64,000 nucleotides of DNA from Macrocystis pyrifera. Lineage: Eukaryota; Sar; Phaeophyceae; Laminariales; Laminariaceae. Within the stretch, counting starts at the first letter, position 1. Each line of letters begins with the position of its first letter. The stretch covers positions 14,687,468 through 14,751,467 of the forward strand of contig JASSKH010000002.1 of assembly GCA_031763025.1 (NCBI GenBank). Direction: 5' to 3'. Shown here piece after piece: positions 1-64,000 of the stretch. The position numbers and the translations under genes are program-made. Under the pieces are notes generated by a model, which searched no databases, was not told the origin of the DNA, and saw only the letters and a list, made by a program, of their open reading frames with translations.

Positions 1-138
1 AGACGGCGGTGCGTGGTGGCGGCGCGGGCAAACGGTGGCCACAGCAGGTACATGCATACTGCTGTCCTCTCGATTGGCTGTGAAAATTGCACCGCTGCTC
101 AGAACAACAGCAGAAGAGTACAGCAGATTTTTTTTCTG

Positions 139-1000
139 GTGGCGGTTGTTGATCGTTGTGGTCGGTGTGGTTTGGAGCCGGGGTGTCATTCATGCTCCAC
201 ATGCCCCCGCGCCCCCAGCTCTGCCTACTATCCGTCCTCGGTGCTGCATCGTAGGCTTCGATACATGCAACTAGTCATAAATTACACCCCGCATATGACA
301 CCGTGCGCGCATGATTTTGCCTGCTGCTGGCGTGCTGCTGGGCGCCTGCTGCTGCTGGAGGATGAGTACTTTTTGTCTGATAGCAGTTGGTCGTTGATCG
401 TTGTGGTGGGCGTGGTCGGGAGTCAGGATACATACATGGGTACATAGATACATACATACGCCCGCACCCCAAGCTCTTCCTATTTATCCTCGATTATGCA
501 TCGTAGGCTCCGACACTTGCAACTACTACAGGTACAACAGTAGCCAAGAGTACACCCTGGATGCGTCACCTCACGCAGTTTTGCCTGATGGCAGTTAGTT
601 GGTTGTTGATCGGTGGGCGTGTTCGGGAGTCGGGTTACACACAAATGCCCCCGCACACCAAGCTCTGCCTATGTATCCTCAATGGCGCGTCGTAGGCTCC
701 AACACTTGCAACTACAGGTACAGTAGCAAAGAATACATTGCAGGTGTGCACCTCACGCGCTGGTTTGGCCTGTTACTATGCTGCTGGGCAACAGCAGGTG
801 GCGGTTGTTGTTGGTCGTCGTCGTGGTGGGTGTGATCGGGAGTCGGGATACATACATGCGCCCGCACCCCAAACTCTACCTATCCATCCTCCGTGATGCA
901 TATCGCAGGCCCCGATACAAGCCATCCATAGAGTATATTGCGGATGTGCCACCTCACGCGCATGGTTTTGCCTGCTGCTGCTGCTGCTGGGCGGCATGGC
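139..1000. repeat. Tandem array of four ~210-240 bp subrepeats inside He copy 1a
   Basis: Four successive units begin near 139, 379, 588 and 795. Each opens with a GGTGGCGGTTGTTGATCGTT-like segment. Each then carries CGGGAGTCGGGATACATACA, a CCCGCACCCCAAGCTCT-like segment, CATCGTAGGCTCC, CAACTACAGGTAC, and a CACCTCACGC...TGCCTGCTGCTG segment. The same array recurs at 17190-18030 and, split by an LTR insertion, at 49270-49327 plus 52617-53220. It is absent from the He copy at 59674-63851. Subterminal tandem repeats of this kind are common in rolling-circle elements, but the function here is unknown. Confidence 0.8.
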
Positions 1001-1924
1001 CGCAGCGATGTACAACAGCCTGCTTGTTGTACTCGTAGCACGCTCAATACGATATCTGTGCTCAGCAGCAGTTGTAACGGCACTGTTGGCCAATCACGGC
1101 CATTTTGCAAGTCATACGGTAAGTCATAGCTCTGCTTTGATTGGTGGAAGCTCGAAAAGTCTAGTCTGTTTTTACGTTGTTTTTTGCTTGTAAATATCCC
1201 TTGGCCCAGTGCCTGTCTCCTCTCACGTAGTAATTTTTAATTTTCTGCCTGATTGGAACACGTTCTCACCGGTCAGAAAAAAAAAAAAAAAAACAGCAGA
1301 GCTTCCCTCTTAGCCTTGTACACCGCCCGCTTCTCACGACCACCTCTCACCACCGATTGGGTCCGGATAAAGTTTTCCTCCCTCTCTGCCACAGTGAGCG
1401 TCGTCGAGCGCCTCGCGTCAAGCCCGGTGCTCACCGTGGCCCTTTTTCGCCACTTCGACAAACTTGGTGCTCAAACTGCATTGAAGTCTCTTTGAAGTTT
1501 AGTTTGGTCGAAAAAATAAGCACCGCTTAAATATTATTTCGTATATCAAAACGACCTTTATATCTCGTATATGGTGCAAGCGGAGCCTCACAAGGAGGCC
1601 AGACAGAGCCCATTCGTGTTTCCTGCGTGTCTTGAGACACACGCGACGCCTAGCCATGCCAACGGCGACGGCGCTCCTTGCAACACCCCCTCTACCTGCT
1701 AGCACCCGCTGACACCCGCGGCGGTGCCGGGCTCGCCCGCGGTACCGTGTTCTGACTACACGCACGCGCACGAAACGAAATAAAATGGCTTCGGATTATG
1801 TATAAGCAACGCTTGACTCGTACCCGGTACGTTCGTTTGAACACGACTACACAGTCAGTAGAAGAAGGCGCTTCTATTGACGAACGCAGTGTTCGAAAAT
1901 ACAAGCTGTACCTGGACATTGTTT

Positions 1925-2220
1925 TTTTTGCCAGAAAACGGTATACCTTGACAGAAAATACCATATGACTTGGGTTTGGTGTGCCCTTATTACCTCGTTT
2001 TACTTATCATACCGTAAACTGGCAAAAATACGATGGTGTACCGTTTTTTTCGCATTTTCGCAAGTGAGACGGATGGACATGGATGTTTCGCCAAAAAAAA
2101 CGGTATATCTTGACAGAAAATGCCATCTTACGTGGGTGGGGTGTACCCTGATGGCCTGGTTTGAGTTTTTCGTACCGTAAACTGGCAAAAAAGCGCTGGT
2201 GTATCGTTTTTTTTTTGTCA
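1925..2220. repeat. Two adjacent palindromic ~130-bp repeats near the He 5' terminus
   Basis: Each unit opens with AAAACGGTATACCTTGACAG and closes with TACCGTAAACTGGCAAAA followed by GGTGTACCGTTTTTT, so its ends (AAAACGGTATACC versus GGTGTACCGTTTT) are inverted repeats and each unit could form a long hairpin. The pair is conserved at 18970-19255, 54160-54440 and 63510-63795, always just inside the element terminus. Confidence 0.65.
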
Positions 2221-2289
2221 TTTTGTCCGTTAGGACAGGAAATTATTTTTGCTTCTAGATTACCCTAGGGTAAACCCTACGGAATGCAT

Positions 2290-2715
2290 CTATAGAATGA
2301 TTGAGTTCGTATATCATCACTACGTACACATGGTTCCGTATATCGTGAAACATATACATGGGTAAGTATACCATGGTATGAATGGTTTCGTATACCATAT
2401 CATGAATGGTTTCGTATACCATTTCAATTATGCATGGTTCCGTGCACCATAGTATACATGGTTTTGTATACCATTATAAAGTATACATGGTTCCGTACAC
2501 CATAGTATACATGTTTTTTATACCATCATTAAGTATACATGGTTCCGTACACCATAGTATACATGTGTCCGTATACCATAGTAAGTATACATGGTTCCGT
2601 ATACCATAGTATACATGGTTCCGTATACCATAGTAAGTATACATGGTTCCGTATACCATAGCAAGTATACGTGGTTCCGTACACCATAGTATAGATGGTT
2701 CCGTATACTATTGAT
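2290..2715. repeat. GTATAC-rich minisatellite
   Basis: About a dozen degenerate units of roughly 28-36 bp built from ACATGGTTCCGTATACCATA with variable spacers (AGTAAG, AGT). GTATAC and ACCATGGT-like palindromes recur in every unit, so the array could fold on itself. It fills the gap between the end of He copy 1a (2284) and the start of He copy 1b (2744). Translated frames are simple repeat artefacts. Confidence 0.85.
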
Positions 2716-2743
2716 ATAAAAGGTTCTGGTTGCGCATATTAAT

Positions 2744-4275
2744 TGTAGTGCAGGGCAAGGGTTGCCCTGCTGTTCCCTAGGTGTTACCATGTAATAAAAA
2801 AAGGTTGGACGGAGGTATGAAAATTCTCTCGCGACGTCGATATTTGCCACGTAGAATATTTTACTTGTTTGGAGATGCTGCAGTTCCCGTTATTTCGAAG
2901 CAAAAAACCAAAACATATCTTCACAGTCGCATCGCGCAGATTGCGATGACCTCGACGTGTCGCGAACACAGTCATACCAAACAAACCAAAACATAACTTC
3001 ACAGTCGCATCGCGCAGATTGCGATGACCTCGACCTGTCGCGAACACAGCCATACCAAATAAAACGCCGGAGTTAAATCCAATATGACAAAAGGCATACA
3101 AGTTGACTTTTCGCAGATGATCGTTACGTAAATACACCCCGTAAACAACACTCTGTCGACCGAACAGTTAACATAAATGTAGCTGCGCAGAACTCGAAAG
3201 GCTGGACGCGCCGTGCAACATTTCTGCAAAATGTGTTCTAGCAAAAAGACGGAAACAAGAAGGCAGGCAGTCCGAATCGAGAAGCACTATCACACAAAAA
3301 ATCTAAACGTTTTCAACACACATGTGAAGAACATGTGAGACGCTCAAGGCGGCGGTACGTCGGAGTCGAGCCGGCAAGGCACAGCTGCGCTCCCCACATC
3401 GTAGTGGCCAGGACTTCGGTAAGGCGGAGGCGTGATGGGTCCTTGTCTAGTCGCCTCGATTATCTCCGCGCGTTCTTGGCTTGCGCGCTCATCGTAGCTA
3501 GCACTATGGTATGGTGTCGTTCGTGCCTGGGGAGCAGGCAAGGTCATAGACTTTCGAAGGTAGATGCCGTAACCATGATACCAATCGTAGTCGAAATCGT
3601 CGCAAGACGTGGTACTCCCCCCGAGTATACAATCGTACTTCAACCACCGCCCTCTCGAACGCAACTGGGTCACGAAATGGTTCGGAATGGAGTAGATGAC
3701 AGCAACGAGGCAGTACTCAACGCCTATCATCAAAATGGGTGACGGTGCTGGCGGCTCTCCGGCGTCCTCGCAGATGTCTACACGAGCAGACGCGAAGAAA
3801 ACGCGATCTGGGGCGTTGTCCGCACTCCAAGGAGGAATCGACCATGCGGATGTGCTGATGTGCCGGGCGCAGCTTCTCGTCGCAGGGGGGGCACGGAGCA
3901 GGTCCAGGAAGTGAGAAGTCGGAGGCGGCCCAGGTCAGGAACAAGGTATTGACTGCATCCTGGCGTGACTGGGGTGGTCCGTGCGGAATCAAGACTGGTG
4001 CGGTATCTCGCCATCGTGCACATTGGGATGTGGTTATCTCGATATGGCCATGGTCTCCTCGACATGGCAATCGGTAGTGTAGTTGCCAGTTGAATCCGAG
4101 AGCCGTCCGAGTGTACATGATGCGAGCATGCCGTTCCACGACGTCACCTGGCCATCCGCTGTTGGGGTGGAGTTGATCATCATGTCGAAGGATGATCGCT
4201 TCGTATACGGAGCCTGGCGTTCCCATTACGGATCCTGCGCCCGACTGATTCTGTAGTAAAATTCTATCAGTCACA
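2744..4275 (-). mobile_element. He element copy 1b, truncated (3' portion)
   Basis: This is the 3' end in coding orientation of an He element. It has the hairpin at 2750-2770 (stem GCAGGGCAA / TTGCCCTGC, loop GGG) and then the inverted-repeat motif TTCCCTAGGTGTTACCAT at 2773-2790. The body aligns with 15114-16480, 47199-48565 and 59674-61095. Similarity to the 59674 copy continues to GGATCCTGCGCCC near 4242 and is lost shortly after, so the 5' half of the element is missing. TAATTG flanks the left end. It carries the degraded USP-like peptidase described separately. Confidence 0.75.
3344..4274 (-). pseudogene. USP-like (C19) cysteine peptidase fragment, He copy 1b
   Basis: The minus-strand coding remnant is split over two frames. 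The upstream piece (4274-3717) contains an IEITxSQCARW segment, a CPPC zinc-type pair and SLECGQRP, then runs out of frame. The downstream piece (3733-3344) starts just before YCLVAVIYSIPNHFVTQLRS and GRWLKYD. The latter resembles the C-terminal His box of ubiquitin-specific peptidases (Y-x-L-x-A-V-I ... H-F-V ... W-x-x-Y-D). A four-G run near 3810 (three G in He copy 2) accounts for the frame break. The Cys box would lie upstream in sequence missing from this copy. Family assignment rests on motif resemblance only. Confidence 0.5.
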
Positions 4276-4754
4276 CAAGCCCGTGGTTTTCACTATGCAG
4301 GGAGGGACATGGTTTGAAAATGAACCAGTTGAATCATATACATCAACTACCACTGTACAAATTTTTGACTAGTAGAGAACCTAGAAACCGTTCCTTCTAG
4401 AATGTTCGAAACCTTTGCTGGGTTCTCCAGCAAGAGGCGTTCAAACATTGGCGGGCGATGTGAGTCTCAGGTCGTTACTCTACAGTCAGTGGTTCATCCG
4501 TTATCGTGGATATTGACTCTTGTACTAAAAGTGGCCGCAGATCTCCGTAGATCTGATGATAGTTGAGGCGGGGAACTACCAGCCTCCATCACCAAGTAAT
4601 TGCTCATGACTGTCATGTGAGATGACTTGCGTCATGCTTCATGATCACTTCTGCTCGGCTGACCGTGCCGAGCCTCACCTATACCTGTCGTGTCCTCCAC
4701 GCTACACCTTACCGAAAGAGAAGCTTGCTGCAGACCCAGGGCGAACCTGGGATA
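4276..4754. other. Intergenic stretch, nothing recognised
   Basis: This lies between the truncated He copy 1b and the inverted duplicate starting near 4755. Only short incidental frames are present, and I see no repeat partner elsewhere in the window. Confidence 0.5.
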
Positions 4755-6525
4755 CACCCATCTCACAGTACTCGCAGTATCTCGAGTACAAAACCTGCGA
4801 GTGTACCAAGTACCTACGATAATATTAGCAGTATTTTCTCGAACATACTTTGCTTTACTCTCAACTATTGGGAGTAGCTGTGAAATGTTGAGGTGTGAAC
4901 GCACGCCACACGTAAGCGCGCCCAAACTCTTCACCTTGGGTAAAAACACACATGTAACCTGTATATCATATTATACGTTCAGAAAAGCAAGGTGGATGCA
5001 TGTACTGGTTGGTACAAAAAAAGTCAGAAGTGGAAAAAAAACACACACAACTTGTATTACAGTGTATCATACTATACGCTCAGAAAAGCAAGGTGTGGAC
5101 GAATGTATTATTATTAATAGTACTGTTGTAGTCCTGGTACAAAAAAAGCCAAAAGTGAACTTAAAAAAAAGCGTGGATGGTGCGAGTCGAACCTCGGAAA
5201 CGAAAATTTTATCGCGCGCAGTGGAAACGTCTACGCTAGAACAGTGCTCGAACAACTCGCACGTCGTGTTTTTTACGAAATCTAAAACACTCTGCACGAT
5301 CTCCTACAGCAGTAGAGTAGCTTGTACAGGTACGACTGCATATACAGCAGTACTGCTGTAGAATGCCACGCGAGGAACGTACGTGTACTGACCCCCTTTC
5401 AGCTGGCTCTAGGATCTATCGGTCAGCAATGTAGGACACACAGCAATGATAACTACCACCGTAAGTCTGTTTTGTACGAACGCTGCTGTACGAATAATTT
5501 GTTGTACATTACGAACGATTTGCTTTTGTTGTATTCGAGACGACGAATATATCGATCCGGGGATAATGGGTCACACACTGCGGAACGTACGTGCATCGGC
5601 CAATGCCGATGACAACAAATACGAACCACAGTAGTACTGAGCTTACAGCGCGGATCTTCCACATGCGCATAGTACCATGCCTGCTGCTGTTGTTGGCGCA
5701 CTGTGCTGAGCACAGCCGGAGCAGTGGCAATGTTGGATCACACAGCAATAAGCAGAATAAGAGGATTCTGAAGCAGGGAGAGAGGTGTGTGATGCTGGTT
5801 GGTGTGTTCGTGGCGTGGTCAAGTGATCGACCGAATAAACCAATTGTGATAGCCGCAGTACGATCATCCATACACGCAAGGTGTGGCCACTGCTGCTGCT
5901 GCTGGGCAGCAGGGTTGTGGTGCTGTAGGAAGCTAGAGGTAAGCATGCTCTGTGCACTGCTGTGGTTATTGCTCTCTAGGCGGTGGTCCGTTCTCCGTGC
6001 AACACAAAAAAGTACAGGGATATATGTCATCCTGGGTATATACAGATCGAAAAGAATATGGCAGACGGTGGAATGCGGACTGCAGGCTCCGACAAACGCA
6101 ACCAACCACAGCAACACTGCGCATATGGGTGTGTCGCACACGCACGGCGGGGGGGCGGCAGCGTTGGAACGTTGCGATCTGTGCATATTGTCTGTTGTGT
6201 ACCTGGTATGTGTCTTGAGCTGTGTGCTCACAGCTCGTGAGAGCCTAGTGGAGAAAACAGACTGCATGATATGTATGAACCAATACGTACGTACAAAGTA
6301 AGGCCTCTTACTGAAACCAGGGAAATCGTCTTATCCACTCCCGCCGGAAAAAAACTTTGAGCGCCCGCCACGCGCTTCAGAGTGCACGGATCGCGCCGAG
6401 ACGTAGACCAATGTGTCCGGCAAGGCTTCCGTGTCCGCGTACTTAGTGTTTTGCCTAAAAGTGCTCGTGCGAAGAGAAAACTTGGCAAAAGTACGAAAAT
6501 TTGACAAATATACGTATATATATGG
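4755..6525 (+). repeat. Long inverted duplicate, copy 1 (partner 36815-38165, opposite strand)
   Basis: Reverse-complement similarity to 36815-38165 runs from ACTCGCAGTAT motifs near 4765, through CGAACATACTTTGCTTTACT at about 4840, to the terminal block GACAAATATACGTATA near 6510. This copy is longer, with extra sequence at about 5560-5880. A 236-aa plus-strand frame (5591-6301) aligns with a 159-aa minus frame at 37522-37043 but needs at least one frameshift, so coding is not supported. TAC/GTA triplets and palindromic GTACGTAC are frequent. Confidence 0.75.
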
Positions 6526-7490
6526 GTTGGGTTGGCGTCGGTTGGCAACGACACTGTAAAACATGCCGCTCACTACGTGAGCTAGACATCCAGAGTACCT
6601 TTTTTTTTTGTTTGGCGGTCGCCCCCAGCTGGTCGTCGAGTTAGATCATTTGTGCGAGGTAGAGAACCTTTACTCTGCACAAGGGAATTGATCGCATCAC
6701 GTAGTGTTCAAGGTACGGCCACCGAGAGGCAGTTACATGGTGCTCCCATTGCTCTCTGGAAATGGCTAGACCGGAAATTGAACTAACTCATTGAAGCTGT
6801 CATCCATATAAGTCCGCCTCACAAGCGGTTCTTAGCAGGATGCAGCTCACCCTTCATGCGACTCGCCGGACACCTCACGGCGCTTCGCGCTTGGTGCAAG
6901 CAAATGTCTGCCTGGTCGGTGAAAACCCGACATGCTCCGTCCCGACATTGTAGGGATGCGAGGGTCTACTGTCATACGACTACGGCCATGCACGAGATCG
7001 AGTACATACATACCTCCTGTCGAGTACACCCCCCCCTGTTGGGAGGGCCCAAGTTGAACAATTCGACGTGAGGTGCCGAAAAAATATTTCGCGGGTACCC
7101 TCGGTATGTACGAAACAAGTATTCAGGGCGCAGGCCGAGTCCCAAGGGAATAAGGTTGCTGTATGCTGGTTTGATCAGTTGTTAATGTCAAGGTCGGGAC
7201 ATTTTGCATCCCTAGACAGGTTTACCTATTACAGTCCTGTGTTCAGGTGGTGGACTAACAAAATGACGATACAAAAGCACCAGGCATGAGACAGAGGGTA
7301 GAGAAAGAGCTAGACCAAAACGAGCAGTCCCATATATGTCCAGCTGGTGGGCCAGGGAGGACATAAGAAGCAACAAAACAGAAGCCTAAAGGGGGTCATG
7401 AATGACAAGCTAAAACAGAACAAAACACAAACAAGGCAAAGCATTTGTAGGGTGACGCGGCCGACGCAGAATAGCAGAGTACCTGGTACT
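6526..7490. other. Intergenic stretch, nothing recognised
   Basis: No gene-like ORF, RNA gene or repeat partner was found here. It lies immediately downstream (in the minus sense) of the hAT transposase fragment and may include the rest of that element, but no terminal inverted repeat was identified. Confidence 0.4.
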
Positions 7491-8376
7491 CTACAGGAAA
7501 TTCAGTGGATACCAAGCCTCACACATTTTCCACCCGACTCCGTGGCATCCGTGCAAAAACATTAGGTATTTAGCTGATTCAGGATCAGTCGGAGCAAAGT
7601 TTCCCCCGGCGGGTAAAATCATCTCCAAACAAGCGGGTGTGGCGGGTACTGCTATTAATAGGTAGATGCATGCCACCTTGTACAGGTTAGGGTATGTATT
7701 CCCCTTCTTGCACCACCAGTCCAAAACGTCGTCTGAGGATAATCCTGCATTGAGGGGGACCTCTTTGCTGTAGACCGAAAACTCCGACTCCGCCGTGTGC
7801 TTCTGATGGGTCAGCGTGTTCCCCCCCATTGAGACCTCGCCCGATGTGTCCGGTTCTTAGTCGGAGGAGCCCCCGGCGTCTCGAGCCATCTCGGCGAACA
7901 GCAACCTCGAATCATCCCCCTTCTTCCTGCGGCCCTCCACTCGTGGAATACTCCTAGCCGCCTCGATGGCTACTTCGATCTCCGTCTCCGGCGTGGCGCC
8001 CTCTGCGTTGACCTGGGAACGAGTGATCACGTCCACCATGGCAGCGACTACACGCGGACGGCAGTCGAGCTTCTCCAGATCTCCGCACCCGTTCAGCTTC
8101 ATTGTGCGAGGGTTGCGGAATGCGGCGATCAGTTGGGCATTCGTGGGCGTCTCGAAACGGTTCCCGAAGTTATCCAATATGTTGTGCGCCGCTTGCCTCT
8201 TGTGGGGAGGTAGATCGACGTCAGTGGCCTTCAGCAGATGGGTGGAGTGGAGCATTGAAGACAGCATGGGCATCATGCTGTTCTTGATGAAGTTTTCCCC
8301 CTGCAAGGCGGTGACAGCTTGCGCGAACCTCTTGAGAAAAGCCACCATGGCTGTGGTGCTGAAGACCGCCGCCCAG
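7491..8376 (-). pseudogene. hAT-superfamily transposase, C-terminal fragment with one in-frame stop
   Basis: Two minus-strand ORFs in the same frame (8348-7857 and 7829-7491) are separated by a single TAA at 7859-7857. The first shows the region before the hAT dimerisation domain: LKRFAQAVTALQG, then NRFETPTNAQLIAAFRNPR (residues 63-81), matching the usual RF...L.A..LDPR pattern. The second shows the dimerisation domain: LSSDDVLDWWCKKGNTYPNL (residues 30-49) and KVACIYLLIAVPATPACLE, with AGGNF where SxxG/AG is typical. The N-terminal zinc finger and catalytic DDE part are missing. An in-frame TGA lies just upstream near 8390, so it is cut or spliced there. A non-functional fragment is likely. 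Confidence 0.7.
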
Positions 8377-8904
8377 TTGTAGTGCGAGCTTCACCGGGTC
8401 GCGCATGACAGAGGGAGCTTCTTACCGACCATCTGACGGTTCCATTCACAAGGCAACAGCAACACGAGTACACAAGAGGAGGGGGCACCAGTAGTACGCA
8501 ATATGAAAAATAGGGTTATAGTCAGCTGGTTATACTGCTATACTAATATTACTAACTCTTAATACTGGTATAATACTCGCTCATACTACAATAGCGTCCT
8601 TTGCTGATACTTTTCGATATTCGTGTGGGATCAGGTTGCCGAAAGGGTCCTACCTACTGCTGTATACCCAGGTTCCAGGTACAGTTCGAAGGGCTCAGAC
8701 CGATCGGTGCGGGATTTGCATGCCAGACGCCAGGCGATTGTCGAAATCACCGCATCATATTTTCGCAGTACTGTCGCAACAGTACTGTAATAACCCTACG
8801 ACGCATATACGATTCATAAACTGTAATAAACTGGTAATGTACCACGCAACACGTATATTTCAGGTTTTGAATATATTATTCGTCCTATCCGTCGATATCC
8901 TATA
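8377..8904. other. Intergenic stretch, nothing recognised
   Basis: AT-rich sequence with TATACTGCTATACTAATATT-like runs near 8530-8590. No supported feature. Confidence 0.4.
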
Positions 8905-11120
8905 TACTACCAAGTTTCGCCTTCGGGATGTGGGTAACGTGAAATCCCGGGGGCGTCGCAAGGCGAAAGGGAGTCATAGGTAACATCCGTATAGCTGTTC
9001 TTGGCGGAAACGAGAGCCATGGGTTAGCGTATTGCTCGAAATAAAGAGTACCAGGTATTAATTATTAGTAGTAGTCGGCAGGAACTGAGTACTACTTCTG
9101 TGGACACTACACTACATGCACGCGGTACCATGGGTTGACCACTACATATACCGTCACTATACACCACTGCCACTACTACGCAGATGTAGTACAGGCAGAA
9201 GCGGCATACACTCTACAAAATACTGCCTAGCACATTACTACTGCAGTCCTACTACTACTACGACTACTAACTATACTAATAAGTACTACTACTGCTGACC
9301 AAACGCTCATACAACATACAGACAACCTCGACGAGGTCAAATAGCCACGCGGTACCATGGATTGGGACATGACCGCCAAATGTAATACTGCTACTATGAT
9401 ATATACATCACCACCAGTAATACGTAGATGCAGTACAGCATGAATAAATATTACGGTACAATACCTACTACTACTGTTCCCAGAATACTAAAACTTCGAT
9501 ACAACGGCGACGTAGTATGCAAGCAGTACCGTGAGTTGGGGGCATGACTACTATACTGTTATTGTTAGTATACACCACTACAACTTCTACGCCACAAATT
9601 ACCTGATACTATACTAATACGATTACTCTTACTGATTTTGTACAATGTACAGGCTACGTATTATATGCGGTTGAGAGCATCTGTCTACTACTGCTTCTAC
9701 TGGCCAGGTAGAAGCAGTACGCAGAGGTAGACGGACCGAGGGAGTTAGTTTTGTGTTCACGTACGTGCTCGGTGTGAGATGTGTGGTGAACGTCGAAGGA
9801 CTCAGGTGAAACATGTGTGACGCTCGACAGCTCGACAGACGTGCATTGCTGCTGCTGTATTTGCTGTTGCTGAGGTTGATAAATAAACGGGGTGAAAGGA
9901 TTTTTAAGGGTGTTTTTTACTTGAAAATTGCGTAGCGCAGTCTGCACTTCGGAATCGTCGTCCGCATTTGAGAAATTTCCTGGTTCGATGCAAACGCTGC
10001 GCAGTCACGTTTATGGCCAGTTTTGGCCCGCTTTGGCTGCGGTTTGCGGTAAGGGTTATAGGGTTAGAGTCAGGGGTGCGGACCAACGCCCAGATGGGTA
10101 GGGTGACTCGTGTACTGAGTCAAGCTGGGGAGACTACTGAGAGGTTTTAGTGGGTTCAACTCCTACACTACCTGAGTCAGGAGAGATAAAATATAGACTT
10201 AGGTGCCTACATCCTCGGAGTACACCACACTTTAATGACGGTCAGAGACAGGCCCGACCAAGGTGGAAGAAACGAACCGGGTTCGAACCGGTGCACGAAA
10301 ACTTGAGAAATAAGTGTGGACAGGGGTTTCCTCTCGCTCTCCGGGGCATTAAAAAAAAAAAAAAAAGTTGGGTTGGGTCTTCGCGCGTACCTTGATCCCA
10401 TCAGGAACCAAAATACCTGAACAGCCTACCAACCTAAGGATCCTTTCTCCCAGATTGTAAGGGGACCTCACACGACACCACGACCACTCGATTGCTCGAC
10501 CTGGTGATCACCTCACACGCATACTATACGAACACTGCTGTTGTACTGTTGCTGCTGCTGTTGTAGTCCGCACCATGGCTGCGCGTTTACGGAAGATGTG
10601 TGCGTTCGTACGAATCGTCGTTCTGCCCCTGTGCAGCATCCAATTAGTTGCACCTTTCCGGATATTATGTATGTGTTCGTTCCCTCTTCCTAGGTCGACA
10701 GGAACCAACTATGGCCCACACACACACAAAATAGAATGCGCTATCCGTGGCCGCCACAAAAGGGAGAGCTCGATGCACGACTGTTGCTGTGCCGTGGCTG
10801 CCTCTGTAGAGAGCTCAAGGGACGGTGTGATCAGACATGATACAGCAGCAGCCAGCAGCAGAAAAACATCTTTAAACTTGCGGGGTTTCCATTGTCCTGC
10901 TTGGCTCTAGCAGGTCGGAATGACTCCCCGTAGTTATTTGCCAGAATTCTCCGGAGGCCCAGAGCACGCGCCACGAACCTCGGCCGGGGCTCGCATTTGC
11001 GCCGTGGTGTACATGCAGGCTCCCTGTGTGCCACGCAGCCTAGAGAGCGAGAGAAAACTCGCGGCCGGACGAGAAAAATAAAGTATTCCGGGAAAAAAGT
11101 CCATTTGGTACAAAGTAATA
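8905..11120. repeat. Tandem duplication, unit 1 (partner 11121-13080)
   Basis: Unit 1 opens with CCTTCGGGATGTGGGTAACG (from about 8919) and AGCCATGGGTTAGCGTATTG near 9017, both repeated at 11133 and 11227. It then holds TAC-rich sequence with TACTACTAC runs, a GCAGTA...GTAGACGGACCGA block (about 9712), and CACTCGATTGCTCGACCTGG near 10485. It closes with a CATTGTCCTGCTTGGCTCTAG block near 10890. It contains about 550 bp (about 9900-10470) absent from unit 2, which includes a tRNA-like segment and a poly-A run. A minus-strand reading of the opening block begins MA(P/L)VSAKNSY, but it diverges in frame between units and is not supported as a gene. Confidence 0.75.
10095..10366 (+). mobile_element. 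Possible tRNA-derived SINE
   Basis: A tRNA-like head spans 10095-10174. It has an acceptor GGGTAGG that pairs with ACTACCT at six of seven positions, a D-stem GACT/AGTC, and a T-arm GTGGG-TTCAACT-CCTAC whose core GGTTCAACTCC fits the RNA polymerase III B box. The anticodon arm does not fold properly, so it is not a working tRNA. A second GGTTCGAACC lies at about 10280, and a 16-A run ends the segment at 10351-10366. The segment sits in the stretch missing from the duplicated unit at 11121-13080, as expected for an insertion. Target duplications were not found. Confidence 0.35.
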
Positions 11121-13080
11121 CAAGGTTCCCCTTCGGGATGTGGGTAACGTGAAATCCCGGGGGCGTCGCAAGGCGAAAATGGAGTCACAGATAACACACG
11201 TATAGCTGTTCTTGGCGGAAACGGGAGCCATGGGTTAGCGTATTGCTCGAAGGAAGGAGTACTATTAATAGTAGTCAGCAGGAACTGAGTACTACTCTTT
11301 CTGTGGTGGATACTACTTACTACACTACATGCACGCGGTACGATGGGTTAACTGCTATACCGTCACTACATACTTCGAAGTACACCACTGCCACTACTAC
11401 GCTGATGTAATACAGGTAGAAACCGGGAGCATTCTACAAAACACTACCGGGTACACTATTACTACGACTACTAACTATACTATTAATGGGGACCATAGTT
11501 AATAGGACCAAATATTTTTATTAAAAATAGGGAAATATATAGGGTTTGTGTGTACCGTAGGTCCTATTTACTATGGTCCCCCGTAATACTACTAAGTACT
11601 ACTTGGTACTACTGACCAAACGCTCATACAATGTACAGACAACCTCATAGCCAACAGAGAGGTCAAATAACCACGCGGTACCACGAGTTGGGGCATGCCT
11701 GCTATACTGTTACTATTAGTACACACCACCACCAGTAATACGTAGAGGCAGAACAGGCAGAAGCAGCATGAATAAATACTACCAGGTACACTACAATACT
11801 ACTGCTCCTAAAATACTAAAACTTCCATGCAACGGCGACGTAGCAGTCAAGCGGCACCATGAGTTGGGGGGCATGACTACTATACTGTTACTCTTAATGT
11901 GCACCACTACCACTACTACGCAGATAGATGCACTGTAGTAAAGGTAAAAGCAGTGTCATGATGATAGAAAGTCCGCGTTACCGTTGGCGGTGCCTTCGCG
12001 GTATTTTCAGAGTATGACGGTACGCCGTGAGGAATCCAAGCCATCGCTGAACTCGGGGGTAGTGTTTCGCAACCGTGGTGAGGATTGCGACAAATTTTCC
12101 GTGTAAGAGCGAGAGGTACTGTCCCCTTTTGTTATCCGGTAATCAGCCTATACACTAGGCATACTATCAAAGCAGCATGCACGCTACAAACTACCTGGTA
12201 CTATAGTACTACAACTACTCTTGGCGATGTTGTAAATGTACAGGCTACGCACGTACATGTATTATATACGGTTAAGGGCATCTACTGCTATTTGGCCAGG
12301 TAAAAGCAGCATGCAGATGTAGACGGACCGAAGGTAGCCAGTTTTGTGGCCACGAGCGTGCTCGGTGTGAGGTGTGTGGTGTACGTCAAAGGGTTAGGTG
12401 AAACATATATGACGCTCGACAGACGTGTATTGTTGTTGTTGCTGTATCTGCTGCTCCGGCTGCTGAGGTTGATCAAAAACGGGCGATTTCATTTTTTTCT
12501 ATATTTTCGACGCAGAGAAAATTCGAGCGGGATTGATTATTGTTGACTGCTCGCCAACCGCGAGCTCACGGGTAGGTTTCCAAGCTTATTGCACCGCAAA
12601 AAATCAACACGAGACTACGATCACTCGAGTGCTCGACCTGGTATACCGTACACACATACTATTGGAACGCTGCTGTTGTACTGCTGCTGCTGCTGTTGTA
12701 GTGCGCACCGTGGCTGCGCCTTGCTTTTGAAATACGGAGGAAGTGTGAGCTCGTATATACGAATCGTCGTCCTGCCCCTGAACAGCATTCAATCAATTGC
12801 ACCTTTCTCGACACTATTTATGTGTTCGTTCCTACTTCCTAGGTTGACAGGAATCACGGCTCACACACGCACACACACAAAAATGCGCTATCCGTGGCCG
12901 TCACAAAAGGGAGAGCTTGATAAACGACGGTTGCTGTGCCGTGGCTGCCTCTGTAGAAAGCTCGAGGGACGGTGCATCAGACATGATACAGCAGTAGCCA
13001 GCAGCAGACAAAAAATCTTTGAAGTAGTGGGGTCTCCATTGTCCTGCTTGGCTCTAGCAGGTCGGAATGACAGCCCCGTT
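11121..13080. repeat. Tandem duplication, unit 2 (partner 8905-11120)
   Basis: The blocks follow the same order as unit 1 (11133 opening block, 12295 GGCCAGGTAAAAGCAG block, 12620 TCACTCGAGTGCTCGACCTG block, closing block near 13040). This unit lacks the SINE-like segment but carries a palindromic MITE at 11482-11587. A 202-aa plus frame (12589-13197) crosses the closing block but is not preserved in unit 1, so it is treated as incidental. Confidence 0.75.
11482..11587. mobile_element. Palindromic MITE-like element (solo copy)
   Basis: About 100 bp with long inverted ends: GGGGACCATAGTTAATAGG on the left against CCTATTTACTATGGTCCCC on the right, around an AT-rich core. Related copies lie at 30464-30571 and 46655-46760. 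A further copy is split by He copy 4 (59650-59673 and 63852-63935). Copies are preceded by ATTAC/ATTAAT and followed by GTAAT, so the inverted repeat may extend to ATTAC...GTAAT. No coding capacity. The superfamily is unknown. Confidence 0.65.
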
Positions 13081-13189
13081 CTAATAAGGCGGGCAAGCCT
13101 TCTTTTTCTCGGTTTTCCAAGGGAAAAAAAGCCCTTCCAGAATAGATCGTACGAGCCTAGGGTGTCTTGTTTTAGTTTATATGGAAGTG
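13081..13189. other. Short spacer, nothing recognised
   Basis: Lies between the tandem duplication and the dispersed repeat that follows. Confidence 0.3.
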
Positions 13190-13450
13190 TGTGTTAGTGA
13201 ACATGTATGTCCACCGCGCTCAACGCACAGCACCAATACCAGTCCCGGCGGGCTCTGTGCACACACATACTAACAACATATTCTCGTGTTGGTGCGGTTG
13301 TGAGTCGTTCAGCGTTGATCGAGCTTGGTGCGGCAACGTGTGTTTTGAGAGGCAAATGGCAGGACCATGGTTTGAACACAAACCAGAACCGTAAAATATC
13401 AATATCTTGACGGGTTTTGCTTATGTAGTTCTACCGAACGAAACCCAATT
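13190..13450 (+). repeat. Dispersed repeat, copy 1 (partner 19390-19640)
   Basis: Shared landmarks are CGCGCTCAACGCACA, CAGTCCCGGCGGGCTCTG, GATCGAGCTTGGTGCGGCAA, CAGAACCG(T/C)AAAATATCA and TACCGAACGAAA(C/T)CCAATT. Short ORFs cover it on both strands, but none is kept in frame between the copies. No family recognised. Confidence 0.7.
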
Positions 13451-15113
13451 TCCACGAGTACTCACACGGCTAGCCGACGATACCCTGCTGCTGCAAGGGC
13501 ACCGGTGTCCTGAAGCACGAGATCTGCGATCCATAAACGGTGTAATCAAACGGCAGTACCACTTGCCACAAAATGCCAATTTATGGAGAAGAACATCACT
13601 CAATTCGATCGGGACGGCCCATGAGTAACGGTTTTGGTTGCGGCGATGGAAGCTGCAATGACTGGACCAGGCCCATGTTTGCTTGTGTGTTGTCTCTCTG
13701 TCTCCTGGCTGTCTAGTTTACGGGGCGTTCGTAGCTGTGGTGTCGTCATGGGTCTCGCTTTTCGCTTGGGTAGTTCGTTTTTAACCTTCGCTTCATCGAT
13801 TACAACCCCCCTCCAAAATATTAATAATCGAGAGGCTAAAATGAACTCAGCCGGTCGAGTTGGCCCTCATTTCTTCATTTGGACGAACCACAACGAGAGT
13901 ATCTTCCCATCTCATCTCCGCTTTTCTTAGCGTACGTTTTTTAGCTTCAAAACGCTTCGTTAGAATGGGCCCGTAGGACCGGCCCTAACCCTAAAAAAAA
14001 AAGAATTCCTTTCCCCTTCCGATTTGGTTGTGTTTTGCGTAAAACCTCCAAAAGAGACTTCGCAAACTCTTCGTGACATGCCTGGAATGAAACAAGGGAT
14101 CGGGTCAGCACGGGGAAACCATAACGATTACGAGTGGTGCCGGGTACCAGATAGGTACATGGTAGCAAACATCAATAAAAACATGCAGGGTACGCCGTAT
14201 AGCAACAACACCCAAGCAACGGCGGCGGCGGTAGCCGATGCTATACCAAGACAGCAAGCAGCAGCAGCTCTCGGCAGCAGTTCAGGAGCAGCAGCTCAGC
14301 AGCACACATCTTTCATCTTTGCGACGTTCAATTTTCGGGCCCACAATTCTTCTTGCGCTACTGCTGTGCTTCAAGCACGCCCGGTGCCTTAACACAGTGG
14401 CGCCGCCGCGGCTGCCGCGCTGCTGCTGCTGCTGCTGCTGCTGCTTCCCGTTGCTGCTACTGCTGTGCCACAGTGTTGTGGAATTTGCATACAAGAGTTT
14501 TCATGCGGTCGCCAGAGCTAAGAGACACGAGCACGAGTAGTCTTTTCGGATTGATGCACCACGACGACACCAAGTGGGCGCGTGCCGTTGCAGCGGCCCG
14601 ACGGGACACCCCAACGCCATTCGTACTTGTAACACTCCACGCTACACCGTTTCAGCCTCTGTGCGGTCCGCGGTTAGTTGCCGGGTTTGGTCCATACAGA
14701 ACAGACAGAACAGCAGCGCTTTTGTCCGATTTGCACAGGGTAGGGCTCTCTGTGGATGGGGCCTGGCGCACCGGGTTGAAGCTCGGCGCGTTAAGGCCAA
14801 TGAACAAAGGGCACAAAAAGTACCGCAAAATTCCTGCCAAGTCGTTACACTTGAAAAAAAATGCCGTTTTTACGTCGAAATACCGTACATTTATATATCG
14901 GGGAAATTTTGGAGAGGTTCTTACACAAAAACTTCAGCGAAAACACCAAACATGTTCACAATGCCTAAGCTACCTACAGCATGATGCATCGCAGATTTGA
15001 CTACTGCGGGTAATGAGGTCGCCCTCATCACCTTCAATTACTGCTCAATTGTGCGTTCACCTTGAATCAGCATCACCGTGTACATCATCCAATTCCACCA
15101 CGCATTACTTTTT
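13451..15113. other. Unrecognised stretch with CTG microsatellite
   Basis: A plus-strand frame of 215 aa (14353-15000) is mostly a translated CTG/GCTGCT tract plus arginine-rich sequence and shows no domain. Near 14985-15040 a block GCATCGCAGATTTGACTACT matches 20095-20160 in reduced form, linking the left flank of He copy 2 with the sequence beyond its right flank. Confidence 0.35.
14417..14455. repeat. (CTG)n microsatellite
   Basis: An almost perfect CTG run of about nine units, followed by TTCCCGTTGCTGCTACTGCTG. Its translation (poly-Ala, poly-Cys or poly-Gln) explains several frames here. Confidence 0.8.
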
Positions 15114-15119
15114 TGTAGG

Positions 15120-15160
15120 GCAGGGCAAGGGTTGCCCTGCTGTTCCCTAGGTGTTACCAT
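15120..15160 (-). other. He 3' terminal hairpin plus inner inverted repeat
   Basis: A 9-bp perfect stem with a GGG loop sits 5-6 bases from the element edge. It is followed after TG by TTCCCTAGGTGTTACCAT, which is the reverse complement of the opposite element end with two mismatches in 16. Equivalent positions are 2750-2790, 47205-47245 and 59680-59720, the last with one stem mismatch. Confidence 0.8.
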
Positions 15161-15625
15161 ATAATAAAAAGATTGGAAGTAGGTATGAAAATAATTTCTC
15201 GCGCGACGTCGATATTTGCCACGTAGAATATTACTTGTTTGAAGATGCTGCAGTTGCCGCTATTTTGAAACAAAAAAACAAAACATAACATCACAGTCGC
15301 ATCGCGCAGATTCCGATGACCTTGACGTGTCGCGAACACAGCCATACCAAATAAAACGCCGCAGTGAAGTCCAAGATGGCAAAAGGCATACACGTAGACT
15401 TTTCGCCAATGATCGTTACGTACATGCACCTCATAAACAACACTCTGTCGACCGAACAGTTACCATAACTGTAGCTGAACAGAACTCGACAGGCTGGACG
15501 CGCCGTGCAACATTTCTGCAAAATGCGTTGGAGCAAAAAGACGGAAACAAGAAGGCAGGCAGTCCTAATCGAGAAGCAATATCACACAAAAAATCAAAAC
15601 GTTTCAACACACATGTGAAGAACAC

Positions 15626-16485
15626 GTGAGACGCTCAAGGCGGCGGTACGTCGGAGTCGAGTCGGCAAGGCACAGCTGCGCTCCCCACGTCGTAGTGGCC
15701 GGGACTTCGGTAAGGCGGAGGCATGATGGCTCCTTGTCTAGTCGCCTCGATTATCTACGCGCGTTCTTGGTTTGGGCGCTCATGGTAGTAGCTAGCACTA
15801 CGGTATGCTGTCGTTTGTGCCTGGGGAACAGGCAAGGTCATAGACTTTCGAAGGTAGACATACACATGCTGGAAACCATGATACCAGTCATCATAGTCGA
15901 AATCGTCGCAAGACGTGGGACTCCCCCGAGTATACAATCGTACTTCAACCACCGCCCTCTCGAACGCAACTGGGTCACGAAATGGTTCGGAATGGAGTAG
16001 ATGACAGCTACGAGGCAGTACGCACCGCCTATTATCAAAATGGGTGACGGTGCTGGCGGCTCTTCGGCGTCTTCGCAGATGTCTACACGTGCAGACGCGA
16101 AGAAAACGCGATCTGGGCGTTGTCCGCACTCCAAGGAAGAATCGACCATATGCATGTATGTGCTGATGTGCCCGCGCAGCTTCTCGTCGCAGGGGGGGCA
16201 CGGAGCAGGTCCAGGAAAAGAGAAGTCGGAGGCGGCCCCGGTCAGGAACAAGGCATTGACTGCATCCTGGAGTGACTGGCGTGGTCCGTGCGGAATCAAG
16301 ACTGGAGCGGGATCTCGCCAGCACATTGGGATGCGGTTATCTCGATATATATGGCCATGGTCCTCGACATGGCAATCAGTAGTGAAGTTGCTAATTGAAT
16401 CCGAGAGCCCTCCGAGTGTACATGATACGAGCATGCCGTTCCACGACGTCACCTGGCCATCCGCTGTTGGGGTGGAGTTGACCAT
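15626..16485 (-). pseudogene. USP-like (C19) cysteine peptidase fragment, He copy 2
   Basis: This is the longest uninterrupted reading of the peptidase C-terminal part, a 215-aa ORF from 16485 to 15838. A zinc-type CPPC lies at residues 96-99 with LEC at 118-120. VFFASARVD follows at 127-135, then YCLVAVIYSIPNHFV at about 156-170 with GRWLKYD at 177-183. This order (finger cysteines, a hydrophobic strand, then the His box) is that of the second half of ubiquitin-specific peptidases. Here a GGG run near 16116 keeps the finger and His-box segments in one frame, whereas the other three copies have GGGG. The catalytic Cys box is missing, so the fragment cannot be active. Confidence 0.55.
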
Positions 16486-17060
16486 CAGGTCGAAGGGTGA
16501 TACAGAGAGGTCCGATCAAGACCCCGGCCGCTAAGCGGCAGCACCGTTGTTGGCGTGGGCCGTTATCGTTCTAATAATCATGTAAGCATCAAGAAAAGTA
16601 CGTACGTAGGAAGCACGTATTCGTCCCAGAGAATTTCCGCTTTTTCTTGTGGTTTTGGTACTATAAAATTTGGTTTTGGCACTATAAGAAGTGGGCACCG
16701 TATGTTGCAGGTATGGAGAAGTCAGTATCACTGCAGTCTTGTTTCGACCAGCTGTGTAGGGTGTTAGAAGGGTAGGTTGTCTGTCGTCCAACGATTTTGA
16801 GGCGTTTCTGTCGATTTTCGTCCGCCTCAATGCCGGTCGAGCAACGTTTGCACAGCAAGATATAGGCGGTGTGTATGGCGTGGAGGCAAAGGACGACCGC
16901 AGGAACTATACTGCTACTACTACTGCTGTGCTCTCAAGTGGTTGCAAGGTACACCCTGCTACTACTGTGACGCAGCTTTTGGGTCCACTATATACGTGAA
17001 TGAAATTATGACGAGCTTGTCGATCCAAATTACCAACCGCGCAGCTCGAACAACAGCAGA
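16486..17060 (-). other. He middle region, copy 2
   Basis: Shared with 48566-49130 but replaced by helicase-bearing sequence in He copy 4. A minus reading near 16900-16780 contains LCKRCSTGIEAD and RLKIVGRQTTYPS-like segments that are also readable at 48951-48736. It could be a small exon with a CxxC pair, but no family is recognised. Confidence 0.3.
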
Positions 17061-17189
17061 GACGGCGTTGCGTGGCGGTGGCGCAGGCAAACGGTGGCGA
17101 CAGCAGGCACATGCATACTGCTGTCCTCTCGATTGGCTGAGAATTGCACTGCTGCTCAGAACAGCAGAGGAGTACAGCAGATTTTTTCT

Positions 17190-18030
17190 GGTGGCGGTTG
17201 TTGAACGTTGTGGTCGGTGTGGTTTGGAGCCGGGATGTCATTCATGCTGTACATGCGCCCGTGCCCTCAGCTCTGCCTACTATCAGTCCTCGGCGCTACA
17301 TCGTAGGCTCCGATACATGCAACTAGTCATAAATTACACCCCGCATATGCCACCGTGCGCGCGCGATTTTGCCTGCTGCTGGTGTGCTGCTGGGCGCCTG
17401 CTGCTGGAGGATGAGTAGTTTTGTCTGGTGGCAGTTGGTCGTTGATGTTTGTGGTGGACGTGGTTGGCAGTCAGGATACATACATGGGTACAAAGATACA
17501 TACATACGCCCGCACCCGAAGCTCTTCCTATTTATCCTCGATTATGCATCGTAGGCTCCGACACTTGCAACTACTACAGGTACAGTAGCCAAGGGTACAC
17601 CCTCCCACCTCACGCAGTTTTTTTTGGCCTGGTGGCAGTTAGTTGGTTGTTGATCGGTGGGCGTGTTCGGGAGTCGGGTTACACACACATGCCCCCGCAC
17701 ACCAAGCTCTGTCTATCTATCCTCGATGACGCGTCGTAGGCTCCAACACTTGCAACTACAGGTACAGTAGCCAAGAATACACTGCGGGTGTGCAACTCAC
17801 GCGCTGGTTTGGCCTGTTACTATGCTGCTGGGCAACTGGCGGTTGTTGTTGGTCGTCGTCGTGGTGGGTGTGATCGGGAGTCGGGATACATACATGCGCC
17901 CGCACCCCAAACTCTACCTATCCATCCTCCGTGATGCATATCGCAGGCCCCGATACAAGCCATCCATAGAGTATATTGCGGATGTGCCACCTCACGCGCA
18001 TGGTTTTGCCTGCTGCTGCTGCTGCCGGGC
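17190..18030. repeat. ~210-bp tandem array of He copy 2
   Basis: Same four-unit array as at 139-1000, with units starting near 17193, 17429, 17632 and 17833. Confidence 0.75.
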
Positions 18031-19321
18031 GGCATGGCCGCAGCGATGTACAACAGCCTGCTTGTTGTACTCGTAGCACGCTCAATACGATATCTGTGCT
18101 TAGCAGCAGTTGTAACGGTACTGTTGGCCAATCACGGCCATTTTGCAGGTCATAAGGTAAGTTATAGCTCCGCCTCGATTGGTGGAAGCTCGAAAAGTTT
18201 AGGCTGTTCTTACGTTGTTTTTCGCTTGTAAATAAGGCAGAACTTTGTACCTATCCCTTGGCTCAGTGCCTGTCTCCTCTCTTGTAATGATGTTCTGCCT
18301 GATTGGAACACGTTCCCACCGGTCAGAAAGAAAAAAAACGAACAGCAGAGCTTCCCTCTTAGCCTTGTACGCCGCCCGCCCGTCTCGCGACCACCTCACC
18401 ACCGATTGGGTCCGGATAAAGTTTTCCTCCCTCTCTGCCACAGTGAGCATCATTGCCCGCCTCGCGTGAAGCCCAGTGCTCACCGTGGCCCTTCTTCGCC
18501 ACTTCGACAAACTTGGTGCTCAAACTGCATTGAAGTCTCTTTGAAGTTTAGTTTGGTCGAAAAAATAAGCACCGCATAAATATTATTTCGCATATCAAAA
18601 CGACCCTTACATCTCGTATATGGTGCAAGCGGAGCCTCACAAGGAGGCCAGACAGAGCCCATTCGTGCTTCCTGCGTGTCTCGAGACACACGCGACGCCT
18701 AGCCATGCAAACGGCGACGGCGCTCCTTGCAACACCCCATCTACCTGTTAGCACCCGCTGACACCCGCGGCGGCGCCGGGCTCGCCCGCGGTACCGTGTT
18801 CTGACTACACGCACGCGCACGAAACGAAACAAAAAGGCTCCAGATTATATATAAGCAACGTTAGACTCGTACCTGGTACGTTCGTTTGAACACGAGTACA
18901 CAGTACAAGAAGGCGCTTCTATGGACGAACGTAGTGTTTGTTCGAAAATACAAGTTGTACCGGGACATTGTTTGTCAGAAAACGGTATACCTTGAGAGAA
19001 AATGTCATATGACTTGGGTTTGGTGTGCCCTGATCACCTCGTTGTACTTTCCGTACCGTAAACTGGCAAAAAACGATGATGTACCGTTTTTTTTGGCATT
19101 TTTGCAAGTGAGACGGACGGACATGGATGTTTCGCCAAAAAACGGTATAAATTGACATAAAATGCCATCTAACTTGGGTTTTTTGTACCCTGATGACCTG
19201 GTTTGACTTTTTCGTACCGTAAACTGGCAAAAAAGCGCTGGTGTACCGTTTCTTGTCCTTTTGTCCGTTAGGACAGGAAATTAATCTTGCCTTTGGATTA
19301 CCCTAGGGTAAACCTAGGGAA

Positions 19322-20820
19322 TTTCCGCGTTCGTGCGCGTGTGCTTGTGCGCGCGTGCGTGTGACTCAGCATTTTTTTGACCATGTTTGTGTGCCGCGCT
19401 CAACGCACACGGCAACAATGCCAGTCCCGGCGGGCTCTGCGCACGCACACATACTGACGAAACTTTCTCGTGTTGATGCGGTTGTAAGTCGTTCAGAGTT
19501 GGTCGAGCTTGGTGCGGCAACGTGTGTTTTTAGAAGCACGTGGCCGGGCCACGGTTGAAAAAAAAAACAGAACCGCAAAATATCATAACGTTTTTTCGTG
19601 TTATACCGAACGAAATCCAATTCTACGAGTACTCGTTGGCAGAAGTGTCTGTCCACAGCAACGTTCGGGCCGTGTCTCTTAAAGACATGCTGCAGGCGGT
19701 ATTGTCGGACCCACTCTCATATTGCTGAGGGGGCGGAGAAGCTCTGCTGTAGATGCCTTACAGCAGTAGTAGTGGTGGGATCTGCTACGAGAAGCTCTGT
19801 TGGACACATGTCACGTACAGATGTTTGTCTTCAAGTTATGCCGAATTTCGAGTTGGGGAACCGGGAAACACGCAACAAAATCGAGTACGTGTACAAAGAG
19901 TTCAAGGGTAAGACCGACAAGCCGAGCGTACATCGACGCCGGCCCTGGCCTCGTGTGTCGTGCTGCTGTTGTTGCTGCCGCCGCCACGTCTGCTGCTGCT
20001 GACGGTTTTTTTCCTAAAGGAATGAGCCCGAATGGCACGGATACCTAGGTAGATGTTCGTTCGTGTTGGTGCAGCACGTATTCGTCCAGCATAATGCATC
20101 GAAGATTTGAATACTGCAGGTACTGAGGTCGCGCCTTGTCATCACCAATTACTATTTACTCGTACGGGAGTTTTTTGAGCCATTCTTTATGAAGTTTTCA
20201 GCAATCTCCGAAGCCCAAAAATCAGCACCATCTAGGGGACAGAAAACCATCTAAATTTCAAGTCTCGGTGCCTAGAGGGGGCAAAATTAGCGAATCCTCG
20301 CAGAATTGAGCCCAGTTTTGACAGTTCTGAGCGGTCTTCGGCGCCTGCAGGAACTCAGAGTTGCTTGAATTTTGGATACCATCACTACAGCAGCAGTACT
20401 ACTGCCCATCTGCTGAGTATATCCGTCACCAACGCCAAAGCATCACACCTGAGGCGAGCTGTACCTACGGGCTACGGCGTTCGTGTACGATATGGGTTCT
20501 CCCTCACATGTAAGCTTGTTATTTTTAATCCTCCGGCGGATTGGCAATCACATGTAAGCGATAGCAGCAGCAATGGCGATTCGACGTCGCCGGCGAAAAT
20601 CAAACCGGACTTACGTACCGAGACCACGCTCGCGGCGGCGCGGCGGCCGTTGGCTTTGCTTCCTTCGACACAAAAAAGACCAACCAATGCTATACAAAAC
20701 CAGCCTCCAAAATCAGAAGCTAAAGTAGACGGTCCTCATTTCTCATGCACATATTTCTGAAGGCTCAAAACTAGAAAAATAATCGCCCGAAATCACGGCT
20801 CGAAAAAACCCCATAATAGT
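19322..20820. other. Right flank of He copy 2: dispersed repeat copy 2 and unrecognised sequence
   Basis: A GT/GC-rich run (GTGCGCGTGTGCTTGTGCGC) is followed by the second copy of the 13190 repeat at 19390-19640. A triplet-rich stretch (CTGCTGTTGTTGCTGCCGCC near 19960) and a block matching 14985-15040 at 20095-20160 come next. The remainder (20165-20820) has no partner in the window and no convincing gene. Confidence 0.4.
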
Positions 20821-20821
20821 T

Positions 20822-22431
20822 GGGCTAATGCTGTTTTTTTTTGCGGTTCAGACTTCGAGCTTCAGATTTTGGCACAATCGAATTTTCAGCTGTTGAGTTC
20901 GCAAATCGAAACAGTCTTCCTATGAGTGAAAATCGGATTTATTGTTCGTGCATAAATTCGAGCAAACGCCCAGACCGACTGCTATTGATGTGGCCTGGTA
21001 CCGCGAAGAGGCGCGCCGAGTGCGCTGCACTGCGCGTAGGACCCAAGCGTCCGAGCCCACGCTGACTACTTCTGGTCTGGCAACGATGAGACGTGCCCAG
21101 TGCGCTACGTAGAGTCAACCTATCTTGATATTTTATATTTTGACACGATATGACTGATTGCTGCTGCTGCAGTCTACGCGTACGTATCGACAGAGAGGTG
21201 CGCGCCGAGCGCGCTTCTCTTGGTCTCTCGGCTCGAGCCCGCGGCAGCCAACTGCAGTCTGGCCACGGAGAGACGCGCCGCCCACCGACTGCGTGTCGGG
21301 CGCGAAGCGACGTCGCTACGGCTACGTCATCATCCAACTATCCGATCGTTCTGCTGTATGCTGTCGTTAAGATCTCGCATTTAAAGACCATCCCAATTCT
21401 CCATTAGAAAATCTGATGGCCAGGTCATCGGATTTTCGGCCAAATTATGACGACTTGGGCTATCGGATTCTCACATCGTTTTTTTTTCCGGTCGGATTTT
21501 GCATATTCGGACTGCTCAAGGCCAATTCTTACGCAGTCGGAAACATGGATTGAGAAAGCCGGTTTCTGATGCAGACAAAAACTGGCTTTCTTATTTAGTT
21601 GAAAAAGCACCCTTTTCAACCCAAGATGTTTCGATTATATTTTTTAAGTGGGCCAGACAGTCGAGAAAACTGACTTTTTCGATCCAACTCGCCCGTCGGT
21701 TTCATGCTTCGGAAAGTTTGAAAGTCCCGCTGCATACCAGTATCACACACCCACATACCCACACATGACATACGACACGACCCCATACCACAACATCGGC
21801 GACGCTCGCTTGGTTGTGTCACTTCTGCTGCTGCTCGCCGCGAGTCAGAGTGACACATCCTCATCTACGCCCGTCAGCAGCACGTGTCAGCACCCGATGG
21901 CCGCAGTGCGCGGTATCGATGACCTTTTGCCGACTGTTGCGCTGGCTGTAGCTTTGGCGGCTCTCGAAGAAGTCCAGCGCCGCGATGACCTCGAGTACGA
22001 GATGGAGGAGAACGCCCCGGGTGTGAAGCTCACACGTTGCTCGAAGAAGAAGCAAGACATCAGCATACATGTGTGGTTGGGCGCAACTGCTGCAAGATCA
22101 AGACCTCTCTGACCCCACCATCATTATTACGGCGAAGCAGTTTCGAACCGACTTCCGCCTACCCTACTCTTTTTTCTTGGAGCTAGTCAAGCTAGTCACT
22201 CCCTCACATCAAACGCCTCCAAAAAAAGAACAAAAACTGTATATTCGATCCAACGGACGATAAGAAGGGTAGCGATCCACAATCCAGTCGGAAAAATCGA
22301 TCGGAAACCGGCCTTTTCAATTCACGTTTTCCGACTGCATAACAATTGGCCCAAGCAGATGCCTTCATTTTTTGGATAAAAAAATACAAATCTGAAGCTC
22401 GAAATCGAACCGCATAGTAAAGAGAGCCTAA
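20822..22431 (+). mobile_element. PIF/Harbinger-like transposon remnant, unit 1
   Basis: Bounded by inverted ends: GCGGTTCAGACTTCGAGCTT with CAGATTTT at about 20842-20870, and AAATCTGAAGCTCGAAATCG with AACCGC at 22387-22413. It contains the amino-terminal part of a transposase (see 21898-22235) and a block at about 20990-21530 repeated in unit 2 at 23145-23685. Three-base target duplications typical of the superfamily could not be identified. A defective internal-deletion derivative is likely. Confidence 0.5.
21898..22235 (+). pseudogene. PIF/Harbinger-like transposase, N-terminal fragment with frameshift
   Basis: The first segment (frame of 21648-22112) reads MAAVRGIDDLLPTV... with RRDDLEYEMEENAP and ends near VWLGA. 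The next frame continues from about 22075 as WAQLLQDQDLSDPT, then AKQFRTDFRLPYSFFLELVK and LV. The FR..FR.PY..F..L..L pattern is characteristic of the region ahead of the DDE domain in Harbinger (HARBI1-like) transposases. The frame change near 22075 and the loss of similarity after about 22200 show that the catalytic part is deleted. Confidence 0.5.
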
Positions 22432-22437
22432 AATGAC

Positions 22438-23756
22438 GCTGTTTCCTATGCCGTTAAGATTTTGAGTTTCAGATCTTGACCCGATCGCATATTCAGCGGT
22501 GAACTTTTTGAATTGGAGCAGTCTTCATATGCGAAAACATTGGATTGATTGTGCGCGCAAATATTCGAGAAAACGCCGAGACCAACTACTGTTACTAATG
22601 GCTGGCGGCCCCAAGCGATCGAGGTAACGATGCTTGCAGGCGCATGGGGCAGGCTTGTGAGTCATTGTGCATCAGAATCGACAGCCCCACGCCCAATTGT
22701 GATCAAGTCCAAGGTCTAAAAACCCCGAACGTTCCCGGACCCTCGCTTCGTTCGCACGCCTCTCGCACACGTACCGGAAAAGCGTGCGTCGCCCCTGCTC
22801 GTCCTCCTCCCTTTGTATGCTGCAGTCCGCCAACCGCCGCTGTTGCTGCTGCTGCTGTCGTGAAGAAGAGCCGCAACAGAGAACCACAACAGTAGGCCTA
22901 GTCTCTAGGCCTATCAATCGGCAGCGAGCAGTGCCGTGCTATACTCGTGCACCTATCACGAAAAGCTAGGAGGGGGCATGGGACAAGTATGATCGTTCTT
23001 CTCTCTCTCTCTGCCTCTGAACAAATTAAGACATTTTGTTTCCGTCGGTAGAGCTCATGACTATAAATAATTAATTCCGTCGGCTGTGAACAAAACAGGC
23101 ATCTCACGCGAACTTAGAGATACTACGCTTACTGTGGGCTGCGCGCCGCGGAGAAACACGCCGAGTGCGCTGCACTGCGCGTAGGACCCCAAGGGTCCAA
23201 GACCACGCTGACTACCTCTGGTCTGGGGGCGAAGAGACGTGCCGAGTGTGCCAAAGTCAATTTGTCTTGGTATTTTGTAGTTTGACACAATGTGACTGAC
23301 GGCTGCTGCTGTTGCTGCTGCTGTTGCTGCTGTTGTAGTCTACGAGTACGTACCTACGGGCAGGTGCGCGCCGAGTGCGCTTCACCTGGTCTCTAGGTCT
23401 CATCCCGCGCCAGCCGACTGTAGGTTGGCCACGGAGAGATGCGCCGCCCGCCGATTGCGCGTCGGGCGCGAAGCAACGTCGCTATTAACCTGTGCCACCA
23501 TGGATCGTTCTGCTGTTGCTTGTTGTCGTTTGATAACATCCTGAATTTACAGACCATGCTTTTTTTCCATTTCAGTATGTGATGGTCCAGCTCATCGGAT
23601 CTCGGGGGCCAAAATCTGACGACTTGGACCATCGGATGCTCAAATCATAAAAATTACGGTCGGGAATTGCATATTCGGACTGCAGCAGATACATTTATTT
23701 TTGGGATCGAAAAATAAAAATCTGAAGCTCGAAATCGAACCGCATAGGAAACAGCC
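22438..23756. mobile_element. PIF/Harbinger-like unit 2 (no transposase)
   Basis: The left end GCTGTTTCCTATGCCGTTAA at 22438 and the right end AACCGCATAGGAAACAGCC at 23738-23756 are inverted repeats of about 40 bp with mismatches. It shares with unit 1 the GCGCGCCGAGTGCGCTGCAC-type block, a CTG-rich patch (23300-23336) and GCATATTCGGACTGC near 23670. The middle part (22640-23120) differs from unit 1 and shows no gene. Confidence 0.5.
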
Positions 23757-26739
23757 TATACAGTAGTAACTACTGTAGGGCTGTGGGTTGGCTGACTAAC
23801 AGTCGCCAGCTATTGATAGATATCAGTTCGCTAGGTATTCAAAAAAATAGTTGCGGCGGTGCCAACTACCTTTTTTTTCGCATTTGGGTTTCCTTGCTTG
23901 TAGGGAGGCTTGTTTTGTACGGGGTACGTATTTCCCGGCGTCTTTAAGTAGTGCTACCACGCTGCGAGCACACAGAGAGGTCTTCTGCTCATGGCGCATC
24001 AACTCATCGCCATCGACTGTGCCGGTGGGCAGAAGGTCCCGGCAGCGCTGAGCCTGGCCTGTCAACAGACCAAGGTAGTGTTGGAGCGTCCGTCGAGCAA
24101 GTGGCCGTTCCGAGCGCTCCTCCGCGACTGAGTGCGTCCGACAAGGCAGCGGTTCGCTGCCGCGTAGAGAAGGAGCGCCGGCTTCTCAAGCCCCACAACC
24201 CCCAGAACTGGTTGTGGAAGTTCTTCATGGTGTACGCGAAGGAGGCACTAGTCAACATCGCTGTTTGCTGGTATTTCACCCAATACCACGAAGGGTATGA
24301 CATGGTCTTTGCTAGCTCAAGTATGAAACGTTTTTTCATCGCTGAATCGCAGCCGACGAATAATCTTAGCTCCTGTCGTAGAAGAGGTCCCAGTTTTTCC
24401 TATGGTTTTGTTTCGTCATATTTTACTCGTGGTGTGCTACTGCATGCCGCACGAGTATTTACCGTTTCGACAAAATGTGACACCAGTGTAAGACCCCCAA
24501 ACCGTGACGGCATGTCCAAATGTCTGGTGCGTGCCTATAGAGTCTGGTAAACTGAGACGAACTTACAATTTTCCCTGTTTCGTCATCATAACTAGAGATA
24601 AACCTGGACGATTTATCATACTTTTCGAGTTTAAAATGAAGCCAAATAGCGAATGTTGCATTCTCCTTTCGAAGCCGTATTATATTAATGTGCACCCCCC
24701 GCTCGCAGCGAGGGGGGTGGAGATCATATTTTTACGCGTCAGGTAACGCATGTCCCCGGCAGGGGGAAGAGCACCCCCCAGCCTGGGGACGTGCGAGCAG
24801 AATATAGAATGAAATAACCAGCAACGCCCCCCGCGTCATACCAACAGCTGATGCAACCCGACATTGCAGACCGCAAGAGTATCGCGCATCAGATATTAAA
24901 CTTTAACCGATGCTAGTCCCCACCGCAACCAGCGCAATCTACGACACTCGAGTGCCAACACGGGGGCCCACTAAGTACGTATAACGAACAGCAGCAAACG
25001 CTCCATACCGCTGCTGCGACGAGGTAACTCCCCTTAACTGACACCCTCAAAAACACGGGCGGGTGGGTGGGAAGTCAACCCGTCTTTACCACACCTTCGA
25101 CCTGTCTTGAAGACCCTGCCTCGCTGCGTCCTCTCGATTGAGAGTCAACTGCCACAGCAGAACTGGTGCCAGGTTCACTTATGGACTACACGGGTACAAT
25201 AATCCATGTTGATCTGATCGGTCAACTTCTCCCGTACATACTGAATACATGTTTTCTCGTACCTCTCAGCATTTGGCCTCCGGCGGCGGCTTCAGCGGGA
25301 TCCTCCAGAGGCACCTCCAGCGGGCCCTCCGGGGGGCGCCGCCAGTGGGGTCCCCTCGGCCGGGACGCGCATTTTTGGCTTTCTACGCTCGCCTGACTTT
25401 AGCCGACAAGTTGGCTGGCTTTTAGTGTAGGCGGGAACTCCAGCCAACTGACAGTCCTTATATATACCTCCGCTCCCCTCGCTGCCCTGGCAAGACATGC
25501 TGCGAGGCACTGGCGGGTGTAAGGCCGGACTCACCCTCAAGGAGTGATACCTCCTTGCTGCCGCGTGTGGCCGTGAGGCTTACTCGTGGCAGCAGAGTTG
25601 GGTCGTACGTAGTGCGTCAGGCACGGACACCTACGATTTGCGCGTCTTGTTTAGGCAGCAGCGGCAGAGCAGCAATGCTCAATCGGGACGTCCGTGCACG
25701 GAGGAAGACGCCACCACAGGCCAAACTACGTCACAATCTATTGCGCATGTAGGAGGCTGGATTCGGCGACGAAGGATGAGGGAGACAGAGCGTCGACGAA
25801 CGGGGAAGAGACGGATTGAACTCACCCTGCGCGAGAATTTTTGTGTTCACATCAGAACCGCAAGTGCCAGAAGCCTTTCGTTTTCGGGACGGGGGGGAAG
25901 AGGAACCAACTGGAAGTGAGTGGCAACGAGAGCGCGTGCGAAGGAGCGGGCCGATGGGGCTAAGGCGACGAGGCGGCCATAGAGAACAGGACCGGGACGG
26001 CCCACGGAGACCCACGACCGGCGCGCACACCATCACGAGAGCACAGCAGTCATCTTTTTTCTCTGATTTTGCTTTGTACGAGGCGGTAGTATGTATTTCA
26101 TATTCACGTCGCTGGTCCTTGTAGTGTTGCGAGTCGTATACTCTTCATGGGCGATGGTGTACACGCTACCCTCCCTCCACAAACCCTACTCCTTCTTGGG
26201 CAACACGCTCGCCTCTACGGCTGCATCAAACTCCTCACCGTCTGTTGCGATTTCCTGCACGTGGGAGATAGGGCACCGGTTCGGGGCGCTGCGCCCCGGC
26301 CTGCCGCAATTGTCAGGGACGTGGTATTAGTTGGGCTGCACCTTTTGTCATACAGTCCGGGAAGACATGGCGATCGATGATATTTGTATGATGGTTATTG
26401 GTCCGATTGCTCTTTTTTCACTGCATGTCCGCGATTTGTCGCTCTGACAGCAGCCCAGACAGTAGGCGTGTTCCTCTGTGTTGACGACTACCGTGCGTTT
26501 CGTACGGTGCAGGCAGCTCGCCAGACAGCAACCGCTGTAGTCAGTAGTCACGAGTTGGTTAGTTGTGGGCAGGGGGGGAGCTCTATGCTGTAGTTGAGTG
26601 GATACTCGCGTCCATGTTAGTTCAGTGTGCGCCTTTTTCGTCTCGTGTATTTTTAGATGGAAAGCATTGTGCTTCTCAGCCGAATTTTGATTTTTTCACA
26701 CCTCGGATAATGCAACACTTCATGTAAATGTTAGGCGTC
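23757..26739. other. Mostly single-copy region, no gene recognised
   Basis: This is the longest stretch without repeat partners in the window. A 199-aa plus frame (23951-24550) contains ASDKAAVRCRVEKERRLLKP followed by WLWKFFMVYAKEALVN. It has a protein-like composition but no domain I can name. A GC-rich segment (25270-26040) holds overlapping frames on both strands without recognisable motifs. CCCCCC/GGGGGG-rich inverted patches lie at 24690-24790. Confidence 0.35.
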
Positions 26740-27955
26740 AGCGAAAAAAAATCGTAACAATACGTTATTACGTTAACTACTTTCTGGATTTTGTAAGAAC
26801 ATAGTGTTAGTGTGTTATGATATTGGCGGAAGATCGCGTAACATTATGTTAAGAGTGTTACCTTGATCCCGTACTGACCGCAGTATATATGCCACGGTGC
26901 AAGGGCATGCAGCCCATAGCGAGTAACACTGTGTAAGTGTGTTAGCGGAATTGCTTGCGCTATCGTAACACACGTTGAAGGGTTAACCTACATAGTCAAT
27001 TAAACGTTAACATCATGTTACCGTGCTAGCGACATCAGCCCGTAGCGAGTAACGCCATGTTAGTGTATCAGCGGGATTCTTACTTGCTACCGTAACACTA
27101 TTTAGACGAATAACGTACACGGCCAAATAAACGCTCACATAACACTGTGGTGGTGTGTTAAGTGAAATTCCTAGTGGCTACCGTAACACACGTTAGAGGG
27201 ATAACGTATATGGTCAGTAAAACGTTAACATTATGTTACCGTATCAGCCGCAGCAGCAGTCCGTATCGAGCGACGCTATGTAAGGGTGTTAACGGAAGTC
27301 TTGCTACCAACACACGTCAAACGGATAACGTATATGATCGATAAAACACTATAGTAGCACTATGCTAATGTGTTAGCTCGTATGCAATGTATGTACAGTA
27401 GTAACACAAGTTAGCAGATAACGTTTACCCCCAGTCTAGCACACCCATATGGTCCTGCCGTGTTAGCTCGTACGGTACGTGTGAGCGTGAAGATTGCGTT
27501 ATAGATGGATAACGTACTGTGTTATAGATGGATAACGTACTGGAGGGGTTTCCAAACAAAATAAGGAGCATTTTTCGCGAAGATCCCTTCTAAATATCCC
27601 GTATTGGGGTTTTAAAAATATGGAGGCGTTTTTCTACCGGGGATGACATGCTATCTGCCCCCCCGGGAATATTTTTGTGGGTGTCCCCTGCTGGGATGTC
27701 GGCGAACACGGCTACGTGATGTTGCTTCGCCACGCTGTTTAACCACTAACACAGGTAACACGGTGTTACATCTCGGGGAGATACGAAGGGCAACGTGGTA
27801 ACATTACTTTGGAACTACATCGGCCCCAACGGTAACTCAGTAGCATAATGTTAGACCCGGATTGCACTGTGGTGGTGAGTTAAGGTGAAATTCCTAGTGG
27901 CTACCGAAACACACGTCAAAGGAATAACATATATGGTCAATAGATATACATAACA
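26740..27955. repeat. GTAACAC-rich tandem satellite
   Basis: Degenerate units of about 90-130 bp carry TAACACTGTGTTAGTGTGTTAGCGG-like segments, GCTACCGTAACACACGTT, GGATAACGTATATGGTCAAT and AAACGTTAACATTATGTTACC. Unit starts fall near 26921, 27048, 27137, 27268 and 27350. A stretch at 27540-27720 interrupts the array, which then resumes at 27740-27955. Each unit contains GTGTTA/TAACAC inverted pairs. It abuts the first E module directly. Confidence 0.7.
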
Positions 27956-30463
27956 TTAGTCGGATTTGTTCTGATGCCTCACGGCCTGCGCTGCCGATAT
28001 GCCTCGCTCTCAGCGCTTGCGAGACCGCCGTTCGTGGTCTGCCTCCGCCCTTATCGTCTTCGTTTCAGACTTGCCCCACTGCAGGGAGATGGACGGGGCA
28101 TTGCCTTCGAAGTTTCGATCGGTTGTTGTTCCTTTTCCTTCGGCCTGCTTTCTTCCCGGTTCGGTGCCCGGGAGTTGCGGACCTTTCGCGCGTGCCCGAT
28201 ATCGGTTTCGGCGAGGTCGTGTCGTCGCGTTCTTTTTGTGACGTCCTGCGACCTCTCGCGTGGAGGAACGGACGACGTGTCTGCGAGCTCGTGTGCTGTT
28301 AATTCATAAATAATATTATTACTACTGCTGCTGTTCATAGTTGTCGACCCCTGCCGAGTGCGTGCGATTCAATACTTCTTATTAATAGCACAGCAGCAGT
28401 GAGGAGAGTCATTCCAACTGCAGCGGCAGTGCGTTGCGAAAAGCAGTAGGCTGATAGAAAAATAACTTTGATTATGTTCATAGAACAGAGTGCGTTGTGG
28501 GTTTCTCGGGTATTCTGTTTTCTTCATTTCGTCTCCCCGAGTTCGGCAAATAAATGTACGTACCCCGGGTGTGGGTGTGTACCCATGAAGGGTACTACTT
28601 ACAGCAGGAGGCGAGTGCGTGCGATTCAATACTTTTTATTCCTAGCAGCAGTGAGGAGGGTTATTCCAACTGCAGAGGCAGTGCGTCGCGAAAAGCAGTA
28701 GGCTGATAGAAAAATAACTATTATTGTATTTTTTGTAGAGTGCTTTGTGGGTTTCTCGGGTATTCTGTTTTCTTGATTTCGTCTCCCCGAGTTCGGCAAA
28801 TAAATGTACGTACCCCTGGTGTGGGTGTATACCCATGAAGGGTACTACCTACAGCAGGAGTACATGTGGTCTTCCTACTTATTTCAAGCCTTTCGAGTCT
28901 CTGTCTTACATTCCAAATCCGGGGTGGTCGTAGAGCAAGCTCTTCGCCTCCCTCCCCACTATCATAATATGGTGTGGAGCAACCGGTCCTTTCTTTTATG
29001 CCTGCGTGTCGTTTGGGCGGGGGGGGAGACTAACCCATTATTTACTGCAGTCACGCTTTGTGGACGAACCGCTCCAATCTCCGGGTGGTCGTAGAGCACA
29101 AGCTCTTCTCTTCCCACCCAGTTCTGTTTCCAGGGCAGATCATTTTTGCGTACCATCCCTGAAATTCTCCAACGAGCTGGCCATATTTTCTTTATCGCAC
29201 TGCCTCGGCAACACCGGGGTTTTTTTTACCGTATGTATGTAACAACAAGCGTCATCACTCTTATTGCTTTTATTCGTATTAATAATAAATAATATTAATG
29301 CTGTAACCCATTTTTTTGCTTTGATTTTGATGTATCGGGGATACAATCCGATCAAAACACGAACTAAAATTTCACAAATTCCAAACTATATTTTGGGTAC
29401 TGGAAAAATGAATTTGGTCGCAAGCATGTTCACCTGCCTTTTGATGTATATATGCGGGCGTCACAGGATAGGAAGCTCGCAGCACGCACATACATTTATT
29501 AATAGTACATGCAGCAGCAGTAGGCTGATAGAAAAATGAGTATTATTTCATAGAGTGTGTTGTGCGTTTCTCGGGTATTGTGTTTTCTTGATTTCGTCTC
29601 CCCGAGTTGAGCAAATTTACGTACCAGGTTTGTACGTGTGTATACCCATAAAGAGTACTACATACAGCAGCAGTATAGCATGTGTTGATAGGAGATGGTC
29701 TTCTTCCTCACTATCCTGTTTCAACCCGTTAAGCCTCTGTCTTATAACCTAGATCCGGAGTGTTCGTAGAGAAAGCTCTTCTCCTCCCTCCCCACAATAG
29801 TACAATTATCAAGCATGTCATGTGCTGTGTGGTAATTTCTACTCCATCATCCGAGGGACCAACAACCAATGATATGTTTGTCAGGAGTTGTGGATCAGGG
29901 GCGTAACAATCCTTCATTTTCAACGTACGTAATTTCTTCCAGATGACGCAGTGTTGTTTTCGTTGTTTAGTTTCCAGTGTAAAATCATTTTGGCGTACCA
30001 TCACTGAACTTCTCCAACGAGCTGTCCATATTTTCTTTGACGTAACGGGGATACCTTTTTCACGTAAACCGATCACATACGCACGTTTTTGTCGTGAAGT
30101 TTGTGTTGTGTGTGATTGGACTTCTGAGCAGCAGTGAGATGACTATTAATATTATATTATTACTTTTAATATTAACAAACAACTACCGAGTACGTACGTA
30201 GTTCTGAGCAGCAGTGATACAGGAGTACGTCGCAAAAAGCACTACAAGGCTGAGAATAACTATTAATATCAATTCAATGACTACTGAATGAAGTACAGCA
30301 ACCCTTTCAAGCCTCTGCATTATAACCTAGATTCGGAGAGTGGTCGTAGGACAAGCTCCTCTCCTCCCTCGACACTATCGATTCCGCTGAGATCGTGTTG
30401 TTAACGATGACGTTCTTTTCATGTCCTGCGACATCGCCAAACGGCTATTATAATAAATATTAA
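27956..30463. repeat. E module copy 0 of the H-G-E macro-repeat
   Basis: Aligns with 32455-36800 (allowing an insertion there) and 55920-59650. It begins at AGTCGGATTTGTTCTGATGC and ends with CATCGCCAAACGGCTATTA. Internally it repeats two shorter motifs several times. One is a block with CAGCAGTGAGGAGAGTCATT and GTTTCTCGGGTATTCTGTTTTC (about 28355, 28610, 29540). The other is a block with TTTCCAGG...AAATCATTTTTGCGTACC and TCTCCAACGAGCTGGCCATA (about 29105, 29975). Confidence 0.75.
27974..28338 (-). other. Conserved open frames in E module, coding uncertain
   Basis: A 111-aa plus frame (27974-28309) is open at identical length in the other E copies (32462-32797, 55937-56272). On the minus strand a 95-aa frame (28338-28051) is highly charged, with KRTRRHDLAETDIGHARKV and NREESRPKEKEQQ. 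In the 55937 copy the minus reading continues as ETKTIRAETDHERRSRKRRE. The minus composition looks more protein-like, but the third copy is frame-shifted on that strand. No family is recognised. Confidence 0.25.
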
Positions 30464-30571
30464 TATTGCGGGGGGCCATAGTAAATAGGACCAAATACTG
30501 ATAGTAAAAAAGTGTAATAAAGAATATTTTTTTTGTGTATACTCTAGGTCCTACTTCCTATGGACCCCCAT
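30464..30571. mobile_element. Palindromic MITE-like element at the start of H module copy 1
   Basis: GGGGGGCCATAGTAAATAGG on the left is matched by CCTACTTCCTATGGACCCCC on the right, around an AT-rich core of about 60 bp. It is preceded by AATATTGC. Same family as 11482-11587. Confidence 0.6.
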
Positions 30572-31010
30572 ACAAAATAGAACATTTTTTTCACAGCAGC
30601 AGTAGACTATATAAACCAGATAGAATACAAGGTGAAACCATCTTTTTGTTTACTTCGGAGAGATTATTTTTTGTATCCTCTCCCTGCATTCTGCACTTCA
30701 GCTTTTTAACATTTTTTTCCCCCCCGATCTTTCGCACGCAACCCATAATTTTCTATTCGCCCTATTTTTTTTTTGCTGCCTTCTGGGAGGTGTCGTATGT
30801 AGCCTAGATCCGGGGTCGGTCATGCAGCAGGTTCTCCCCCCGCCTCCCCGCTGTTTCTTGTCAAATATAAAAAAGAACACACTGCCTGGTGTGAACTATT
30901 ACTACATAATGCAGTACAGCAGCAGAAAAATACACTGGCCGGTGTGTTGTTCCTTTGATGATGTCCTGCGTGTTATGTTTATATAGGGGGGAGATTAACT
31001 CTTTTAGTAC
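30572..31010. repeat. H module copy 1
   Basis: Matches 46761-47198 and, at its start, 63936-64000. Landmarks are TTTGTTTACTTCGGAGAGAT, TCCCTGCATTCTGCACTTCA, ACACACTGCCTGGTGTG and TTCCTTTGATGATGTCCTGC. No ORF is preserved. Confidence 0.7.
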
Positions 31011-32260
31011 TACTACTGCAGTCGTCCCGTTTTGGAGACAAACCACATGAAATTAGAGTGGTTTGTCCACAAAACTAAAGTATTTTGTGTGTTTTGTTGC
31101 GTATTCTCCTCTTGGGTTTGTTGATGCTTTCTCACAAATTCGTCACATTCGTTTCACAGGGGGTGAGGGTTGCTTCGTTCGATGCTCGAATATTCATCAC
31201 ATTGGATGACACGACTGACTGTTGTCGTTACCTGCCCGCCTACGCCCGTTTATTTTATCTTGGGCTTTCGTTGTCGGTGTTTCTGTCCGACGAAATTACT
31301 GTGTTTTAAACCAGGGTTTCTCTTTTTGGCGTTATTGCTGAGGAGCCCTGTTTGTTGGGTTTTAGGGGACAATGGGAAACTACAGTTTTTCTGTTTACTT
31401 TCGCTTTATAGCCTGAGTGCGTAGCTGCTTTCTCCATTACCTGTGGTGCCGCAAAGCGTAGGTTAGTCTGCTTTACCTGCCGTGCGTTGTATGGGACGAG
31501 AAAACAGCATACACTCCCTCGAACGGTATATTACATCTTGGCTTTGGCTTCCTTCCACAAATCGCAGGGGGACGTAGATTCCCGGATAGCCTAGATTAAT
31601 TCTCCCGTATCCGTCGTGGGCTGTACGGGACAAGAGAGTATCATACTTTTCTCACGAACGGTATATTATGCATTCTCATCGTGGCATTGGCTTTTTTCAT
31701 TCGAATAAGGCGAGGGTTCTCAGTTGCCGATCGTGCATCGTACGAGTCTCGCTTTGGTACATACACTGGTGTGTTTTGTTGGGGCGGAGATTTTTGGCAT
31801 GACCCGAGGGTGGTGTGCGGCAGAGTTTACGGAAGAAAACATTTTTGTTTCATATGCTATTATTGTCATTGCCTGCGGGAACATCCAATGCGTCAGGGGC
31901 CATTACCATCCCCTCGAACGGTTGGCTGGCTTTCTTCGATTCGTCGCCGGAGAAAGAAAGTAGATGGACTCTCGGGTAGAGTAGATTAGTTCTCCACATT
32001 ACCTGTCGTGGGCCGTACGGAACAAGAGAAACATTTTTTTTTCGCACGAACGGTTTTTAAGCATTTACATGGCATTGGCTTTTTCATTCGTATCGAGCAA
32101 CGATTCTCAGTTAGTTGCTGATCGTGCGTCGTACGAGTCGCTAAAACTTTGTTGTTTGATGTTTTCGTCATCGCGTATGTATGTCATTGCGTACGGCAAC
32201 ATCCAATGCGTCAGGGACCGATAATATTTTTAACAGGACTTCTTCGTACAGTTTGTATCA
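31011..32260. repeat. G module copy 1
   Basis: Matches 54506-55740. It contains three diverged internal subrepeats of about 240-380 bp (near 31480, 31610 and 31990). Each has a CGTACGGGACAAGAGA-like segment, CGAACGGTATATTA, GCATTGGCTTTTTTCATTCG and CAGTTGCCGATCGTGCATCG. ORFs of about 100 aa differ between copies, and none is supported. Confidence 0.7.
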
Positions 32261-34824
32261 TTTCATCTTAGTCGGGCCCTTGGCATCGTAAACTGCGGTC
32301 TGCATCGATCGTTAATTGCCGTTTGCAGCTGTTCATTGGCTGCGCGGCCCTTAGCCGTTTCTTAAGATTGCCTGCGGGCCTTAGCTTCGTCGGAGGCCCT
32401 TTAAAAGGCCTCTCGAAGAAGGTCCTTGTAGATATATATAACAATAGTCGGATTTGTTCTGATGCCTCACAGGCCGCCCTGCCGAAATCCCTCGCTCTCA
32501 GCGCTTGCGGGACCGCCGTCCGTGGTCTGCCTCCGCCCTTATCGTCTTCGTTTCAGACTTGCCCGACTGCGGGGAGATGGGCTGGGCATTGCCTCCGAAG
32601 TTTCGATTCTCTGTTGTTCCTTTTCCTTCGGCCTGCTTTCTTCCCGGTTCGGTGCCCGGGAGTTGCGGACCTTTCGCGCGTGCCCGATATTGCTTTCGGC
32701 GAGGTCGTGTCGTCGCGTTCTTTTTGTGATGCCCTGCGACCTCTCGGGTGGAGGAACGTATCACGTGTCTGCGAGCTCGTGTGTTGTTAATTCATAAATA
32801 ATATTATTACTACTGCTGCTATTCATAGATAGTTGTCGACCCCTGCCGAGTGCGTGCGATTCAATACTTCTTATTAATAGCACAGCAGCAGTGAGGAGAG
32901 TCATTCCAACTGCAGCGGCAGTGCGTTGCGAAAACCAGTAGGCTGATAGAAAAATAACTTTTATTATGTTCGTAGTATATAGTGCGTTTGTGGTTTTCTC
33001 GGGTATTCTGTTTTCTTCATTTCGTCTCCCCGAGTTCGGCAAATAAATGTACGTACCCCTGGTGTGGGTGTATACCCATGAAGAGTACTACCTACAGCAG
33101 GAGAACATGGTCTTCTTCCTCACTGTTTCAACCCTTTCAAGTGCCTGTCTTACAGTAGCTCCGAGGTGGTCGTAGAGCAAGCTCTTCTCTTCCCGCCCCA
33201 GCTCTGTTTCCAGGGGAAAATCATTTTTGCGTGCCTTCACTGAAATTCTCCAACGAGCTGGCCATATAATTTATTCATCGCACTGCCTGGCCAACACCGT
33301 TTTTTTTCAACGTACTACGTATGTATGTGGCAACAAGCATCATCACTCTTATTGCTAGTGCTACTAAAAAAATACCATCACTACGATGATAAACTATGGT
33401 GTCGAGCAAGCGGTCCTTTCTTTTATGCCTGCGTGTCGTTTTGGGGGTGCTACTAATAAATAATATTATTGCTGTAACCTATTTTTTTCCTTTGATTTTG
33501 ATGTATCGGGGATACAATCCGATCAAAACACGAACTGAACTTTCACAAATTCCAAACTGTATTTTGTATACTGGAAAAATGAATTTGGTCGCAAGCGTGT
33601 TCAGCTGCCTTTCGCCGTATAAATATATCCGGGCGTCACACGATAGAAAGCTCGCCCACGTACATACACTTAGCACATGCAGCAGTAGGCTGATAGAAAA
33701 ATAACTATTATTTTAGAGAGTGTGCTTTTGTTTCTCGGGTATTGTGCTTACTTGATTTCGTCTCCCTTTCGTTTCCCCGAGTTCAGCAAATTTACGCACC
33801 AGGTATGTATGTGTGTATACCCATAAAGAGTACTACATAGAGCAGGAGTATATGGTCTTCTTCCTCACTGTTTCAACCCTTTCAAGTGTCTGTCTTGTAA
33901 CCTACAGCAGCACCTCCGAGGTGGTCGTAGAGCAAAAGCTCTTCTCTTCCCTCCCCAGCTCTGTTTCCAGGGGAAAATCATTTTTGCGTACCTTCACACT
34001 GAAATTCTCCAACGAGCTGGCCATATAATTTATTGATCGCACTGCCTGGCCAACAACGGTTTTTTTTAAACGTAGGATGTATGTGGCAACAAGCATCATC
34101 ACTCTTATTGCTAGTGCTACTTAAAAAATATCATCACTACGATGATGAACTATGGTGTCGAGCAAGCGGTCCTTTCTTTTATGCCTGCGTGTCGTTTGGG
34201 CGGGGGGGGAGACTAACCCATTATTTACCGCAGTCACGCTTTGTGGACGAACCGCTCCAATCTCCGGGTGGTCGTAGAGCAAAAGCTCTTCTCTTCCCAC
34301 CCAGTTCTGTTTCCAGGGCAGATCATTTTTGCGTACCATCCCTGAAATTCTCCAACGAGCTGGCCATATTTTCTTAATCGCACTGCCTGGCCAACACCGG
34401 AGTTTCTTTTACCGTATGTATGTGGCAGCAAGCGTCACCACTCTTATTGCTATTATCGCTAGTAACAAATAATATTAATGCTGTAACCTATTTTTTTTGC
34501 TTTGATTTTGATGTATCGGGGATACAATCCGATCAAAACACGAACTACAATTTCACAAATTCCATACTGTATTTTGTAAACTGGAAAAATGAATTCGGTC
34601 GCAAGCGTGTTCAGCTGCCTTTCGCTGTATACATATATGCGGTCGGCACAGAATAGGAAGCTCGCTTACGTACATACATTTATCAATAGTACATGCAGCA
34701 GCAGTAGGCTGATAGAAAAATGACTATTATTTCATAGAGTGTGTTGTGCGTTTCTCGGGTATTGTGTTTTCTTGATTTCGTCTCCCCGAGTTCAGCAAAT
34801 TTACGTACCAGGTATGTATGTACA
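32261..34824. repeat. E module copy 1, left part
   Basis: Opens with CATCGTAAACTGCGGTCTGC and a GGCCTTAGC...GGAGGCCCTTTAAAAGGCCT palindromic patch (32385-32410). It then follows the E module order, with the two short motifs repeated near 32880, 33190, 33670, 33950, 34290 and 34690. It breaks at ACCAGGTATGTATGTAC near 34824, where foreign sequence begins. Confidence 0.7.
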
Positions 34825-35975
34825 AGGCACTTCGCGGCGCGGGCGGCCTACGCCGCCCGCTACGCTCGCTCAGGAAGGAAACATCAAATTATGCGAAGCG
34901 GGCGGAGGTCCATGATTGAATATAATTGTTTTTTTTTATGGGCCCTGTAGTTAGCTGCAAACTGCCGACTTGATAATATGCCAAGAGTCCCGCCGCCATG
35001 CTTCAATTCAGGAGAAAACAGCTCGGACGCCACATATGCTTCGCGTCGCGGGCGGTTTTCCGCTATGCTCGCTCACACGTCGTACATACGTACATACCCC
35101 AGGTAGGGTACATATATTCTTCTTTTGATATGCTCTGTGTCTGTGTACTCGTCGTATGTACGAAAGATAAAGAACAGAACGGCACAGCAACTAGCCTAAC
35201 AGCAACACAGCAAATACAACGAAAATGAAACCGAAATTTTCTGGAAGAAAAAAATCCCCGTCCCCTTTCGTGTAATAATTTAGTACCTGCGTGGAACACC
35301 TTACACCAGTCAAAAAAAGAAAAAATGAACAAAAGAAAAAATCTTACAGCAGCAGACCGCCGCTCTCGCGACCATCTCGCCACCGATTCAGTCCGGGTAA
35401 AGCTTTCCTCCCTCTCTTCCACAGTGAGCCCCGTCGCCCGACTCGCGGGAAGCCCGGTGCTCACCGTGGACCTCGACGCAAGCTCGACAATGTTGGTGCT
35501 CATTCGGGGTACCTCCCTCTTGTGACTCTCAGCCCGGTCGCAAAAAATAAGCACCGCTTGAATATTATCTTACAATCCCGAACGAACCTTAAATACTCGT
35601 ACGTACTCTATCCAAAATCACAAATGGAGGCCAGACAGAGTCTATTGATGCATCCCTCGTGTCTCGAGGCACACGCGACGCCTAGGCACGAAAGCGGCGA
35701 CCGTGCTCCTTGCAACTCCCCCTCTACTCGCCAGCATCCTCTGACACCCGCGACGGTGCTGGCTTCGCCCGCGCAACCGTGCTCGGAGTACACGCACGCA
35801 CACGAAACGAAAGAAGAAAAAAGGAAAGAAGGACTAAACAGTACGACGAGAAATAAATGGAGAAAACAAAGACTCGCTGGAACGGTCCGGCAAGTAATAA
35901 ACGGAGGCGATGCCCAAGTGGGAGCTCTGAGAGGCCAGGGATGTACCAACCGAGCACGCTCAGAGATCGAGATCT
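34825..35975. other. Insertion of ~1.15 kb in E module copy 1, carrying a diverged He fragment
   Basis: Compared with E copy 0 (near 29640) and E copy 2 (near 58815), this block is extra. Its left part has GC-rich inverted patches (GCGCGGGCGGCC...GCCGCCCGC at about 34836-34860). From 35285 to 35825 it aligns, with about one difference in four bases in the densest part, to the He segment 1270-1775 (also 18320-18835 and 62860-63365). The anchors are TCACCGTGG, GAGGCCAGACAGAG and CACACGCGACGCCTAG. Overlapping 228-aa plus and 163-aa minus frames are open here; neither shows a domain. Confidence 0.5.
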
Positions 35976-36814
35976 AAGTAAGTATATCTATGTGTGTATA
36001 CCCAAGATACCCAAGAGTACTAAATACAGCAGCAGTATAGCATGTATCAATAGGAGATGGTCTTCTTCCTCACTATTCTGTTTCAACCCTTTAAGCCTCT
36101 GTCTTACAACCTAGATCCGGGGTGGTGGTCGTAGAGAAAGCTCTTCTGCCTCCCCACAATATTACAATTAATTGTCAAGCATGTCATTTGCTGTGTGGTA
36201 ATTTCTGCTCCAGCATCCGAGGGACCAACACCCAATGATATGTTTGTCAGAGTTGTGGATCAGGGGCGTAACAATCCTTCATTTTGAACGCATGTAATTT
36301 CTTCCAGATGACGCAGTGTTGTTTTCGTTGGTTAGTTTCCAGTGTAAAATCATTTTGGCGTACCATCACCGAACTTCTCCAACGAGCTGTCCATATTTTC
36401 TTTGACGTAACGGGGACATCTTTTTCATGTAAACCGATCACATACGCACGTTTTTGTCGTGAAGTTTGTGTTGTTTGTGATTGGATTTCTGAGCAGCAGT
36501 GAGATGACTATTTATATTATATTATTACTTTTAACATGAACAAACAACTACCGAGTACGTACGTAGTTCTGAGCAGCAGTGATACAGGAGTACGTCGCAA
36601 AAAGCACTAGGCTGAGAATAACTATCACTTCAATAGACTACTGAATGAAGTACAACAACCCTTTCAAGCCTCTGCATTACAACCTAGAGTCGGAGGGGTC
36701 GTAGGACAAGCTCCTCTCCTCCCTCGCCACTATCGATTCCGCTGAGATCGTGTTGTTCACGATGACGTTCTTTTCATGTCCTGCGACATCGCCAAACGGC
36801 TATTATTATATACC
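35976..36814. repeat. E module copy 1, right part
   Basis: Resumes similarity to 29660-30463 and 58830-59650, ending with CATCGCCAAACGGCTATTAT. The H palindrome expected next is replaced by the inverted duplicate that begins near 36815. Confidence 0.65.
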
Positions 36815-38165
36815 TGGTATGTATACGTATATTTGTCAAATTTTCGTACTTTTGCCAACTTTTCTCTTCGCACGAGCACTTTTAGGCAAAACAGTAAGTA
36901 CAAGGACACGGGAAGCCCTGCCGGACACATTGGTCTAGGTCTCGGCGCGATCCGTGCACTCTGAAGCGCGTGGCAGGCGCTTAAATTTTTTTTTTCCGGC
37001 GGGAGTGGATAAGACGATTTCCCTGGTTTCAGTAAAGAGGCCTTATTTTGTACGTACGTACCGGTACATTGCCATGCTCTCTGTTTTCTCCCCCCGGCTC
37101 TCATGAGCTGTGAGCACACAGCTCAGGCATATACCAGTACACAACAGACAACATGCACAGATCCCATCGTTCCAACGCTGCCGCCCACACGCCGTGCGTG
37201 TTCGGCACGCCCATATGCGTAGTGTTGCTGTGGTTGGTTGAGTTTGTTGGAGCCTGCCGTCCGCATTCCACGGTCTGTCATATATTTTTTTATCCGTATG
37301 TACACAGGATGACGTACAACATCCTGTACATTTTTTTTGTGGTGTTGCACGGAGCACAGACCACCGCCTAGAGAACAATACCCACAGCAGTGCACAGAGC
37401 GTGCTTACCTCCAGCTTCCTACAGCACCACAACCAACCCTGCTGCCCAGCAGCAGCAGTGGGCACACCTTGCGCGTGTGGATAATCGTACTGCGGCCCAT
37501 TCGTACAGCAGCGTTCGTACAAAATATACTTATAGCAGTACAGCAGTTAGTAGTTCTGATTGCAGTGTGTCCCACATTGCTGGCCGATATATCCTAGAGC
37601 CAGCTGAAAGGGGATCAGTACACGTGCGTACGTTCCTCGCGTTGCATTTTACAAAAGTACTGTTGAACATGCAGTCGTACCTGTACAAGCTACTCTACTG
37701 CTGTAGGAGATCGTGCAAAGTGTTTTAGATTGCGTAAAAAACACGACAAGCCAGTTGTACGAGCACCGTTCTAGCGAACACGTTTACACTGCGCTGGATG
37801 TACAACATTTTCGTTTCCGAGGTTCGACTCGCACCATCCACGTTTTTTTTTTTAGTTTCACTGTTGACTATTTTTGTACCAGGACTACAACAGAGTACTA
37901 CAGTAATAAAAATAATACATTCGTCTACACCTTGCTTTTCTGAACGTATAATATGATAGTGTAAGAGTACATGTTACTTGTGTGTTTTAGCGCGCGCTTG
38001 CGTGTGGCGTGCGTTCATACCTCAACATTTCACAGCTACTCCGAATACTTGGGAGTAAAGCAAAGTATGTTCGAGAAGATACTGTTGCCATTATTACCGT
38101 AGGTACTTCGTACACTCGCAGTATTTCGGGGTTTTTGTACTCGATATACTGCGAGTACTCGCAGT
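36815..38165 (-). repeat. Long inverted duplicate, copy 2 (partner 4755-6525)
   Basis: Reverse-complement match to 4755-6525, with landmarks TATACGTATATTTGTCAAAT at 36823 and CTTCCTACAGCACCACAACC at 37421. GAGGTTCGACTCGCACCATC (37820) and AGCAAAGTATGTTCGAGAAG (38058) follow. It is shorter than copy 1. It joins directly to the end of an E module, so one end of the duplication used that junction. Confidence 0.75.
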
Positions 38166-38845
38166 ATTTTGAGGTTCTGTAGATACTACTGCGCATACTT
38201 TCTTCGGGCTTCACAATTCTGTACGGCGGGTACTACAACAAGTATACCACTAAGTACTAGTCTACAGCAGTATTTCGTCCGTTGGTAGTGTTCGTACGCT
38301 GCTTCTTCTGCGAGATTCAGTACTCGCAGAAATGAAATACCCTCCAAATGCCCAGCATGCTTCGAGTATGAAGTATGCTTCAACCGTTTGTGCACCGTGT
38401 CGACAAGTCTCAGGCCCAGCGTTCGGCACAAAACACACCCAGATAGTCCCACACGAGTGGGAGTTGGAGCAAACTACTTTCGCTGGAGACAACTTGAGCA
38501 CTCAGAGCAGTCTGCCAGTATTTCGATATAATATTATGCATGACGGCAAATGCTCTCAGTATCTCGAGGTTCTGTACTGCGCATAATATATATTGCCTTC
38601 ACCCCAAGTATTTATTGCGTGTTTCGATACTACTGCGGGTACATACTTTAAGCAAACTGTATTCTCGGGGCTCGGTACTGCTCACACTCTCATTACTCTC
38701 AGTATTTGGGCCTTCTCAGTACTCGCAGTAGTTTTGCCGCCAGTACTCCAATACTCTCAGTACTCGGACTACGATTTGTTCTCGAGCATGTACCTGTGAA
38801 ACCTTGATATTATACCCTGAGCACCAAGAAACTTTTATTTTGGGG
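38166..38845. repeat. Imperfect AGTACTCGCAGTA-type repeats
   Basis: Short motifs CTCGCAGTATTT, CTCAGTACTCGCAGTA and CCAGTACTCCAATACTCTCA recur about every 15-60 bp (38140-38175, 38310, 38555, 38695-38770). AGTACT and TACTGCGAGTA are partly palindromic. No gene seen. Confidence 0.5.
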
Positions 38846-39728
38846 CAACATATAAATACAACTATAATTACGATTTTTGAGGTCGTTGTCACTTGCTAGC
38901 TCTTGGCAGACAGACCGACTGATAGACAGCTCTTCGCAAACAGTCCTTCTTCTTTGAAACAGCCGAACAGCCAAACAGCCAAACAACCTTTCTTCTTCCC
39001 AAACTGCAACCAATAGACAGCCCTTCGCACAACGCCTAGACGAGGCGTCTCGCCTTCGACGAACGGCATCTAGATGCAGCTGTAGGCGGCCAAGCTGCTT
39101 GCTGCTGTCGGTGGCGAACCTGCTGGTGCTGCACCCCCCGCCTCTCCCTTCTCCACGCCCCCTGAGCTCACCTCCCCCTCGTCGAGAGGCGCGTGGTCCT
39201 CGCCCTCTGGCAAGAGAGCGGCAACGACAAAGACCGACCTGGTGCCGACCGTTGTTGTTTGCGACCGGTGCACGGACCAGCACTTACTTACTTGCCCAAG
39301 AACTCCGCGCCTGGTGGCAAAAACGTGGCCTTCGCCACCTGCGAGTATCTCATGTGCGATGGTGGCAGGATCATCCTGTATTGGGCAACCAACTGCGAGT
39401 TATGTGCTCGCCCGATCAAGGAAGGGACTGTCTCGTACTCCCTCGAGATTGCTGACAGCGGTGAGTGTCTTGGGTCTATTGTTGAATGCTGTCTGTTGCC
39501 AGTACGTTTTTTTGGGGTTTTCAATTGCCTTTTTGCATACAAACCTACCTCAAAGCCTCAAGGCGTTTACTATTTTTTGGACTCATCCATGCTCGTTCTT
39601 TCCCCTTCGTGCGTTGCGTCGGCTCCTCTTACACAGTGCACGCGAACGCGCACATGCACAACTGTTTGCGGGACGTGAACGAAGGAACGGAGGATTCAGC
39701 TGTCGCCGTCACCGCTGCACCGAACGAT

Positions 39729-39822
39729 GTGAGTGCTGCTGCTACTGTGGTGCATTTTCGGTGCACACGATTTCTGTGTGTACATGTTTTGGTGACCCTA
39801 CGTACCCCCTTTGCTCGTTTTC

Positions 39823-39864
<42 letters not shown>

Positions 39865-41269
39865 TGTCAGCGCCACGCCATGAGTGCTGCTGCTGTGCAC
39901 CTGCTGCTCCTGTGCACTTGCTACTGCTGTGCACTTGCTGCTGCTGTAGTGCTGCTGCATTGTCGCCGTGCATCATGCTGGAAGTGTACATATTTTCGGA
40001 TCGTCAATAAAATTCCGTAGCTTTCGCGATGGCAGCATACTAGGGTACATCATGCTTTTTTTCTTCCATATTTTCATATCGTTGCTATGCTGCTGCTGCT
40101 GCTGCCAACGCTGCTGCTGCCAACGCTGCGGCGATTCATTGCAGCTTCTGCTGCTGCTAATGCTGTAGCTGCTTCTGCTGCTAATGCTGCCGCAATATCC
40201 ACTGAATGTTCGTATGTACTCGGATTATTGTTTTTATTGGTCGTTTCTGTACCCAAATGGTTATTTTGATACGTGAAAATATTTTTGACGTTTTGCTCCT
40301 GCATTTTGCGTACGTACTGATTTTTCTCGTTTTTGGCTTGAATTTTTTTTCCTATCGTTGCTATGCTGCTGCTTGCTGCTGCTGTGGTGCTGCTGCGTTG
40401 TTGCCGTACATCATGCTGCACTTGTGTGTGTACATATTTCTGTATCGACACTGAATTTCCGTAGGTTTTGCGATCGCGGCATACCAGGGTACATAGTTTT
40501 TCTTCTTCCTTATTTTCATATCGTTGCTATGTTGCTGCTGCCAACGCGGATTATTGTTTTTGTTGGCCGTTTTTGTACCCAAATGTTTTTTTTTATACGT
40601 AAAAAAAATATTTTGGTCGTTTTGCTCCTGCATTTTGCGTACGAACTACTTTTTCTCGTATTTTAGCTTGGTTCTTTTCGTATTATTGTTGCTATGCTGC
40701 TGCTGCTGCGTTGTTGCCGTACAGCATGCGGGGGTGGGTCTATCTATAGTGAGGTACCAAAAATACTTTTCGGACGGACTCGGGGTACATACTTTTTTTC
40801 TTCCTTCTATTCATATCGTTGCTATGCTGCTGCTGCTGCCAACGCTGTGGCGATCCGTTGCTGCTTCTGCTGCTGCTGCTGCTGCTGCTAGTGGTGCCGC
40901 AATATTCACTGAATGTTCGTATGTACTCGGATAATTGTGTTTCTTGGTCGTTTTGTCGTTTTGTGGCGCTGCTGCGTTGTTCCCGTACACATCATGCTGG
41001 ACATGATTTGCGTGCCTATTACACTTGTGCGTGTGTACATATTTCTGTATCGTCAACGATTTTTTTTTTGTGGTGTTGCTGCGTTGTTGCCGTACATCAT
41101 GCTGGACGTGATTTGTGTGTTTATTACACTCGTGTGTGTGTACATATTTCTGTATCGTCAATAAATACGGTACGTTTTGCGATTGCGGCAGCCCAGGGTA
41201 CATAGTGTTTTTCTTCCTTCTTTTCATATCGTTGCTATGCTGCTGCTGCAGCCAACGTTGCGGCGATCC

Positions 41270-41305
<36 letters not shown>

Positions 41306-42108
41306 AATGCTAATAATAATGCTGCCGCAATATTCACAGGATGTTCGCATGTACTCGGATTATTGTTTTTCTTGATCGTTTTTTGTACCTAAATGGTCGT
41401 TTGGGTACCTGGAAAAAATATTTTGGTCATTTTGCTGCTGCATTTTGCGTACGTACAGCTTTTTTTCTCGTTTTGGGCTTCGTTCTTTCCATATCGCGCT
41501 GCTACGCTGCTGTGGTGCTGCTGCTGCGTTGTACATCATGCTGGTCATTTGTGTGTACATATTTTTGTTTCGCCAATGAAATTCCGTAGCTTTAGCGGTC
41601 GCGGCATACCAGGGTACGTACTTTGTTTCTTTTTTTTATCATATCTTTGCTACGCCGCTACTGCTGCCAACGCTGCGGCGATCCATTGCTGCTTCTGCTG
41701 CTGCTATTGTTGCTAATGCTGATGCAACCACTGCTCGAAGCCGTTGCGGCTGCTGCTGCTGCTGCTGCGGCTGATGCTGCTAATGCTGGCTCAACATCTA
41801 CTGATTGTTCTTATGTATTCGGATTACTGTTCTTCTTGGTTTTTTTTGCACCCAAATGGTCGTTTTGGTACGTTTTAAAAAAAATATTTTGGCCGTTTTC
41901 CTGCTGCGTTTTACGCATGTACTTGCTGCTTCTGCTACTGCTGCTGCCGTCGTATAGCAAGCGATTACGTACTGCTGTTGTGCCGCTGTAGAGCAGTACA
42001 AATAATGAACTCTGCCCCCCCCCCCCCCCCCCCCCCCCCTTCCCCCTCCCCCGCCATTCCCTGCACGCCACTCCCGCCCCGCGCACCCTATATGTTTACT
42101 TCGACCAG
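39729..42108 (+). repeat. Intron filled with CTG arrays and ~400-bp subrepeats, copy 1
   Basis: A run of about 12 CTG (39826-39862) is followed by four or five diverged units near 40075, 40515, 40805, 41220 and 41640. Each has CATATCGTTGCTATG, CTG/GCC-rich patches, GCAATATTCACTGAATGTTC, GTACTCGGATTATTG, and CATTTTGCGTACGTAC. The intron ends with a run of more than 20 C (about 42016-42038) before the acceptor. Poly-Ala, poly-Cys and poly-Ser frames across it are artefacts of the triplet repeats. Confidence 0.75.
42016..42038. repeat. Poly-C run before exon 3, copy 1
   Basis: An uninterrupted run of about 23 C followed by TTCCCCCTCCCCC. It lies about 70 bases before the inferred acceptor and may act as the polypyrimidine-rich tract. 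Copy 2 has a longer run. Confidence 0.8.
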
Positions 42109-43279
42109 GTAGGTGGCAAGTGCTACAACTGCCGCCTGACGGACTCCACCATCAAAGACGGAGACATCATCCTCAAGCGCAAGAAGACTCCCTTCCATTT
42201 CGCCTACTCCAGGGCTTCGCGGAATTCCGAAGCAGTACGCCAAGCAGATTGTCTCCATCCAGGACGAATGAGAGGCAACAAATTGTTCCCACATTTCCCA
42301 AAATCACGATTATTTCCCCCTACACATACCCAACGGGTTAAACAGCGGACAGATCCACATTCTGGGCCTCCCGCCTCGTTACTACAGCAGCCTGGAAGAC
42401 TATTTACATATCATGTCTCATCCAAACTCCTATGCTGGTTAAATCGAAATCGCGGCCGCCCAGCAACTATACAACATTTCCATAACCGTTGTCGTTGCTG
42501 GCACTGCTGCTTTCCCCTCTGTCCCGAACCTTTCTGAAACAACAGCCTGTATGTTGTATATCATCCACATGCCATGCACTACTCCACTCTTTCCCCGCAC
42601 TGATGAAAGATGTTATCCTTATTATTAGACGAATGTCATTCTTACTCTTGCGTCACCCGATCTTACGTTTCACATCACATTCACAAATAAACGCGGTTAT
42701 TACATCCTTCACCGTTTCTTACACAAATACATTTAGTTTGGTTGGCTTTGAGTATTGCCCCAATTGCAATATAACTGCAACTGGAGTCATAACATTTAGG
42801 TTGGTTGGCTTTGGGCTAATACCCCAATTGCAATATAACTGCAGCAATTGGCGTCAAAGCCAAAAGCCAACCAAAACTGTAATTGGCGTCATAGCCCAAA
42901 GCCAACCAAATTAAATGTATTTGTACAAGAAACGACGGAATACCCACTCCGAAGGAAAGCCTTGTAAATATAAATACAACTATAATTACGATTTTTGAGG
43001 TCGTTGTCACTTGCTAGCTCTTGGCAGACAGACCGACTGATAGACAGCTCTTCGCAAACAGCCCTTCTTCTTTGAAACAGCCGAACAGCCAAACAACCTT
43101 TCTTCCTTCTTTGAAACAGCCGAACAGCCAAACAACCTTTCTTCATTATTTTTCGCCAAACAGCCAAACAACCTTTTCTTCTTTCTTCTTCCGCAAACTG
43201 CCAACCAATAGACAGCTCTTCGCACGGCGCCTAAAAGAGGCGTCTCGCCTTCGACGAACGGCATAGATAGGTGCAGCTG

Positions 43280-45399
43280 TAGGCTGCCAAGCTGCTGCTG
43301 TCGGTGGCGAACCTGCTGGTGCTGCAACCCCCGCATCTCCCTTCTCCACGCCCCCTAAGCTCACCTCCCTCTCGTCGAGAGGCGCGTGGTCCTCGCCCTC
43401 TGGCAAGAGAGCGGCAACGACAAAGACCGACCTGGTGCCGGCTGTTGTTTGCGACCAGTGCACGGACCAGCACTTGGTCAAGAACTCCGCGCCTGGTGGC
43501 AAAAAACGTGGCCTTCGCCACCAGCAAGGATCTCATGTGCGTGGTGGCGGGATCATCCTGACAGGGCAACCGACTGCGAGTTCTGTGCTCGCCCGATCAA
43601 GGAAGGGACTGTCTCGTACTCCCTCGAGACTGCTGACAGTGGTGAGTGTCTTATGTCTATTGTGCATGCTGTATGTTGTCAGTACGTTTTTTGGGGGTTT
43701 TCAATTGCCTTTTTGCATACAATCCTACGTCAAAGCGTTTATTTATTTTTTGACTCATCCATGCTCGTTCTTTCCCCTTCGTGCGTTGCGTCGGCTCCTC
43801 TTACACACAGTGCACGCGAACGCGCACATGCACAACTGTTTGCAGGACGTGAACGAAGGAACGGAAAATTCAGCTGTCGCCGTCACCGCTGCACCGAACG
43901 ACGTGAGTGCTGCTGCTACTGTGGTGCTTTTTCGGTGCATGCACACGATTTCTGTGTGTACATGTTTTTTTGGTGACCCCACGTACTCATTTTTTGCTCG
44001 TGTTCGGCTGCCGCTGCTGCTGTGCACCTGCTTCTCCTGTGCACTCGCTGCTGCTGTAGTGCTGCTGCGTTGTTGCCGTGCTGTGCACCTGCTGCTCCTG
44101 TGCAATTGCTGCTGCTGTATGTAGTGCTGCTGCGTTGTTGCCGTGCATCATGCTGGAAGCGTACATATTTTCGGATCGTCAATTCCGTAGGTTTTGCGAT
44201 GGCGGCATACCAGGGTACATGCTTTTTTTCTTCCTTATTTTCATATCGTTGCTATGCTGCTGCTGCTGCTGCTGCTGCCAACGCTGCTGCCAACGCTGCC
44301 AACGCTGCGGCGATTCGTTGCAGCTTCTGCTGCTGCTAATGCTGTGGCTGCTTCTGCTGCTGCTGCTGCTAATGCTGCCGCAATATCCACTGAATGTTCG
44401 TATGTACTCGGATTACTGTTTTTCTTGGTCGTTTTTGTACTCAAATGGTTCCTTTTGATACGGGAAAAAATATTTTTGTCGTTTTGCTCCTGCATTTTGC
44501 GTACGTACTGCAATTTCTCGTTTTAGGCTTTGTTATGTTCATATATATCGTTGCTATGCTGCTGCTGTGGTGCTGCTGCGTTGTTGCCGTACATCATGCT
44601 GCACTTGTGTGTGTACATATTTCGGTATCGTCAATGAAATTCCGTAGGTTTTGCGATTGCGGCATACCAGGGTACATACTTTTTTTCTTCCTTATTTTCA
44701 TATCGTTGCTATGCTGCTGCTGCTTACGCGGATTATTGTTTTTATTGGCCATTTTTGTACCCAAATGGTTTTTTTGATACGTAAAAAAAAATATTTTGGT
44801 CGTTTTGCTCCTGCATTTTGCGTACGTACTACTTTTTCTCGTATTTCGTATTGTTGCTAAGCTGCTGCTGCGTTGTTGCCGTACAGCACGCGGAGGTGGG
44901 TCTATAGTGAGGTACCAAAAATACTTCTCGGACGGCCTCGGGGTACATACTTTTTTTCTCCCTTCTTTTCATATCGTTGCTATGCTGCTGCTGCCAACGC
45001 TGTGGCGATCCGTTGCTGCTTCTGCTGCTGCTGCTGCTGCTGCTCTGCTTTTAATGCTGCCGCAATATTCACTGAATGTTTGTTCCTGGTCGTTTTGTGG
45101 CGCTGCTGCGTTGTTGCCGTACATCATGCTGGACATGATTTGTGTGTCTATTACACTTAAACTTGTGCGTGTGTACATATTTCTGTATCGTCAATGATTT
45201 TTTGTGGTGCTGCTGCGTTGTTGCCGGACATCATGCTGGACGTGATTTGTGTGTGTACTGTACTACACTTGTGTGTCTACATATTTCTGTATCGTCAATG
45301 AAATTACGTACTTGCTGCTTCTGCTGCTGCTGCTGCCGTCGAATAGCAAGCGATTACGTGCTGCTGTTGTGCCGCTGTAGAGTAGTACAAATAATGAAC

Positions 45400-45437
<38 letters not shown>

Positions 45438-46003
45438 TTCCCCCTCCCCCGCCATTCCCTGCACGCCACTCCCGCCCCGCGCACCCTATATGTTTACTTC
45501 GACCAGGTCCGTGGCAAGTGCTACAACTGCCGCCTGACGGACTCCACCATCAAAGACGGAGACATCATCACCAAGCGCAAAAAGACTCCCTTCCATTTCA
45601 CCTGCTCCAGGGCTTCGCGGAATTCCGAAGCAGTACGCCAAGCAGATTGTCGCCATCCAGAACAAACGAAAGGAAACAAATTGTTTCCCACATTTCCCAA
45701 AATCACGATTATTTCCCCCTACACATATCCAACGGGTTCAACAGCGAACAGATGCACATTCTGGGCCTCCCGCCTCGTTACTACAGCATCCTGGAAGACT
45801 ATTTACATATCATGTCTCATCCAAACTCCTATGCTGGCTACATCGAAATCGCGGCCGCCCAGCAACTATACAACATTTCCATAACCGTTGTCGTTGCCGG
45901 CACTGCTGCTTTCTCTCCTGTCCCAAACCTTCCTTTAAACAACAGCCTGTATGTTGTATATCATCCACATGCCAAGCACTGCTCCACTCTCTCCCCACAC
46001 TGA
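43280..46003 (+). pseudogene. Zinc-finger plus OTU-like peptidase gene, copy 2 (broken, best OTU half)
   Basis: Exon 1 ends at 43641, exon 2 is 43811-43902 (again 92 nt) and exon 3 starts at 45507. Exon 1 reads VVCDQCTDQHLVKNSAPGGK and is then frame-shifted by an extra A in an A6 run (43500-43506), before CEFCARPIKEGTVSYSLE. Exon 3 keeps the full finger KCYNC ... FHFTC. The ORF 45518-46003 holds an OTU-like C-terminal half: LEDYLHIMSHPNSYAGYIEI (residues 92-111), AAAQQLYNISITVVV, then NSLYVVYHPHAKHCSTL with the candidate catalytic His (residue 154), ending in a natural stop. The finger and OTU parts are in different frames, and the Cys box was not located. The family is inferred from the pattern Y..M..p.sYxGyIEi.A and the terminal H-C-S-T-L. 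Confidence 0.5.
43903..45506 (+). repeat. Intron with CTG arrays, copy 2
   Basis: Same subrepeats as copy 1 (units near 44240, 44555, 44695 and 44970), closed by a C run of more than 30 (about 45401-45437) before TTCCCCCTCCCCC and the acceptor at 45506. Confidence 0.7.
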
Positions 46004-46230
46004 TGAAATATGTTATTCTTATTATTAGACGAATGTCATTCTTACTCTTGCGTCACCCGATCTTACGTTTCACATTACATTCATAAATAAATGCGATTAT
46101 TACATCCTTCACCGTTTCTTACACAAATACATTTAGTTTGGTTGGCTTTGGGCTATGTCGCCAATTAATTGCAGTTATATGTACACGAAACGACGGAATA
46201 CCCACTCCGAAGGAAAGCCTTGTATATTAG

Positions 46231-46654
46231 TATTATTATTCTTGCCTTCTGACAAAATAGCGTATTGTAGTACCAGTATGTACGTATGTGCTGCACCTTA
46301 TCACTCAGGCGGTCACAAATTATGGCGCAACCTCGACCTCGCGCAACTTTTATGTACTTACGAATTCATCGCCGCGAGTCAGCTGGATCAATATATCTCC
46401 ATTTACCGATACCCTGTTATATATTATTGTAGTAATGACCCCACACCAATTCCGCGAACAGCAGTACAATATAGTCTGTCCTAAAAAATATGTTGTGTGT
46501 GTTCTTCACGTTAAAATGATGGGTGGGTGCAGATGCTACTTCTTCTATAAACAAGTGTGCAGGGTTTCATACGAGTACGAGTATTATAATTTCGCTCTTG
46601 CGCCACTCCCCTATTAATACGGCACCTCCCGGAGGGGAACCTTGTAAATATTAA
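46231..46654. other. Spacer between gene duplication and H module, nothing recognised
   Basis: No repeat partner or gene seen. The junction to the H palindrome reads AACCTTGTAAATATTAATAT, whose CCTTGTAAATAT also ends copy 1 of the 4.1-kb duplication at 42960. Confidence 0.4.
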
Positions 46655-47198
46655 TATTACGGGGGGCCATTGTAAATAGGACCAAATATTGTTAGTAAAA
46701 AAGTGTAATAAAGTATATTTTTGTGTATACTCCAGGTCCTACCCCCTATGGACTCCCATACCAAATATACCATATTTTCAAAGCAGCAGCATAAACCACA
46801 GATAGACTACTAGGTGAAACAATCTTTTTGTTTACTTCGGAGAGATTATTTCTTTGTATCCTCTCCCTGCATTCTGCACTTCAGCTTTTTAACATTTTTT
46901 TCCCCCCCGATCTTTCGCACACATCCCATTATTTTCTATAAACCCTATTTTTTGCTCCCTTCAAGGAGGCGTCGTATATAACCTAGATCCGGGATCGGCC
47001 ATAGAGCAAGTTCTCACCCCGCCTCCCCGCTGTTTGTTGTCAACTATAAAAAAGAACACACTGCCTGGTGTGCACTATGAATTCTACATACTGCAGTACA
47101 GCAGCAGATAGATACACTGACTGGCCGTTGTGTTCCTTTGATGATGTCCTGCGTGTTATGTTTATATAGGGGGGCGAATAACTCTTTTAGTACTACTA
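46655..47198. repeat. H module copy 2 with palindromic MITE at its start
   Basis: The palindrome at 46655-46760 (GGGGGGCCATTGTAAATAGG ... CCTATGGACTCCC) is followed by the H sequence, ending at AACTCTTTTAGTACTACTA. There He copy 3 interrupts it; the continuation of the same repeat is found at 54506. Confidence 0.7.
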
Positions 47199-47708
47199 TG
47201 TAGGGCAGGGCAAGGGTTGCCCTGCTGTTCCCTAGGTGTTACCATATAATAAAAAAGGTAGGACGGAGGTATGAAAATTCTCTCGCGACGTAGATATTTG
47301 CCACGTACAATATTACTTGTTTGAAGATGCTGCAGTTGCCGCTATTTCGAAGCAAAAAAACAAAACATAACTTCACAGTCGCATCGCGCAGATTGCGATG
47401 ACCTCGACGTATCGCGAATACAGCCATACCAAATAAAACGCCGCAGTGAAAATCCAAGATGTCAAAAGGCATACAAGTAGACTTTTCGCCAATGATCGTT
47501 ACGTACATGCACCCCGTAAACAACACTCTGTCGACCGAACAGTTACCATAAATATAGCTGCGCAGAACTCGAAAGGCTGGACGCGCCGTGCAACATTTCT
47601 GCAAAATGCGTTGTAGCAAAAAGACGGAAACAAGAAGGCAGGCAGTCCGAATCGAGAAGCAATATCACACAAAAATTCAAAACGTTTCAACACACATGTG
47701 AAGAACAT

Positions 47709-48563
47709 GTGAGACGCTCAAGGCGGCGGTACGTCGGAGTCGAGCCGGCAAGGCACAGCTGCGCTCGCCACGTCGTAGTGGCCAGGACTTCGGTAAGGCG
47801 GAGGCGTGATGGGTCCTTGTCTAGTCGCCTCGATTATCTACGCGCGTTCTTGGCTTGGGCGCTCATGGTAGCTAGCACCACGGTATGCTGTCGTTTGTGC
47901 CTGGGGAACAGGCAAGGTCATAGACTTTCGAAGGTAGACATACATATGCTGGAAACCATGATAACAGTCGTAGTCGAAATCGTTGCAAGACGTGGTACTC
48001 CCCCCGAGTATACAATCGTATACTTCAACCACCGCCCTCTCGAACGCAACTGGGTCACGAAATGGTTCGGAATGGAGTAGATGACAGCTACGAGGCAGTA
48101 CGCAACGCCTATCATCAAAATGGGTGACGGTGCTGGCGGCTCTCCGGCGTCCTCGTAGATGTCTACACGTGCAGACGCGAAGAAAACGCGATCTGGGGCG
48201 TTGTCCGCACTCCAAGGAAGAACCGACCATACGGATGTGCTGATGTGCCGGGCGCAGCTTCTCGTCGCAGGGGGGGCACGGAGCAGGTCCAGGAAATGAG
48301 AAGTCGGAGGCGGCCCCGGTCAGGAACAAGGCATTGGCTGCATCCTGGAGTGACTGGTGTGGTCCGTGCGGAATCAAGACTGGTGCGGGATCTCGCCATC
48401 GTGCACATTGGGATGCGGTTATCTCGATATGGCCATGGTCCTCGACATGGCAATCGGTAGTGAAGTTGCCAGTTGAATCCGAGAGCCGTCCGAGTGTACA
48501 TGATACGAGCATGCCGTTCCACGACGTCACCTGGCCATCCGCTGTTGGGGTGGAGTTGATCAT
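47709..48563 (-). pseudogene. USP-like (C19) cysteine peptidase fragment, He copy 3
   Basis: The 241-aa minus ORF (48563-47838) reads through TSWNGMLVSCTLGRLSD, DHGHIEITASQCARW, HQSLQDAANALF and CPPCDEKL. It then passes into a shifted frame at a GGGG run (48196), so the SLECGQRP-to-His-box part is out of register. The His-box frame lies in 48118-47918 (YCLVAVIYSIPNHFV). This copy best preserves the part ahead of the zinc pair, where SQCARW and SLQDA...LF recall the fingers region of USPs. No Cys box. Confidence 0.5.
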
Positions 48564-49327
48564 CAGGTCGAAGGGTGATACAGAGAGGTCCGATCGAGAC
48601 CCCGGCCGCTAAGCGGCAGCACCGTTGTTGACGTGGGCTGTTATCGTTCTAATGATAATGCAAGTATCAAGAAAAGTACGTAGGAAGCACGTATTCGTAC
48701 CATTAAATTTCCGCTTTTTTCTTGTGGTTTTGGTACTATAAAATTTGGTTTTGGCACTGTAAGAAGTGGGCACCGTAGGTTGCAGGTATCGAGAAGTCAG
48801 TATCACTGCAGTCTTGTTTCGACCAGCTGTGTAGGGTGTCAGAAGGGTAGGTTGTCTGTCGTCCAACGATTTTGAGGCGTTTCAGTAATTTTCCGTCCGC
48901 CTCAATGCCGGTCGAGCAACGTTTGCACAGCAAGATATAGGCGGTGTGCATGGTGTGGAGGCAATGGACGACCGCAGGAACTATACTGCTACTACTACTG
49001 CTGCGCTCTCAAGTGGTTGCAAGGTACACCCTGCTACTACTGTGACGCAGCTTTTGGGTCCACTATATAAGTGAATGAAATTATGACGAGCTTGTCAATC
49101 CAAAATACCAACCGCGCAGCTCGAACAACAGCAGAGACGGCGGTGCGTGGTGGTGGCGCAGGCAAACGGTGGCGACAGCAGGCACATGCGTACTGCTGTC
49201 CTCTCGATTGGCTGTGAGAATTGCACTGCTGCTCAGAACAACAGCAGAGGAGTACAGCAGTTTTTTTTTCTGGTGGCGGTTGTTGATCGTTGTGGTCGGT
49301 GTGGTTTGGAGTCGGGATGTCATTAAT

Positions 49328-49597
49328 TGTTGATTGTACTCAGATACACGACATATAAGATCCATAGGTAGATTGGGGAGTTCCACGCTGGAAAGGGATT
49401 TCGGCAGTAGGGTATTGGGATATCGGGGTAATGTGTGCCCACCAATGCCACTCGTCATCAGGTGGAACCCTCTACTGCATGTGAGGCGAGTCAACTCGAC
49501 AGCTCGAATGTAATATAAGAGGAGTTCCGTGTCATGTCTGAAGTCAGCCACGCGTTCCCGTGCCAGCTGCGCCTATACCTTCAGGGATCAATCAACA
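49328..49597 (+). repeat. 5' LTR
   Basis: 270 bp with TATA-like ACATATAAGATCC at about 49350 and TAATATAAGAGG near 49510. A 156-aa minus frame crosses it, but this is a shadow of the LTR, since a shorter version appears in the 3' LTR. Confidence 0.85.
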
Positions 49598-49603
49598 CAC
49601 TAG

Positions 49604-49619
49604 TGGGATACCGGTGATC
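49604..49619 (+). promoter_or_regulatory. Possible primer-binding site
   Basis: TGGGATACCGGTGATC lies six bases after the 5' LTR and starts with TGG, as expected for a site complementary to a tRNA CCA end. No specific tRNA could be matched from sequence alone. Confidence 0.25.
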
Positions 49620-52351
49620 TTCTATTGGCAAGCGTAGCCCAGGCCAGCCCAAAGAGGCGGGAACCTGCTTCCAGCATGTCTATTCTTTTTAGATGATGTG
49701 CTTCGTGAGGGAGCAAGCGTGTGTGTATTTTGAAGATGAGATCGAGGTCCTGGAGGAGAGGACGTGTGTGTGAGAAGAGTGAGGAGATGCCGCACCAGGA
49801 GAGCAGCAGCGATCCCAGCGGGGCCAAGTTTGAGCCGGACGTGGCAGAATCGCTTGGCACTGGTGGCGAAGGCGCTGGAGAATAGTAGTTGCAGGGACAG
49901 CAGCAGCTCCAGCAGCACCGTCAGCAACGTCGGCAGTCAGAGGATTGCTGCACTTTTGTTGCGACGATGAAGCGCATGCCGTAAGCACCGTTTCCGCCGC
50001 GGTCGTGTCGACCGCCGCGTAACCGTCGCTGCTGCAACACCCCGGGATAGCCAGGCATCTGCCTGAACCTGTGGGTTCGCTGCGCGCTGGCGACATAAAT
50101 GTACGAGAACGTATATTATTATATGAAAGAGGGAGTTTGGCCGGCAGGAGCCGGGAGGGAAGGTGGAGACCGCGGGAGCGACGCTGAAAGCGTTCTGGCA
50201 GAATCCTCCTGGACTGCTGAAGCACCACGCCCGCAGGTGGTTGATGGGGGGGACGTTGCCCCCGAGGAAGGAGTCGAGGGAGAGAGCGAAGATGGGCGCA
50301 GGGGGGGGAGTCTGTATCATCATCTGTTCGGGATGCGGTGCCCCAAGAGAAGGGATCGAGGCGCCACCGGCAAGGACTTACGTCCGCACCAGGCACGTTT
50401 GGCTTTGTTGATTGACTGCTGTGGTGATTTTCGTTTTTAAATTGATTGTGTATCGATTTGAGAGTAGGAGAGAATCTGCGAACATTGGAAATTCAGATTT
50501 ATTTGGGAACACTGGAAATGAAATGAGATGAACAGACGTATACGTATACGTATACGTATAGCTTCCCTCACTGAGGTTTTTCTGTAGACGCACTGCTGTA
50601 GGACTATGACGCCTGTCTGTTTTATGGTTGACTGGTCGAGGGCGCTGGTTGAGCATCGACACGAGTACAGCAGAAAGAGGTGTATGTGATGAACCCTTGT
50701 GCCCAACTGTACAGCAACACGTCTGATTGCGGCATTTCACATATTTACATCTTTGTTTGCGGGTATCTCGTTTTTGAGTTGTTGGGTTGGTGTGTAGCAC
50801 GACCCGCGCCACTTGCTACGTGCTAAAGGCAAGATATTTATTTGCGGACGGAGTAATATACTACGAGTACAGCAGCAGCAGAAGTAGTATGGTACTGTGA
50901 GCTGAGACGAAAACGGTTTACTTGGCACTGCTGTATATGTTCATGAAGTATGGACTGCAGCACATATAGTGGTCGAGGAATACATGGGTTTGATGTGCAA
51001 CCAGATATTCTCGTTGACAAGTAGCTGTTTATTTGCAGTAGCATTTGAGAAGAGGAATTTGCAAGCAGTGCATGCGTGAAAAGAGCGAAACACCCAATGC
51101 AGACCTAATCGCTCGAATGCACGTCCCATCCCTTCTGTATGCCTGGTCAATGCTGCGGAGGCGACGTTTGATTTCACCCAGGAGGAATTAGCTGGATGAC
51201 CCCAGCTGCGGTGACGCCATGAGACCGAACGGAGAGGCAGCCGCGGCGGAGGCAACAGCAGTAGTGTTCGGGGCATCGGGGTGATTCTTACTGAAATGTG
51301 GTTGCCTTTGAATCTGGATGAATACTTTCATTGCTCGTATTTTGGAATAGTTTTTCTGGTCGATTTGGAGTCCGCGAGTTACTGGAGTTTTCGAGTAGTT
51401 TCACTATCAAATAAAATTCAAGTGAAGGAATGATGTATGCTATCTCGCATTACCGTCGCGATCTGTGTATCTATGGCGGGAGTAGGGGACAAGGGGAGAC
51501 CCTTGTCGTGGACGGGGTTCCTTGCGATCTATGGCATTTATTTTCTTGGCTTAATTTTTATTTTTGATGAGTAGGACTACTGCTGTGGTATTTTATATGA
51601 TTTGCATTAATTCCTCATGAAATAGAGGGAGATTTTTTTGATAAGGTTGAAGAGAGACTATGAAGCGCCTGGGGGCGTGTGCGGTCCATAGGAAATGTTT
51701 TCTGATTTGGAAGGTTTGGGTAGTATTTCGGAAATTGAGAGTTTGATTTTTTTTTGGTTCTTGAAAATTTGTGCTTTTGTTCAAAGTCAGTACTGACTGA
51801 GTGGTCTAGCAGGTAGTGCTATATAATTCCCTAGGGTGGGTCGGGAGCTGAAGTCTCGCCGAATTCGTAAGTTGATCTTTTCGAGCGTGCGCGCTGGAGA
51901 CAATACGGATGATTATGATGGTGTGCCCGTAGACACCAGTAGCGTTTGGCGAGGGGAGGGCCCCGGAGATCACTGTACTAAGTCGACGAGATTCCACTGA
52001 ATATCTTTAGACCAATTCCGCGGAAAATGCCGTTTTACCTGACTGAATCCAGAGAAGAATGCCGTTTTACCTGGCATTGGATTTCGAGAGTTGTATGTGT
52101 TTGCAACAGAGAGGCTGGGGATTTGAGCATTTGAATACTGATTTGAGGGTTTGAGTGTTGATTCAAGAATTTGATTTTTGAGTTACAGATTGGATTTTTG
52201 ACTTTCTGAGTTTGATTCGAGTTGATCTTTTTATTGAGATGTATCAGCCCTGCGATGTTGTACATTTTCATGTACAGAGCTGAGGGGAATGTTGCTCATG
52301 CACAGGAGCAGGGGGGATATGAGTATGGTCGTGTATATTGAGTAGGGGGGA
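49620..52351 (+). other. LTR element interior, no gene recognised
   Basis: The left 800 bp are GC-rich with overlapping frames, including 235 aa on minus (50396-49689) and 113 aa on plus (50099-50440). None has protease, reverse transcriptase, RNase H or integrase motifs. A (GTATAC)n-type microsatellite lies at 50536-50560. The right half is AT-rich. The size and lack of pol suggest a parasitic derivative that may carry captured sequence. Confidence 0.5.
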
Positions 52352-52621
52352 TGTTGATTGTACTCAGATACACGACATATAAGATCCATAGGTAGATTGG
52401 GGGTTTCCACGCTGGAAAGGGATTCCGGCAGTAGGGTATTGGGATATCGGGGTAATGTGTGCCCACCAATGCCACTCGTCATCAGGTGGAACCCTCTACT
52501 GCATGTGAGGCGAGTCAACTCGACAGCTCGGATGTAATATAAGAGGAGTTCCGTGTCATGTCTGAAGTCAGCCACGCGTTCCCGTGCCAGCTGCGCCTAT
52601 ACCTTTAGGGATCAATCAACA
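52352..52621 (+). repeat. 3' LTR
   Basis: 270 bp, nearly identical to 49328-49597, directly preceded by the purine tract at 52340-52351. Confidence 0.85.
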
Positions 52622-54505
52622 TTCATGCTGTACATGCGCCCGTGTCCCCAGCTCTGCCTACTATCGGTCCTCGGTGCTGCATCGTAGGCTCCGATACATG
52701 CAACTAGTAATACATTACACCCCGCATATGCCAACGAGAACGCATGATTTTGCCTGCTGCTGGTGTGCTGCTGGGCGCCTGCTGCTGCTGGAGGATGAGT
52801 AGCTTTGTCTGGTGGCAGTTGGTCGTTGATCGTTGTGGTGGGCGTGGTCGGAAGTCAAGATACATACATGGGTACATAGATACATACATACGCCCGTACC
52901 CCAAGCCCTTCCAATTTATCCTCGATGATGCATCGTAGGCTCCGACACTTGCAACTACTACAGGTACAACAGTAGCCAAGAGTACACCCTGGATGTGTCA
53001 CCTCACGCAGTTTTGCCTGGTGGCAGTTAGTTGGTTGTTGATCGGTGGGCGTGTTCGGAAGTCGGGTTACACACACATGCCCCCGCACACCAAGCTCTGT
53101 CTATCTATCCTCGATGACGCGTCGTAGGCTCCAACACTTGCAACTACAGGTAGGTACAGTAGCCAAGAATACACTGCGGATGTGCCACCTCACGCGCATG
53201 GTTTGCCTGCTGCTGCTGCCGCTGGGAGGCATGGCCGCAGCGATGTACAACAGCCTGCTTGTTGTACTCGTAGCGCGCTCAATACGATATCTGTGCTCAG
53301 CAGCAGTTGTAACGGCACTGTTGGCCAATCACGGCCATTTTGCAGGTCATACGGTAAGTCATAGCTCTGCTTTGATTGGTGCAAGCTCGAAAAGTCTAGT
53401 CTGTTTTTACATTGTTTTTTGCTTGTAAAATATCTCTTGGCCCAGTGCCTTCATTCATGTAATAATTTTCTGCCTGATTGGAACACGCTCCCACCGGTCA
53501 GAAAGAAAAAAAACGAACAGCAGAGCTTCCCTCTTAGCCTTGTACGCGGCCCGCCCGTCTCGCGGCCACCTCACCACCGATTGGGTCCGGATAAAGTTTT
53601 CCTCCCTCTCTGCCACAGTGAGCCTCGTCGCCCGCCTCGCGTCAAGCCCGGTGCTCACCGTGGCCCTTCTTCGCCACTTCGACAAAGTTGGTGCTCAAAC
53701 TGCATTGAAGTGTCTTCGTAGTTTAGTTTGGTCGCAAAAATAAGCACCGTTTAAATATTATTTCGTATATCAAAACGACCCTTATATCTCGTATATGGTG
53801 CAAGCGGAACCTCACAAGGAGGCCAGACAGAGCCCATTCGTGCTTCCTGCGTGTCTCGAGACACACGCGACGCCCAGCCATGCAAACGGCGACGGCGCTC
53901 CTTGCAACACCCCCTCTACCCGTTAGCACCCGCTGACACCCGCGGCGGCGCCGGGCTCGCCCGCGGTACCGTGTTCTGACTACACGCACGCGCACGAAAC
54001 GAAATAAAATGGCTTCAGATTATATATAAGCAACGCTTGACTCGTACCTGGTACGTACGTTCGTTTGAACACGAGTACACAGCAGTACAAGAAGGCGCTT
54101 CTATTGACGAACATAGTGTTCGAAAATATAAGCTGTACCGGGACATTGTTTGTTTGTCAGAAAACGGTATACCTTGACAGAAAATATCATATGACTTGGG
54201 TTTGGTGTGCCCTGATCACCTCGTTTGTCTCTATGTACCGTAAACTGGCAAAAATATTATGGTGTACCGTTTTTTTTTGGCACTTTTGCAAGTGAGACGG
54301 ACATACATGGATGTTTCACCAAAAAACGGTATACCTTGACATAAAATGTCATCTACTTGGGTTGGGTGTACCCTGATGGCCTGGTTTGAGTTTTTCGTAC
54401 CGTAAACTGACAAAAAAGCGCTGGTGTACCGTTTTTTGTCATTTTGTCCGTTAGGACAGGAAATTAATTTTGCTTTTAGATTACCGTAGGGTAAACCCTG
54501 GGGAA

Positions 54506-55740
54506 CTGCAGTCGTCTCGTTTTGGAGAAAAACCACAAAAAGTATTTTGTGCGTTTTGTTGCGTATTCTCCTCTTTGGGTTTGTTGATGTTTTGTCTCAA
54601 ATTCGTCACATTCGTTTCACGGGGGGTGAGGGTTGCTTCGTTCGATGCTCAAATATTCATCACATTGGATGACACGACTGACTGTAACATGTTGTTACCT
54701 GCCCGCCTACGCCCGCTTATTGTTTCTGGAGCTTTCGTTGTCGGTGTTTCTGTCCGACGAAATTACTGTGTTTTGAACCAGGGTTTCTCTTTTTGGCGTT
54801 ATTGCTGAAGGGCGCTGTTTGTTCGGTTTTAGGGGACAATGGGAAACTACATTTTTTCTGTTTACTTTCTTCGCTTTATATCCTGAGTGCGTAGCTGCTT
54901 TCTCCATTACCTGTCGTGCCGCAAAGCGTAGACTAGTCTGCTTTACCTTCCGTGGGTTGTATGCGACGAGAAAACAGCATACCCTCCCTCGAACGGTATA
55001 TTACACCTATCTGTATTGGCTTTGGCTTCCTTCGATTCATCGCAGGGGGACGTAGTTTTTCGAATAGCGTGGATTAATTCTCCCGCATCCATCGTCGGCT
55101 GTACGGGACAAGAGAGAGTATCATCCTTTTCTCACGAAAGGTAAATTATGAATTATCGAGGCATTGGCTTTTTTCAGTCGTATCGGGCGAGGGTTCTCAG
55201 TTGCCGATCGTGCATCGTACGAGTCTCGCTTTGGTACACTGGTGGGTTTTGTTGGGGCGGAGATTTTTGCCATGACCCGAGGGTGGTGTGCGGCAGAGTT
55301 TAGGGAAGAAAATATTCATGTTTGTTTCATGCTATTGTCATTGCCTGCGGGAACATCTAATGCGTCAGGGAGCATTACCACCCCTCGAACAGTTGGCTGG
55401 CTTTCTTCGATTCGTCGCCGGGGAATGAAAGTAGATCGATTGTCGGGTAGAGTAGATTCGTTCTCCATTACCCGTCATGGGCCGTACGGGACAAGATAAA
55501 GTATCATTTTTTCCCCACGATAGACCGGTTTTTACGCATCTATATGGCATTGGCTTTTTCATTCGTATCGAGAAAGGATTCTCAGTTGTTGATCGTGCGT
55601 CGTACGAGTCGCTAAAACTTTGTTGTTTGACGTTTTTGTCATTGCGTATGTATGTCATTGCGTACGGGAACATCCAATGCGTCAGGGACCGATAATATTT
55701 TAAACAGGACTTCTTCGTACCGCTGTTGTAGTTTGTATCC
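54506..55740. repeat. G module copy 2
   Basis: Continuation of H module copy 2 beyond He copy 3. It matches 31018-32260, from CTGCAGTCGTCTCGTTTTGG to the GCGTCAGGGACCGATAATAT block near 55680. Confidence 0.75.
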
Positions 55741-58700
55741 TTTCATCGTGATCGAGCCCTTGGCATCGTAAACTGCCGTTTGCATCGATCGTAAATTGCC
55801 ATTTGCAGCTGTTCATTGGCTGCGGCCCATAGCCGTTTCTTAAGGTTGCCTGCCGGCCTTTGTTTCGTCGGAGGCCCTTTGAAAGGCCTCTCGACGAAGG
55901 CCCTTGTAGATATATATAACAGTAGTCGGATTTCTGATGCCTCACGGCCTGCGCTGCCGATATCCCTCGCTCTCGGCGCTTGCGGGACCGCCGTTCGTGG
56001 TCTGTCTCCGCCCTTATCGTCTTCGTTTCAGACATGCCCGACTGCGGGGAGATGGACGGGGCATTGCCTTCGAAGTTCCGATCGGTTGTTGTTCCTTTTC
56101 CTTCGGCCTACTTTCTTTCCGGTTCGGCGCCCGGGAGTTGCGGACCTTTCTCGCGTGCCCGATATCGGTTTCGGCGAGGTCGTGTCGTCGCGTTCTTTTT
56201 TTGATGTCCTTCGACCGCTCGGTTGGAAGAACGTATCACGTGTCTGCGAGCTCGTGTGCTGTTAATTCGTAAATAATATTATTACTACTACTGCTGTTCA
56301 TAGTCAGTTGTCGACCACTACTACTGCCGAGTGCGTGCGTTTCAATATACTTCTTACTAATAGCACAGCAGCAGTGAGGAGAGTCATTCCAATTGCAGCG
56401 GCAGTGCGTTGCGAAAAGCACTAGGCTGATAAAAAAATAGCTTTGATTATGTTCGTAGTATATAGTGCGTTTGTGGTTTTCTCGGGTATTCTGTTTTCTT
56501 CATGTCGTCTCCCCGAGTTCGGCAAATGTACGTACCCCGGGTGTGGGTGTATACCCATGAAGAGTACTACCTACAGCAGGAGGAGTCGAGTGCGTGCGAT
56601 TCAATGCCTCTTATTACTAGCAGCAGTGAGGAGAGTTATTCCCACTGCAGAGGCAGTGCGTCGCGAAAAGCAGTAGGCTGATAGAAAAATAACTATTATT
56701 ATTGTGTTTTTTGCAGAACACGTTGTGGGTTTCTCGGGTATTCTGTTTTCTTGATTTCGTCTCCCCGAGTTCGGCAAATGTACGTACCCCTGGTGTGGGT
56801 GTATACCCATGAAGGGTACTACCTACAGCAGGAGTGCATGGTCTTCTTCCTGACTGTTTCAACCCTTTCAAGTGTCTGTCTTATAACCTACAGCAGTAGC
56901 TCCGAGGTGGTCGTAGAGCAAGCTCTTCTCTTCCCTCCCCAGCTCTGTTTCCAGGGGAAAATCATTTTTGCTTGCCTTCACTGAAATTCTCCAACGATCT
57001 GGCCATATAATTTATTTATCGCACTGCCTGGCCAACACCGGTTTTTTTTTCAACGCACTACGTATGTGTATGTGGCAACAAGCATCATCACTCTTATTCC
57101 TAGTGCTACTAGGAAAATATTTTTACTACGATGATGATGAACTATGGTGTCGAGCAAGCGGTCCTTTTTTTTATGCCTGCGTGTCGTTTGGGGGGGGGGG
57201 GGGGGGGGGGGGGGAGAGACTAACCCTTGATTTACTGCAGTCACGCTTTGTGGACGAACCGCCCCAATTTCCACGTGGTCGCAGAGCAAAACTCTTCTCT
57301 TCCCTCCCAGTTCGGTTTCCAGGGCAAAAATCATTTTCGCGTACCATCCCTGAAATTCTCCAACGAGCTGGTCATATTTTCTGTATCGCACTGCCTGATC
57401 AACACCGGAGTTTTGTTCAACGTAGTATGTATGTGGCAACAAGCGTCATCACTCTTATTGCTATTATTGCTATTAATAAATAACATTATTGCTGTAACCT
57501 ATTTTTTTGCTTTGATTTTGATTCATCGGGGATACAATCCGATCAAAACACGAACTAAAATTTCACAAATTTCAAACTGTATTTTGTATACTGCAGAAAT
57601 GAATTTGGTCGCAAGCGCGTTCAGCTGCCTTTTGCCGGGCGTCACACGATAGAAAGCTCGCCCACGTACATACACTTAGCACATGCAGCTGTAGGCTGAT
57701 AGAAAAATAACTATTATTTTATGGAGTGTGTTATATTCGTTTCTCGGGTATTATTGTGTTTTCTTGATTTCGTCTCCCTTTCGTTTCCCCGAGTTCAGCA
57801 AATTTACGCACCAGGTATGCATGTGTGTATACCCATGAAGAGTACTACATAGAGCAGGGGTACATGGTCTTCTTCCTCACTGTTTCAACCCTTTCAAGTG
57901 TCTGTCTTATAACCCACAGCAGTATAGCTCCGAGGTGGTCGTAGAGCAAGCTCTTCTCTTCCCTCCCCAGCTCTGTTTCCAGGGGAAAAAATCATTTTTG
58001 CGTACCTTCACTGAAATTCTCCAACGAGCTGGCCATATAATTTATGTATCGCACTGCCTGGCCAACACCGGTTTTTTTTTAACGTACTAGTACGTAGTAT
58101 GTATGTGGCAACAAGCATCATCACTCTTACTGCTAGTGCTACTAAAAAAATATCATCACTACGATGATGAACTGTGTCGAGCAAGCGGTCCTTTCTTTTA
58201 TGCCGGCGTCGTGTCGTTTGGGGGGGGGGGGGGAAACTAACCCTTAATTTACTGCAGTCACGCTTTGTGGACGAACCGCTCCAATTTCCGGGGTGGTCGT
58301 CGTAGAGCAAAAGCTCCTCTCTTCCCTCCCAGTTCTGTTTCCAGGGCAAAATCATTTTTGCGTACCATCCCTGAAATTCTCCAACGAGCTGGCCATATTT
58401 TCTTTATCGCATTGCCTGGCCAACACCGGAGTTTTTTTCACCGTATGTACGTGGCAACAAGCGTCATCACTCTTATTGCTACTATTGCTATTAATAAATA
58501 ATTATTGCTGTAAACTATTTTTTTGCTTTGATTTTGATGTATCGGGGATACAATCCGATCAAAACACGTACTAAAATTTCACAAATTCCAAACTGTGTTT
58601 TGTATACTGGAAAAATGAATTTGGTCGCAAGCATATTCAGCTGCCTTTCGCCGTATACATGCGGGCGTCACAGGATAGGAAGCTCGCCTACGTACATAAA

Positions 58701-59649
58701 TTTATTAATAGTACATGACTATTATATCATAGAGTGTGTTATGTGTTTCTCGGGTATTGTGTTTTCTTGAGTTCGTCTCCCCGAGTTCAGCAAATTTACG
58801 TACCAGGTATGTACCAGCTACGTGTGTATACCCATGAAGAGTACTACATACAGCAGCAGTATAGCAAGTATCAATAGGAGATGGTCTTCTTCCTCACTAT
58901 CCTGTTTCAACCCGTTAAGCCTGTCTTATTACCTAGATCTGGGGTGGTCGTAGGGGAAGCTCTTCTCCTCCCTCCCCACAATATTACAATTGTCAAGCAT
59001 GTCATCATGTGCTGTGTGGTAATTTCTGCTCCAGCATCCGAGGGACCAATAACCAAAGATCTGTTTTTCAGGAGTTGTGGATCAGGGGCGTAACAATCCT
59101 TCATTTTCAACGCATGTAATTTCTGCCAGATGATGCAGTGTTGTTTTCGTTGTTTAGTTTCCAGGGTAAAATCATTTTGGCGTACCATCACTGAACTTCT
59201 CCAACGAGCTGTCCATATTTTCTTTGGCGTAACGGGGATACCTTTTTCATGTAAACCGATCACATACGCACGTTTTTGTTGTGAAGTTTGTGTTGTTTGT
59301 GATTGGACTTCGGAGCAGCAGTGAGATGACTATCATTACTTTTAATATTAACAAACGACTACCGAATACGTACGTAGCACTAAATACTTCTGAGCAGCAG
59401 CGAGAGTTATTAAAATTACAGCAGTACGTTGCAAAAAGGCATTAGGCTGAAAATAAAATAAGTATCATTTCAAAAGACTACTGAAGAACAACAACCCCCT
59501 TTCAAGCCTCTGCCTTATAACCTAGATTCGGGGTGGTCGCAGAACAAGCTCTTCTCCTCCATCCACACTACATCGATTTCGCTGAGATCGTGTTGTGCAC
59601 AATGACGTTCTTTTCATGTCCTGCGACATCGCCAAACGGCTAAATATTA
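55741..59649. repeat. E module copy 2
   Basis: Matches 32261-36814 without the 1.15-kb insertion, and 27956-30463. It includes the 111-aa plus frame (55937-56272), several copies of the two short motifs, and a G run of about 24 at 57190-57213. It ends at CATCGCCAAACGGCTAAATA, followed by the H palindrome. Confidence 0.75.
57190..57215. repeat. Poly-G run
   Basis: More than 20 consecutive G in the segment CGTGTCGTTTGGG...GAGA. Other copies of the same segment have 8-13 G (29018, 34200, 58218), so it is a length-variable slippage site. Confidence 0.8.
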
Positions 59650-59673
59650 ATATTACCGGGGACTATAGTAAAT
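59650..59673. mobile_element. Left fragment of a palindromic MITE, cut by He copy 4
   Basis: ATTACCGGGGACTATAGTAAAT is the left arm of the H palindrome. Its continuation TAGGACCAAACATTG is found at 63852, immediately after the He copy 4 right end. Confidence 0.7.
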
Positions 59674-60159
59674 TGTAGGGCAGGGCAAGGGTTGCCCCGC
59701 TGTTCCCTAGGGTTTTACCATATAACAAAAGCTTGGCCGGCGGTATGACAATTCTCTCGCGACGTCGATATTGCCACGTAGAATATTACTTGTTTGCAGA
59801 TGCTGCTGTTGCCGCTATTTCGAAGCAAACATATAAACAAAACGTCACAGTCGAGCATCGCGCAGATTGCAATGACCTCGACGTGTCGCGAACACACCCA
59901 CACCAAATAAAACGCTGCCGTGAAGTCAAAGATGACAAAAGGCATACAAGTAGACTTTTCGCCGATGATCGTTACGTACATGCACCCCGTAAACAACACT
60001 CTGTCGACCGAACAGTTAATATAGATGTAGCCGCGCAGAACTCGAAAGGCTGGACGCGCCGTGTAACATTTCTGCAAAATTCGTTCTAGCAAAAAGAGGG
60101 AAACAAGAAGGTAGGCAGTCCGAATCGAGAAGCAATATCACATCAAAAATCAAAACGTT

Positions 60160-61095
60160 TCAACACACATGTGAAGAACACGGGAGACGCTCAAGGCGGC
60201 GGTACGTCGGAGTCGAGTCGGCAAGGCACAGCTGCGCTCCCCACGTCGTAGTGGCCAGGACTCGGTAAGGCGGAGGCATGATGGGTCCTTGTCTAGTCGC
60301 CTCGATTATCTTCACGCGTTCTTGGCTTGGGCGCTCATGGTAGCTAGCACTACGGTATGATGTCGTTTGTGCCTGGGGAACAGGCAAGGTCATAGACTTT
60401 CGAAGGTAGACATACATATGCTGGAAACCATGATACCAGTCATAGTCGAAATCGTCGCAAGGTGTGGTACTCCCCCGGAGTATGCAATCGTACTTCAACC
60501 ACCGCCCTCTCGAACGCAACTGGGTCACGAAATGGTTCGGAAGTGAGTAGATGACAGCAACGAGGCAGTACTCAACGCCTATCATCAAAATGGGTGACGG
60601 TGCTGGCGGCTCTCCGGCGTCCTCGTAGATGTCTACACGTGCAGACGCGAAGAAAACACGATCTGGGGCGTTGTCCACACTCCGAGGAAGAATCGACCAT
60701 GTGGATGTGCTGATGTGCCGGGCGCACTCTCGTCGCAGGGGGGGCACGGAGCAGGTCCAGGAAATGGGAAGTCGGAGGCGGCTCGGGTAGGAACAAGGCA
60801 TTGACTGCATCATGGAGTGACTGGGGCGGTCCGTGCGGAATCAAGACTGGTGCGGGATCTCGCCATCGTGCACATTGGGATGCGGTTATCTCGATATGGC
60901 CATGGTCTTCGATATGGCAATCGGTAGTGTAGTGCCAGTTGGATCCGAGAGCCGTCCGAGTGTACATGATACGAGCATGCCGTTCCACGACGTCACCTGG
61001 CCACCCGCTGTTGGGGTGGAGTTGATCATCAGGTCGAAGGGTGATCGCTTCGTTTATGGAGCCTGGCGTTCCCATTACGGATCCTGCGCCCGGTA
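60160..61095 (-). pseudogene. USP-like cysteine peptidase, middle and C-terminal part, He copy 4
   Basis: The upstream segment (61095-60720) reads HIEITASQCARWRDP, PQSLHDAVNALF. The zinc region here is mutated: CPPC is altered by a deletion near 60728. The 217-aa ORF 60813-60160 then reads RVFFASARVDIYEDAGEPPA, IGVEYCLVAVIYSLPNHFVT and GRWLKYDCI (the His box), followed by DDFDYDWYHGFQHMYVYL. A length change around 60725 and the GGGG run split the frames. The part belonging to the same protein as the Cys box upstream is probably joined by splicing (donor GTAAGT at 61314-61309). Confidence 0.5.
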
Positions 61096-61314
61096 GGCTG
61101 CTACTACCAAGGATCTTGTCACGTGCTTGAGCCAAACAATCCTGCATTCCGCCAAAGAATGCGACGCATACCGAACGAAATGATACAATACGTTTAGAAG
61201 ACACATGCAACCACAACGTAGTATTTATGCATATATGGGTACTTGCGGGCGACGGTAAGTATTGGGGGGTATTATTACGACGAGATGTGGATAGCAGAAC
61301 AAGCAAGAACTTAC

Positions 61315-61530
61315 CAAGAGGGTGCGTTGGAGAGGCTTGCCGTCGGACATGCAGGCACGCACAGCCGCAAGAGTGGAGAAGAAGATGGCTCCAGCTGGTG
61401 TTGCCATGGTTGGGTTGGGGAGAGGGTGTCCTTCCCAAACAGCTATGGCGGAGGCGATGGCGGTGTTGAAGAAGCAATTGTTGTTCTCATTGGGCGGCAG
61501 AAAAGGTGAAGGGCGGATGGAGCCGGTGTC
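61315..61530 (-). CDS. USP-like peptidase, catalytic Cys-box exon (partial)
   Basis: The minus frame ending at a GTAAGT donor (61314-61309) reads PPNENNNCFFNTAIASAIAV then WEGHPLPNPTM ... LAAVRACMSDGKPLQRTLL. NNNCFFNTAIASAIA matches the Cys box of C19 peptidases (N-x-C-F-x-N). The Cys codon is at 61476-61474. The frame differs by one base from the end of the helicase ORF, which overlaps it, and a TAG closes it upstream near 61560. A frameshift between helicase and peptidase, or a short intron, is therefore implied. The His box lies about 1 kb downstream in the same strand. If real, the domain would cleave ubiquitin or a ubiquitin-like modifier. Confidence 0.5.
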
Positions 61531-62099
61531 TGTCCGTCGTTGGTGTGGGATGTATAACTAGCCGGAGGACTTGTCGTGGCCGGTGGGAATGAAGAGGGAT
61601 CATCCAAGAACAAGGCTAGTGTGGCCTTGTCGAGGCGTTCGAGGTAGTCGATCATAGCCGCTACATCGTCGTCCTGTGGATGGGTCAGATCGTCGAGAGT
61701 AACCGGCGACAGCAAGAAGAGCTTGCTGGCATCGGTCGCTCGGGACAGAGCGACGCAGACAGCCGCGCTGTCCATATAGCCGTCTACTGGCTTACGAATG
61801 TCGAGCACAAGTTTAGGGATGGTTTCGCCTTGTGCTCGATAGACTGAGGAAAGAATGCCAAGAGACAGAGGCACCTGCATTCTGTTGATGGTGAATTTCC
61901 GCTTGCCTTTACCAACGATGGAGAACTTCCTGCAAACCGGACAGCAGCCGATGACACCTCGAGGGAGCCCGTCCAGCTTTAGCCCAGCTCTGTCGGCGGC
62001 GTCGATGTTTGGAAGGCTTGAGCTATACCAGGTAGGTGGTACTTCATCTTCACATATTTTCAAGGCTTGAGCTACAGAAGATAGCTCATCTACACACAT
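61443..62099 (-). pseudogene. Pif1-family helicase, C-terminal fragment
   Basis: The 218-aa ORF contains LDGLPRGVIG (residues 42-51), INRMQVPLSLGILSSVYRAQ with GET (71-93), LVLDIRKPV (97-105) and AVCVALSRATDASKLFLL (113-130). The blocks SxxYxAQGET and VALSR are helicase motifs V and VI of the Pif1/RecD-like SF1B group, also the C-terminal part of Helitron RepHel proteins. Walker A and B and the N-terminal half are missing; upstream sequence is replaced by a minisatellite that appears to supply the first residues. The Pro/Ser-rich tail (150-218) leads into the USP-like segment in another frame. Confidence 0.65.
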
Positions 62100-62260
62100 T
62101 TTCCCAGGCTGAGCTATAGGAGCTACATGAGTTACAGTAGCTCATCTGCGCCCGAGATGAGCTATAGGAGCTACATGAGCTACACATGTTTCCCCCGGCT
62201 TGAGCTATAGGCGGTAGCTCATCTGCACATGTTTCGAAGCGTGAGCTATGCACAATATAT
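62012..62260. repeat. TGAGCTATAGGAGCTA minisatellite
   Basis: About six degenerate units of 40-60 bp, each with GGCTTGAGCTATAGG, TAGCTCATCTGCACA and TGTTTCCCC-like segments. TGAGCTA and TAGCTCA are inverted, so each unit can form a hairpin. The array overlaps the start of the truncated helicase ORF. Confidence 0.7.
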
Positions 62261-62844
62261 GAGCGAGCTCATAAGCTGTCGGGGGGGTGCAGAAAGTTGA
62301 GTATCGACCGATCGGTTGAACTCACAGCTGACGTACAGATCCGACCAACCAAACAGGGACACATTCGACACAAGGAAAAAAAAACTGCTGTGAATCAACA
62401 GCCAAACCCTCTGGTCAAGAGTCACGAGCGACAGCGATAGATACAACGGTAGGTCGGTCTACAGCAGTCTACACCATCTGCACATCTGCACCCACCTCTT
62501 TTTTGAAGGCTTCAACCTGGACTGCTGTGTTGTTATTGTTGGGCTTCTCGCTGCTCGTGCCGAGGAAGCTGCTCGAATCTAGCGCTTTAGACTAGACCAC
62601 AAAAAAAAAAAGGCTACTGCGAGCGATTTTGCTTTCTTTCGTATCTTGCTCAGTCGCGGTTCGTGGCCGCGTCAGTCTCAGCCTTGGCATGTGTTCGGTA
62701 CGTAAGATCGCCTGACTTGCTGACCGGAGTATCCAACGGTTTGTATGTTTGTATGGGGTTGGACGACGCGGGTACAAGGGCATAGTTACTTATCGTCCCC
62801 TGAGTTGATTTTTTAAACGTGACTCACGAGTTGCGTTTACCGCT
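62261..62844. other. He copy 4-specific middle segment, nothing recognised
   Basis: No partner in other He copies and no ORF above about 66 aa. It replaces the ~210-bp tandem array found in copies 1a, 2 and 3. Confidence 0.4.
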
Positions 62845-63851
62845 TGCCCGTTCCACCGGTCAAAAAGAAAAAAAACGAACAGCAGAGCTTCCCTCTTAGC
62901 CTTGTACGCCGCCCGCCCGTCTCGCGACCACCTCATCATCGATTGGGTCCGGATAAAGTTTTCCTCCCTCTCTGCCACAGTGAGCGTCGTCGCCCGCCTC
63001 GCGTCAAGCCCGGTGCTCACCGTGGCCCTTCTTCGCCACTTCGACAAAGTTGGTGCTCAAACTGCATTGAAGTCTCTTTGAAGTTTAGTTTGGTCGAAAA
63101 AATAAGCACCGCTTGAATACTATTTCGCATATCAAAACGACCCTTATATCTCGTATATGGTGCAAGCGGAACCTCACAAGGAGGCCAGACAGACACCATT
63201 TGTGCTTCCTGCTTGTCTCGAGACACACGCTACGCCTAGCCATGCAAACGGCGAAGGCGCTACTTGCAACATCCCCTCTGCCTGCTAGCACCCGCTGACA
63301 CCCGCGGCGGCGCCGGGCTCGCCCGCGGTACCGTGTTCTGACTACACGCACGCTCACGAAACGAAACAAAATGGCTTCAGGTTATGTAAGCAACGCTTGA
63401 CTCGTACGTGGTATGTTCGTATGAATATGTATGAGTACGAGAAGGCGCTTCTATTGACGCACGCAGTGTTTGTTCGAAAATATAAGCTGTACCGGGACAT
63501 TGTTTGTTTGCCAGAAAACGGTATACCTTGACAGAAAATATCATATGACTTGGGTTTGGTGTGCCCTGATCACCTCGTTGTACTTTCCGTACCGTAAACT
63601 GGCAAAAAATACGATGGTGTACCGTTTTTTGGATTTTTTGCAAGTGAGACGGACGGGTATGGATGTTTCGCCAAAAAACGGTATACCTTGACAGAAAAAA
63701 TACCATCTTACTTGGGTTGTGTGTACCTTGATGGCCTGGTCAGAGTTTTTCGTACCGTAAAATGGCAAAAAGCGCTGGTGTACCGTTTTTTAGTATTTTG
63801 TCCGTTAGGACAGGAAATTAATTTTGCTTCTAGATGGTAAACCCTAGGGAA

Positions 63852-64000
63852 TAGGACCAAACATTGTTAGTGAAAATATGGAAATATATAGGTTTTTGTG
63901 TATACCCCATGTCCTATTTACTATGGACCCCCGTAATGGAACACATTTTCACAGCAGTAGACTATACCAGATAGAATATAAGGTGAAACAGTATTTTTGC
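63852..64000. repeat. H module copy 3, right of He copy 4
   Basis: Continues the MITE palindrome (CCTATTTACTATGGACCCCC at about 63915-63934) and the first bases of the H module, to the window end (AAGGTGAAACAGTATTTTTG). A third H-G-E unit therefore begins here. Confidence 0.65.

Follow-up and report, generated by a model that had tools for sequence, protein, structure and literature searches.

The window analysed here, a stretch of 64,000 nucleotides of Macrocystis pyrifera DNA, holds at 59674-63851 a copy of a rolling-circle element that carries remains of a PIF1 helicase followed by a second domain with a Cys box and a His box. The features of this copy and of its relatives in the window are listed below.

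59674..63851, minus strand: whole rolling-circle element copy (4178 bases), a non-autonomous deletion derivative; ends common to copies, uninterrupted paralogous sites
63836..63851, minus strand: 5' end, TTCCCTAGGGTTTACC, shared by copies
61491..61943, minus strand: C-terminal part of PIF1 helicase (motifs V and VI) and linker; helicase-fragment and A1 profile matches
61315..61503, minus strand: Cys-box exon (N....CFFN); copy alignment and constraint between families
61142..61314, minus strand: intron GTAAGT...GCAG; same site in L043
60160..61141, minus strand: exon 2 of the peptidase-like domain, carrying a frameshift here
60457..60669, minus strand: His-box region (YCLVAVIYS..NHFVTQ...GRWLKYD); profile-profile comparison and copy alignment
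59703..59719, minus strand: subterminal inverted copy of the 5' end (GGTAAAACCCTAGGGAA), forming the asymmetric terminal inverted repeat
59680..59700, minus strand: 3' terminal hairpin, GCGGGGCAACCCTTGCCCTGC; folding with RNA parameters, -15.0
30400..30575, minus strand: paralogous uninterrupted insertion site (GGTCCTA/TTTACTATGG); paralogue comparison
3602..3814, minus strand: His-box half of another window copy
15922..16116, minus strand: His-box half of another window copy, element from about 19322 to 15113-15128
48002..48199, minus strand: His-box half of another window copy, 3' end at about 47199-47213

A preliminary description of this DNA had proposed a rolling-circle element with defined ends, and this is borne out. 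Both ends, 63851 and 59674, are exactly placed, as three paralogues of the flanks within the window are uninterrupted at the insertion site (at about 30480, 11500 and 46680), which indicates insertion without target-site duplication. Short copies possess both the asymmetric terminal inverted repeat and the terminal hairpin of Helitron2-type elements, with a strong fold at the 3' end and a weak one at the 5' end, and the 3' hairpin is also present in the window copies ending at about 15113-15128 and 47199-47213.

Helicase motifs V and VI (YRAQGET, VALSR) were located at 61841-61740 on the minus strand, and their proposed Pif1-type identity was confirmed by a PDB search in which solved PIF1 chains matched the helicase part at E 0.0014 (four-sequence profile A1) and E 0.001 (an ORF of L043, a long, decayed relative). 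CPxC is present in the C-terminal domain. The intron at 61314-61142, between the Cys and His boxes, was overlooked in the first sequence reading. Four window copies retain the 3' end, in all of which the peptidase half was said to be kept; this holds for the His half (60669, 3814, 48199 and 16116), but a Cys box is detectable only in the 59674-63851 copy (E 1e-3). Genome-wide, at least 150 matches to the helicase fragment and at least 192 to the peptidase-exon query were obtained, both far above chance (150 of 540 and 150 of 1290 candidates scored, respectively). Relatives were absent from the scans of IMG/VR with A1 and GTDB with A3, and from a phage collection searched with window positions 61225-61960. 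A PIF1 match at C204:5883000 resembles a cellular PIF1 gene and was rejected as a relative.

A longer relative with a Rep domain, for which a search had been proposed, is present in the genome as L043, which gives the parental order DUF6570, HUH Rep, PIF1 and C-terminal domain. Pfam scans of its ORFs detected Helitron_like_N (E 2.7e-16) and PIF1 (E 4.5e-12), and DUF6570 (E 7.9e-9) lies immediately upstream, in L045. A single ORF of 493 aa in L043 holds helicase motifs V/VI together with the Cys box; because motif VI and the Cys box share one frame, the helicase and the C-terminal domain are not two neighbouring genes, and the earlier concern that they might be unrelated neighbours falls away. 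The L043 domain contains one stop and has Tyr in place of Asp, and no ends were found for L043 itself. In a second family, with a Rep about 40% identical, one copy (L051) retains Rep (38-43% identity), PIF1 (35-53%) and the His part of the C-terminal domain (31-32%) in order on one strand, and L053 retains Rep plus the C-terminal domain (28-37%); in this family no Cys box was seen. The combination of HUH Rep and PIF1 helicase that marks Helitron2-type elements is found in both L043 and L051, and the fusion of a conserved domain to RepHel is almost certain. The preliminary description spoke of a Helentron-like element; the strict name Helentron is not yet supported, as no AP endonuclease matched in the 11 plus-strand ORFs of L043/L045 scanned, which represent one decayed long copy.

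Both splice signals were present in 28 of the 40 sequences inspected, a set in which a copy may be represented more than once. Among distinct aligned segments reaching the respective positions, Cys was kept in 28/28 (34 segments aligned), His in 34/35 and Asp in 33/35 (40 segments); within the Cys box, N(-5) was kept in 28/28 and N(+3) in 27/29 segments reaching the position. Between L043 and three copies, dN/dS was 0.17-0.20 for the C-terminal domain and 0.27-0.29 for helicase plus linker, at dS values (0.9-1.8) near saturation, and the C-terminal domain looks to be under constraint between families, of which three, all from one genome, were compared.

This domain was previously described as USP-like (C19), a label that is only partly supported, namely by the catalytic boxes. 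In profile-profile comparison, the best site of the USP His box was 253-282 of the 302-position profile (0/1000 decoys as high) and that of the USP Cys box was 5-16 (6/1000 decoys as high), so that both fall at the expected places and in the right order. For the whole of A3, hhalign probabilities were low (His box 38%, Cys box 3%), and the Cys box scored 17.3 as compared with 15.5 for the reversed profile. The USP7 His box alone was exceeded by 0/400 decoys, with a match spanning only 7 columns, and the USP7 Cys box alone by 135/400. Shared with USP7 and host USP exons are the Cys box pattern N(-5), C, aromatic, N(+3), the His box pattern Y.L.(A/G)V ... H(F/Y) ... W.(K/x)YD, and a similar Cys-His spacing: 257 residues from Cys to His and 15 from His to Asp in the first A3 row, against 241 and 17 in USP7. 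In contrast, the USP zinc/LKRF and QQD boxes are unmatched, with best sites elsewhere that lend no support (40/500 and 133/500 decoys), and the His loop is shorter in most copies. Pfam searches with window pieces, L043 ORFs and A3 gave no significant match for the C-terminal domain, so the proposed searches against UCH, Peptidase_C19 and OTU returned nothing for the Cys- and His-box segments; when L043, A1 and A3 were searched against PDB sequences, the sole matches below E 0.1 were to PIF1 and came from the helicase part. The genome has 74 UCH matches, of which none, compared by eye, coincides with a listed copy, and sequence-level HMMs of host USP boxes did not rank the copies above shuffles. 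Peptidase_C98 (USPL1) gave no profile match, its positive control being silent too, and none in hmmscan. C48 has 2 matches in the genome.

Judged on these data, the C-terminal domain is probably a papain-like peptidase, and that it is a USP-like deubiquitinase in particular is a serious possibility that stops short of probable. The domain may instead be a different papain-like cysteine peptidase (a divergent OTU, Josephin-like, VTD or unnamed enzyme) for RepHel self-processing or other isopeptide bonds, which we regard as rather unlikely. Papain-like enzymes in general have a His box of this geometry, H-aromatic ... W ... D. The domain aligns with the Josephin His box at its His and with the OTU Cys box at its Cys, and a PIF1-OTU Helitron exists in the same genome; self-cleavage was moreover suggested for the Helentron OTU in the available text of PMC4067079. 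These alignments are nevertheless poor against decoys: OTU Cys, W and His boxes were equalled by 51, 71 and 58 of 400, with no OTU profile match to the domain, and Josephin boxes by 80 and 230 of 400. The catalytic Asp-x-His of VTD, as given in the available text of PMC9741609, is absent from A3, whose rows have Pro (four) or Arg (one) two positions ahead of His.

It is unlikelier again that the domain is a non-peptidase module of RepHel, for instance nucleic-acid- or metal-binding, whose Cys and His boxes are coincidental; the lack of any profile, PDB or middle-box match agrees with this, as does the modest Cys box evidence after 11 block tests, but the USP boxes match at predicted places in the right order and Cys, His and Asp are kept. 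The idea that a non-autonomous Helitron captured a host gene fragment, so that helicase and peptidase were joined by chance, is strongly disfavoured: Helitrons do capture genes and the window copy is broken, but the same fusion recurs in L043 and the same order in L051, with a conserved splice site, constraint and many copies.

On balance, 59674-63851 belongs to a Helitron2-type rolling-circle transposon and is a dead copy with internal deletions; its parent encodes a RepHel (DUF6570 - HUH Rep - PIF1) with a conserved C-terminus, which we incline to read as probably a papain-like cysteine peptidase with USP-like catalytic boxes. In the general Helitron model, RepHel nicks, unwinds and replicates the element strand and the 3' hairpin serves as terminator; short copies could be moved in trans by RepHel in this manner. 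The C-terminal domain, if a deubiquitinase, may spare RepHel or host partners from degradation, or it might be used for self-cleavage of RepHel. Of the helicase-deubiquitinase parent proposed previously, the conserved domain fused to a Pif1 helicase stands, and the USP part is confined to the catalytic boxes. We suggest, quite tentatively, that Helitron-group transposons gained deubiquitinases independently at least three times, as OTU, as VTD and as a divergent USP-like domain fused directly to the PIF1 end in an alga, in which case rolling-circle transposition would repeatedly depend on evading ubiquitin-directed control. A USP-like domain would make the fusion protein open to testing; otherwise it would still be a conserved C-terminal RepHel domain missed by the profile libraries tried.

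Among known systems, Helitron2/Helentron elements are described, in the available text of PMC5148889 and PMC4067079, as having asymmetric terminal inverted repeats, a terminal hairpin, insertion without duplication and a Rep-PIF1 protein. The present element has the same termini, insertion mode and protein, and differs in its extra C-terminal domain, which is unlike OTU, and in the lack of an AP endonuclease in the ORFs scanned. Deubiquitinases of OTU and VTD type have been published in Helitrons, and for the VTD enzymes of animal Helentrons a role in shielding transposition proteins from degradation was proposed (Erven et al. 2022; PMC9741609, available text). The likeness lies in a putative deubiquitinase on a Helitron protein; VTD uses Asp-x-His, whereas the present domain has the order Cys ... 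His ... Asp and no profile match. In the same genome, an OTU-bearing Helitron family (L002) likewise encodes PIF1 and, following it within one ORF, a cysteine peptidase, but is a separate family with an OTU match (E 4.3e-9) that the present domain lacks. Helinoto, an icefish Helitron2, was reportedly described by Capriglione et al. in 2014 with three deubiquitinase-like domains, a likeness drawn from the title alone that could bear on novelty. No USP-type Helitron partner was found in the literature searched, which mostly excluded subscription journals and Repbase, in line with the earlier remark that such a partner could not be placed. Subject to Helinoto, a USP-like Helitron deubiquitinase would constitute a third class beside OTU and VTD, and unrelated deubiquitinase classes would have been recruited repeatedly by the same transposase, with ubiquitin control acting as a general brake.

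The fused architecture of helicase and C-terminal domain in this family is solid, and is seen in the long relative L043.

C141:503500-512499: L043, a long decayed relative showing the parent order, with L045 upstream

The genome search for a longer copy with a Rep domain, as proposed in the preliminary description, recovered L043 with profile matches to Helitron_like_N (E 2.7e-16) and PIF1 (E 4.5e-12), and together L043 and L045 gave the order DUF6570, Helitron_like_N, PIF1, helicase motifs V/VI, Cys box and His box. One 493-aa open frame of L043 spans both motif VI and the Cys box, and a 271-aa frame of another copy, L033, does likewise; this one-frame fusion speaks for the combined protein first proposed and against helicase and peptidase as unrelated neighbouring genes. 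L043 is broken, with split frames, a stop within the C-terminal domain and Tyr where Asp was expected, and its element ends were looked for and not found. Both GT...AG splice signals 3' of the Cys box were present in 28 of 40 sequences, L043 included (the window and 39 further loci, with some copies covered more than once), and the intron is 168-186 bases long. A second family was represented by L051, in which matches to Rep (38-43% identity), PIF1 (35-53%) and then the His part (31-32%) follow one another on a single strand, and by L053, where Rep and the His part (28-37%) were matched but PIF1 was not. Each of the two carries internal deletions, and the Cys box was seen in neither. A third stretch, L052, contained Rep, and its best peptidase hit (E 0.04) was not convincing.

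The reported copy is one among many deletion derivatives. At least 150 matches were obtained with the helicase fragment (best 150 of 540 candidates scored) and at least 192 with the peptidase exon (best 150 of 1290 candidates scored). Copies of about 4.0-4.5 kb from four of six 10-kb stretches examined matched both ends, and one or both ends were absent from L033 and L036 by pattern or BLAST check. The peptidase half had been described as kept in all window copies with the 3' end, which held for the His half (4/4) but for the Cys box in only one of the four. The element and its insertion target, a dispersed repeat, are listed below.

63851 to 59674, minus strand: reported element, with its terminal sequences
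30400-30575, minus strand: dispersed repeat with GGTCCTATTTACTATGG
11420-11590, minus strand: dispersed repeat with GGTCCTATTTACTATGG
46600-46763, minus strand: dispersed repeat with GGTCCTATTTACTATGG

The element starts with TTCCCTAGGGTTTACC, and its terminal part comprises an inverted copy of the start, a hairpin and then CCCTGCCCTACAA at the end. It lies between CCTA and TTTACTA, and the three paralogues of the flanking repeat are all uninterrupted, reading GGTCCTATTTACTATGG or one base off; therefore, there is no target-site duplication. The insertion at L037 has flanks matching those of the same target. Inside the element, a run of GAGCTA/AGCTCAT-type short repeats (62010-62290, minus strand) lies directly upstream of the helicase fragment. 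Elsewhere in the window, a large inverted repeat pair (4819-6522 and 36818-38094), with 88-95% complementarity between arms separated by about 30-33 kb, and a weak, below cut-off match to the vanadium chloroperoxidase N-terminal domain (49692-50492, minus strand, E 0.0075) were observed.

The C-terminal domain is probably a peptidase, and a USP-like identity is plausible but unproven. The predicted C19 match was not borne out by ordinary profile searches, as Pfam, PDB and a genome-wide UCH search gave no match and HMMs of host USP boxes did not separate the copies from shuffles, but was recovered by box-level profile-profile comparison. USP box profiles, built from host exons together with USP7 (11 sequences for the His box and 10 for the Cys box), were compared with the 302-position domain profile against 1000 column-shuffled decoys. 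The top sites fell as predicted, at 253-282 for the His box (decoys as high, 0/1000) and at 5-16 for the Cys box (6/1000), with low hhalign probabilities (38% and 3%, respectively). A total of 11 blocks were compared; the His-box result would survive correction for this number, and the Cys-box result becomes borderline. On the Cys box, the reversed profile scored 15.5, close to the 17.3 observed. Neither the USP QQD block nor the zinc/LKRF block passed, and the USP7 Cys box failed when compared by itself. As for other peptidase classes, all three OTU blocks and both Josephin blocks failed. Among distinct segments reaching the catalytic positions (drawn from 34 segments for Cys and 40 for His and Asp), Cys was retained in 28/28, His in 34/35 and Asp in 33/35, which is weak evidence of function because most segments are recent copies. 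Nei-Gojobori dN/dS for L043 versus L033, L037 or L038 was 0.17-0.20 in the Cys segment, 0.17-0.18 in the second exon and 0.27-0.29 in the helicase and linker, values that are rough because dS (0.9-1.8) is partly saturated; on these, constraint on the C-terminal domain is no weaker than that on the helicase.

PIF1 and OTU share one ORF in a separate Helitron family of the same genome (L001, L002, L006, L007 and L008; open frames of 695-1646 aa), as seen in L002, where PIF1 (E 1.4e-57) and OTU (E 4.3e-9) lie in a single frame and a Rep-like HUH stretch was recognised, by eye only, at the start. Directly adjoining PIF1 matches were found for 11 of the 16 OTU matches in the genome. In the window, an OTU-half remnant of another Helitron family (45398-46003, plus strand; E 0.0047, below cut-off) adjoins GCT-rich tandem repeats, and similar frames lacking a profile match occur at 41992-42537.

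In the literature searched, where the domains of Helinoto, an icefish Helitron2, were known by title alone, no USP-like deubiquitinase class was found in Helitrons; Helinoto reportedly has three deubiquitinase-like domains. Given the OTU, VTD and Helinoto precedents and the PIF1-OTU family, a Helitron deubiquitinase is not new as an idea. OTU proteases were already described from Helentrons (PMC4067079), and active VTD deubiquitinases of animal Helentrons were demonstrated by Erven et al. (PMC9741609), who recorded OTU domains in 121 VTD-containing Helentrons and proposed that these enzymes stop degradation of transposition proteins. The reported element shares its end and insertion marks with Helitron2-type rolling-circle elements, as these are outlined in PMC5148889 and PMC4067079.
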